From Sipunculus nudus (Eukaryota; Annelida; Sipuncula; Golfingiida; Sipunculidae), in assembly GCA_026874595.1 (NCBI GenBank), contig CM049319.1, positions 505,501-569,500 of the forward strand: a stretch of 64,000 nt of DNA, in the 5' to 3' direction. Under the pieces are notes generated by a model. That model had not been told where the DNA came from. It worked only from the letters and a program-made list of their open reading frames with translations, and ran no database searches. Below, in pieces: positions 1 through 64,000 of the stretch. The position numbers were made by a program, and so were the translations under genes. Within the stretch, counting starts at the first letter, position 1; each line of letters begins with the position of its first letter.

Positions 1-999
1 TAACGCAACAACTCTTAAAATGCCACAAACATGTTTGGTAATTTCATAATATGCATTGCATTTTCTTAAACATATTTTGCTGAGCTGCATGTCCAAATAA
101 TAACTTATCATGGAAAAGACTTAAGTATCTCAAACTTTTCCAAGATGTTTCGCACGAAGCCAGTTCGCAACACTTAAAAAAACCAGTCGCACGAGGCCTA
201 CCGCACGATCCCTCAGAATGACACCTTTTGAATACCAAGAGGTGTTCGAAAAGTTAAGAGGAAGTGCATGTCTTGCTATTTAGTGATAATCAGGTACTAA
301 ATATATAATTACCATGGACTGTCGTGAAAAAAAAAAACAGTGAAAGCTTTTGAGACACGGTGTTGCTTATGAAATATTTACAGATGGACAGACAGATGGC
401 CACAAAGAACTGATCGCTTTATTCACTTTCTGCTGAAGCAACGAATAATGATTTCACAGAGTGTGTTAGTCTTTTGAAGTAAGGAATTCCTAACAGCAAA
501 TTAAACATCCACTGTTTCATAGCAATACATCACTTTGTGAACACATTAATAAATGTGCACATTAATCATTTTAACCTGTTGTAATGCAATAAAAAATCCA
601 GATATAGTTAAAGTGTAGAAAAATGAATTAAACATAATTATTACATTCATCTTGTTTCTGCATCCTGTCCATGTAGGGGGCGGGGTAGAGGGCCTAGCCC
701 AGCTAAACAAAGGAGATGCCTCGAGTTAAGTAGTGAAGCGTAGATAATAAGCTAAAGTTACGGTCTATAAAATCTACAAATTTTAGGAAACGTACTTTCG
801 AAAGTTTGATTTTCTCAAAGTAATCTGTAATTTTTTCATCATTGATTAAAATAGAAAAAGGAATGAATAAATAAATAAAGAATCATGTTAAGAATTAGTT
901 CTGTTGTCCTTTTTTCTGAAAGAGTGAAACAAACATATGCAGCAAAATTAATGATAAAGTGGGAGTCTTTCATATTAAAGACATTCATAAAAAAAAGTT
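1..999. other. AT-rich stretch without a recognisable gene
   Basis: I see no exon, RNA gene or clear repeat here. Short open frames such as the one on the minus strand at 44-238 have no family resemblance, and their composition follows the AT-rich background. If the lipase gene continues to lower coordinates, this is intron or sequence beyond it. The expected last exon of that family carries a GDGDGTVN-like motif, which I do not find here on the minus strand. Confidence 0.5.
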
Positions 1000-1960
1000 T
1001 AGTAGGCTCATGTAATTTTTAAGGCAGATACTTCTAACGCGAGATCAGAGTACATTGGACACTCTAGTTGAAAATGTGATTCTTCTTCAATAATATTGTA
1101 ATCCAGTTTAAAAAAAATATATACAAATTCTCTCTTCTTTACTAATCCCTTCATAACGACCTCTATGGTTAACCTGTGATTGGAACATCTTAATTTTGCC
1201 AATGCACTTCTATAACTAGTACTAGTATTAGGGACACAGGTAAAATATCTTTACAATGTCAACATTGAGTTGAAAACTCCATATGAATTTAATTTATTAC
1301 ATGATGTACTAATATCACTGTGCCATTCCTGTACTGCCGTATTATTTATTCGTTGTTCAATACAGTTAAGAAAATATTCATATCTCCCACAGTTTGAGCC
1401 ATCAAAATTTAGCCGCAACCAGTTAGAAATAATAAAGATTTTATATGCGTAACCCAAGTTGTTTTCCATTATAATTACGCTACAATAACAATTCATATAA
1501 GGGTCTGGGGTACCTGCTGCATTTGCAGAACTTGCATTGACTTTTAAGATATATTTACAAAATTTGAGTTGTATTCTCTCTATCAACTCAATTTTATCGT
1601 ACCCCCAGAGTTCATTGCCATACAAAAGAATAAGCAAACCATCGTGTCAAAAAAGGTAAAAAATTGGCTGTCGCTTAAATGTTAAAATGTTTTCATTTAA
1701 ATTCTTAATCATAATTACCACTTTATTGGCTTAAATTGCTTGGAGCTGTTGTGCGTCTTTGTCCATGAGACTGCAGTTTTTAATACAATGCCAAGATATT
1801 TATAGTCAGATACAACGTCAATCTATTTACCTTCCAAATAACATTTTGTGTTTAAACTAAGAGTACCCCCACCGCGAAATACCATTACTTTGGTTTTATT
1901 TAAGTTGACCTTCATACCAAATATCCTGCAAAATTTATCTAAATTTCTGGAGTAATATTA
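1000..1960 (-). mobile_element. Decayed non-LTR retrotransposon, C-terminal part of the reverse transcriptase ORF
   Basis: Read on the minus strand from high to low coordinates, this gives pieces typical of the C-terminal half of a non-LTR retrotransposon polyprotein. First comes KVNLNKTKVMVFRGGG near 1880-1920, then YKYLGIVLK near 1790-1810. Next is YGNELWGYDKIELIERI near 1570-1630 and KFCKYILKV just after it. Last is a zinc-knuckle-like tail, FQLECPMYSDL, near 1050-1080. The order matches intact elements. In-frame stops (one after the segment ending YLEGK) and frameshifts show it is dead. The catalytic YADD segment is not recognisable upstream. It lies just downstream of the 2459-2182 exon in gene orientation, so it is probably an intronic insertion. 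The exact clade is uncertain. Confidence 0.85.
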
Positions 1961-2181
1961 AGCTAATTTATCAAAGTTTAACAGGGATCCATAAATGAAA
2001 TTATGAAAAAAACCATGGGTTAATTAACGTGTACAGCGGATTCCCGAACACAGATAAAGATGAAAGGCCAAGCGCAAAGAGCTGGTCCTCAACAAATTGT
2101 GAAATAAATGCCACAAGCATTTTTTGCAAGAAATTATAGTTCATAAATATACAGATGGGGAAATAGCACTCTCATACATAC

Positions 2182-2459
2182 ATTTGTTCCGTGGAGACAA
2201 TGGACTTCAACACCGGGTGCCTCCAGGGGCTGCAGGAAGGGTTTGGTCCGTTGACGTATCAACATTCCATCCATGAACTTAATGTCCGTAAACAGCTGCT
2301 TATAGTCACGTGACGTGTAGTTCCTGGCGGGAGTCATGACGAGGCTCTCATTTGGCGGCCAAAACGTGTCGTCTGGCATCATCCAGGCAGTGCTCATGAA
2401 ACTCCGCTCCATCTCACGCATCAACAGAAGATGAAAATGAGTCAGTCCCAGGCCATCAC
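2182..2459 (-). CDS. PLA2G15: PLA2G15-like lipase, exon after the nucleophile exon
   Basis: The exon has 278 bases, entered in phase 1 and left in phase 0. It is bounded by acceptor CTTTAG at 2465-2460 and donor GTATGT at 2181-2176. The first two bases complete a Gly codon with the preceding exon, giving ISG-DGLGLT, then MREMERSFMSTAWMMP. This matches the PLA2G15 stretch of the form SGDNN...REQQRS...STSWLLP. Later come NYTSRDYKQLFTDIKF and APGVEVHCLHGTN; the Cys in HCLHG matches a conserved family cysteine. NYT is a possible N-glycosylation site. The catalytic Asp and His should lie in the next exon, outside the window. The first 30 bases of this exon reappear, about 26 of 30 identical, in every unit of the adjoining 49-bp repeat, so the true acceptor is the last unit of that array. 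Confidence 0.95.
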
Positions 2460-4640
2460 CTAAAGGTTGAGAAAAGACGGTTTATCGGAGTAATTCCCAG
2501 ACCATCACTTAAAGGTTGAGAAAAGACGATAAAACGGAGTCATAACCAAACCATAAACTAAAGTTTCAGAAAAAAAACGATGAAACGAGGCATTTTCAGA
2601 CAATCACCTGAAGGTTAAGAAAAGACGATGAAACGGAGTCATTGTCAGACCATCAACTAAAGGTTGAGAAAATATTATGAAACGGAGTCATTCAATGACC
2701 ATCAACCAAAGGTTGAGAAAAAACGATTAAACGGAGTCATTCCGAAACCATCAACTAAAGGTTGAGAAAGACAATGAAACGGAGTCATTCCCAGACCATC
2801 ACTTAAAGTTGAGAAAAGACGATGAAACGGAGCCATTCCCAGACCATCCACTAAAGGTTGAGAAAAGACGATTAAACGGAGTCATTCCTAAACCATCATT
2901 TAAAGGTTGAGAACAGATAATGAACCGGAGTCATTCCGAGACCATCACCTAAAGCTTGAGGAAAATATGATGAAACATAATCATTCCCCGACCATCAACG
3001 AAAGGTTGAGAAAAGACGATTAAACGGAGTTATTCTCAAACCATCACCTAAAGGTTCAAAATAGACAATGAAATGGTGTAATTCCCAGACCATCTCCTAA
3101 AAGTTGGGGAAAGACGATTAAACGGAGTCTTTCAAAGTCCACCACCTTAAGGTTGAAAAAAGACGCTAAAACTAATTCATTCCCAGACCATCAACTTGAG
3201 GTTGAGAAAAGGTTATGAAACGGGGTCATTCACAGACCACCACCTAAAGCTTGAGAAAATATGACGAAACAGAGTCATTCCCGACCATCAACCAAAGGTT
3301 GTGAAAAGACGATAAAACGGAGTCATTCTCAAACCATCAACTAAAGGTTAATAAGACGATGAAACGGAGTCATTCCAAGACCATCAACCAAAGGTTGAGA
3401 AAAGACGATGAAACGAAGTCATTCCCAGACCATCAACTTAAGGTTGAGAAAGACGATAAAAGCTAGTCATTCCCAGACCATCAACCAAAGATTGAGAAAA
3501 GACGATGAAACGAAGTCATTCCCAGACCATCAACTTAAGGTTGAGAAAAAGGTTATGAAACGGAGTCATCCACAGACCACCACGTAAAGCTTGAGAAAAT
3601 ATGATGAAACAGAGTCATTCCCGACCATCAACCAAAGGCTGTGAAAAGACGATTAAACGGAGTCATTCTCTAACCATCAACTAAAGGTTGAGAAAAGACG
3701 CTAAAACTGATTCATTCCCAGATCATCAACTTGAGGTTGAGAAAAGGTTATAGAACGGAGTCATTCACAGACCATCACCTAAAGCTTGAGAAAATATAAT
3801 GAAACAGAGTCATTCCCGACCATCAACCAAAGGTTGTGAAAAGACGATAAAACGGAGTCATTCTCAAACCATCAACTAAAGGTTCAGAAGGGACAATGAA
3901 AACGTGTAATTCCCAGACCATCACCTAAAGGTTGAGAAAAGACGATTTAAAGGAGTAATTCCCAGACCATCGACTAAAGGTTGATAAAAGACAATGAGAA
4001 GGTTGTCATTGCCAGACAATCAACTAAAGGTTGAGAAAGACGATGAAACCGAGTCATTCCAAGACCATTAACTAAACGTTGATAAAAGACGATTAAAAGG
4101 AGTAACTCCCAGACCATCACCTAAAGGGTTGGGAAAAGATGATTTAACAGAGTCATTCCTAGACCATCAACTATAGGTTGAGAAACGACGACGAAACGGA
4201 GTCTTCCCAGACCATCAACTAAAGGTTGAAAAAGACGATGAAACGGAGTCAATCCGAGACCATCACCAAAGGTTGAGAAAAGACGATTAAACGGAGTCAT
4301 TCCCAGACCATCAACTTAAGGTTGAGAAAAAGGTTATGAAACGGAGTCATCCACAGACCACCACGTAAAGCTTGAGAAAATATGATGAAACAGAGTCATT
4401 CCCGACCATCAACCAAAGGCTGTGAAAAGACGATTAAACGGAGTCATTCTCTAACCATCAACTAAAGGTTGAGAAAAGACGCTAAAACTGATTCATTCCC
4501 AGATCATCAACTTGAGGTTGAGAAAAGGTTATAGAACGGAGTCATTCACAGACCATCACCTAAAGCTTTAGAAAATATAATGAAACAGAGTCATTCCCGA
4601 CCATCAACCAAAGGTTGAGAAAAGACGAGTCATTCAGAGA
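2460..4640. repeat. 49-bp minisatellite, about 45 units, derived from a splice acceptor
   Basis: Units of about 49 bp run head to tail directly from the acceptor of the 2459-2182 exon. On the plus strand each unit contains GGTTGAGAAAAGACGATGAA followed by a GGAGTCATTCCCAGACCATC-like block. In gene orientation the same unit reads as a pyrimidine-rich tract, CTTTAG, then GTGATGGTCTGGGA and TGACTCCGTTTCATC. That is the intron-exon junction plus about 30 exon bases. Units diverge by point changes and 1-2 bp indels. A block around 3530-3790 recurs around 4310-4560, so there is also higher-order duplication. Many units keep the AG (CTTTAG or CCTTAAG); others have lost it (CTTTGG). Confidence 0.93.
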
Positions 4641-4889
4641 CCATCAGTGGGGAACTGTTGGTTCTGAGGAACTGCCAGACTTCAGCTTGTCATCACACTT
4701 TGTCACAAAAAAATTGTGTCTGTTATAGATGTATCGGTACTAACCCTAACCTTTGAAAGAAAGCAAGTCATCACACTTTATCAATGTAAGGCAAGATTCA
4801 AATTTGATAAAACGACCTTTCCCCACCTATATGTCCGTTACAAAAGGTTGAGAAAAGACGATTTAACGGTGTCGATTCAAAACCAACAA
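4641..4889. other. Spacer between the 49-bp and 62-bp arrays, with stray 49-bp units
   Basis: Most of this spacer is unique sequence with no exon. It contains a short internal duplication: GTCATCACACTTT appears twice, near 4690 and 4769. From about 4843 two degenerate 49-bp units return (GGTTGAGAAAAGACGATTTA, then GGTTGAGAAAAGACC) and run straight into the first 62-bp unit. Confidence 0.7.
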
Positions 4890-5289
4890 GGTTGAGAAAA
4901 GACCACAGTACAGTAGTGGTCAGACAACATCCAGGTGGACAGCTCTACTCCCATTCACATTTTACCACAGTAAAGTACTGGTCAGACAACATCCGTGTGG
5001 ACAACTCTACTAGTCTTCACATTCTAACAGTACAGAACTGTTCATACAACATCCGTGTGGACTACTCTACTCCCCTTCACATTCTACCACAGCACAGTAC
5101 TCGTCAGACAACATCCGTGTGGTCAACTCTACTCCCCTTCACATTCTACCTGAGCACAGTGCTGGTCAGACAACATCCGTGTGGTCAACCCTCCTCCCCT
5201 TCACATTCAACCAGAGTACAGTACTGTTCAGACATCAACCGTGTGGATAACTCTAATTCCCTTCACATTCTACCACAGTACAGTACTGG

Positions 5290-7018
5290 TCAGAAAACAT
5301 CCGTGTGGTCAACTTTACTCCCCATCACATTTCACCACAGTACGGAATTGTTCAGACAACATCCGTGTGGTCAACCCTACTCCCTTTCACATTCTACCTG
5401 AGCACAGTACTGGACAGACAACATCCGTGTGGTCAACCCTACTCCCTTTCACATTCAACCAAGGTCAGTACTGTTCAGACAACATCCGTGTGGTCAACCC
5501 TACTCCCCTTCACATTCTACAACAGTACAGTACTGGTCAGACAACATCCGTGTGGTCAACCCTACTCCGCCTCACATTCAACCAAGGACAGTACTGTTCA
5601 GACAACATCCGTGTGGTCAACCCTACCCCTTTCACATTCTACCTGAGCACAGTACTGGTCAGACAACATCCGTGTGGTCAACCCTACTCCCCTTCACATT
5701 CAACCAGAGTACAGTACTGTTCAGACAACATCCGTGTGGACAACTTTACTCCCCTTCACATTCTATCACAGTACAGCACTGGTCAGACAACATCCGTGTG
5801 GTCAACTTTACTCCCCATCACATTTTACCACAGTACAGAATTGTTCAGACAACATCCGTGTGGTCAACCCTACTCCATTTCACATTCTACCTGAGCACAG
5901 TACTGGTCAGACAACATCCGTGTGGTCAACCCTACTCCCCTTCACATTCAACCAAGGACAGTACTGTTCAGACAACATCCGTGTGGTCAACCCTATTCCC
6001 CTTCACATTCTACCAATAGTACAGTACTGGTCAGACAACATCCGTGTGGTCAACCCTACTCCCCTTCACATTCTACTACAGTTTGTACTGGTCAGACAAC
6101 ATCCGTGTGGACAACTCTACTCCCCTTCACATTCTACCACAGTACAGTACTGGTCAGAAAACATCCGTGTGGTCAACTTTACTCCCCATCACATTTCACC
6201 ACAGTACGGAATTGTTCAGACAACATCCGTGTGGTCAACCCTACTCCCTTTCACATTCTACCTGAGCACAGTACTGGACAGACAACATCCGTGTGGTCAA
6301 CCCTACTCCCTTTCACATTCAACCAAGGACAGTACTGTTCAGACAACATCCGTGTGGTCAACCCTACTCCCCTTCACATTCTACCACAGTACAGTACTGG
6401 TCAGACAACATCCGTGTGGTCAACCCTACTCCGCCTCACATTCAACCAAGGACAGTACTGTTCAGACAACATCCGTGTGGTCAACCCTACCCCTTTCACA
6501 TTCTACCTGAGCACAGTACTGGTCAGACAACATCCGTGTGGTCAACCCTACTCCCCTTCACATTCAACCAGAGTACAGTACTGTTCAGACAACATCCGTG
6601 TGGACAACTTTACTCCCCTTCACATTCTATCACAGTACAGCACTGGTCAGACAACATCCGTGTGGTCAACTTTACTCCCCATCACATTTTACCACAGTAC
6701 AGAATTGTTCAGACAACATCCGTGTGGTCAACCCTACTCCATTTCACATTCTACCTGAGCACAGTACTGGTCAGACAACATCCGTGTGGTCAACCCTACT
6801 CCCCTTCACATTCAACCAAGGACAGTACTGTTCAGACAACATCCGTGTGGTCAACCCTATTCCCCTTCACATTCTACCAATAGTACAGTACTGGTCAGAC
6901 AACATCCGTGTGGTCAACCCTACTCCCCTTCACATTCTACTACAGTTTGTACTGGTCAGACAACATCCGTGTGGACAACTCTACTCCCCTTCACATTCTA
7001 CCACAGTACAGCACTGGT
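5290..7018. repeat. 864-bp higher-order duplication at the left end of the 62-bp array
   Basis: A 14-monomer block is present twice in tandem with an offset of 864 bp (14 x 62 minus 4). Diagnostic variants recur at that offset: CAGAAAACATCC near 5292 and 6156, GTACGGAATTGTTC near 5340 and 6204, and CCAATAGTACAG near 6013 and 6877. The two copies differ by a handful of bases. Confidence 0.85.
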
Positions 7019-7900
7019 CAGACAACATCCGTGTGGTCAACTTTACTCCCCATCACATTTTACCACAGTACAGAATTGTTCAGACAACATCCGTGTGGTC
7101 AACCCTACTCCATTTCACATTCTACCTGAGCACAGTACTGGTCAGACAACATCCGTGTGGTCAACCCTACTCCATTTCACATTCTACCTGAGCACAGTAC
7201 TGGTCAGACAACTTCCGTGTGGTCAACCCTATTCCCCTTCACATTCTACCAATAGTACAGTACTGGTCAGACAACATCCGTGTGGTCAACCCTAATACGT
7301 TTCACATTCTACCTGAGCACAGTACTGGTCAGACAACATCCGTGTGGACAACCCTATTCCCCTTCACATTCTACCACAGTACAGTACTGGTCAGACAACA
7401 TCCGTGTGGACAACTCTACTCCCCTTCACAATCTACCGTAGTACAGTACTGGTCAGACAACATCCGTGTGGTCAACTTTACTCCCCTTCACATTCTACCA
7501 CAGTACTGGACAGACAACATCCGTGTGGTCAACTCTACTCCCCATCAGATTTTACCACAGTACAGTACTGGTCAGACAACACCCGTGTGGACAACCCTAC
7601 TCCCCTTCACATTCTACTGCAGTACAGTACTGGACAGACAACATACGTGTGGTCAACTCTACTCCCCATCACATTCTACCACAGTACAGTACTGTTCAGA
7701 CAACATCCGTGTGGTCAACCCTATGCATTTCACATTCTACCTGAGCACAGTACTGGTCAGACAACATCCGTGTGGTCAACCCTACTCCCCTTCACATTCA
7801 ACCAGAGTACAGTACTGTTCAGACGACATCCGTGTGGACAACTTTACTCCCCTTCACATTCTACCACAGTACAGCACTGGTCAGACAACATCCGTGTGGT

Positions 7901-10900
7901 CGACTTTACTCCCCATCACATTTTACCACAGTACAGAATTGTTCAGACAACATCCGTGTGGTCAACCCTACTCCATTTCACATTCTACCTGAGCACAGTA
8001 CTGGTCAGACAACATCCGTGTGGTCAACCCTACTCCCCTTCACAATCAACCAAGGACAGTACTGTTCAGACAACATCCCTGTGGTCAACCCTATTCCCCT
8101 TCACATTCTACCAATAGTACAGTACTGGTCAGACAACATCCGTGTGGTCAACCCTAATACGTTTCACATTCTACCTGAGCACAGTACTGGTCAGACAACA
8201 TCCGTGTGGACAAATTTACTCCCCTTCACATTCTACCGTATTACAGCACTGGTCAGACAACATCCGTGTGGTCAACTTTACTCCCCTTCACATTCTACCA
8301 CAGTACAGTACTGGTCAGACAACATCCGTGTGGTCAACTCTACTCCCCTTCACATTCTACCGTAGTACAGCACTGGTCAGACAACATCCGTGTGGTCAAC
8401 TTTACTCCCCTTCACATTCTACCTGAGCACAGTACTGGACAGACAACATCCGTGTGGACAACTCTACTCCCCTTCACATTCTACCGTAGTACAGCACTGG
8501 TCAGACAACATCCGTGTGGTCAACTTTACTCCCCTTCACATTCTACCACAGTACAGTACTGGACAGACATATCCGTGTGGTCAACTTTACTCCCCTTCAC
8601 ATTCTACCGTAGTACAGCACTTGTCAGACAACATCCGTGTGGACAACTCTACTCCCCTTCACATTCTACCGTAGTACAGCACTGGTCAGACAACATCCGT
8701 GTGGTCAACTTTACTCCCCTTCACATTCTACCACAGTACAGTACTGGACAGACATATCCGTGTGGTCAACTTTACTCCCCTATACATTCTACCGTAGTAC
8801 AGCACTGGTCAGACAACATCCGTGTGGTCAACTTTACTCCCCTTCACATTCTACCACAGTACAGTACTGGACAGACAACATCCGTGTGGTCAACCCTACT
8901 CCCCTTCACATTCTACCACAGTACAGTACTGGACAGACAACATCCGTGTGGTCAACTTTACTCCCCTTCACATTCTACCGTAGTACAGTACTGGACAGAC
9001 AACATCCGTGTGGTCAACTTTACTCCCCTTCACATTCTACCACAGTACAGTACTGGACAGACAACATCCGTGTGGACAACTCTACTCCTCTTCACATTCT
9101 ACCGTAGTACAGTACTGGTCGGACATCATCCGTGTGGTCAACTTTACTCCCCTTCACATTCTACCACAGTACAGTACTGGACAGACAACATCCGTGTCGA
9201 CAACTCTACTCCCCTTCACATTCTACCGTAGTACAGTACTGGTCAGACAACATCCGTGTGGTCAACTTTACTCCCCTTCACATTCTACCACAGTACAGCA
9301 CTGGTCAGACAACATCCGTGTGGACAACTCTACTCCCCTTCACATTCTACCGTTGTACAGCACTGATCAGACAACATCCGTGTGGTCAACTTTACTCCCC
9401 TTCACATTCTACCACAGTACAGTACTGGACAGACAACATCCGTGTGGACAACTCTACTCCCCTTCACATTCTACCGTAGTACAGTACTGGTCAGACAACA
9501 TCCGTGTGGTCAACTTTACTCCCCTTCACATTCTACCACAGTACAGTACTGGACAGACAACATCCGTGTGGACAACTCTACTCCCCTTCACATTCTACCG
9601 TAGTACAGTACTGGTCAGACTACATCCGTGTGGTCAACTTTACTCCCCTTCACATTCTACCACAGTACAGTACTGGACAGACAACATCCGTGTGGTCAAC
9701 TTTACTCCCCTTCACATTCTACCGTAGTACAGCACTGGTCAGACAACATCCGTGTGGTCAACTTTACTCCCCTTCACATTCTACCACAGTACAGTACTGG
9801 TCATACAACATCCGTGTGGACAACTCTACTCCCCTTCACATTCTATCGTAGTACAGTACTGGTCAGACAACATCCGTGTGGTCAACTTTATTCCCCTTCA
9901 CATTCTACCACAGTACAGTACTGGACAGACAACATCGGTGTGGTCAACTTTACTCCCCTTCACATTCTACCGGAGTACAGGACTGGTCAGACAACATCCG
10001 TGTGGTCAACTTTACTCCCCTTCACATTCTACCGCAGTACAGTACTGTTCAGACAACATCCGTGTGGACAACTCTACTCCCCTTCACATTCTACCGTAGT
10101 ACAGCACTGGTCAGACAACATCCGTGTGGTCAACTTTACTCCCCTTCACATTCTACCGTAGTACAGTACTGGTCAGACAACATCCGTGTGGTCAACTTTA
10201 CTCCCCTTCACATTCTACCGTAGTACAGCACTGGTCAGACAACATCCGTGTGGTCAACTTTACTCCCCTTCACATTCTACCGTAGTACAGAACTGGTCAG
10301 ACAACATCCGTGTGGTCAACTTTACTCCCCTTCACATTCTACCGTAGTACAGTACTGGTCAGACAACATCCGTGTGGACAACTCTACTCCCCTTCACATT
10401 CTACCGTAGTACAGAACTGGTCAGACAACATCCGTGTGGTCAACTTTACTCCCCTTCACATTCTACCACAGTACAGTACTGGTCAGACAACATCCGTGTG
10501 GTCAACTTTACTCCCCTTCACATTCTACCGTAGTACAGCACTGGTCAGACAACATCCGTGTGGTCAACTTTACTCCCCTTTACATTCTACCGTAGTACAG
10601 CACTGGTCAGACAACATCCGTGGGGACAACTCTACTCCCCTTCACATTCTACCGTAGTACAGGACTGGTCAGACAACATCCGTGTGGTCAATTTTACTCC
10701 CCTTCACATTCTACCACAGTACAGTACTGGACAGACAACATCCGTGTGGTCAACTTTACTCCCCTTCACATTCTACCGTAGTACAGCACTGGTCAGACAA
10801 CATCCGTGTGGTCAACTTTACTCCCCTTCACATTCTACCACAGTACAGTACTGGTCATACAACATCCGTGTGGACAACTCTACTCCCCTTCACATTCTAC

Positions 10901-13900
10901 CGTAGTACAGTACTGGTCAGACAACATCCGTGTGGTCAACTTTACTCCCCTTCACATTCTACCACAGTACAGTACTGGACAGACAACATCCGTTCGGTCA
11001 ACTTTACTCCCCTTCACATTCTACCGGAGTACAGTACTGGTCAGACAACAATCGTGTGGTCAACTTTACTCCCCTTCACATTCTACCGTAGTACAGCACT
11101 GGTCAGACAACATCCGTGTGGTCAACTTTACTCCCCTTCACATTCTACCACAGTACAGTACTGGTCAGACAACATCCGTGTGGACAACTCTACTCCCCTT
11201 CACATTCTACCGTAGTACAGTACTAGTCAGACAACATCCGTGTGGTCAACTTTACTCCCCTTCACATTCTACCACAGTACAGTACTGGACAGACAACATC
11301 CGTGTGGTCAACTTTACTCCCCTTCACATTCTACCGTAGTACAGTACTGGTCAGACAACATCCGTGTGGTCAACTTTACTCCCCTTCACATTCTACCGTA
11401 GTACAGTACTGGTCAGACAACATCCGTGTGGTCAACTTTACTCCCCTTCACATTCTACCGTAGTACAGTACTGGTCAGACAACATCCGTGTGGTCAACTT
11501 TACTCCCCTTCACATTCTACCGTAGTACAGCACTGGTCAGACAACATCCGTGTGGTCAACTTTACTCCCCTTCACATTCTACCGTAGTACAGCACTGGTC
11601 AGACAACATCCGTGTGGTCAACTTTACTCCCCTTCACATTCTACCGTAGTACAGCACTGGTCAGACAACATCCGTGTGGTCAACTTTACTCCCCTTCACA
11701 TTCTACCGTAGTACAGCACTGGTCAGACAACATCCGTGTGGTCAACTTTACTCCCCTTGACATTCTACCGTAGTACAGAACTGGTCAGACAACATCCGTG
11801 TGGTCAACTCTACTCCCCTTCACATTCTACCGTAGTACAGTACTGGTCAGACAACATCCGTGTGGTCAACTTTACTCTCCTTCACATTCTACCGTAGTAC
11901 AGCACTGGTCAGACAACATCCGTGTGGTCAACTTTACTCCCCTTCACATTCTACCGTAGTACAGTACTGGTCAGACAACATCCGTGTGGTCAACTTTACT
12001 CCCCTTCACATTCTACCACAGTACAGTACTGGACAGACATATCCGTGTGGTCAACTTTACTCCCCTTCACATTCTACCGTAGTACAGCACTGGTCAGACA
12101 ACATCCGTGTGGTCAACTTTACTCCCCTTCACATTCTACCACAGTACAGTACTGGTCAGACAACATCCGTGTGGACAACTCTACTCCCCTTCACATTCTA
12201 CCGTAGTACAGTACTAGTCAGACAACATCCGTGTGGTCAACTTTACTCCCCTTCACATTCTACCACAGTACAGTACTGGACAGACAACATCCGTGTGGTC
12301 AACTTTACTCCCCTTCACATTCTACCGTAGTACAGCACTGGTCAGACAACATCCGTGTGGTCAACTTTACTCCCCTTCACATTCTACCGTAGTACAGTAC
12401 TGGTCAGAAAACATCCGTGTGGACAACTCTACTCCCCTTCACATTCTACCGTAGTACAGCACTGGTCAGACAACATCCGTGTGGTTAACTTTACTCCCCT
12501 TCACATTCTACCGTAGTACAGTACTGGTCAGACAACATCCGTGTGGTCAACTTTACTCCCCTTCACATTCTACCGTAGTACAGCACTGGTCAGACAACAT
12601 CCGTGTGGTCAACTTTACTCCCCTTCACATTCTACCGTAGTACAGTACTGGTCAGACAACATCCGTGTGGTCAACTTTACTCCCCTTGACATTCTACCGT
12701 AGTACAGAACTGGTCAGACAACATCCGTGTGGTCAACTCTACTCCCCTTCACATTCTACCGTAGTACAGTACTGGTCAGACAACATCCGTGTGGTCAACT
12801 TTACTCCCCTTCACATTCTACCGTAGTACAGCACTGGTCAGACAACATCCGTGTGGTCAACTTTACTCCCCTTCACATTCTACCGTAGTACAGTACTGGT
12901 CAGACAACATCCGTGTGGTCAACTTTACTCCCCTTCACATTCTACCACAGTACAGTACTGGACAGACATATCCGTGTGGTCAACTTTACTCCCCTTCACA
13001 TTCTACCGTAGTACAGCACTGGTCAGACAACATCCGTGTGGTCAACTTTACTCCCCTTCACATTCTACCACAGTACAGTACTGGAGAGACAACATCCGTG
13101 TGGTCAACTTTACTCCCCTTCACATTCTACCACAGTACAGTACTGGACAGACAACATCCGTGTGGTCAACTTTACTCCCCTTCACATTCTACCACAGTAC
13201 AGTACTGGACAGACATATCCGTGTGGTCAACTTTACTCCCCTTCACATTCTACCACAGTACAGTACTGGACAGACAACATCCGTGTGGACAACTCTACTC
13301 CCCTTCACATTCTACCGTAGTACAGTACTGGTCAGACAACATCCGTGTGGTCAACTTTACTCCCCTTCACATTCTACCGTAGTACAGCACTGGTCAGACA
13401 ACATCCGTGTGGTCAACTTTACTCCCCTTCACATTCTACCGTAGTACAGAACTGGTCAGACAACATCCGTGTGGTCAACTTTACTCCCCTTCACATTCTA
13501 CCGTAGTACAGTACTGGTCAGACAACATCCGTGTGGACAACTCTACTGCCCTTCACATTCTACCGTAGTACAGAACTGGTCAGACAACATCCGTGTGGTC
13601 AACTTTACTCCCCTTCACATTCTACCACAGTACAGTACTGGTCAGACAACATCCGTGTGGTCAACTTTACTCCCCTTCACATTCTACCGTAGTACAGCAC
13701 TGGTCAGACAACATCCGTGTGGTCAACTTTACTCCCCTTGACATTCTACCGTAGTACAGAACTGGTCAGACAACATCCGTGTGGTCAACTCTACTCCCCT
13801 TCACATTCTACCGTAGTACAGTACTGGTCAGACAACATCCGTGTGGTCAACTTTACTCCCCTTCACATTCTACCGTAGTACAGCACTGGTCAGACAACAT

Positions 13901-16100
13901 CCGTGTGGTCAACTTTACTCCCCTTCACATTCTACCGTAGTACAGTACTGGTCAGACAACATCCGTGTGGTCGACTTTACTCCCCATCACATTTTACCAC
14001 AGTACAGAATTGTTCAGACAACATCCGTGTGGTCAACCCTACTCCATTTCACATTCTACCTGAGCACAGTACTGGTCAGACAACATCCGTGTGGTCAACC
14101 CTACTCCCCTTCACAATCAACCAAGGACAGTACTGTTCAGACAACATCCCTGTGGTCAACCCTATTCCCCTTCACATTCTACCAATAGTACAGTACTGGT
14201 CAGACAACATCCGTGTGGTCAACCCTAATACGTTTCACATTCTACCTGAGCACAGTACTGGTCAGACAACATCCGTGTGGACAAATTTACTCCCCTTCAC
14301 ATTCTACCGTATTACAGCACTGGTCAGACAACATCCGTGTGGTCAACTTTACTCCCCTTCACATTCTACCACAGTACAGTACTGGTCAGACAACATCCGT
14401 GTGGTCAACTCTACTCCCCTTCACATTCTACCGTAGTACAGCACTGGTCAGACAACATCCGTGTGGTCAACTTTACTCCCCTTCACATTCTACCTGAGCA
14501 CAGTACTGGACAGACAACATCCGTGTGGACAACTCTACTCCCCTTCACATTCTACCGTAGTACAGCACTGGTCAGACAACATCCGTGTGGTCAACTTTAC
14601 TCCCCTTCACATTCTACCACAGTACAGTACTGGACAGACATATCCGTGTGGTCAACTTTACTCCCCTTCACATTCTACCGTAGTACAGCACTTGTCAGAC
14701 AACATCCGTGTGGACAACTCTACTCCCCTTCACATTCTACCGTAGTACAGCACTGGTCAGACAACATCCGTGTGGTCAACTTTACTCCCCTTCACATTCT
14801 ACCACAGTACAGTACTGGACAGACATATCCGTGTGGTCAACTTTACTCCCCTATACATTCTACCGTAGTACAGCACTGGTCAGACAACATCCGTGTGGTC
14901 AACTTTACTCCCCTTCACATTCTACCACAGTACAGTACTGGACAGACAACATCCGTGTGGTCAACCCTACTCCCCTTCACATTCTACCACAGTACAGTAC
15001 TGGACAGACAACATCCGTGTGGTCAACTTTACTCCCCTTCACATTCTACCGTAGTACAGTACTGGACAGACAACATCCGTGTGGTCAACTTTACTCCCCT
15101 TCACATTCTACCACAGTACAGTACTGGACAGACAACATCCGTGTGGACAACTCTACTCCTCTTCACATTCTACCGTAGTACAGTACTGGTCGGACATCAT
15201 CCGTGTGGTCAACTTTACTCCCCTTCACATTCTACCACAGTACAGTACTGGACAGACAACATCCGTGTCGACAACTCTACTCCCCTTCACATTCTACCGT
15301 AGTACAGTACTGGTCAGACAACATCCGTGTGGTCAACTTTACTCCCCTTCACATTCTACCACAGTACAGCACTGGTCAGACAACATCCGTGTGGACAACT
15401 CTACTCCCCTTCACATTCTACCGTTGTACAGCACTGATCAGACAACATCCGTGTGGTCAACTTTACTCCCCTTCACATTCTACCACAGTACAGTACTGGA
15501 CAGACAACATCCGTGTGGACAACTCTACTCCCCTTCACATTCTACCGTAGTACAGTACTGGTCAGACAACATCCGTGTGGTCAACTTTACTCCCCTTCAC
15601 ATTCTACCACAGTACAGTACTGGACAGACAACATCCGTGTGGACAACTCTACTCCCCTTCACATTCTACCGTAGTACAGTACTGGTCAGACTACATCCGT
15701 GTGGTCAACTTTACTCCCCTTCACATTCTACCACAGTACAGTACTGGACAGACAACATCCGTGTGGTCAACTTTACTCCCCTTCACATTCTACCGTAGTA
15801 CAGCACTGGTCAGACAACATCCGTGTGGTCAACTTTACTCCCCTTCACATTCTACCACAGTACAGTACTGGTCATACAACATCCGTGTGGACAACTCTAC
15901 TCCCCTTCACATTCTATCGTAGTACAGTACTGGTCAGACAACATCCGTGTGGTCAACTTTATTCCCCTTCACATTCTACCACAGTACAGTACTGGACAGA
16001 CAACATCGGTGTGGTCAACTTTACTCCCCTTCACATTCTACCGGAGTACAGGACTGGTCAGACAACATCCGTGTGGTCAACTTTACTCCCCTTCACATTC
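7901..16100. repeat. Higher-order repeat with 6071-bp offset in the 62-bp array
   Basis: Sequence from about 7901 recurs from 13972 (offset 6071 = 98 x 62 minus 5). The rare variant GTGGTCGACTTTACTCC marks both starts. The match continues, including private variants such as CCTATACATTC and GTCGGACATCATCC, until about 16100. There the second copy jumps back to an earlier point of the unit. Confidence 0.88.
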
Positions 16101-17526
16101 TACCGTAGTACAGCACTTGTCAGACAACATCCGTGTGGACAACTCTACTCCCCTTCACATTCTACCGTAGTACAGCACTGGTCAGACAACATCCGTGTGG
16201 TCAACTTTACTCCCCTTCACATTCTACCACAGTACAGTACTGGACAGACATATCCGTGTGGTCAACTTTACTCCCCTATACATTCTACCGTAGTACAGCA
16301 CTGGTCAGACAACATCCGTGTGGTCAACTTTACTCCCCTTCACATTCTACCACAGTACAGTACTGGACAGACAACATCCGTGTGGTCAACCCTACTCCCC
16401 TTCACATTCTACCACAGTACAGTACTGGACAGACAACATCCGTGTGGTCAACTTTACTCCCCTTCACATTCTACCGTAGTACAGTACTGGACAGACAACA
16501 TCCGTGTGGTCAACTTTACTCCCCTTCACATTCTACCACAGTACAGTACTGGACAGACAACATCCGTGTGGACAACTCTACTCCTCTTCACATTCTACCG
16601 TAGTACAGTACTGGTCGGACATCATCCGTGTGGTCAACTTTACTCCCCTTCACATTCTACCACAGTACAGTACTGGACAGACAACATCCGTGTCGACAAC
16701 TCTACTCCCCTTCACATTCTACCGTAGTACAGTACTGGTCAGACAACATCCGTGTGGTCAACTTTACTCCCCTTCACATTCTACCACAGTACAGCACTGG
16801 TCAGACAACATCCGTGTGGACAACTCTACTCCCCTTCACATTCTACCGTTGTACAGCACTGATCAGACAACATCCGTGTGGTCAACTTTACTCCCCTTCA
16901 CATTCTACCACAGTACAGTACTGGACAGACAACATCCGTGTGGACAACTCTACTCCCCTTCACATTCTACCGTAGTACAGTACTGGTCAGACAACATCCG
17001 TGTGGTCAACTTTACTCCCCTTCACATTCTACCACAGTACAGTACTGGACAGACAACATCCGTGTGGACAACTCTACTCCCCTTCACATTCTACCGTAGT
17101 ACAGTACTGGTCAGACTACATCCGTGTGGTCAACTTTACTCCCCTTCACATTCTACCACAGTACAGTACTGGACAGACAACATCCGTGTGGTCAACTTTA
17201 CTCCCCTTCACATTCTACCGTAGTACAGCACTGGTCAGACAACATCCGTGTGGTCAACTTTACTCCCCTTCACATTCTACCACAGTACAGTACTGGTCAT
17301 ACAACATCCGTGTGGACAACTCTACTCCCCTTCACATTCTATCGTAGTACAGTACTGGTCAGACAACATCCGTGTGGTCAACTTTATTCCCCTTCACATT
17401 CTACCACAGTACAGTACTGGACAGACAACATCGGTGTGGTCAACTTTACTCCCCTTCACATTCTACCGGAGTACAGGACTGGTCAGACAACATCCGTGTG
17501 GTCAACTTTACTCCCCTTCACATTCT
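14677..17526. repeat. 1425-bp tandem duplication of 23 monomers
   Basis: The rare variant CAGCACTTGTCAGAC occurs at about 14687 and again 1425 bp later (23 x 62 minus 1). The sequence after each matches for the whole block, so about 1.4 kb was duplicated in tandem inside an existing higher-order copy. Confidence 0.85.
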
Positions 17527-20500
17527 ACCGCAGTACAGTACTGTTCAGACAACATCCGTGTGGACAACTCTACTCCCCTTCACATTCTACCGTAGTACAG
17601 CACTGGTCAGACAACATCCGTGTGGTCAACTTTACTCCCCTTCACATTCTACCGTAGTACAGTACTGGTCAGACAACATCCGTGTGGTCAACTTTACTCC
17701 CCTTCACATTCTACCGTAGTACAGCACTGGTCAGACAACATCCGTGTGGTCAACTTTACTCCCCTTCACATTCTACCGTAGTACAGAACTGGTCAGACAA
17801 CATCCGTGTGGTCAACTTTACTCCCCTTCACATTCTACCGTAGTACAGTACTGGTCAGACAACATCCGTGTGGACAACTCTACTCCCCTTCACATTCTAC
17901 CGTAGTACAGAACTGGTCAGACAACATCCGTGTGGTCAACTTTACTCCCCTTCACATTCTACCACAGTACAGTACTGGTCAGACAACATCCGTGTGGTCA
18001 ACTTTACTCCCCTTCACATTCTACCGTAGTACAGCACTGGTCAGACAACATCCGTGTGGTCAACTTTACTCCCCTTTACATTCTACCGTAGTACAGCACT
18101 GGTCAGACAACATCCGTGGGGACAACTCTACTCCCCTTCACATTCTACCGTAGTACAGGACTGGTCAGACAACATCCGTGTGGTCAATTTTACTCCCCTT
18201 CACATTCTACCACAGTACAGTACTGGACAGACAACATCCGTGTGGTCAACTTTACTCCCCTTCACATTCTACCGTAGTACAGCACTGGTCAGACAACATC
18301 CGTGTGGTCAACTTTACTCCCCTTCACATTCTACCACAGTACAGTACTGGTCATACAACATCCGTGTGGACAACTCTACTCCCCTTCACATTCTACCGTA
18401 GTACAGTACTGGTCAGACAACATCCGTGTGGTCAACTTTACTCCCCTTCACATTCTACCACAGTACAGTACTGGACAGACAACATCCGTTCGGTCAACTT
18501 TACTCCCCTTCACATTCTACCGGAGTACAGTACTGGTCAGACAACAATCGTGTGGTCAACTTTACTCCCCTTCACATTCTACCGTAGTACAGCACTGGTC
18601 AGACAACATCCGTGTGGTCAACTTTACTCCCCTTCACATTCTACCACAGTACAGTACTGGTCAGACAACATCCGTGTGGACAACTCTACTCCCCTTCACA
18701 TTCTACCGTAGTACAGTACTAGTCAGACAACATCCGTGTGGTCAACTTTACTCCCCTTCACATTCTACCACAGTACAGTACTGGACAGACAACATCCGTG
18801 TGGTCAACTTTACTCCCCTTCACATTCTACCGTAGTACAGTACTGGTCAGACAACATCCGTGTGGTCAACTTTACTCCCCTTCACATTCTACCGTAGTAC
18901 AGTACTGGTCAGACAACATCCGTGTGGTCAACTTTACTCCCCTTCACATTCTACCGTAGTACAGTACTGGTCAGACAACATCCGTGTGGTCAACTTTACT
19001 CCCCTTCACATTCTACCGTAGTACAGCACTGGTCAGACAACATCCGTGTGGTCAACTTTACTCCCCTTCACATTCTACCGTAGTACAGCACTGGTCAGAC
19101 AACATCCGTGTGGTCAACTTTACTCCCCTTCACATTCTACCGTAGTACAGCACTGGTCAGACAACATCCGTGTGGTCAACTTTACTCCCCTTCACATTCT
19201 ACCGTAGTACAGCACTGGTCAGACAACATCCGTGTGGTCAACTTTACTCCCCTTGACATTCTACCGTAGTACAGAACTGGTCAGACAACATCCGTGTGGT
19301 CATCTCTACTCCCCTTCACATTCTACCGTAGTACAGTACTGGTCAGACAACATCCGTGTGGTCAACTTTACTCTCCTTCACATTCTACCGTAGTACAGCA
19401 CTGGTCAGACAACATCCGTGTGGTCAACTTTACTCCCCTTCACATTCTACCGTAGTACAGTACTGGTCAGACAACATCCGTGTGGTCAACTTTACTCCCC
19501 TTCACATTCTACCACAGTACAGTACTGGACAGACATATCCGTGTGGTCAACTTTACTCCCCTTCACATTCTACCGTAGTACAGCACTGGTCAGACAACAT
19601 CCGTGTGGTCAACTTTACTCCCCTTCACATTCTACCACAGTACAGTACTGGTCAGACAACATCCGTGTGGACAACTCTACTCCCCTTCACATTCTACCGT
19701 AGTACAGTACTAGTCAGACAACATCCGTGTGGTCAACTTTACTCCCCTTCACATTCTACCACAGTACAGTACTGGACAGACAACATCCGTGTGGTCAACT
19801 TTACTCCCCTTCACATTCTACCGTAGTACAGCACTGGTCAGACAACATCCGTGTGGTCAACTTTACTCCCCTTCACATTCTACCGTAGTACAGTACTGGT
19901 CAGAAAACATCCGTGTGGACAACTCTACTCCCCTTCACATTCTACCGTAGTACAGCACTGGTCAGACAACATCCGTGTGGTTAACTTTACTCCCCTTCAC
20001 ATTCTACCGTAGTACAGTACTGGTCAGACAACATCCGTGTGGTCAACTTTACTCCCCTTCACATTCTACCGTAGTACAGCACTGGTCAGACAACATCCGT
20101 GTGGTCAACTTTACTCCCCTTCACATTCTACCGTAGTACAGTACTGGTCAGACAACATCCGTGTGGTCAACTTTACTCCCCTTGACATTCTACCGTAGTA
20201 CAGAACTGGTCAGACAACATCCGTGTGGTCAACTCTACTCCCCTTCACATTCTACCGTAGTACAGTACTGGTCAGACAACATCCGTGTGGTCAACTTTAC
20301 TCCCCTTCACATTCTACCGTAGTACAGCACTGGTCAGACAACATCCGTGTGGTCAACTTTACTCCCCTTCACATTCTACCGTAGTACAGTACTGGTCAGA
20401 CAACATCCGTGTGGTCAACTTTACTCCCCTTCACATTCTACCACAGTACAGTACTGGACAGACATATCCGTGTGGTCAACTTTACTCCCCTTCACATTCT

Positions 20501-23500
20501 ACCGTAGTACAGCACTGGTCAGACAACATCCGTGTGGTCAACTTTACTCCCCTTCACATTCTACCACAGTACAGTACTGGAGAGACAACATCCGTGTGGT
20601 CAACTTTACTCCCCTTCACATTCTACCACAGTACAGTACTGGACAGACAACATCCGTGTGGTCAACTTTACTCCCCTTCACATTCTACCACAGTACAGTA
20701 CTGGACAGACATATCCGTGTGGTCAACTTTACTCCCCTTCACATTCTACCACAGTACAGTACTGGACAGACAACATCCGTGTGGACAACTCTACTCCCCT
20801 TCACATTCTACCGTAGTACAGTACTGGTCAGACAACATCCGTGTGGTCAACTTTACTCCCCTTCACATTCTACCGTAGTACAGCACTGGTCAGACAACAT
20901 CCGTGTGGTCAACTTTACTCCCCTTCACATTCTACCGTAGTACAGAACTGGTCAGACAACATCCGTGTGGTCAACTTTACTCCCCTTCACATTCTACCGT
21001 AGTACAGTACTGGTCAGACAACATCCGTGTGGACAACTCTACTGCCCTTCACATTCTACCGTAGTACAGAACTGGTCAGACAACATCCGTGTGGTCAACT
21101 TTACTCCCCTTCACATTCTACCACAGTACAGTACTGGTCAGACAACATCCGTGTGGTCAACTTTACTCCCCTTCACATTCTACCGTAGTACAGCACTGGT
21201 CAGACAACATCCGTGTGGTCAACTTTACTCCCCTTGACATTCTACCGTAGTACAGAACTGGTCAGACAACATCCGTGTGGTCAACTCTACTCCCCTTCAC
21301 ATTCTACCGTAGTACAGTACTGGTCAGACAACATCCGTGTGGTCAACTTTACTCCCCTTCACATTCTACCGTAGTACAGCACTGGTCAGACAACATCCGT
21401 GTGGTCAACTTTACTCCCCTTCACATTCTACCGTAGTACAGTACTGGTCAGACAACATCCGTGTGGTCAACTTTACTCCCCTTCACATTCTACCACAGTA
21501 CAGTACTGGACAGACATATCCGTGTGGTCAACTTTACTCCCCTTCACATTCTACCGTAGTACAGCACTGGTCAGACAACATCCGTGTGGTCAACTTTACT
21601 CCCCTTCACATTCTACCACAGTACAGTACTGGAGAGACAACATCCGTGTGGTCAACTTTACTCCCCTTCACATTCTACCAAAGTACAGTACTGGACAGAC
21701 AACATCCGTGTGGTCAACTTTACTCCCCTTCACATTCTACCACAGTACAGTACTGGACAGACATATCCGTGTGGTCAACTTTACTCCCCTTCACATTCTA
21801 CCACAGTACAGTACTGGACAGACAACATCCGTGTGGACAACTCTACTCCCCTTCACATTCTACCGTAGTACAGTACTGGTCAGACAACATCCGTGTGGTC
21901 AACTTTACTCCCCTTCACATTCTACCGTAGTACAGTACTGGTCAGACAACATCCGTGTGGTCAACTTTACTCCCCTTCACATTCTACCGTAGTACAGAAC
22001 TGGTCAGACAACATCCGTGTGGTCAACTTTACTCCCCTTCACATTCTACCGTAGTACAGTACTGGTCAGACAACATCCGTGTAGACAACTCTACTCCCCT
22101 TCACATTCTACCGTAGTACAGAACTGGTCAGACAACATCCGTGTGGTCAACTTTACTCCCCTTCACATTCTACCACAGTACAGTACTGGTCAGACAACAT
22201 CCGTGTGGTCAACTTTACTCCCCTTCACATTCTACCGTAGTACAGTACTGGTCAGACAACATCCGTGTGGTCAACTTTACTCCCCTTCACATTCTACCGT
22301 AGTACAGCACTGGTCAGACAACATCCGTGTGGTCAACTTTACTCCCCTTCACATTCTACCGTAGTACAGAACTGGTCAGACAACATCCGTGTGGTCAACT
22401 TTACTCCCCTTCACATTCTACCGTAGTACAGTACTGGTCAGACAACATCCGTGTGGACAACTCTACTCCTCTTCACATTCTACCGTAGTACAGAACTGGT
22501 CAGACAACATCCGTGTGGTCAACTTTACTCCCCTTCACATTCCACCACAGTACAGTACTGGTCAGACAACATCCGTGTGGTCAACTTTAGTCCCCTTCAC
22601 ATTCTACCGTAGTACAGTACTGGTCAGACAACATCCGTGTGGTCAACTTTACTCCCCTTCACATTCTACCGTAGTACAGCACTGGTCAGACAACATCCGT
22701 GTGGTCAACTTTACTCCCCTTCACATTCTACCACAGTACAGTACTGGACAGACAACATCCGTGTGGTCAACTCTACTCCCCATCATATTTTACCACAGTA
22801 CAGTACTGGTCAGACAACATCCGTGTGGTCAACCCTACTCCCCTTCACATTCTACTGCAGTACAGTACTGGACAGACAACATACGTGTGGTCAACTTTAC
22901 TCCCCTTCACATTCTACCGTAGTACAGTACTGGACAGACAACATCCGTGTGGTCAACTTTACTCCCCTTCACATTCTACCACAGTACAGTACTGGACAGA
23001 CAACATCCGTGTGGACAACTCTACTCCTCTTCACATTCTACCGTAGTACAGTACTGGTCGGACATCATCCGTGTGGTCAACTTTACTCCCCTTCACATTC
23101 TACCACAGTACAGTACTGGACAGACAACATCCGTGTCGACAACTCTACTCCCCTTCACATTCTACCGTAGTACAGTACTGGTCAGACAACATCCGTGTGG
23201 TCAACTTTACTCCCCTTCACATTCTACCACAGTACAGCACTGGTCAGACAACATCCGTGTGGACAACTCTACTCCCCTTCACATTCTACCGTTGTACAGC
23301 ACTGATCAGACAACATCCGTGTGGTCAACTTTACTCCCCTTCACATTCTACCACAGTACAGTACTGGACAGACAACATCCGTGTGGACAACTCTACTCCC
23401 CTTCACATTCTACCGTAGTACAGTACTGGTCAGACAACATCCGTGTGGTCAACTTTACTCCCCTTCACATTCTACCACAGTACAGTACTGGACAGACAAC

Positions 23501-26500
23501 ATCCGTGTGGACAACTCTACTCCCCTTCACATTCTACCGTAGTACAGTACTGGTCAGACTACATCCGTGTGGTCAACTTTACTCCCCTTCACATTCTACC
23601 ACAGTACAGTACTGGACAGACAACATCCGTGTGGTCAACTTTACTCCCCTTCACATTCTACCGTAGTACAGCACTGGTCAGACAACATCCGTGTGGTCAA
23701 CTTTACTCCCCTTCACATTCTACCACAGTACAGTACTGGTCATACAACATCCGTGTGGACAACTCTACTCCCCTTCACATTCTATCGTAGTACAGTACTG
23801 GTCAGACAACATCCGTGTGGTCAACTTTATTCCCCTTCACATTCTACCACAGTACAGTACAGGACAGACAACATCGGTGTGGTCAACTTTACTCCCCTTC
23901 ACATTCTACCGGAGTACAGGACTGGTCAGACAACATCCGTTTGGTCAACTTTACTCCCCTTCACATTCTACCGCAGTACAGTACTGTTCACACAACATCC
24001 GTGTGGACAACTCTACTCCCCTTCACATTCTACCGTAGTACAGCACTGGTCAGACAACATCCGTGTGGTCAACTTTACTCCCCTTCACATTCTACCGTAG
24101 TACAGTACTGGTCAGACAACATCCGTGTGGTCAACTTTACTCCCCTTCACATTCTACCGTAGTACAGCACTGGTCAGACAACATCCGTGTGGTCAACTTT
24201 ACTCCCCTTCACATTCTACCGTAGTACAGAACTGGTCAGACAACATCCGTGTGGTCAACTTTACTCCCCTTCACATTCTACCGTAGTACAGTACTGGTCA
24301 GACAACATCCGTGTGGACAACTCTACTCCCCTTCACATTCTACCGTAGTACAGAACTGGTCAGACAACATCCGTGTGGTCAACTTTACTCCCCTTCACAT
24401 TCTACCACAGTACAGTACTGGTCAGACAACATCCGTGTGGTCAACTTTACTCCCCTTCACATTCTACCGTAGTACAGCACTGGTCAGACAACATCCGTGT
24501 GGTCAACTTTACTCCCCTTTACATTCTACCGTAGTACAGCACTGGTCAGACAACATCCGTGGGGACAACTCTACTCCCCTTCACATTCTACCGTAGTACA
24601 GGACTGGTCAGACAACATCCGTGTGGTCAATTTTACTCCCCTTCACATTCTACCACAGTACAGTACTGGACAGACAACATCCGTGTGGTCAACTTTACTC
24701 CCCTTCACATTCTACCGTAGTACAGCACTGGTCAGACAACATCCGTGTGGTCAACTTTACTCCCCTTCACATTCTACCACAGTACAGTACTGGTCATACA
24801 ACATCCGTGTGGACAACTCTTCTCCCCTTCACATTCTACCGTAGTACAGTACTGGTCAGACAACATCCGTGTGGTCAACTTTACTCCCCTTCACATTCTA
24901 CCACAGTACAGTACTGGACAGACAACATCCGTTCGGTCAACTTTACTCCCCTTCACATTCTACCGGAGTACAGTACTGGTCAGACAACAATCGTGTGGTC
25001 AACTTTACTCCCCTTCACATTCTACCGTAGTACAGCACTGGTCAGACAACATCCGTGTGGTCAACTTTACTCCCCTTCACATTCTACCACAGTACAGTAC
25101 TGGTCAGACAACATCCGTGTGGACAACTCTACTCCCCTTCACATTCTACCGTAGTACAGTACTAGTCAGACAACATCCGTGTGGTCAACTTTACTCCCCT
25201 TCACATTCTACCACAGTACAGTACTGGACAGACAACATCCGTGTGGTCAACTTTACTCCCCTTCACATTCTACCGTAGTACAGTACTGGTCAGACAACAT
25301 CCGTGTGGTCAACTTTACTCCCCTTCACATTCTACCGTAGTACAGTACTGGTCAGACAACATCCGTGTGGTCAACTTTACTCCCCTTCACATTCTACCGT
25401 AGTACAGTACTGGTCAGACAACATCCGTGTGGTCAACTTTACTCCCCTTCACATTCTACCGTAGTACAGCACTGGTCAGACAACATCCGTGTGGTCAACT
25501 TTACTCCCCTTCACATTCTACCGTAGTACAGCACTGGTCAGACAACATCCGTGTGGTCAACTTTACTCCCCTTCACATTCTACCGTAGTACAGCACTGGT
25601 CAGACAACATCCGTGTGGTCAACTTTACTCCCCTTCACATTCTACCGTAGTACAGCACTGGTCAGACAACATCCGTGTGGTCAACTTTACTCCCCTTGAC
25701 ATTCTACCGTAGTACAGAACTGGTCAGACAACATCCGTGTGGTCAACTCTACTCCCCTTCACATTCTACCGTAGTACAGTACTGGTCAGACAACATCCGT
25801 GTGGTCAACTTTACTCTCCTTCACATTCTACCGTAGTACAGCACTGGTCAGACAACATCCGTGTGGTCAACTTTACTCCCCTTCACATTCTACCGTAGTA
25901 CAGTACTGGTCAGACAACATCCGTGTGGTCAACTTTACTCCCCTTCACATTCTACCACAGTACAGTACTGGACAGACATATCCGTGTGGTCAACTTTACT
26001 CCCCTTCACATTCTACCGTAGTACAGCACTGGTCAGACAACATCCGTGTGGTCAACTTTACTCCCCTTCACATTCTACCACAGTACAGTACTGGTCAGAC
26101 AACATCCGTGTGGACAACTCTACTCCCCTTCACATTCTACCGTAGTACAGCACTGGTCAGACAACATCCGTGTGGTCAACTTTACTCCCCTTCACATTCT
26201 ACCGTAGTACAGTACTGGTCAGACAACATCCGTGTGGTCAACTTTACTCCCCTTCACATTCTACCACAGTACAGTACTGGACAGACATATCCGTGTGGTC
26301 AACTTTACTCCCCTTCACATTCTACCGTAGTACAGCACTGGTCAGACAACATCCGTGTGGTCAACTTTACTCCCCTTCACATTCTACCACAGTACAGTAC
26401 TGGAGAGACAACATCCGTGTGGTCAACTTTACTCCCCTTCACATTCTACCACAGTACAGTACTGGACAGACAACATCCGTGTGGTCAACTTTACTCCCCT

Positions 26501-29500
26501 TCACATTCTACCACAGTACAGTACTGGACAGACATATCCGTGTGGTCAACTTTACTCCCCTTCACATTCTACCACAGTACAGTACTGGACAGACAACATC
26601 CGTGTGGACAACTCTACTCCCCTTCACATTCTACCGTAGTACAGTACTGGTCAGACAACATCCGTGTGGTCAACTTTACTCCCCTTCACATTCTACCGTA
26701 GTACAGCACTGGTCAGACAACATCCGTGTGGTCAACTTTACTCCCCTTCACATTCTACCGTAGTACAGAACTGGTCAGACAACATCCGTGTGGTCAACTT
26801 TACTCCCCTTCACATTCTACCGTAGTACAGTACTGGTCAGACAACATCCGTGTGGACAACTCTACTGCCCTTCACATTCTACCGTAGTACAGAACTGGTC
26901 AGACAACATCCGTGTGGTCAACTTTACTCCCCTTCACATTCTACCACAGTACAGTACTGGTCAGACAACATCCGTGTGGTCAACTTTACTCCCCTTCACA
27001 TTCTACCGTAGTACAGCACTGGTCAGACAACATCCGTGTGGTCAACTTTACTCCCCTTGACATTCTACCGTAGTACAGAACTGGTCAGACAACATCCGTG
27101 TGGTCAACTCTACTCCCCTTCACATTCTACCGTAGTACAGTACTGGTCAGACAACATCCGTGTGGTCAACTTTACTCCCCTTCACATTCTACCGTAGTAC
27201 AGCACTGGTCAGACAACATCCGTGTGGTCAACTTTACTCCCCTTCACATTCTACCGTAGTACAGTACTGGTCAGACAACATCCGTGTGGTCAACTTTACT
27301 CCCCTTCACATTCTACCACAGTACAGTACTGGACAGACATATCCGTGTGGTCAACTTTACTCCCCTTCACATTCTACCGTAGTACAGCACTGGTCAGACA
27401 ACATCCGTGTGGTCAACTTTACTCCCCTTCACATTCTACCACAGTACAGTACTGGAGAGACAACATCCGTGTGGTCAACTTTACTCCCCTTCACATTCTA
27501 CCACAGTACAGTACTGGACAGACAACATCCGTGTGGTCAACTTTACTCCCCTTCACATTCTACCACAGTACAGTACTGGACAGACATATCCGTGTGGTCA
27601 ACTTTACTCCCCTTCACATTCTACCACAGTACAGTACTGGACAGACAACATCCGTGTGGACAACTCTACTCCCCTTCACATTCTACCGTAGTACAGTACT
27701 GGTCAGACAACATCCGTGTGGTCAACTTTACTCCCCTTCACATTCTACCGTAGTACAGTACTGGTCAGACAACATCCGTGTGGTCAACTTTACTCCCCTT
27801 CACATTCTACCGTAGTACAGAACTGGTCAGACAACATCCGTGTGGTCAACTTTACTCCCCTTCACATTCTACCGTAGTACAGTACTGGTCAGACAACATC
27901 CGTGTAGACAACTCTACTCCCCTTCACATTCTACCGTAGTACAGAACTGGTCAGACAACATCCGTGTGGTCAACTTTACTCCCCTTCACATTCTACCACA
28001 GTACAGTACTGGTCAGACAACATCCGTGTGGTCAACTTTACTCCCCTTCACATTCTACCGTAGTACAGTACTGGTCAGACAACATCCGTGTGGTCAACTT
28101 TACTCCCCTTCACATTCTACCGTAGTACAGCACTGGTCAGACAACATCCGTGTGGTCAACTTTACTCCCCTTCACATTCTACCGTAGTACAGAACTGGTC
28201 AGACAACATCCGTGTGGTCAACTTTACTCCCCTTCACATTCTACCGTAGTACAGTACTGGTCAGACAACATCCGTGTGGACAACTCTACTCCTCTTCACA
28301 TTCTACCGTAGTACAGAACTGGTCAGACAACATCCGTGTGGTCAACTTTACTCCCCTTCACATTCCACCACAGTACAGTACTGGTCAGACAACATCCGTG
28401 TGGTCAACTTTAGTCCCCTTCACATTCTACCGTAGTACAGTACTGGTCAGACAACATCCGTGTGGTCAACTTTACTCCCCTTCACATTCTACCGTAGTAC
28501 AGCACTGGTCAGACAACATCCGTGTGGTCAACTTTACTCCCCTTCACATTCTACCACAGTACAGTACTGGACAGACAACATCCGTGTGGTCAACTCTACT
28601 CCCCATCATATTTTACCACAGTACAGTACTGGTCAGACAACATCCGTGTGGTCAACCCTACTCCCCTTCACATTCTACTGCAGTACAGTACTGGACAGAC
28701 AACATACGTGTGGTCAACTTTACTCCCCTTCACATTCTACCGTAGTACAGTACTGGACAGACAACATCCGTGTGGTCAACTTTACTCCCCTTCACATTCT
28801 ACCACAGTACAGTACTGGACAGACAACATCCGTGTGGACAACTCTACTCCTCTTCACATTCTACCGTAGTACAGTACTGGTCGGACATCATCCGTGTGGT
28901 CAACTTTACTCCCCTTCACATTCTACCACAGTACAGTACTGGACAGACAACATCCGTGTCGACAACTCTACTCCCCTTCACATTCTACCGTAGTACAGTA
29001 CTGGTCAGACAACATCCGTGTGGTCAACTTTACTCCCCTTCACATTCTACCACAGTACAGCACTGGTCAGACAACATCCGTGTGGACAACTCTACTCCCC
29101 TTCACATTCTACCGTTGTACAGCACTGATCAGACAACATCCGTGTGGTCAACTTTACTCCCCTTCACATTCTACCACAGTACAGTACTGGACAGACAACA
29201 TCCGTGTGGACAACTCTACTCCCCTTCACATTCTACCGTAGTACAGTACTGGTCAGACAACATCCGTGTGGTCAACTTTACTCCCCTTCACATTCTACCA
29301 CAGTACAGTACTGGACAGACAACATCCGTGTGGACAACTCTACTCCCCTTCACATTCTACCGTAGTACAGTATTGGTCAGACTACATCCGTGTGGTCAAC
29401 TTTACTCCCCTTCACATTCTACCACAGTACAGTACTGGACAGACAACATCCGTGTGGTCAACTTTACTCCCCTTCACATTCTACCGTAGTACAGCACTGG

Positions 29501-32500
29501 TCAGACAACATCCGTGTGGTCAACTTTACTCCCCTTCACATTCTACCACAGTACAGTACTGGTCATACAACATCCGTGTGGACAACTCTACTCCCCTTCA
29601 CATTCTATCGTAGTACAGTACTGGTCAGACAACATCCGTGTGGTCAACTTTATTCCCCTTCACATTCTACCACAGTACAGTACTGGACAGACAACATCGG
29701 TGTGGTCAACTTTACTCCCCTTCACATTCTACCGGAGTACAGGACTGGTCAGACAACATCCGTTTGGTCAACTTTACTCCCCTTCACATTCTACCGCAGT
29801 ACAGTACTGTTCACACAACATCCGTGTGGACAACTCTACTCCCCTTCACATTCTACCGTAGTACAGCACTGGTCAGACAACATCCGTGTGGTCAACTTTA
29901 CTCCCCTTCACATTCTACCGTAGTACAGTACTGGTCAGACAACATCCGTGTGGTCAACTTTACTCCCCTTCACATTCTACCGTAGTACAGCACTGGTCAG
30001 ACAACATCCGTGTGGTCAACTTTACTCCCCTTCACATTCTACCGTAGTACAGAACTGGTCAGACAACATCCGTGTGGTCAACTTTACTCCCCTTCACATT
30101 CTACCGTAGTACAGTACTGGTCAGACAACATCCGTGTGGACAACTCTACTCCCCTTCACATTCTACCGTAGTACAGAACTGGTCAGACAACATCCGTGTG
30201 GTCAACTTTACTCCCCTTCACATTCTACCACAGTACAGTACTGGTCAGACAACATCCGTGTGGTCAACTTTACTCCCCTTCACATTCTACCGTAGTACAG
30301 CACTGGTCAGACAACATCCGTGTGGTCAACTTTACTCCCCTTTACATTCTACCGTAGTACAGCACTGGTCAGACAACATCCGTGGGGACAACTCTACTCC
30401 CCTTCACATTCTACCGTAGTACAGGACTGGTCAGACAACATCCGTGTGGTCAATTTTACTCCCCTTCACATTCTACCACAGTACAGTACTGGACAGACAA
30501 CATCCGTGTGGTCAACTTTACTCCCCTTCACATTCTACCGTAGTACAGCACTGGTCAGACAACATCCGTGTGGTCAACTTTACTCCCCTTCACATTCTAC
30601 CACAGTACAGTACTGGTCATACAACATCCGTGTGGACAACTCTTCTCCCCTTCACATTCTACCGTAGTACAGTACTGGTCAGACAACATCCGTGTGGTCA
30701 ACTTTACTCCCCTTCACATTCTACCACAGTACAGTACTGGACAGACAACATCCGTTCGGTCAACTTTACTCCCCTTCACATTCTACCGGAGTACAGTACT
30801 GGTCAGACAACAATCGTGTGGTCAACTTTACTCCCCTTCACATTCTACCGTAGTACAGCACTGGTCAGACAACATCCGTGTGGTCAACTTTACTCCCCTT
30901 CACATTCTACCACAGTACAGTACTGGTCAGACAACATCCGTGTGGACAACTCTACTCCCCTTCACATTCTACCGTAGTACAGTACTAGTCAGACAACATC
31001 CGTGTGGTCAACTTTACTCCCCTTCACATTCTACCACAGTACAGTACTGGACAGACAACATCCGTGTGGTCAACTTTACTCCCCTTCACATTCTACCGTA
31101 GTACAGTACTGGTCAGACAACATCCGTGTGGTCAACTTTACTCCCCTTCACATTCTACCGTAGTACAGTACTGGTCAGACAACATCCGTGTGGTCAACTT
31201 TACTCCCCTTCACATTCTACCGTAGTACAGTACTGGTCAGACAACATCCGTGTGGTCAACTTTACTCCCCTTCACATTCTACCGTAGTACAGCACTGGTC
31301 AGACAACATCCGTGTGGTCAACTTTACTCCCCTTCACATTCTACCGTAGTACAGCACTGGTCAGACAACATCCGTGTGGTCAACTTTACTCCCCTTCACA
31401 TTCTACCGTAGTACAGCACTGGTCAGACAACATCCGTGTGGTCAACTTTACTCCCCTTCACATTCTACCGTAGTACAGCACTGGTCAGACAACATCCGTG
31501 TGGTCAACTTTACTCCCCTTGACATTCTACCGTAGTACAGAACTGGTCAGACAACATCCGTGTGGTCAACTCTACTCCCCTTCACATTCTACCGTAGTAC
31601 AGTACTGGTCAGACAACATCCGTGTGGTCAACTTTACTCTCCTTCACATTCTACCGTAGTACAGCACTGGTCAGACAACATCCGTGTGGTCAACTTTACT
31701 CCCCTTCACATTCTACCGTAGTACAGTACTGGTCAGACAACATCCGTGTGGTCAACTTTACTCCCCTTCACATTCTACCACAGTACAGTACTGGACAGAC
31801 ATATCCGTGTGGTCAACTTTACTCCCCTTCACATTCTACCGTAGTACAGCACTGGTCAGACAACATCCGTGTGGTCAACTTTACTCCCCTTCACATTCTA
31901 CCACAGTACAGTACTGGTCAGACAACATCCGTGTGGACAACTCTACTCCCCTTCACATTCTACCGTAGTACAGTACTAGTCAGACAACATCCGTGTGGTC
32001 AACTTTACTCCCCTTCACATTCTACCACAGTACAGTACTGGACAGACAACATCCGTGTGGTCAACTTTACTCCCCTTCACATTCTACCGTAGTACAGCAC
32101 TGGTCAGACAACATCCGTGTGGTCAACTTTACTCCCCTTCACATTCTACCGTAGTACAGTACTGGTCAGAAAACATCCGTGTGGACAACTCTACTCCCCT
32201 TCACATTCTACCGTAGTACAGCACTGGTCAGACAACATCCGTGTGGTCAACTTTACTCCCCTTCACATTCTACCGTAGTACAGTACTGGTCAGACAACAT
32301 CCGTGTGGTCAACTTTACTCCCCTTCACATTCTACCGTAGTACAGCACTGGTCAGACAACATCCGTGTGGTCAACTTTACTCCCCTTCACATTCTACCGT
32401 AGTACAGCACTGGTCAGACAACATCCGTGTGGTCAACTTTACTCCCCTTGACATTCTACCGTAGTACAGAACTGGTCAGACAACATCCGTGTGGTCAACT

Positions 32501-35200
32501 CTACTCCCCTTCACATTCTACCGTAGTACAGTACTGGTCAGACAACATCCGTGTGGTCAACTTTACTCCCCTTCACATTCTACCGTAGTACAGCACTGGT
32601 CAGACAACATCCGTGTGGTCAACTTTACTCCCCTTCACATTCTACCGTAGTACAGTACTGGTCAGACAACATCCGTGTGGTCAACTTTACTCCCCTTCAC
32701 ATTCTACCACAGTACAGTACTGGACAGACATATCCGTGTGTTCAACTTTACTCCCCTTCACATTCTACCGTAGTACAGCACTGGTCAGACAACATCCGTG
32801 TGGTCAACTTTACTCCCCTTCACATTCTACCACAGTACAGTACTGGAGAGACAACATCCGTGTGGTCAACTTTACTCCCCTTCACATTCTACCACAGTAC
32901 AGTACTGGACAGACAACATCCGTGTGGTCAACTTTACTCCCCTTCACATTCTACCACAGTACAGTACTGGACAGACATATCCGTGTGGTCAACTTTACTC
33001 CCCTTCACATTCTACCACAGTACAGTACTGGACAGACAACATCCGTGTGGACAACTCTACTCCCCTTCACATTCTACCGTAGTACAGTACTGGTCAGACA
33101 ACATCCGTGTGGTCAACTTTACTCCCCTTCACATTCTACCGTAGTACAGCACTGGTCAGACAACATCCGTGTGGTCAACTTTACTCCCCTTCACATTCTA
33201 CCGTAGTACAGAACTGGTCAGACAACATCCGTGTGGTCAACTTTACTCCCCTTCACATTCTACCGTAGTACAGTACTGGTCAGACAACATCCGTGTGGAC
33301 AACTCTACTGCCCTTCACATTCTACCGTAGTACAGAACTGGTCAGACAACATCCGTGTGGTCAACTTTACTCCCCTTCACATTCTACCACAGTACAGTAC
33401 TGGTCAGACAACATCCGTGTGGTCAACTTTACTCCCCTTCACATTCTACCGTAGTACAGCACTGGTCAGACAACATCCGTGTGGTCAACTTTACTCCCCT
33501 TGACATTCTACCGTAGTACAGAACTGGTCAGACAACATCCGTGTGGTCAACTCTACTCCCCTTCACATTCTACCGTAGTACAGTACTGGTCAGACAACAT
33601 CCGTGTGGTCAACTTTACTCCCCTTCACATTCTACCGTAGTACAGCACTGGTCAGACAACATCCGTGTGGTCAACTTTACTCCCCTTCACATTCTACCGT
33701 AGTACAGTACTGGTCAGACAACATCCGTGTGGTCAACTTTACTCCCCTTCACATTCTACCACAGTACAGTACTGGACAGACATATCCGTGTGGTCAACTT
33801 TACTAACCTTCACATTCTACCGTAGTACAGCACTGGTCAGACAACATCCGTGTGGTCAACTTTACTCCCCTTCACATTCTACCACAGTACAGTACTGGAG
33901 AGACAACATCCGTGTGGTCAACTTTACTCCCCTTCACATTCTACCACAGTACAGTACTGGACAGACAACATCCGTGTGGTCAACTTTACTCCCCTTCACA
34001 TTCTACCACAGTACAGTACTGGACAGACATATCCGTGTGGTCAACTTTACTCCCCTTCACATTCTACCACAGTACAGTACTGGACAGACAACATCCGTGT
34101 GGACAACTCTACTCCCCTTCACATTCTACCGTAGTACAGTACTGGTCAGACAACATCCGTGTGGTCAACTTTACTCCCCTTCACATTCTACCGTAGTACA
34201 GCACTGGTCAGACAACATCCGTGTGGTCAACTTTACTCCCCTTCACATTCTACCGTAGTACAGAACTGGTCAGACAACATCCGTGTGGTCAACTTTACTC
34301 CCCTTCACATTCTACCGTAGTACAGTACTGGTCAGACAACATCCGTGTAGACAACTCTACTCCCCTTCACATTCTACCGTAGTACAGAACTGGTCAGACA
34401 ACATCCGTGTGGTCAACTTTACTCCCCTTCACATTCTACCACAGTACAGTACTGGTCAGACAACATCCGTGTGGTCAACTTTACTCCCCTTCACATTCTA
34501 CCGTAGTACAGTACTGGTCAGACAACATCAGTGTGGTCAACTTTACTCCCCTTCACATTCTACCGTAGTACAGCACTGGTCAGACAACATCCGTGTGGTC
34601 AACTTTACTCCCCTTCACATTCTACCGTAGTACAGAACTGGTCAGACAACATCCGTGTGGTCAACTTTACTCCCCTTCACATTCTACCGTAGTACAGTAC
34701 TGGTCAGACAACATCCGTGTGGACAACTCTACTCCTCTTCACATTCTACCGTAGTACAGAACTGGTCAGACAACATCCGTGTGGTCAACTTTACTCCCCT
34801 TCACATTCCACCACAGTACAGTACTGGTCAGACAACATCCGTGTGGTCAACTTTAGTCCCCTTCACATTCTACCGTAGTACAGTACTGGTCAGACAACAT
34901 CCGTGTGGTCAACTTTACTCCCCTTCACATTCTACCGTAGTACAGCACTGGTCAGACAACATCCGTGTGGTCAACTTTACTCCCCTTCACATTCTACCAC
35001 AGTACAGTACTGGACAGACAACATCCGTGTGGTCAACTCTACTCCCCATCATATTTTACCACAGTACAGTACTGGTCAGACAACATCCGTGTGGTCAACC
35101 CTACTCCCCTTCACATTCTACTGCAGTACAGTACTGGACAGACAACATACGTGTGGTCAACTCTACTCCCCATCACCTTCTACCACAGTACAGTACTGGT
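16504..35200. repeat. Three tandem near-identical higher-order copies of about 6 kb each
   Basis: The block starting at 16504 recurs at 22947 (offset 6443) and at 28770 (offset 5823). Long private variant strings match between copies, such as GTTCGGTCAAC, CGTGGGGACAAC and CTCTACTGCCC. The 620-bp difference equals ten monomers gained or lost, near 26100 against 31900-32550. I noticed only isolated differences, for example TACAGGACAG at about 23858 against TACTGGACAG one offset later, and CCAAAGTAC near 21680 against CCACAGTAC near 27503. An older copy of the same unit underlies 9008-13970 (offset 7496 to the 16504 block). Confidence 0.88.
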
Positions 35201-35499
35201 CAGACAACATCCGTGTGGTCAACCCTACTCCCCTTCACATTCTACTGCAGTACAGTACTGGACAGACAACAAACGTGTGGTCAACTCTACTCCCCATCAC
35301 ATTCTACCACAGTACAGCACTGGTCAGACAACATCCGTGTGGTCAACTCTACTCCCCATCACATTCTACCACAGTACAGTACTGGTCAGACAACATCCGT
35401 GTGGACAACTCTACTCCCCTTCACATTCTATCGTAGTACAGCACTGGTCAGACAACATCCGTGTGGTCAACTCTACTCCCCATCACATTCTACCACAGT

Positions 35500-37300
35500 A
35501 CAGTACTGGTCAGACAACATCCGTGTGGACAACTCTACTCCCCGTCACATTCTATCGTAGTACAGTACTGGTCAGACAACATCCGTGTGGACAACTCTAC
35601 TCCCCTTCACATTCTATCGTAGTACAGCACTGGTCAGACAACATCCGTGTGGTCAACTCTACTCCCCTTCACATTCTACCGTAGTACAGTACTGGTCAGA
35701 CAACATCCGTGTGGACAACTCTACTCCCCTTCACATTCTATCGTAGTACAATACTGGTCAGACAACATCCGTGTGGACAACTCTACTCCCCTTCACATTC
35801 TATCGTAGTACAGCACTGGTCAGACAACATCCGTGTGGACAACTCTACTCCCCTTCACATTCTATCGTAGTACAGTACTGGTCAGACAACATCCGTGTGG
35901 ACAACTCTACTCCCCTTCACATTCTATCGTAGTACAGCACTGGTCAGACAACATCCGTGTGGACAACTCTACTCCCCTTCACATTCTACCGTAGTACAGT
36001 ACTGTTCAGACAATATCCGTGTGGAAATCTCTACTCCCTTTCACATTCTACCACAGTACAGTACTGGTCAGACAACATCCGTGTGGTCAACTCTACTCCC
36101 AATCACATTCTACTACAGTACAGCACTGGTCAGACAACATCCGTGTGGTCAACTCTATTCCCCATCACATTCTACCACAGTACAGTACTGGTCAGACAAC
36201 ATCCGTGTGGTCAACTCTACTCCCCATCACATTCTACCACAGTACAGCACTGGTCAGACAACATCCGTGTGGTCAACTCTACTCCCCATCACATTCTACC
36301 ACAGTACAGCACTGTTCAGACAACATCCGTGTGGATATCTCTACTCCCTTTCACATTCTACCACAGTACAGTACTGGTCAGACAACATCCGTGTGGACAA
36401 CTCTACTCCCCTTCACATTCTATCGTAGTACAGCACTGGTCAGACAACATCCGTGTGGTCAACTCTACTCCCCATCACATTCTACCACAGTACAGTACTG
36501 GTCAGACAACATCCGTGTGGACAACTCTACTCCCCGTCACATTCTATCGTAGTACAGTACTGGTCAGACAACATCCGTGTGGACAACTCTACTCCCCTTC
36601 ACATTCTATCGTAGTACAGCACTGGTCAGACAACATCCGTGTGGTCAACTCTACTCCCCTTCACATTCTACCGTAGTACAGTACTGGTCAGACAACATCC
36701 GTGTGGACAACTCTACTCCCCTTCACATTCTATCGTAGTACAGCACTGGTCAGACAACATCCGTGTGGACAACTCTACTCCCCTTCACATTCTATCGTAG
36801 TACAGCACTGGTCAGACAACATCCGTGTGGACAACTCTACTCCCCTTCACATTCTATCGTAGTACAGTACTGGTCAGACAACATCCGTGTGGACAACTCT
36901 ACTCCCCTTCACATTCTATCGTAGTACAGCACTGGTCAGACAACATCCGTGTGGACAACTCTACTCCCCTTCACATTCTACCGTAGTACAGTACTGTTCA
37001 GACAACATCCGTGTGGAAATCTCTACTCCCTTTCACATTCTACCACAGTACAGTACTGGTCAGACAACATCCGTGTGGTCAACTCTACTCCCCATCACAT
37101 TCTACCACAGTACAGCACTGGTCAGACAACATCCGTGTGGTCAACTCTACTCCCCATCACATTCTACCACAGTACAGTACTGGTCAGACAACATCCGTGT
37201 GGACAACTCTACTCCCCTTCACATTCTATCGTAGTACAGTACTGGTCAGACAACATCCGTGTGGACAACTCTACTCCCCTTCACATTCTATCGTAGTACA
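35500..37300. repeat. 992-bp duplication at the right end of the 62-bp array
   Basis: A 16-monomer block is repeated at an offset of exactly 992 bp. The variant GTGGAAATCTCTACTCCC occurs at about 36022 and 37014. The surrounding TATCGTAGTACAG-type units match between copies. The outermost units, up to 37695, decay into non-repetitive sequence. Confidence 0.8.
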
Positions 37301-37695
37301 GTACTGGTCAGACAACATCCGTGTGGACAACTCTACTCCCCATCATATTTTTCCACAGTACAGTACTGGTCAGACAACATCCCTGTGGAAATCTCTACTC
37401 CCCTTCACATTCTACCACAGTACAGTACTGGTTAGACAACATCCGTGTGGACAACTCTACTCCCCATCATATTTTTCCACAGTACAGTACTGGTTAGACA
37501 ACATCCGTGTGGAAATCTCTACTCCCCTTCACATTCTACCACAGTACAGTACTGGTCAGACAACATCCGTGTGGTCAACCCTGCTCAACCTCCCATTAGA
37601 CCACAGAACAGTACTGGTCAGACAACAACCGTGTTTTCAATTCTACTCCACATTATACGTAAGCGGCTAACAGTACTGCACAAACAACATCCGTG

Positions 37696-38099
37696 ACCTC
37701 AGGGATAATCTTTACAGGAATAAAAGTTTATTGGTTATGGGTTTTCACTTTACAACTGTCAACCGTCCTTTCATGGCCGGTAAGTTTTCGACTACGCCTT
37801 GTACGGGCACAGAAGTTAATAGTCAAGACCTTGGCCAGGGTCTTGTAAGTGTGGAAATAATTTGCGCGCCATAATTCGAGTGCATTGAATCATCACGCTT
37901 CAAAGTATAGATCAATATACTTCAGGAGCGGATGCAGGATTTAGATAAAGGAGGGGTCCAACACAGGGAGGACTAATGACAAAACATAAAAAGGTCCAAG
38001 GTCCGTAAAAGACCGAAAAAAAAGAAATGCGATCACCTCAGGCGAATCAAAAGATTATCCCACGGCGTAAAGGGGGGATATAACCCGTGATATCCGTTA
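37696..38099. other. Intronic sequence right of the satellite, no gene seen
   Basis: This is unique or old dispersed sequence within the large lipase intron. It has an A-rich, repeat-like stretch near 37990-38050 and no open frame or splice-bounded exon that I can support. Confidence 0.5.
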
Positions 38100-38256
38100 C
38101 AGTTGAACCCCGCCTAGCGACCACCCTGCAATTGCGACCACTTTTTTGTCCCGAATATACGATCCAGGTACCTTAGGGTTTCACAAATACGACCATTCCA
38201 AAATTACGACCACCTTGGTCAGTCTCCAACGTGGTCGTAATTGTGGAGTTCCACTG
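38100..38256. mobile_element. Small TA-flanked inverted-repeat element (pogo/Tc1-mariner-like MITE)
   Basis: The left end CAGTTGAACCCCGCCTAGCG and the right end, read on the opposite strand as CAGTGGAACTCCACAATTAC, form imperfect terminal inverted repeats. Both continue into a GCGACCAC/ACGACCAC motif. The element is 157 bp and is flanked on each side by TA, the target duplication of the Tc1/mariner/pogo superfamily. There is no coding capacity. It lies about 190 bp downstream of the donor of the 38672-38448 exon, inside the intron. Confidence 0.75.
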
Positions 38257-38447
38257 TATTTTCATTTGAAGAAAAATAAAGAGCGTCAAGTTAGTCGACC
38301 TGTTTCTCGAGCTGCCACCCTTAGTTTTACCTTCTAAATGGTAATGGCTGTTTATGCAAGTGTAACCGTTGTCAAAATACAAACAACCAAAATTATCTGA
38401 AAGGGCTGAAAATGTGCAACATATATTTTGAAAAAAGTAACTGTTAC

Positions 38448-38672
38448 CTGAAATCAGAAGTCGTAAGATCTTTACTGCCCCACCATACGGACCGGCCAGG
38501 GATATGAACGATTTGATGTATCTATCTTTCCAGGCCTGAGTCTGGCCTTTCAGGAAGTGCAGCGTCACCAGGTTTCCCATGCTGTGACTAATAAGGACGA
38601 CACGTTTGGCGTTGTTTTGGTGGTAAGTGTCTTCTATAAGTTTCTTTAGCTTTTTCATGAGCCCTGGTTCAA
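38448..38672 (-). CDS. PLA2G15: PLA2G15-like lipase, nucleophile-elbow exon
   Basis: The exon has 225 bases, entered and left in phase 1. Acceptor TTTCCAG is at 38679-38673 and donor GTAACA at 38447-38442. The product runs EPGLMKKLKKLIEDTYHQ, then RVVLISHSMGNLVTLHFL, QAWKDRYIKSFISLAGP and KILRLLIS. SHSMG holds the catalytic serine; vertebrate PLA2G15 has AHSMG and LCAT GHSLG. QAWKDRYI-FISL is a family signature. The predicted loop before EPGLMKK is shorter than the human APNENGPYFLALREM region. The downstream intron is the 36-kb satellite intron; the upstream intron is 312 bp. Confidence 0.97.
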
Positions 38673-38984
38673 CTGGAAACCATAAAATGCATTATTGTTA
38701 AGACTTCAGAGTAATCCTGTTTCACTCTTTATTGATATCTTTAACTATCAGAGGCAATATATGTTAGATAGGACTGGCACCAGCACACGCGGAATACATG
38801 TGAATGTGTAGTGAAATAATGAGAGCTGAAACTATTCTCAAAAAGGAATGCTGCAGATTTACGCATCTATTCCAGATAAATGTGTAATTGACTATAGAAT
38901 TCCTGGTGACTGTAGTTAAAACACAACATTTTACTTTTAATACTTTATATATTACCTGACAATTGTATGAATTTCAATGCTCAC

Positions 38985-39086
38985 CTGGTGCTTTCCGGAA
39001 ATCGTAAGGGGAACCCCGGATGTTACGTCCCCGCTCGTAGCCTAGTTTTGTTACGAGGTGGTCGACGATGTGATAGAAGTAGCCAG
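38985..39086 (-). CDS. PLA2G15: PLA2G15-like lipase, exon with the YFYHIVDHLV helix
   Basis: The exon has 102 bases, entered in phase 1 and left in phase 1. Acceptor TTGCAG ends at 39087 and donor GTGAGC begins at 38984. The product is GYFYHIVDHLVTKLGY followed by ERGRNIRGSPYDFRKAP. This matches the family stretch in which a helix of the type YFHTMVESL precedes GYTRGEDVRGAPYDWRRAP. The PYDFRKAP segment corresponds to the conserved APYDWR region of the alpha/beta hydrolase core. No stops or frameshifts are present. Confidence 0.96.
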
Positions 39087-39723
39087 CTGCAACACCACAA
39101 GCAATGTTTACTTTGAGAAAATTCAACTGAGATTAGTTGTAGTAAAATGAACTGGGTCGTGTAATCAGGCCAAGACAATAATGTGCAGCTAAAAATATCG
39201 TACTTGGATTAAGGTGGACATGCCCGCAGTTAGGCAAAGTATTGCTAAACAGCTGAGATCCTGGATTTTGAGGAGAACAAGAACGTAACAATTAAAACTT
39301 ATTGTTTGTTTTATATATGCTGAATGTGGTTGTCATTTTGAAGTCAGCGTGGAGAGCATACGTATTATCTACACAGAAGCTGGTGTTATATTATCATGCA
39401 TAATAATGAACACGGAACGTGAAAGTTAATTTTAACAAAAAGAAATATTTTTATTTTACTGACACAGATTAATATCATGCATGAAAATGTAGATTTTCAA
39501 CTTAATTTAATGTTTGCAGTTCAGCATACAATTACAGCAATGTTCCACTTGTAATTAAATTATTCTTGGATATTACACCAACACAGTGTGCTCCTGCTTA
39601 AGTTAAAAACACATTTTACTGCATGTTGGCGGGTCTTGAGTTTTTAGACTATTGCTCTGGGATTTGTATACAGGAAAATATGAGACATATGAAACAAAAA
39701 GAGAACAATAAAAATTTTCTCAC
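39087..39723 (-). other. 637-bp lipase intron, nothing recognised
   Basis: AT-rich intron with donor GTGAGA and acceptor TTGCAG. I see no repeat array, element or nested gene. Its size is a useful baseline: the sister introns are 312 bp (38673-38984) and 545 bp (39846-40390). Confidence 0.85.
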
Positions 39724-39845
39724 TCATTTTGTCAATGTGAGGTCTACCTAACCATTCCAGGGAAGACGTGTTACCATAATCTGATACTCTCGTATGGACG
39801 CCAGGCAGGTCGTGAGGGATCCCGGATTTCTTGTCGTAGACCAGC
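39724..39845 (-). CDS. PLA2G15: PLA2G15-like lipase, exon with LVYDKKSG
   Basis: The exon has 122 bases. The first base completes an Arg codon with the preceding exon, giving DNMR-LVYDKKSG as in human DNIRLVYNKTS. The rest reads PHDLPGVHTRVSDYGN and SSLEWLGRPHIDKM. I chose donor GTGAGA at 39723-39718 because the joined product then reads DKM-T-GYFYHIV, resembling LCAT SKLAGYLHTL. An alternative donor, GGTAGA at 39753-39748, is also in phase but would remove about ten residues of this loop. The acceptor is ATTTCAG. Confidence 0.93.
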
Positions 39846-40390
39846 CTGAAATGTTCAAAGAAATATACTTGCCAATTATAATCAAGTGTTACCATAATCT
39901 GGTCTCTTAACAATGCTGACGAGTTTTTGTGTGTATGGTCATCTGTGTTTTGGCTTTCTTGTGTAATCGGTAAAGAAGACCGCTTTCAATTGAGTTCACA
40001 AGTCGTGAATGGTACAGAAAACACTTTAGTAGAAAACAATATTCGGGATATGGGTTATGTTTCCATGTTGATAGTTAGAACTTGTTTCAGTGTTCATTGT
40101 AGTTAACTTTCATCAGAACACTTCAAATTGATAATATCAAAGCAACTCATGTTGATAATTAGGGTCCTGTTTCAGTGTTACATTGTAGTTAACTTTTTCA
40201 TCAGAAAACTTCAAATTAGTAATATCAAAGTAGCTGGTTATAGGGTTATCCCATGTATGCAATGGACAGATTTCTTCAATTTATTACCTGATTCCGATGT
40301 AATGAGTTAATCTAGTTTTAGTTTTGATAAAACATGCGTGCCATAGACATATACATTAAATCTGAACATTTGTACAGACGGGTAGCATAC

Positions 40391-40544
40391 CTCATGTTAT
40401 CCATATAACACTCATCAAGAAAAGGAATCAGTGACATCACGGAGAAGTACAGTTTCTTCCAGCCACTCTTCTTCTGGCACCACCAGTGACGGACGCTGCT
40501 CCTGTTGAGCCGAGCCTCGATCTGAGTTCCGCCATCTCCTGGAA
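40391..40544 (-). CDS. PLA2G15: PLA2G15-like lipase, first visible coding exon
   Basis: The exon has 154 bases, entered in phase 1 and left in phase 2. Acceptor CCACTCAG ends at 40545 and donor GTATGC begins at 40390. The product starts VPGDGGTQIEARLNRSSV, matching the mature N-terminus of the family (VLVPGDLGNQLEAKLDK). It then reads HWWCQKKSGWKKLYFSV and IPFLDECYMDNMR. The two cysteines, in WWC and DEC, match the disulphide pair that closes the lid loop in human PLA2G15. A second AG lies 7 bases further in (TTCCAG) and would break the phase. The preceding exon must end in phase 1 with G; I could not find it between here and 64000. Confidence 0.95.
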
Positions 40545-40595
40545 CTGAGTGGAATAAAATATCAATGATTAGGTTAATTTTTGTCTCTTTATTTT

Positions 40596-40775
40596 AAATA
40601 ACCTTACCTGTTTAAATTAAATTACCTTGTCTGTTTTCCTTAAATATCCTTATCTGTTTACCTGATATTACCTTGTCTGTTTACTTAAAATTACCTTGTT
40701 TGTTTACCTGAAATTACCTTGTCTGTTTACTTTAAATTACCTTGTCTTTTTTCCCTTAAATTACCATGTCTGTGT
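40596..40775. repeat. 23-24-bp minisatellite, about seven units, just upstream of the first visible exon
   Basis: Units resemble ATTACCTTGTCTGTTTACCT followed by GAA or TAAA, and diverge at several positions. On the gene strand each unit contains ACAAGGTAAT, a splice-donor-like sequence. One unit reads TTTCAGGTAAAC. The array begins about 50 bp from the acceptor of the 40544-40391 exon. Confidence 0.85.
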
Positions 40776-40889
40776 ATGCTGATGAAGCAAACAAATAATC
40801 CCTTGTATAACTACTAACTAACAGTTGTCCATCAGTTAACATACCTGGGTTCAACTATCACAGACAACCTATCACTCGACACAGAACTG

Positions 40890-40921
40890 AACAAGGGACC
40901 CATGGGTCACGGCGCTCAGCT
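40890..40921. repeat. 32-bp palindrome-bearing motif, copy 1
   Basis: The block contains the perfect 12-bp palindrome GACCCATGGGTC and continues into ACGGCGCTCAGCT. The same 32 bases occur at 51999-52030 in the same orientation, with unrelated flanks on at least one side. This suggests the end or core of a dispersed element. The remainder of 40776-41169 holds nothing I recognise. Confidence 0.7.
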
Positions 40922-41169
40922 GTTATATATGATCACAAAATATGATTTGGAAGAGGCAAATGCTGGTTTTGTGTGGTAAAATAAGCTGTATTATGAGTTG
41001 ATGGTGTTTAACTCAAGTTATGTATAGGATTTTGAAAATATCCTTGGAGTGACGGTTGAGGACTGATGTCATTTATATTATTTACATTTGGAAATGGTGT
41101 TACCCAAGTTTGACTCAGCCATATAACTTTACCTTCATTGTAGATGAAGTATTAAAAAACTTTTCATTA

Positions 41170-42941
41170 TAAGTCACGTTACTTATGCTTTTTACAAATG
41201 AGTTAACTGTTTTTTAATAATTTAAGGTTATCCCTTCCCAAGAGTATAGCACAAGCACAAATGATATGAGTTTTAACTATTTATTGTTCAAATACATTTG
41301 CTAAGTATTTGCACCATGTCTGGTAATTTTTCAGTTTCAGCCAAACAAAGTTGTTGAGAATCCAGAATATACAAATTTCACAAATTTAAATAATGATCAT
41401 AAGTACCTGGTTTTTATGGCTTTTATTTATTAAAAAAAATAAAATTATTATATTCACTTTGAACAAATTTCACATTAATCTACACACTTGACATAGCAAG
41501 AGTCTTATGACAATTATTAACATTACAGAAATTAATATGAGAACTTCTGATAAGATCAGATTTTTTTATCATATTCAAATATTTTTATTTAAAAAATGTA
41601 TCAGAACAAAAAATAAAAGTAATCTCAGCTATGAAACCATTATATGAGTAAAAATAACCCAAGGACATTTTAATTAGTACTTTAATTAGTACTTGTCTAA
41701 GTGAAATTTTAAAATTTTGACATATTTTCATTTTTTAAATTTTGCAATAAATATAAATTAACAATCTGAAACACTTAGAAAAGACCTGAAAATTTAGATA
41801 AATATTATAAACTGCATCTTTGTCTTTCATTAATATCCTTCATATATTCCCTAATGGAAAAAATACATGAATTTTTTTTCATCATTAAAATTGAAATAAA
41901 AAATACCATAGGTGACTGCATGGTGTTATTTAGAATACATTTTAATCCATCAATACAAGACCCATACAACATCAGTAATTGCAAGGAAATTCCATGTTAC
42001 TCATCAACTATCAAATTCCTTTTCTATTAATTTTTCCTAAATTGTTATAAAATATTTTATGCATTGTTTTTTTATGTTGTTGGTCAAAACAAGTATTAGA
42101 TGAGTTGGGTTGGACACCTGGATCAACTGTGGCCAGCTATAAGCTGCCTGGCTGACCAGTAAATGCTCCTCCTCAGGCGAGCATAATGTGGCTGAAAGTT
42201 CAAAAAGGTGACATACAGGTGAATGGAGAGGGGCTTGGTAGAGCCGTGGTTTGACAAGGTCTAAAAAACTGTAATAAAAGCTACAGTTTTTGGTCAATTT
42301 CTTCAACTTTCAAAAAAAAAAAATCTGAAATCCTTATGTGTGCATGATTTGAAAATTATATCAACAGATCTTACAGGAAACAAACATGCCATGGGCAAAG
42401 TTGGGCAAAATTTAAAGTACTGATTTTATAATTTTGCTAATAATGTATAAAATTGAGAAAAATCAGAAATAATTTTGGGTATACAATTGAATCTTGATTG
42501 AATAATGTTATATCCCTGAAATAAAATCTCTAGCTTCAGCAATTCTCATGTTAAGGGAGTAAATATATATTTCTTGATTTTTTTACAATAACATAAAACA
42601 ATTACGCAATACTGACATCATTTCTGCCATTTTGAATGTATAGAAGAATATGTATATTATATATGATCAAAGACAGATCAGTGGTTTGATATCATGGTAT
42701 TTTGGTATTATGCAGTCTTGAACTGTGACAATGGGTTTTAATGGAAAATTGAGGTTTTTCCTAATTATCTTAAAGGAACGAGGTCGTAGTGGCCCAATTA
42801 TCGTTATGGAAGGAGATGTTGAGGACATCTAACTGTATGCAGAATTTCAGATTCGTAGGTCCAACGCTTTCAAAATGTGCCCTGCTAATGTACGGCCGGA
42901 CGACGGACAAGGGACCATGACTATAGCTCAGATGACTTATA
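41170..42941. mobile_element. Dispersed element of about 1.8 kb, copy A
   Basis: This stretch matches 53940-55930 in order along its length with many substitutions and indels. Landmarks are GAGAATCCAGAATATACAAA, GACTGCATGGTGT, ACAGTTTTTGGTCAATT, TTGAATCTTGATT, and an end with ACTATAGCTCAGATGACTTA. I found no coding capacity and no certain terminal repeats. It could be a non-autonomous transposon or the untranslated part of a larger element. Its right end abuts the first unit of the 57-bp array. Confidence 0.75.
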
Positions 42942-45900
42942 GACTAAATGTAAGCCTTACATAACAGTAAAAGTACTGGTAGATATGGAGACAGGCAGGA
43001 CAAAATGTAAGCCTTAACTAACAGTAAAAGTATTTGTGGATATGGAGACAGGCAGGACAAAATGTAAGCCTTAACTAACAGTTAAAGTATTTGTGGATAC
43101 GGAGATAGGCAGGACTAAATGTAAGCCTTAACTAACAGTAAAAGTATTGGTCGATATGGTGACAGGCAGGACTAAATGTAAGCCTTACATAACAGTAAAA
43201 GTACTGGTAGATATGGAGACAGGCAGGACAAAATGTAAGCCTTACCTAACAGTAAAAGGACTGGTAGATATGGAGACAGGCAGGACTAAATGTAAGCCTT
43301 ACCTAACAGTAAAAGTATTGGTGGATATGGAGACAGGCAGGACTAAATGTAAGCCTTACCTAACAGTAAAAGTATTGGTGGATATGATGACAGGCAGGAC
43401 TTAATGTAAGCATTACCTAACAGTAAAAGTATTGGTGGATATGATGACAGGCAGGACTAAATGTAAGCCTTACCTAACAGTCAAAGTATTGGTGGATATG
43501 ATTACAGGCAGGACTAAATGTTAGCCTTAACTAACAGTAAAAGTACTGGTGGATATGGAGACAGGCAGGACTAAATGTAAGCCTTACCTAACAGTTAAAG
43601 TATTGGTGGATATGATGACAGGCAGGACTAAATGCAAGCCTTACCTAACAGTTAAAGTATTGGTGGATATGATGACAGGCAGGACTAAATGCAAGCCTTA
43701 ACTAACAGTAAAAGTATTGGTGGATATGATGATAGGCAGGACTAAATGTAAGCCTTACCTAACAGTAAAAGTATTGGTGGATATGATGATAGGCAGGACT
43801 AAATGTTAGCCTTACCTAAAAGTCAAAGTACTGGTGGATATGGAGACAGGCGGGACTAAATGTAAGCCTTACCTAAAAGTCAAAGTACTGGTGGATATGG
43901 TGACAGGCAGGACTAAATGTAAGCCTTACATAACAGTAAAAGTACTGGTGGATATGATGACAGGCAGGACTAAATGTAAGCCTTACATAACAGTAAAAGT
44001 ACTGGTGGATATGATGACAGGTAGGACTAAATGTAAGCCTTACCTAAAAGTAAAAGTACTGGTGGATATGGAGACAGGCAGGACTAAATGTAAGCCTTAA
44101 CTAACAGTAAAAGTATTGGTGGATATGATGATAGGCAGGACTAAATGTTAGCCTTACCTAACAGTAAAAGTATTGGTGGATATGGAGACAGGCAGGACTA
44201 AATGTAAGCCTTACATAACAGTAAAAGTACTGGTGGATATGGAGACAGGCAGGACTAAATGTAAGCCTTACCTAAAAGTCAAAGTACTGGTGGATATGGT
44301 GACAGGCAGGACTAAATGTAAGCCTTACCTAACAGTAAAAGTACTGGTGGATATGGTGACAGGCAGGACTAAATGTTAGCCTTACCTAACAGTAAAAGTA
44401 TTGGTGGATATGGAGACAGGCAGGACTAAATGTAAGCCTTACCTAAAAGTAAAAGTATTGGTGGATATGGAGACAGGCAGGACTAAATGTAAGCCTTACC
44501 TAACAGTAAAAGTACTGGTGGATATGATGATAGGCAGGACTAAATGTAAGCCTTACATAACAGTAAAAGTATTGGTGGATATGGAGACAGGCAGGACTAA
44601 ATGTAAGCCTTACCTAAAAGTAAAAGTATTGGTGGATATGGAGACAGGCAGGACTAAATGTAAGCCTTACCTAACAGTAAAAGTATTGGTGGATATGATG
44701 ATAGGCAGGACTAAATGTAAGCCTTACCTAACAGTAAAAGTATTGGTGGATATGATGACAGGCAGGACTAAATGTAAGCATTACCTAACAGTAAAAGTAC
44801 TGGTGGATATGGTGACAGGCAGGACTAAATGTTAGCCTTACCTAAAAGTCAAAGTACTGGTGGATATGGTGACAAGCAGGAATAAATGTAAGCCTTAACT
44901 AACAGTAAAAGTACTGGTGGATATGATGATAGGCAGGACTAAATGTAAGCCTTACCTAAAAGTAAAAGTACTGGTGGATATGGAGACAGGCAGGACTAAA
45001 TGTAAGCCTTACCTAAAAGTCAGAGTACTGGTGGATATGGTGACAGGCAGGACTAAATGTAAGCCTTACATAACAGTTAAAGTACTGGTGGATATGGTGA
45101 CAGGCAGGACTAAATGTAAGCCTTACATAACAGTAAAAGTACTGGTGGATATGATGACAGGCAGGACTAAATGTAAGCCTTACATAACAGTAAAAGTATT
45201 GGTGGATATGATGATAGGCAGGACTAAATGTAAGCCTTACCTAAAAGTAAAAGTACTGGTGGATATGGAGACAGGCAGGACTAAATGTTAGCCTTACCTA
45301 AAAGTAAAAGTACTGGTGGATATGGTGACAGGCAGGACTAAATGTAAGCCTTACCTAACAGTAAAAGTATTGGTGGATATGATGATAGGCAGGACTAAAT
45401 GTAAGCCTTACATAACAGTAAAAGTACTGGTGGATATGGAGACAGGCAGGACTAAATGTTAGCCTTACCTAAAAGTAAAAGTACTGGTGGATATGGAGAC
45501 AGGCAGGACTAAATGTAAGCCTTACCTAAAAGTAAAAGTACTGGTGGATATGGAGACAGGCAGGACTAAATGTTAGCCTTACCTAAAAGTAAAAGTACTG
45601 GTGGATATGGAGACAGGCAGGACTTAATGTTAGCCTTACCTAAAAGTAAAAGTACTGGTGGATATGGAGACAGGCAGGACTAAATGTAAGCCTTACCTAA
45701 AAGTAAAAGTATTGGTGGATATGGAGACAGGCAGGACTAAATGTTAGCCTTACCTAAAAGTAAAAGTACTGGTGGATATGGAGACAGGCAGGACTAAATG
45801 TAAGCCTTACCTTAAAGTAAAAGTACTGGTGGATATGGAGACAGGCAGGACTAAATGTAAGCCTTACCTAAAAGTAAAAGTACTGGTGGATATGGAGACA

Positions 45901-48900
45901 GGCAGGACTAAATGTTAGCCTTACCTAAAAGTAAAAGTACTGGTGGATATGGAGACAGGCAGGACTAAATGTAAGCCTTACCTAAAAGTAAAAGTATTGG
46001 TGGATATGGAGACAGGCAGGACTAAATGTAAGCCTTACATAACAGTAAAAGTACTGGTGGATATGATGATAGGCAGGACTAAATGTAAGCCTTACCTAAA
46101 AGTAAAAGTATTGATGGATATGATAACAGGCAGGACTAAATGTAAGCCTTAACTAACAGTAAAAGTACTGGTGGATATGATGACAGGCAGGACTAAAAGT
46201 AAGCCTTAACTAACAGTAAAAGTACTGGTGGATATGGAGACAGGCAGGACTTAATGTAAGCCTTAACTAACAGTTAAAGTACTGGTGGATATGGAGACAG
46301 GCAGGACTAAAAGTAAGCCTTAACTAACAGTAAAAGAACTGGTGGATATGGAGACAGGCAGGACTAAAAGTATGCCTTAACTAACAGTAAAAGTACTGGT
46401 GGATATGGAGACAGGCAGGACTAAAAGTAAGCCTTAACTAACAGTAAAAGCATTGGTGAATATGGAGACAGGCAGGGCTAAAGTAAGCCTTAACTAACAG
46501 TAAAAGTACTGGTGGATATGGAGACAAGCAGGACTTAATGTAAGCCTTCACTAACAGTAAAAGTACTGGTGGATATGGAGACAGGCAGGACTTAATGTAA
46601 GCCTTAACTAACAGTAAAAGTACTGGTGGATATGGAGACAGGCAGGACTAAAAGTAAGCCTTAACTAACAGTAAAAGTACTGGTGGATATGATGATAGGC
46701 AGGACTAAATGTAAGCCTTAACTAACAGTAAAAGTACTGGTGGATATGGAGACAGGCAGGACTAAAAGTAAGTCTTAACTAACAGTGAAAGTACTGGTGG
46801 ATATTGAGACAGGCAGGGCTAAAAGTAAGCCTTAACTAACAGTTAAAGTACTGGTGGATATGGAGACAGGCAGGGCTAAATGTTAGCCTTACCTAAAAGT
46901 AAAAGTACTGGTGGATATGGAGACAGGCAGGACTAAATGTAAGCCTTACCTTAAAGTAAAAGTACTGGTGGATATGGAGACAGGCAGGACTAAATGTAAG
47001 CCTTACCTAAAAGTAAAAGTACTGGTGGATATGGAGACAGGCAGGACTAAATGTTAGCCTTACCTAAAAGTAAAAGTACTGGTGGATATGGAGACAGGCA
47101 GGACTAAATGTAAGCCTTACCTAAAAGTAAAAGTATTGGTGGATATGGAGACAGGCAGGACTAAATGTAAGCCTTACATAACAGTTAAAGTACTGGTAGA
47201 TATGGAAACAGGCAGGACTAAATGTAAGCTTTACCTAACAGTAAAAGTATTGATGGATATGATAACAGGCAGGACTAAATGTAAGCCTTACCTAACAGTA
47301 AAAGTACTGGTGGATATGATGACAGGCAGGACTAAAAGTAAGCCTTAACTAACAGTAAAAGTACTGGTGGATATGGAGACAGGCAGGACTTAATGTAAGC
47401 CTTAACTAACAGTTAAAGTACTGGTGGATATGGAGACAGGCAGGACTAAAAGTAAGCCTTAACTAACAGTAAAAGAACTGGTGGATATGGAGACAGGCAG
47501 GACTAAAAGTAAGCCTTAACTAACAGTAAAAGTACTGGTGGATATGGAGACAGGCAGGACTAAAAGTAAGCCTTAACTAACAGTAAAAGCATTGGTGGAT
47601 ATGGAGACAGGCAGGGCTAAAGTAAGCCTTAACTAACAGTAAAAGTACTGGTGGATATGGAGACAAGCAGGACTTAATGTAAGCCTTCACTAACAGTAAA
47701 AGTACTGGTGGATATGGAGACAGGCAGGACTTAATGTAAGCCTTAACTAACAGTAAAAGTACTGGTGGATATGGAGACAGGCAGGACTAAAAGTAAGCCT
47801 TAACTAACAGTAAAAGCATTGGTGGATATGGAGACAGGCAGGACTTAATGTAAGCCTTAACTAACAGTAAAAGTACTGGTGGATATGGAGACAGGCAGGA
47901 CTAAAAGTAAGCCTTAACTAACAGTGAAAGTACTGGTGGATATTGAGACAGGCAGGGCTAAAAGTAAGCCTTAACTAACAGTCAAAGTTTTGGTGGATAT
48001 GGAGACAGGCAGGGCTAAATATAAGCCTTAACTAACAGTCAAAGTATTGGTGGATATGGAGACAGGCAGGGCTAAATGTAAGCCTTAACTAACAGTAAAA
48101 GTATTGGTGGATATGATGAGAGGCAGGACTAAATGTTAGCCTTACCTAAAAGTAAAAGTACTGGTGGATATGGAGACAGGCAGGACTAAATGTAAGCCTT
48201 AACTAACAGTAAAAGTACTGGTAGATATGGAGACAGGCAGGACTAAATGTAAGCTTTACCTAACAGTAAAAGTATTGATGGATATGATAACAGGCAGGAC
48301 TAAATGTAAGCCTTAACTAACAGTAAAAGTACTGGTGGATATGATGACAGGCAGGACTAAAAGTAAGCCTTAACTAACAGTAAAAGTACTGGAGGATATG
48401 GAGACAGGCAGGACTTAATGTAAGCCTTAACTAACAGTAAAAGTACTGGTGGATATGGAGACAGGCAGGACTAAAAGTAAGCCTTTACTAACAGTAAAAG
48501 TTTTGGTGGATATGGAGACAGGCAGGACTTAATGTAAGCCTTAACTAACAGTAAAAGTACTGGTGGATATGGAGACAGGCAGGACTAAAAGTAAGCCTTA
48601 ATTAACAGTAAAAGTACTGGTGCATATGGAGACAGGCAGGACTTAATGTAAGCCTTAACTAACAGTAAAAGTACTGGTGGATATGGAGACAGGCAGGACT
48701 AAAAGTAAGCCTTAATTAACAGTAAAAGTACTGGTGCATATGGAGACAGGCAGGACTTAATGTAAGCCTTAACTAACAGTAAAAGTACTTGTGGATATGG
48801 AGACAGGCAGGACTAAAAGTAAGCCTTTACTAACAGTAAAAGCATTGGTGGATATGGAGACAGGCATGACTTAATGTAAGCCTTAACTAACAGTAAAAGT

Positions 48901-50006
48901 ACTGGTGGATATGGAGAGAGGCAGGACTAAAAGTAAGCCTTAACTAACAGTAAAAGTACTGGTGGATATTGAGACAGGCAGGACTAAAAGTAGTCCTTAA
49001 CTAACAGTAAAAGTATTGGTGGATATGGAGACAGGCAGGGCTAAATGTAAGCCTTAACTAACAGTAAAAGTATTGGTGGATATGGAGATAGGCAGGGCTA
49101 AATATAAGCCTTAACTAACAGTAAAAGTATTGGTGGATATGGAGATAGGCAGGACTATATGTAAGCCTTAACTAACAGTAAAAGTACTGGTGGATATGGA
49201 GACAGGCAGGACTAAAAGTAAGCCTTAACTAACAGTTAAAGTACTGGTGGATATGGAGACAGGCAGGACTAAAAGTAAGCCTTAACTAACAGTAAAAGCA
49301 TTGGTGGATATGGAGACAGGCAGGACTAAATGTAAGCCTTAACTAACAGTAAATGTATTGGTGGATATGGAGACAGGCAGGACTAAATGTAAGCCTTAAC
49401 TAACAGTAAAAGCGTTGGTGGATATGGAGACAGGCAGGACTAAATGTAAGCCTTAACTAACAGTAAAAGTATTGGTGGATATGGAGACAGGCAGGATTAA
49501 TGTAAGCCTTAACTAACAGTAAAAGTATTGGTGGATATGGAGACAGGCAGGACTAAATGTAAGCCTTAACTAACAGTAAAAGTATTGGTGGATATGGAGA
49601 TAGGCAGGACTAAATGTAAGCCTTAACTAACAGTAAAAGTATTGGTGGATATGGAGATAGGCAGGACTAATGTAAGCCTTAACTAACAGTAAAAGTATTG
49701 GTGGATATGGAGACAGGCAGGACTAAATGTAAGCCTTAACTAACAGTAAAAGTATTGGTGGATATGGAGACAGGCAGGACTAATGTAAGCCTTAACTAAC
49801 AGTAAAAGTATTGGTGGATATGGAGACAGGCAGGACTAATGTTAGCCTTAACTAACAGTAAAAGTTTTGGTGGATATGGAGACAGGCAGGACTAAATGTA
49901 AGCCTTAACTAACAGTAAAAGTATTGGTGGATATGGAGACAGGCAGGACTAATGTAAGCCTTAACTAACAGTAAAAGTATTGGTGGATATTGAGATAGGC
50001 AGGACC
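42942..50006. repeat. 57-bp satellite array, about 124 units
   Basis: The 57-bp monomer has the landmarks GTAAGCCTTAACTAACAGTA, AAAGTACTGGTGGATATGGA and GACAGGCAGGACTAAAT. Because 57 is 19 codons, one plus-strand frame reads KPYLTVKVLVDMETGRTKC repeatedly wherever the unit has CCTTACCTA. It is stopped where the unit has CCTTAACTA or GTTAGCC. The left part (43100-46150) is mostly the TAC type and the right part (46150-50006) mostly TAA. A rare unit, TTGATGGATATGATAACAGG, occurs at 46111, 47250 and 48275. That gives higher-order copies of 1139 bp (20 units, one of them 56 bp) and 1025 bp (18 units). Confidence 0.97.
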
Positions 50007-51998
50007 CAGCACTACAGTCAGCAGAGTCAGGCTGCAATAGCTTCTGCTACAGATCCTCCTTGACTGCCAAAATGTGTTAATACTAGAAATCAACCTCAAA
50101 CGGGAATTTTCCAGCTATATAATATGTGATATACATATATATGATGTCGGTTTTGTTAAATTTCTGTTTTGCTTTTAAACTTTTCAGCTTTATAGGCTTG
50201 TTCATTTTATTACTGATCAATAAAAACAAAGAGCCTGCATGCACCAAAGTAATATTTGTTCTATATTTCCAACCTGATTTACTGAACTATACCCATTCAC
50301 TAAATAACACTCCTGGCTAAAGAGAGTACATCCTTGTTGTTAAGATCTTGGCAAGGATTCTTATGAGTCACAAGGAAGGGAGTACTTAACAACACCAAGG
50401 CAACCATGATACAACCTGAACTATCTCCAAGGACTTGCCACTCAGACTTTATGTAGAACACTTACAAGCTGATTGTCACATTAAAGTGTTTAAGTGTTCT
50501 CTTTGATATATAGTATCAACCACACCAAATATGTGTTCCTGCATGTTTTATACTCAGGTCACAGATAAGATCAACTTCCCCCTCAAAACTGCTCCATGAA
50601 AGAGTATAACATAAAATGTGTGTATGTGTGTATACATATGTGTACATGCATGAACAAAAATCAATTTAAATCCCATATACATGCATATCTGTGTAAAAAA
50701 TCAACAAAACTGACAATTAAGGTTGTTCCTTAAAGCATCCCATAAAAGATAGAAGACTCTAAACTGTAACAATTCTAAATCAATAATAGGCAATAAAGCA
50801 GGTAATGGTCGACTCCTTCAAAAATAGCCTACTAAAAAAATACACTGACATATACATACCTTATTGATATATATATATAAATCCAGTCCAGTATAGAACT
50901 GACCTAGTCCAGATCATGACTGGGATCTGGTCCAGGCAACATCACGATTTGGATCTGGTCTACTCCAATTAAAAAAACTGGATTAGTCCAGATTGTGATT
51001 GAGATCAGGTTGAGGCCAGATGAAAATCCAACATCTTAGTTTAGACTGTTTTCCATTCAGTATTTATCAAATTTGTATTCAATATTTTTTTTTCTGGCTT
51101 GACTGATGAATTAAATTTCTTACTAGTTACTGTATCACTTAAATGTATTAGTATAACACTATTATTTATTAATTAAACCAAAAAAATTAAAATTATTTCA
51201 TTCATATATAATTTTATTAACAGTACTTGCTACAATAATTAGTTTATTCTTAATCAAAAGCATTTGTCATGTCAATAAAATTAAAATTGATATAGTAATT
51301 AGTATAGTTTGCTTGAAAAGTGAACACATTTATGCAAATTGTACTCATGTCAACAGTTATCCTATCATTGCAAGGTGAATATGAAATAAGTACAATGACA
51401 TAAAAAGAAGTTTTCCTTAAAAAAAATTAAAATCAGTAATAGATCAAGGAAGCCTACACATCATAAGTTGATAGATACATTCAACTACTGTGATCAAAGT
51501 GCTTAATCAAAGTCAAGAACGAAAAAAAAATAAAATAAAATTATTTAATACAAATTTTACAATCCAGTTAAAAATTGGCCCAGAACAGAATTAAATTGAA
51601 GAAGTTTTTTTTCAACTAGCCTAATTCGGATCCCAAATGTTACACCCCTAATGTGAAATTGCCCATTTTATGAAATTGGTGACCAGCATATTATGAATGG
51701 AATATTTATCATAAAAGCTACAGATTAAAGTAAACAGACAATTATATGAAACAATATTTGGAAGTAAATAAGATTAAGACTAATGGTATACATCCTGCCA
51801 GGGTTGGTTTTATGCCAGGCAGAAATGGCACATTAAATGATCAGAATATATTGTATTTCAACAAGAGATAGTAATCTTAATAAATCAAAAGCTGCCTTAC
51901 ATATAAGCATTTATTAATATATTAAGAAATGATAGTCAATTTAGTCAATTATAATTATAATTTTAAGTCAAATATAATGTGCCTCTTCACTTTTTGTA
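50007..51998. other. AT-rich intergenic or intronic stretch, no gene seen
   Basis: No exon is supported. Small features are a TG/TA-rich patch (TGTGTATGTGTGTATACATA, near 50620-50655) and a loosely repetitive stretch of GTCCAG and GATCTGG words at about 50880-51010. The 64-codon open frame at 50126-50320 has no family resemblance and is embedded in AT-rich sequence. Confidence 0.5.
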
Positions 51999-52030
51999 AC
52001 AAGGGACCCATGGGTCACGGCGCTCAGCTG
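51999..52030. repeat. 32-bp palindrome-bearing motif, copy 2
   Basis: Exact second copy of the 40890-40921 block, including GACCCATGGGTC, in the same orientation and 11.1 kb away. The flanks differ: this copy is followed by GATTGTGATTGGACC and copy 1 by GTTATATATGATC. Confidence 0.7.
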
Positions 52031-52649
52031 ATTGTGATTGGACCATAAATGTTTCTCCATTGTGATACTATATTGAATCGATAAAGCTTATGAATATTAT
52101 GGACATGTTGGGCTATTATAAAGGAATGTAATGTAATATGTGAGTAAATAATAAATGAAATAACCTGACTGATGGATTAATAGAGTAAAATATAGTGGTT
52201 TATTTTTTATTTATTTAGGAGGGGTTGAAAATTGCGATATATCTGAGCAAATATGAATGCAATGACAGCAGTAATAAGCAGTAGTAGAATGATGAATACA
52301 AAATAGACTATTTGTTGAAGGATCTATAGTGTATGGAAGTCTGCAAGATTTCAATTTGACAGATATGATGTTATGATTTACTATGCTGATGAGGGGATTT
52401 ATGAATTTGTTACTGTATGACACAATATCTCTTCAGCTTAACAATGTACATTATTTTGATGCCAACTATGTCTACATATTACACAATATTGACATAATTT
52501 CTGGCATGTACATAGGTACCTATGGACGAATAGTTATACAAAATATTAAATTATGAATATATCTGATTCATCTTGTTCTTGTTTACGGAGGCTGACATTG
52601 GGATGGGGCTCAGAGAAGGGAACAGTGAGGGCAGCTATGAGGTGGATGT

Positions 52650-52710
52650 AGAGAGAAAAGGAGAGAGAGAGAGAGAGAGAAAAAGAGAGAAAGAGAGACA
52701 AAGAGAGGGG
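52650..52710. repeat. GA-rich microsatellite
   Basis: Interrupted (GA)n run with AAAG interruptions. The surrounding 52031-53500 shows no supported gene. It includes a run of 13 G at 53001-53013. Confidence 0.9.
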
Positions 52711-53520
52711 ATGGAGCTTCAACAGTACTTAAACACCTGGAAGGTTAAAATCTAAAATATTATGAAAAGCAGATAAAGTCTGATCGGAAAAGGTAATCTT
52801 GGCCATGGTTGGTCGATATGATTGAAGAAATTGTTGCAAATAATATTCTGAGATCTGACCATGTGTTTCCATTGGTTACCTTTTTGATAAGCTGTTGACA
52901 GTTCAACAGTTTACAGATTATTTTAATAAACCTATTTTCTATTTTTATCATATGTATACAGTAGCCATAAAGTCCCCACTTAACAGGTGGAAGGATTGAC
53001 GGGGGGGGGGGGGTGTTATGATGATCTTTAAAACGCCTCAGTCTTTCTGTATATATTATCTTTAATTATTAAATTTTATGGAAAAGCAATAGAACTATTG
53101 TTCACAGTGCCAAAGAGCAAGGACTTTATGGGGTGGGGGAAGGGGATGGTGGGAGTTACAGCACCCTTGCATATTCATACAGGATATTAAATTGAATTCA
53201 AGTGCTTACTGAGAAAAATGTTTATTCATAATTATTAAATATTTAAGCAGGCAGAAAGGTGGAGAAACAAAGCAAATCATTTTTTTTCCCATTCTACTGA
53301 GCCAGGAAAAATTAACAATATTTGCCTTTATTCCTTTTTTTTCAATACATCATTTTTTCCAGGTTTAAAAATGTAACTACACATTTACAGTATACCACAT
53401 ATATATATGAATATTTCAGTTGATTCACATTTCTAAATTGCTTCAACATTCATAGCTAATTAATCTGGTTTATAGTACCTGTCAACAGAATGGGGTGCAG
53501 GGAGAATGGGAGGCTTTGGG

Positions 53521-53660
53521 GTGAGAGAGAATGGGAGAGAAAGAGAGAGAGAAAGAGAGAGAGCAAGAGAGAGTGAGCTAGACTGTCATGGAGAGAGAGA
53601 GAGATTGAGCATGAGAGAGAGAGAGAGAGACAAGACTGCCAGAGAGAGAGAGAGAGAGGC
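53521..53660. repeat. Interrupted GA microsatellite
   Basis: A 140-bp stretch of GAGAGA blocks separated by short unique words, such as CAAGACTGCCA and TAGACTGTCATG. The minus-strand open frame across it (53767-53456) is a low-complexity SLSL peptide and not a gene. Confidence 0.9.
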
Positions 53661-53789
53661 TCTCTGGTAATATCTGCCTGACCCAGCCTGACCCAGACAA
53701 TCACAGAGGCAGTGGCTAGGTCAGAAGTTGAACCAGTTATGTAATACTGCCCAAGCACACATTTCACTGACTAGATGAAAACAATCAAG

Positions 53790-53935
53790 GCATGGTGCTT
53801 GAAAACTTGAATGACATCTACAGTTTTTGATCAATTGGTTTCAAGTTTCAAATTTTTAACAGATGAAATGCTTATGTGTACATGCTGTGAAAATTAAATC
53901 CACAGCACTAACACTAGTAACAGGAAATAAATGTT
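53790..53935. mobile_element. Partial extra copy of the dispersed element's internal segment
   Basis: CTACAGTTTTTGATCAATTG and CTTATGTGTACATGCTGTGA here match the internal segments at about 42270-42390 and 55250-55350 of the two longer copies. The fragment lies immediately left of copy B, so copy B carries a partial internal repeat or a nested older insertion. Confidence 0.6.
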
Positions 53936-53939
53936 CACT

Positions 53940-55930
53940 GTAAGTCATGTTAATTATCATGCATGCTTAATATAATTGAAATAAATGATTAAAATAAAAT
54001 TATAAAATATATTCATGAATGCATTAATGAATACATTTTGAAAGTATTTGCACTCAAATTCTTTCTTTTTACCTGTATTAGAATTTGTATTAATTTAAAT
54101 TATTGAACTATTGATTTTTTTAAAATCATATTTGAATAAAATTATTAAGTATTCACTCAAGGTCTCCTATTTATTCAGTTTCAGTCGAACGAAACTGTTG
54201 AGAATCCAGAATATACAAATTTCACAAATTAAATAATGATTGTAACTACCTGGTTTTATGGCTTTAATTTAAAAAAAAATATTATATTCACTTTTGAATA
54301 CTTTCACATCACTGTCAAGACACATTTCAATTATTAACATTACAGACATTATAATGAGAACTTGTCTTTAAGACCTGATTTTTTTATCAGATTTTAAAAA
54401 TTTTATTTTTTTTTTAATTTGTATCAGAAAAAAAGAAAATAATCTCTACTTTGAAACTAATACATGTGTTAAAAATAACCCAAGGATCAAAACAAACCAA
54501 TATATTATACAAGGAGCAAACTGGAGTTTAATTTTATTAACTGAAATAAAGTTATCAGAAATATAAATTTTGATTATTTACCCAGTATCATGTAACAGCT
54601 GATACAACCATGAGTCTGAATGTTATTATTCAAACATATTGACATCTTTAATGAGCACTTGTCTGAGTAATTTTTTTTTAATTTTTGACATATTTCATTT
54701 TTTTTAAATTTTGTAATAAAAAAGCCCAACAAATTAAACACCTGGAAAAGACCTGGAAATTTAGAATATTTAATATGATCAAATGCATCCTTGTCTATCA
54801 TTAACTTGCTTCACATAATCCCTTATAGTGAACAACAATTTTATTTAATTATTTATTTTTCATTTTTATTATTGAAATTAAAAAATACCCAATGGTGACT
54901 GCATGGTGTCATTTGAAATATATTTTCAGCAATCCATGAAAGATCCATAAAACATCAGTAATTGCAAGGTCCCTGTTACTCATTAACCATAAAATTCCTT
55001 TTCTATTTATTTTTCTTAAAGTTGCTATTGTAAACCAATAATTTTTTCAAATTATTGTTTATTGTTATGTTTTAGGCCAAACAATTACAAGAGGAGGGGG
55101 GTTGAATAGCTATATCCAGCTGAGGCCACCCAAGAGCTGGCTTGCTGCAGTATATGCCTCACTTCAAGCATGAAAGGTCAATATGGGGACATATAGAGGG
55201 CCTTCAGTACAGCCTAGGTGTGACATGGTCTCATAAAAAATATAATAAAAGTTACAGTTTTTGGTCAATTCCTTTCAAATTTCAGAATTAAGAAGCTGAA
55301 ATCCTTACATGTGCATGATATGAAAATTTGACCAACAGTACTTACAGGGAAAAAACGTGCCATGCCCAAATTTGGGCAAAATTTTAGGTACTGATTTCAT
55401 ATTTATGTGAATAACTTATAAAATTTGAAAAATTCAGATCTAATTTTCAGTATACAATTGAATCTTGATTAAATGGAGTTATATCCCTGAAAAGAAGTCT
55501 CTAGCTTTAGCCATTCTTATGTTAAGTGAGTTAATATATTTCCTGATTTTTTTATGAGGTGCATTATGTTCCGGCCCATAACTTCAACAAATTACGCAAT
55601 GCTCATCTATATTTTTGGTATGTACATAGAAAATGTATGGAAGAATATGCATATTCACTATGATCAAAATCAGATCAGAGGTTTTGATACTAGGCAGTCT
55701 TATAGTGTAACAATGGTTTTTTTATGGAAAATGGAGGTTTTTCCTTAATTTCTCAAAGAAACGAAGTCCTAATGACCCAATTTTCGGTATGGTAGGAGAT
55801 TTTGGGGACATCTAACTGTATTCCGAATTTCGAATTTGTAGGTCTAAAGGTTTCAAAATGTGCCAGTTTAACGGACGGACGGACAGCCGATGGACAAAGG
55901 ACCACAACTATAGCTCAGATGACTTATAGT
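53940..55930. mobile_element. Dispersed element, copy B
   Basis: Same order of landmarks as copy A, in the same orientation: GAGAATCCAGAATATACAAA at about 54191, GACTGCATGGTGTC near 54896, TACAGTTTTTGGTCAATTCC near 55252, TTGAATCTTGATTAAATG near 55460, and an end with ACGGACGGACGGACAG then CTATAGCTCAGATGACTTAT. Divergence from copy A is high (indels and many substitutions), so both are old. No open frame of note. Confidence 0.75.
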
Positions 55931-56129
55931 CAGATGAGCTAACAAGCAAGTTCTAGGCAGGGAGAGGGGAGGTTTAAGCAACAGGATTAAAACACTGGTT
56001 TTTACTGCCAGCTGAAAGCAACATTTTCCATAATACTTAATTTGCGCAAATTTATGACTAAGAGATTTATAACAAATGTTCAGTTGTATTACCATGCCAT
56101 GTGTGGCCAGTATCCAGTAGAAATTCTCA

Positions 56130-56245
56130 GTTTAAAATGTACAAAATTCATGAAATGGCAAAATAATAATCCATTTCAAGAAATGGCAAAATTAAAAACA
56201 TTTCTTGAAATGGCAAAATAATAACCCATTTCATAAAATGGGCAA
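56130..56245. repeat. Short tandem and inverted repeat of CCATTTCAAGAAATGG type
   Basis: The word GAAATGGCAAAATAATAA(T/C)CC recurs two to three times at about 44-bp spacing. CCATTTC and GAAATGG pairs within it can form small hairpins. No coding content. Confidence 0.65.
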
Positions 56246-56339
56246 TTTTATATTTTTGGACCCTATGCCAGCTGGTGTTGGCCCTTTCTTTGTAAACCTG
56301 TGGCCTTCGCAAGTGGTGTGCTGTCAGTCAAAACAAAAT

Positions 56340-57440
56340 GTAACAACACTGGCTGTTAGGACCTTGGGACATATAGACTGTGTGGCCGATGGTCCCTTTC
56401 TTGGGTAGCACTTGAGGTATACGTACAGACTATGTGGTCTATGGCCCCCTTTCTTGACAGGGCCTTGGGGCATGCAGACTGTGTGGCCTATGCCCCCCCC
56501 CCTTTCTTGGCCAGGCCTTGGGACATACAGACTGTTGCATATGGCTACCTTTCTTGGCAAGGCCTTTGGGCATACAGACTGTGTGTCCTATGGTCCCTTT
56601 TTTTGGCTAGGCCTTTGGGCATGCAGACTGTGTGGTCCTAGCCCTTTTTCTTGGCCAGGCCTTGGGGCATACAGACTGTGTTGCCTATGGCCTCCTGTCT
56701 TGGGTAAGCCTTGAGGCATAAAGACTGAATGGTCCATGGCCCCTTATCTTTGCAAGGCCTTGGGGCATACAGACTTAGTGGTCTATGGCTACCTTTTTTG
56801 GCTAGGCCTTTGGTTATACAAACTGTGTAGTCTATTGTCCCCTTTCTTTGCTAGGCCTTGGAGCATAGACCGTGTGGCCCATGGCCCCCTCTCTCAGATG
56901 GACCTTGGGGCATACAGACTGTGTGTACTAAAAGTCCCCTCTTCTTGGTGAGGCCTTGGGGCATACAGATTGTGTGGCCTTTTGTCCCCATTTCTTGGCT
57001 AGGTCTTGGGTCATACAGACTGTGTGGCCCATGGCCCCCTCTCTTGGCTGGACCTAGGGGCATACAGAATTTGTGGACTAAGTCCCCTCTTCTTGGTGAG
57101 GCCTTGGGGCATACAGACTTTATGTGTGGTCTATGGCCCCCTTTCTTGGTGAGGCCTTGGGACATACAGATTGTGTGGCCTATGGCCCCTTTTTCGGCTA
57201 GGCCTTTGGTCATACAGATTGTATGTGTGGTCTATGGCCCCCTTTCTTGGTAAGGCCTTTGGGCATACAGACTTTATGTGTGGTCTATGGCCCCCTTTCT
57301 TGGCTAGGCTTTTGGGCACACAGATTGTGTAGCCTTTGGTCCCCATTTCTTGGCTAGGCCTTGGGGCATACAGACTGTGTGGCCTATGGCCACCTTTCTT
57401 GGCTTGGCCTTGGGCATACAGAATGTTTGGCCTGTAGTCT
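56340..57440. repeat. Minisatellite of about 49 bp, roughly 22 diverged units
   Basis: The monomer landmarks are GGCATACAGACTGTGTGGCC, TATGGCCCC(C)TTTCTTGGC and TAGGCCTTGG. Spacing between successive CATACAGACT words is 47-56 bp. Units are quite diverged, which implies an older array than the 62-bp one. Open frames of 67-131 codons cross it in several frames on both strands, as expected of a G+C-rich repeat, and are not genes. It is unrelated in sequence to the 49-bp array at 2460-4640. Confidence 0.92.
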
Positions 57441-57814
57441 TTTCTTGGCTAGGGCTTTCTGGTGGTTGGATTGGCTGCTCTCAAAGTGGTGTTTAGCTTT
57501 TCACTTTGATTCCTAGGTTGGTCACGTCAGGGAGCTGAGAGGGAGGCAGGCTCAGAATTCAGCCCCCCCCCCCCAGTAACATTAAAACTTGACTACTCAT
57601 TGACATCAGTCTTACAAAAAAAAAACTTAACATCTGCAATTCTTTTTCAGGACACAAAATCTCTGAACATTCTTGATGATTTTTATTGATCTTCTGTGCA
57701 AGGATGGGCCATAGGCATTTGTTCCATACTAAATGGACAGTCAATATCATCTTATATTTTCAATAAATTACATTAAATTAATGTGGAAATATGAGAAACA
57801 AGTTGATTAAATTT

Positions 57815-57940
57815 TCAGGCAGGCCTCAGGCTAGATGGGGATATATATAGGTGTTGGTGTATGTAATCACTCCGCGAGTACTTTCTGATAGCTCCTGCAT
57901 TTGGTTCTAAATTTGGTGGGGTCTTCAATACCACTAGTAA
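57815..57940 (-). CDS. Candidate terminal exon of an unidentified gene
   Basis: This is a hypothesis. After an acceptor-like TTTTAATTATTTGTAG (AG at 57942-57941), the minus strand is open in phase 0 for 41 codons to a TGA at 57817-57815. It reads LLVVLKTPPNLEPNAG, then AIRKYSRSDYIHQHLY. Another frame of the same segment also looks protein-like (TSGIEDPTKFRTKCRSYQ), so the frame is uncertain. The pairing with the 58133-58059 candidate is in phase, with a 118-bp intron between. I do not recognise the family. It could be part of a gene, a decayed element, or chance. Confidence 0.28.
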   Translation of the reverse strand, partial: LLVVLKTPPNLEPNAGAIRKYSRSDYIHQHLYISPSSLRPA

Positions 57941-58058
57941 CTACAAATAATTAAAATACTACAATATTTGTTTCAAAATCACATATATGTTGTCTTAAAT
58001 AATACATTTATACCATTAGTATGAATTAGATATCATGTAATGGTCAATATATACTTAC

Positions 58059-58133
58059 ATCACCAGATCTGATGAGATGATCGACAGCAAACAGTGGACA
58101 CAGGTGGCAGACCTCAACTAGAACATGTCTGTT
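58059..58133 (-). CDS. Candidate internal exon of an unidentified gene
   Basis: A 75-base segment on the minus strand is bounded by acceptor CTCCTTTACTCAG and strong donor GTAAGTATAT. Only one frame is open, giving NRHVLVEVCHLCPLFA and VDHLIRSGD. The open frame extends upstream past the acceptor without a Met, so splicing or a larger exon is possible. Its phase-0 exit does not fit the phase-1 entry of the lipase exon at 40544, so it is not obviously the missing first lipase exon. No family recognised. Confidence 0.3.
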
Positions 58134-58700
58134 CTGAGTAAAGGAGATGTTGGCATTGTATGACGTTACAATAATAATAATTTTTAATTTATCAAATCAC
58201 TGCCGCACACACAGCGTAGAGATGTTTGAATATAACGGTGACGACCCTTAAACACGCAAAGGTTTCCACGTTCAATTTCTGTCACTTTATATAATTATTA
58301 ATTAGTGACATCCGAAATCAGACGACACATTCACATGACACCCATAATATATATGACAGTGGACTGACAGGGTATAATCCGTGCTGTCTGGTGGATTTCT
58401 ACCTTCATTGGACACGCTCACGTTCACAGGTAAATCCGGCTTAAATTGGTCGATAAATCTGCCTTAATCCACCAAATAGCTGTACAGTGTGGGTGTGTAC
58501 ACTTGTGTGCCCGGGTGATCGTGTACAGAGCCAGGCAGCAGATAAGAGACCAGGGCTTTAATCAAGTGGCTACAGAACGTGTGCCGTGCCATGACTGATT
58601 GTCGGTCTCCAATGTAAACAAAGCAGCGCTACTGCCATCTAGCGGCAAATTAATGTACTGAGATCGATTTTATGCGACATCTGTTGGTCAAACCAAGAAC
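58134..58700. other. Less repetitive, locally more G+C-rich stretch; possible promoter or 5' region
   Basis: This stretch has more CG dinucleotides than its surroundings and a TTATATAA word on the minus strand near 58290. A promoter for a minus-strand transcript is possible, but I see no decisive element. A short open frame from an ATG at about 58595 on the minus strand (MARHTFCSHLIKALVSYLL) ends after about 40 codons without a convincing signal-peptide exon structure. Confidence 0.2.
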
Positions 58701-59219
58701 GATTTTGCACAATCTGATTTTTGTCAAGCCTTGTATAGAATATTGGTCTGTTTCTGTGTCTATGGTTTGTTGAAATCACGTAATTCATAAACTATGATTG
58801 GTGGTTTGTCATTATTTGTTCATCCTCATTCATCCCAGTCGTGTAGGGTTACAACACATAATTAATAAAAATAACAAAATAATGAAAAATAAGCCGTTCT
58901 TAGAAAATTAAGGGTTTTCGAAGTATATGTCCCAATTTCCGACTTTAATGGCTTAGCTTTTCTCCCCATAAGAACAACAGTTTATATAGCTTTTCACACA
59001 AGATATTTATCTTAGGGGAAAACCTAATTGTACTGACTATATCAGATTATATTATATACTGACCATAATGTCAGAACAACAGACAAGGGGTTAATAATAA
59101 GGGTGTTTATAACGGTGTCAATTACCCTGTTGGCAGCTGGCCGTTAGTTCTTGCAATGTGGACTGTCGCTGCCATTCCCCCCCTTCTCTTATCCTAAAGA
59201 AATATATTTGTTACCTCTC
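58701..59219. other. No gene seen
   Basis: AT-rich sequence without a recognisable exon, array or element. Confidence 0.45.
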
Positions 59220-59287
59220 CCTGTCTCTGTCTGTCTGTCTGTCTCTCTCTCTGAATCTTCATGTAAATTCTTTTTATATCACGACCA

Positions 59288-59330
<43 letters not shown>
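59220..59330. repeat. Microsatellites: CTGT/CT block and (TA)19
   Basis: A CTGTCTGTCTCTCTCT block lies at about 59220-59252. A perfect (TA)19 run follows at 59293-59330. The overlapping open frames are low complexity. Confidence 0.95.
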
Positions 59331-59334
<4 letters not shown>

Positions 59335-59450
59335 AAATTAAAGCATATCGTAATATGCTATTCCAGGCAACCTTCATTAAATGTATGCACCCACAGCTTT
59401 GATGCCTTAGTCAATGCATGAATTTGAATAAAGAATGTAACTGCTTGGCG

Positions 59451-59840
59451 AAAATCCTTCTTTGGTATTTAAAGTATGCGTGATTCAAAGGTTTCTTTTG
59501 ACTTTTGACAACTGCACATCTGGCTGTTATGTTGTAAATAAGAAAAGGATATACCCCCCTCCAACACACACAAACACTAAAATCCTTCGTTGGTATTTAA
59601 AGTATGCGTGATTCAAAGGTTTCTTTTGACTTTTGACAACTGCACATCTGGCTGTTATGTTGTAAATAAGAAAAGGATATACCCCCTCCCACACACACAA
59701 ACACTTAAATCCTTCGTTGGTATTTAAAGTATGCGTGATTCAAAGGTTTCTTTTGACTTTTGACAACTGCACATCTGTCTGTTATGTTGTAAATAAGAAA
59801 AGGATATACCCCCCCTCCAACATACACACAAACACTAAAA
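59451..59840. repeat. 127-128-bp tandem triplicate
   Basis: Three head-to-tail copies start at 59451, 59579 and about 59706. Each begins AAATCCTTCGTTGGTATTTA and ends in a C-run plus CACACACAAACACT. The copies differ mainly in C-run and CA length and a few bases, so the duplication is recent. Confidence 0.93.
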
Positions 59841-60284
59841 TGTAGTTAATAATAATTGAAAATTTGTTTATAGGGGTTAGTAGAGGTATAAAGATGTTGT
59901 ACTTGGTAAATATTCACATGTAAACAGGCACAATATTTAGGCCTAGATTCGCAAGTAAAGTCAGTATACATTAAAGTGATTTGCCTCATCCATCCCGAAG
60001 CAAAGCATTCATTAATGTCAAGGTCTTATAAAAATTACGTGGAATATAGATACAGAACTTGAAGTACAATGTATAATATTACAGAGAGAATAATCCCATA
60101 CATTGTCACAAAGGTTATACCGTACATGGTTACAGAATAAATATCTTGTTATCTTATAAATAATAATGTGGGAACAGAAATAAAAGTATTAAAAGTAGCA
60201 TTCAGTCTCTTAAACTCAATAATCTCTGTTAATATCCATCTTTATCAGTGTTAACATGTTGACAGTTACAAAAATTAAGGTAGT

Positions 60285-61352
60285 TTATAGTTTATAGTTT
60301 ATTAAATATATAAAGCGCCACAATAAACATGTGCAACATGTATAATACCCAGTTGCACTGTACAGACTAAATTCAAATAATACATGCACTATGAAAGCAA
60401 TTTGCAAGATCCTAAAAGGAATAATATCAAATTAAAACAGAATATAATAAGATCATGACCTGATTAAAAGAAAAACTAAAGAGACTAAAACTTAGTTACA
60501 ATAAAATGATAACAATAATATTTTATGTGATTGGTCTATATATTACATATGATAGGCATTTCTGAATAAATGTGTTTTGTTTAAGACATAAAATGCATTA
60601 ATACTGTCTTGGTATTTGATGAGTTCCGGGAGTTTATTTCAAATGGATGGCGCTGCAATGGTGAAGGCCCTTGATCCCATTGTATTTGTCCTTGTCTTGT
60701 GATCCAGGAGCAGATTTCGTCGACCGGACACGACTAGGTTTATGCTTCTCAATTAAACAAGACAAATACTCAGGTGCCTGGCCATTCGATTCGTGAGGAA
60801 ACCAGAAGCCAGTGAAGATTCTTAATCAACGGGGTAACATGATCAAATCTGTGTGCTCCACAAACCATGCTCTCTGGCTGCACAGTTCTAGAACTTTTGA
60901 AATTTATTAATCACATACTTTGGGCAGCCTGCAGCAGACATACAATAAAGATTTACAGTAGTCCATATTTGAGCTTACAAAAAAGTGAATAAGTGCTTCA
61001 ACTGTTTATTTGTCCAGATACTTCTTTATCTGTCTAATTACAGGCAGCTGATAGTAACCTATTTTGCACACCATCTCATGACCCAACATCAACATGTTTG
61101 AATAAAAAATTACGCCTAGGATCCATATTTTAGTAACTGGCATTATCACTGCTTTCCCTATACTTTTACTTCATTAACATTTACTTTTGCTAGTTGTCGT
61201 TTTGTTCCAACTAACAGAAATTCAGTTTTCGTGTCTTTGATTTTTAGTCGATGGGTCAGCATTCATGCTCTGACATCTGAAATACATTTCTCAAGGTTTC
61301 TGACGGCATCCATTACCGTTCTTTAACATCCTGGGCGGTGATCATCAGCATA
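60285..61352 (-). mobile_element. Decayed CR1/L2-like LINE: reverse transcriptase C-terminal half and 3' end
   Basis: On the minus strand, from high to low coordinates, the canonical order of a CR1/L2-type reverse transcriptase can be followed through stops and frameshifts. SLYADDH (catalytic YADD at 61352-61341) is followed by KDTKTEFLLVGTKRQLAKV, LGVIF, DYCKSLLY, LPKYVINK, FDHVTPLIKNLHWL, GSRAFTIAAPS and NKLPELIK. The 3' untranslated part contains GGCGCTTTATATATTTAATA and ends in short repeats of the form AAACTAT, near 60285-60310. That kind of short-repeat tail is typical of CR1-like elements. The element breaks at the 71-bp array on its 5' side. It is not functional. Confidence 0.9.
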
Positions 61353-62056
61353 GAGGGAGCTAAGACAGCTGAGAAGTATCACAGGCCCGGCCCAGCTCCC
61401 CTCAGCAACTCCATCCCGTCATAGAGGGAGCTAAGACAGCTGAGAAGAATCACAGGCCCGGCCCAGCTCCCCTCAGCAACTCCATCCTGTCATAGAGGGA
61501 GCTAAGACAGCTGAGAAGTATCACAGGCCCGGCCCAGCTCCCCCCAGGAACTCAATCCCGTCATAGAGGGAGCTAAGACAGCTGAGAAGTATCACAGGCC
61601 CGGCCCAGCTCCCCTCAGCAACTCCATCCCGTCATAGAGGGAGCTAAGACAGCTGAAAAGTATCACAGGCCCGGCCCAGCTCCCCTCAGCAACTCCATCC
61701 TGTCATAGAGGGAGCTTAGACAGCTGAGAAGTATCACAGGCCCGGCCCAGCTCCCCTCAGGAACTCCATCCCGTCATAGAGGGAGCTAAGACAGCTGAGA
61801 AGTATCACAGGCCCGGCCCAGCTCCCCTCAGCAACTCCATCCTGTCATAGAGGGAGCTAAGACAGCTGAGAAGTATCACAAGCCCGGCCCAGCTCCCCTC
61901 AGCAACTCCATCCTGCCATAGAGGGAGCTAAGACAGCTGAGAAGTATCACAGGCCCGGCCCAGCTCCCCCCAGGAACTCCATCCTGTCATAGAGGGAGCT
62001 AAGACAGCTGAGAAGTATCACAGGCCCGGCCCAGCTCCCCTCAGGAACTCCATCGT
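61349..62056. repeat. 71-bp minisatellite, ten units, derived from reverse transcriptase motifs
   Basis: Ten 71-bp units start CATAGAGGGAGCTAAGACAG and end AACTCCATCCCGT, about 95% alike. On the minus strand the unit adjoining the LINE reads GVAEGSWAGP, then VILLSCLSSLY, then joins the ADD of the catalytic YADD box in the same frame. GVAEGSWAGP resembles the conserved GVPQGSVLGP box found just upstream of YADD in non-LTR reverse transcriptases. Since 71 is not a multiple of 3, the array itself is not coding. No reverse transcriptase sequence is recognisable beyond 62056. Confidence 0.93.
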
Positions 62057-62868
62057 TCAAATGATTCTTTATCAGAGATCTCGTTGTTTACCGTCGCCCT
62101 CTGCTCCCGATTACTTGTTGCTTTATTTATAATTTATTATTATAGGTACAACTAATACATTATTTTATACAAATAAATACCCAACTGTTGTCATAAAAGT
62201 TATTGTATTGTTATTTTACAGACTTATATTACATTACTTTAGAAATGTAAAGATGATTAGCAAATAACCATCAACCCTCGATAATACCTATGACTGCTAA
62301 TAAGAACAAAAATAAGCATCACTGTATTATGAATCTGAATTTGTATATGAAACCCTGATATATAACAAAACGGCATTAAAGATGTATAAATTTTATTGAA
62401 AAACCACAGCACGATGTCCTTTTGAATCATACATAAATAAGGTTCATTGTCTGATAAAACATACACAGTAGGCCTGTTATCATGGTTTTCTTTCATGGTC
62501 CCGATCAATGCGTTTTCACTTTCCTTTAATGTATTCAAGTGAGCCTTTGTTCGTTTGACTCATTGTAACCTGGATACAGAAACTTTACATAAGCTTACCA
62601 CTTTACCAAACATGTATCACCAAATGTCCCGTTTCCTTAAATATATGTCTTCTAAAAATAGCCGTGATCTAAAGTATATTTGTCGTGACAAGTATATGCT
62701 GCACATATAAGCTTATATGAACACCAGCTATTATTAAATCAGCCACTTAGTAAATATGACATGGTAAATATGGTGGTGATGCAATATGAGTGATAGGTAT
62801 GATGAATGTAAAGACCTTCACGACAGTGTTTATTTAGAATCAAAGAGGCTTCCCCAACGTAAGATAAG
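62057..62868. other. No gene seen
   Basis: AT-rich sequence. The 93-codon minus-strand open frame at 62538-62257 has no recognisable motif and no splice context that I trust. Confidence 0.45.
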
Positions 62869-62919
62869 ATGAATCATATATACCGAAATCATAAAAATAT
62901 TCTCAAAAGGTTGTCGTCA

Positions 62920-63428
62920 TGCAGGTATGTAGCTGATTCATGGTCTGTATATGTAGTTGAATCATGGTCTGAATATGTAGCTGAATCATGGTCTATATAT
63001 GTAGTTGAATCATGGTCTGTATATGTAACTAAATCATGGTCTGTATATGTAGCTGAATCATGGTCTATATATGTAGTTGAATCATGGTCTGTATATGTAA
63101 CTAAATCATGGTCTGTATATGTAGCTGAATCATGGTCTATATATGTAGTTGAATCATGGTCTGTATATGTAACTAAATCATGGTCTGTATATGTAGCTGA
63201 ATCATGGTCTATATATGTAGTTGAATCATGGTCTGTATATGTAACTAAATCATGGTCTGTATATGTAGCTGAATCATGGTCTATATATGTAGTTGAATCA
63301 TGGTCTGTATATGTTACTAAATCATGGTCTGTATATATAGCTGAATCATGGTCTAAATATGTAGTTGAATCATGGTCTGTATATGTAACTAAATCATGGT
63401 CTGTATATGTAGCTGAATCAAGGTCTCA
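62920..63428. repeat. 24-bp array, about 21 units, with a 72-bp higher-order unit
   Basis: The 24-bp monomer is GTAGCTGAATCATGGTCTGT followed by ATAT. Three variants alternate regularly in a 72-bp unit: GTAGCTGAATC, GTAGTTGAATC and GTAACTAAATC. In one plus-strand frame this reads VAESWSIY, VVESWSVY, VTKSWSVY again and again. The frame is open from an ATG at 62869 to a TGA at 63435 (188 codons). It begins MNHIYRNHKNILKRLSSC, which is not a convincing signal peptide. I regard it as a repeat with an incidental open frame. Confidence 0.93.
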
Positions 63429-63435
63429 AAAGTGA

Positions 63436-64000
63436 TCACACGGAACAATTTTATGAGCTTTTTCTCGGAAACTTATCAGTTACTAACATTTCAGACGGAT
63501 CCCCCCCCCTCCTTTCAGCCAACATGCAGTTACGGCAATTTAAATATTTATATACACAACTACACTAATATATACATAACTAACAAATAAAACAGAAAAG
63601 CTTTAGTCAGAATCCTGGCGTGCAGAGCTTCCGCGATATGCGGGTAAATGCCAGACGGATAGATTTGATATCCTTGATCATATATGCGCCTACAACCATG
63701 TTTTATTAATATTTATTTTACACACATGTATCAGCTTTTTTAAGGATCGAGGAGATTGTAAATGGACATCTAGGATTAACAGCCTTTTCCAAATCACTGA
63801 TAGGTGAAATTAATTATTTTACAAATGAAATTTTACAAAAATACAGAATGTGATAAAGACTTTTGTGCATTGTTTGAGTAACATTAATGAGAGGCTGCTC
63901 TGACGTATACCCAAGTCATGAAAAAACCAGCCCGGTATGAGTACCTCTGGATCGTGTAGTCACGGTCAATGACGGAGTATTAACATGTTTTATTTACACC
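63436..64000. other. No gene seen
   Basis: AT-rich sequence with a short C-run near 63500. No exon, array or element recognised. Confidence 0.45.

Follow-up and report, generated by a model that had tools for sequence, protein, structure and literature searches.

A 49-bp minisatellite spanning the 3' splice site of a lipase gene in Sipunculus nudus

How is one 3' splice site chosen when the intron end before it consists of near-copies of that site, and how does such an array come to exist? Both questions are raised by a lipase gene on the minus strand of a 64,000-nucleotide stretch of Sipunculus nudus DNA, referred to hereafter as the window, in which all positions are counted unless a contig or locus is named. 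The first-pass annotation of this DNA had proposed that the gene's 3' splice site, together with the exon edge, is the sequence copied in a 49-bp minisatellite next to one of the lipase exons, and the analysis described here supports that proposal. The array spans the intron/exon boundary. Arrays of this type are not a new category, as 'mirage' minisatellites have already been described in amphioxus, where the globin genes BflGb6 and BflGb9 and the Adh3 gene carry them, according to the account in PMC3087553; TnC and imperfect cases in PGBD5 were added in PMC3902484. New here are the spiralian host and the 45 units, many more than in the globin examples. The correct acceptor of the lipase gene can moreover be recognized from paralogues. 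The locus is thus a natural test of how the spliceosome settles on a single 3' splice site out of some 30 near-copies, and also of whether copies that start with GT protect the gene by re-splicing.

The repeat unit and the exon edge

The lipase is of the PLA2G15/LCAT type (PF02450). The family profile scored 86.7 bits in the frame of exon A and 34.6 bits in that of exon B (E=1.7e-8 for exon B), against a curated cut-off of 21. The two exons are separated by an intron of about 36 kb, and the 49-bp array lies at its 3' end (Table 1). The donors of exons A and B fit the exon ends given in the first-pass annotation. Exon C, just outside the window (L011, L012), carries GDGDGTVN and AHTQ or DHTQ. 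We take HSMG, GDGDGTVN and the His of the lipase to be the catalytic residues.

Table 1. Coordinates of features at the lipase locus in the window (a slash marks a splice junction)
Feature	Position	Strand	Details and basis
Exon B	2182..2459	-	PF02450; phase-1 entry SG/DGLGLTHFHLL...; donor ACAAAT/GTATGT at 2181
Exon edge, the last, partial repeat copy	2423..2459	-	31/37 identical to TRF-type (G form) consensus, 30/37 to majority-base (T form) consensus
True acceptor, 12 intronic bases CTCAACCTTTAG	2460..2471	-	register: unit columns 38-49
49-bp minisatellite	2460..4607	-	true acceptor preceded by 44 unit junctions; TRF and unit alignment
Strongest decoy by the rough matrix	2605..2627 (acceptor 2607)	-	CTTCAG/GTGATT, 12.08 bits versus 10.41
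Decoy identical to the true site, -20 to +3	3922..3944 (acceptor 3924)	-	sequence and matrix
Relic 49-bp units	4840..4903	-	longer matches 81-87% identical to the consensus
62-bp minisatellite	4907..37649	.	about 529 copies, taking up most of this intron; TRF
Exon A, homologous part (HSMG, ...LLISG)	38448..38658	-	donor TTTCAG/GTAACA at 38447; last exon base 38448

TRF, run on the window, reported the 49-bp unit in 45.1 copies between 2426 and 4628 with 77% matches, and a higher-order period of 342 bp within the array; a partial unit continues to about 4640. Units were delimited by wrap-around alignment to the consensus and share a mean identity of about 80%. Each straddles the intron/exon boundary, with about 12 intron bases (CTCAACCTTTAG) and 37 exon-like bases. 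The first unit base after the AG is T in 28, G in 15 and A in one of the 44 upstream units, and G in the TRF consensus. Inside the exon-like part lie a branch-point-like TTCAT, at unit columns 25-29, and a good share of the pyrimidine tract, which begins at column 30; each unit thus seems to owe its acceptor context largely to former coding sequence. The relic units lie beyond an interruption and adjoin the 62-bp array; in the interruption itself, at 4650-4839, two copies of AAAGTGTGATGAC were seen by eye.

Aligned without gaps, the edge of exon B is identical to the TRF consensus (G form) at 26 of 30 bases, as the first-pass annotation had estimated, and at 25 of 30 to the majority-base consensus (T form). 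The best ungapped match ends at exon base 37. Its score of 25 for the G form was reached by none of 5000 mononucleotide shuffles (maximum 17) and by none of 7412 real 60-mers (maximum 12), which were overlapping and taken from both strands of the window between 38 and 64 kb. That a T-rich array should resemble the exon edge by chance is therefore exceedingly improbable. The acceptor 2460/2459 is the final unit junction, at one end of the array, and the statement that the real acceptor is the last unit thus stands. All 56 listed matches of the 49-bp unit in the 1.43-Gb assembly fall in this intron or in a tandem copy of the gene; the search scores best candidates only, and weak copies elsewhere are possible.

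The tandem copy is part of a repeat with a period of about 64.7 kb that contains the lipase gene and covers about 496001-596337 of the contig (G000:C14), of which the window is 505501-569500. Three stretches compared between the repeats were 99.2-99.8% identical. The 49-bp array has the same number of units in the two gene copies and differs by one substitution. The 64.7-kb repeat may be a genuine duplication, or the assembly may have set two haplotypes one after the other. In the second copy the distance from exon A to the 49-bp array is ~17 kb shorter, presumably within the 62-bp array, and exon C differs beside the presumed catalytic His (GIAHTQ versus GIDHTQ; L011:8884-9111, L012:118-345). 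In both copies the three exons A, B and C have open reading frames and show the family motifs, which suggests that correct splicing is presumably preserved in enough transcripts.

Other repeats were also recorded. The 62-bp unit has all 139 of its listed genome matches at this locus and the tandem copy. A 57-bp array of ~124 copies at 42942-50005 starts at the point where the second gene copy (L013) ceases to be similar, and TRF found another period-49 array, with a different consensus, at 56357-57433. On the minus strand at 1251-1910 a reverse-transcriptase-like reading was noticed by eye (VNLNKTKVMVFRG); Pfam returned nothing in 1251-1646.

Decoy acceptors and their probable fate

The first-pass annotation had counted some 45 decoy acceptors. 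There are indeed 44 decoy junctions, but an AG is kept in register at only 29 of them (30/45 junctions with the true one included). The form AG/GT occurs at 10/45 junctions, true one included, and hence at nine decoys; the other 35 junctions are without it. It had also been argued that decoys shift the reading frame because 49 is not a multiple of 3. This was too mild: reading on from exon A through any of the 44 decoy junctions, whether or not it has AG and whatever its distance from the true site, leads to an in-frame stop within 191 nt. Any use of a decoy would therefore truncate the protein, and frame is not the point.

Scoring the units with a splice-site model had been proposed as a check and was carried out with a rough 3' splice-site matrix; this matrix and the donor matrix used below are approximations and are not trained on this genome. 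Scores were taken over 23 bases, from -20 to +3, for the true site and for each of the 72 remaining AGs in 4910-2459. By this matrix the true acceptor scored 10.41 bits, and two of the 72, both unit junctions, were at or above it (2607 at 12.08 and 3924 at 10.41). Thirteen of the 72 were above it or within 2 bits. The three best unit decoys by the same matrix, 2607, 3924 and 4120, are all AG/GT. A yUnAy motif was found at -15 to -45 from 37/45 junctions, and the true site, 3924 and 4120 are among the eight without one. The true site is thus not marked out by this branch-point motif, and nothing found in the sequence explains its winning. When changes were counted on a unit tree, each of the two AG bases had three, compared with a mean of 2.7 per column; with the low power of this tree, there was no sign that the AG columns had been kept or purged by selection. 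Column 27, the free position of the yUnAy-like TTCAT, changed seven times and column 11 eight times.

We consider it probable that the array is a mirage-type minisatellite copied from the exon edge, and that its decoys are mostly passive. A 49-bp segment comprising ~12 intron bases and the first 37 bases of exon B would have been duplicated in tandem, the direction and steps being those we infer, and further amplification within the intron would then have brought it to about 45 units. With the exon edge as the last unit, the pyrimidine stretch in front of the true acceptor would lie in a unit of largely coding origin. The downstream exon and its donor may favour the last acceptor and leave the decoys mostly passive, and transcripts that do use a decoy would carry an early stop and be lost. 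The array would otherwise drift as an ordinary minisatellite, consistent with the unit tree.

A less likely reading, raised in the first-pass annotation as a possible effect on expression or a length-dependent splicing, is that the decoys set expression. Some transcripts would take an upstream unit, hit a stop and be degraded, so that array length would tune lipase output. The decoy that shares all 23 scored bases with the true site, the one that scores higher, and the 13 of 72 AGs within 2 bits or above are all consistent with such competition. The human ABCA7 VNTR provides evidence on both sides in the account of PMC5954066: exon 19 skipping and reduced expression are correlated with its length, but the isoform that retains one unit, made possible by the donor that each unit carries, is constant across VNTR lengths. 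For the amphioxus globin and Adh3 arrays, RT-PCR and earlier data are described as suggesting that regular splicing is undisturbed (PMC3087553), and at the lipase locus the equal unit number in the two tandem gene copies also speaks against tuning by length.

It is improbable that decoys erase themselves. Units with AG/GTGAT would on this reading be putative recursive (dual-specific) sites: a decoy acceptor, once joined to exon A, would rebuild a CAG/GTGAT donor, and a second, scarless splice would lead to the true acceptor. Ten of the 45 junctions, the true one included, have the AG/GT that this route requires, as do the three best decoys as acceptors. Joined to the CAG of exon A, decoy 2607 (GTGATT) would rebuild a donor of 8.49 bits, those at 4559, 4120, 3924, 3778, 3047 and 2948 (GTGATG) donors of 7.22 bits, and those at 3243 and 3145 (GTGGTG) donors of 4.66 bits. 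Seven of the nine would thus be at least as good as the native donor of exon A (7.02 bits; exon B donor 6.15) by the rough matrix. Human UBC makes use of dual-specific AGGT sites within a tandem array, as described in PMC10809524. Against this, the donor matrix is approximate and not trained on this genome, the +5 base (T) is non-consensus in every rebuilt donor, and 3924 and 4120 are without yUnAy at -15 to -45. Twenty of the 29 AG decoys are not AG/GT and would be beyond such rescue, and AG/GT is a trivial outcome of copying an exon that begins GTGATG. Because only 9/29 AG decoys have this form, and because copying alone would be expected to produce it, we kept the probability low. If true, such a route would account for the survival of genes whose boundary minisatellites have reached dozens of units.

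Exon edge or array first

The first-pass annotation had left it open whether the exon edge seeded the array or was formed by it. An exon-wise search of the same assembly found four further family members besides the tandem copy, one on C6, one on C11 and two on C3. The C3 members are without an intron at the position in question. The C6 and C11 paralogues have an intron at the same position, with exon A ending ...LLASG and exon B starting GDNMG or GDNLG after the ordinary acceptors TTACAG and CAACAG, and are without the 49-bp array. In the register of the exon the 49-bp unit encodes GDGLG, which matches the G-D-x-[LM]-G of these two intron-bearing paralogues; human PLA2G15 shares the GD. Exon B is also collinear with human PLA2G15 (PDB 4x90), without gaps across the edge (SGDNNRIPVIGPLKIREQQRS).

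At the nucleotide level the paralogues resemble the unit weakly at best. Over 46 bases the similarity of their edges to the unit was not significant, as 2941/3000 shuffles for C6 and 709/3000 for C11 were as good. Over the first 14 unit bases C11 matched at 7/14 and C6 at 8/14, scores equalled by 1095 and 529 of 20000 shuffles, respectively. At the protein level, residues 6-11 of the exon edge (LTHFHL) are unlike any relative compared, and the edge had lower identity than the remainder of the exon in comparison with C6 (4/13 versus 46/79, Fisher p=0.08), C11 (5/13 versus 47/79, p=0.23) and PLA2G15 (3/13 versus 37/79, p=0.14). This low identity, together with the unmatched LTHFHL, leaves room for a later overwriting of part of the exon by the array.

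Taken further, the same residues would fit the opposite order of events, in which a minisatellite that was already present spread across the acceptor and replaced roughly the first 12 codons of exon B. We regard this as doubtful. The G-D-x-[LM]-G is common to both intron-bearing paralogues (the GD alone to PLA2G15), exon length across the edge has been kept, and the unit was seen only at this locus and its tandem copy among the listed genome matches. Nor is the edge especially near the units: its mean distance from them is 0.264, compared with 0.204 between units, and 3/44 units are as far. Most likely, then, the exon edge seeded the array rather than being formed by it, a reading favoured by the shared motif, the ungapped PLA2G15 alignment and the occurrence of the unit at this locus among the matches listed. 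Of the two origins named in the first-pass annotation, seeding is thus favoured by the paralogues and PLA2G15, and formation by the array less so, although partial overwriting of the exon is possible.

By the PDB alignment and the numbering of LCAT, the array-matching residues presumably fall in the N-terminal part of the active-site lid. In human LCAT this lid is described as comprising residues 225-232, the most variable in conformation between structures, and residues 233-249 (PMC6277198).

TRF was also run on 26 loci of this genome, 10 of LCAT type (some overlapping, with L005 and L006 the locus itself) and 16 homeobox loci. Two of the arrays there, both at the C6 paralogue, were compared with exon edges, which does not amount to a survey; both were considered as second mirages and rejected. 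One, of 27 bp (L003:1775-2030), lies just upstream of exon A and was aligned as well by 870/3000 shuffles. The other, of 29 bp (L010:2351-2887), lies in the same intron ~600 bp before exon B, and its similarity to the edge was matched by 2200/3000 shuffles. Its presence there indicates that minisatellites are common in these introns, which counts against a mirage reading.

Related systems and other contigs

Canestro et al. 2002 is reportedly linked to the amphioxus mirage minisatellites. As described for BflGb6 in PMC3087553, the segment that the lipase array repeats in tandem, in minisatellite-like fashion, joins the 3' end of the intron to the 5' part of the exon. As in the amphioxus mirages, many but not all units keep AG/GT signals (here AG at 30/45 and AGGT at 10/45), and unit divergence is similar (81-100% identity in BflGb6, a mean of about 80% here). 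The 45 units of 49 bp contrast with the 6 and 3 units of 150-160 bp in two haplotypes of BflGb6, while the Adh3 units are 10-72 bp (PMC3087553). The host here is a spiralian and not a lancelet, and the intron of about 36 kb contains a second, larger minisatellite. Among the Hox-type genes on C12 of the same assembly, one has KLTGP after the homeodomain and two have ...IKELNE...; we take KLTGP to be Lox5-like and IKELNE to be Lox4/Lox2-like, presumably spiralian Hox signatures.

Several human systems share single traits with the array, as far as the parts of the cited sources consulted describe them. In UBC and VCX3A, tandem arrays contain AG/GT able to act as acceptor and donor, as may be so here; in UBC, however, the units are coding and the sites delimit the monomers, whereas here the units are intronic, only 10/45 have AG/GT and dual use is putative (PMC10809524). 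The ABCA7 intron 18 VNTR is likewise a minisatellite at an exon border and takes in a native splice site, but on the donor side, with a 25-bp unit, polymorphism in people and a measured effect on splicing (PMC5954066). Tandem repeats in human segmental duplications are also minisatellites that alter recently duplicated genes, some through cryptic splice sites, but those cases concern human paralogues, average four units of 30 bp and are about half coding (PMC2812944). Intron gain by tandem duplication similarly ties a duplication to new splice signals; here, in contrast, an intron of shared position has been lengthened and no new intron was seen (PMC4974935).

In the openly licensed literature, as far as its text could be consulted, we found no boundary-spanning minisatellite in a spiralian, and such a case may be in print. 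The nearest accounts concern earthworm metallothionein, with intronic minisatellites and untranscribed exon duplications but no copied splice site reported in the part of the source at hand (PMC12783039), and cone-snail gene structure, where the part at hand describes microsatellites only (PMC3862624).

Some contigs of the S. nudus assembly carry sequence of another kind. Several between C60 and C90, as well as C123, contain bacterial-looking COX1 and cytochrome b, and are perhaps symbionts or contaminants. For one bacterial-looking COX1 the best relative, 59% identical, is in an Oligoflexia MAG. A small piece of COX1 is present on C5.
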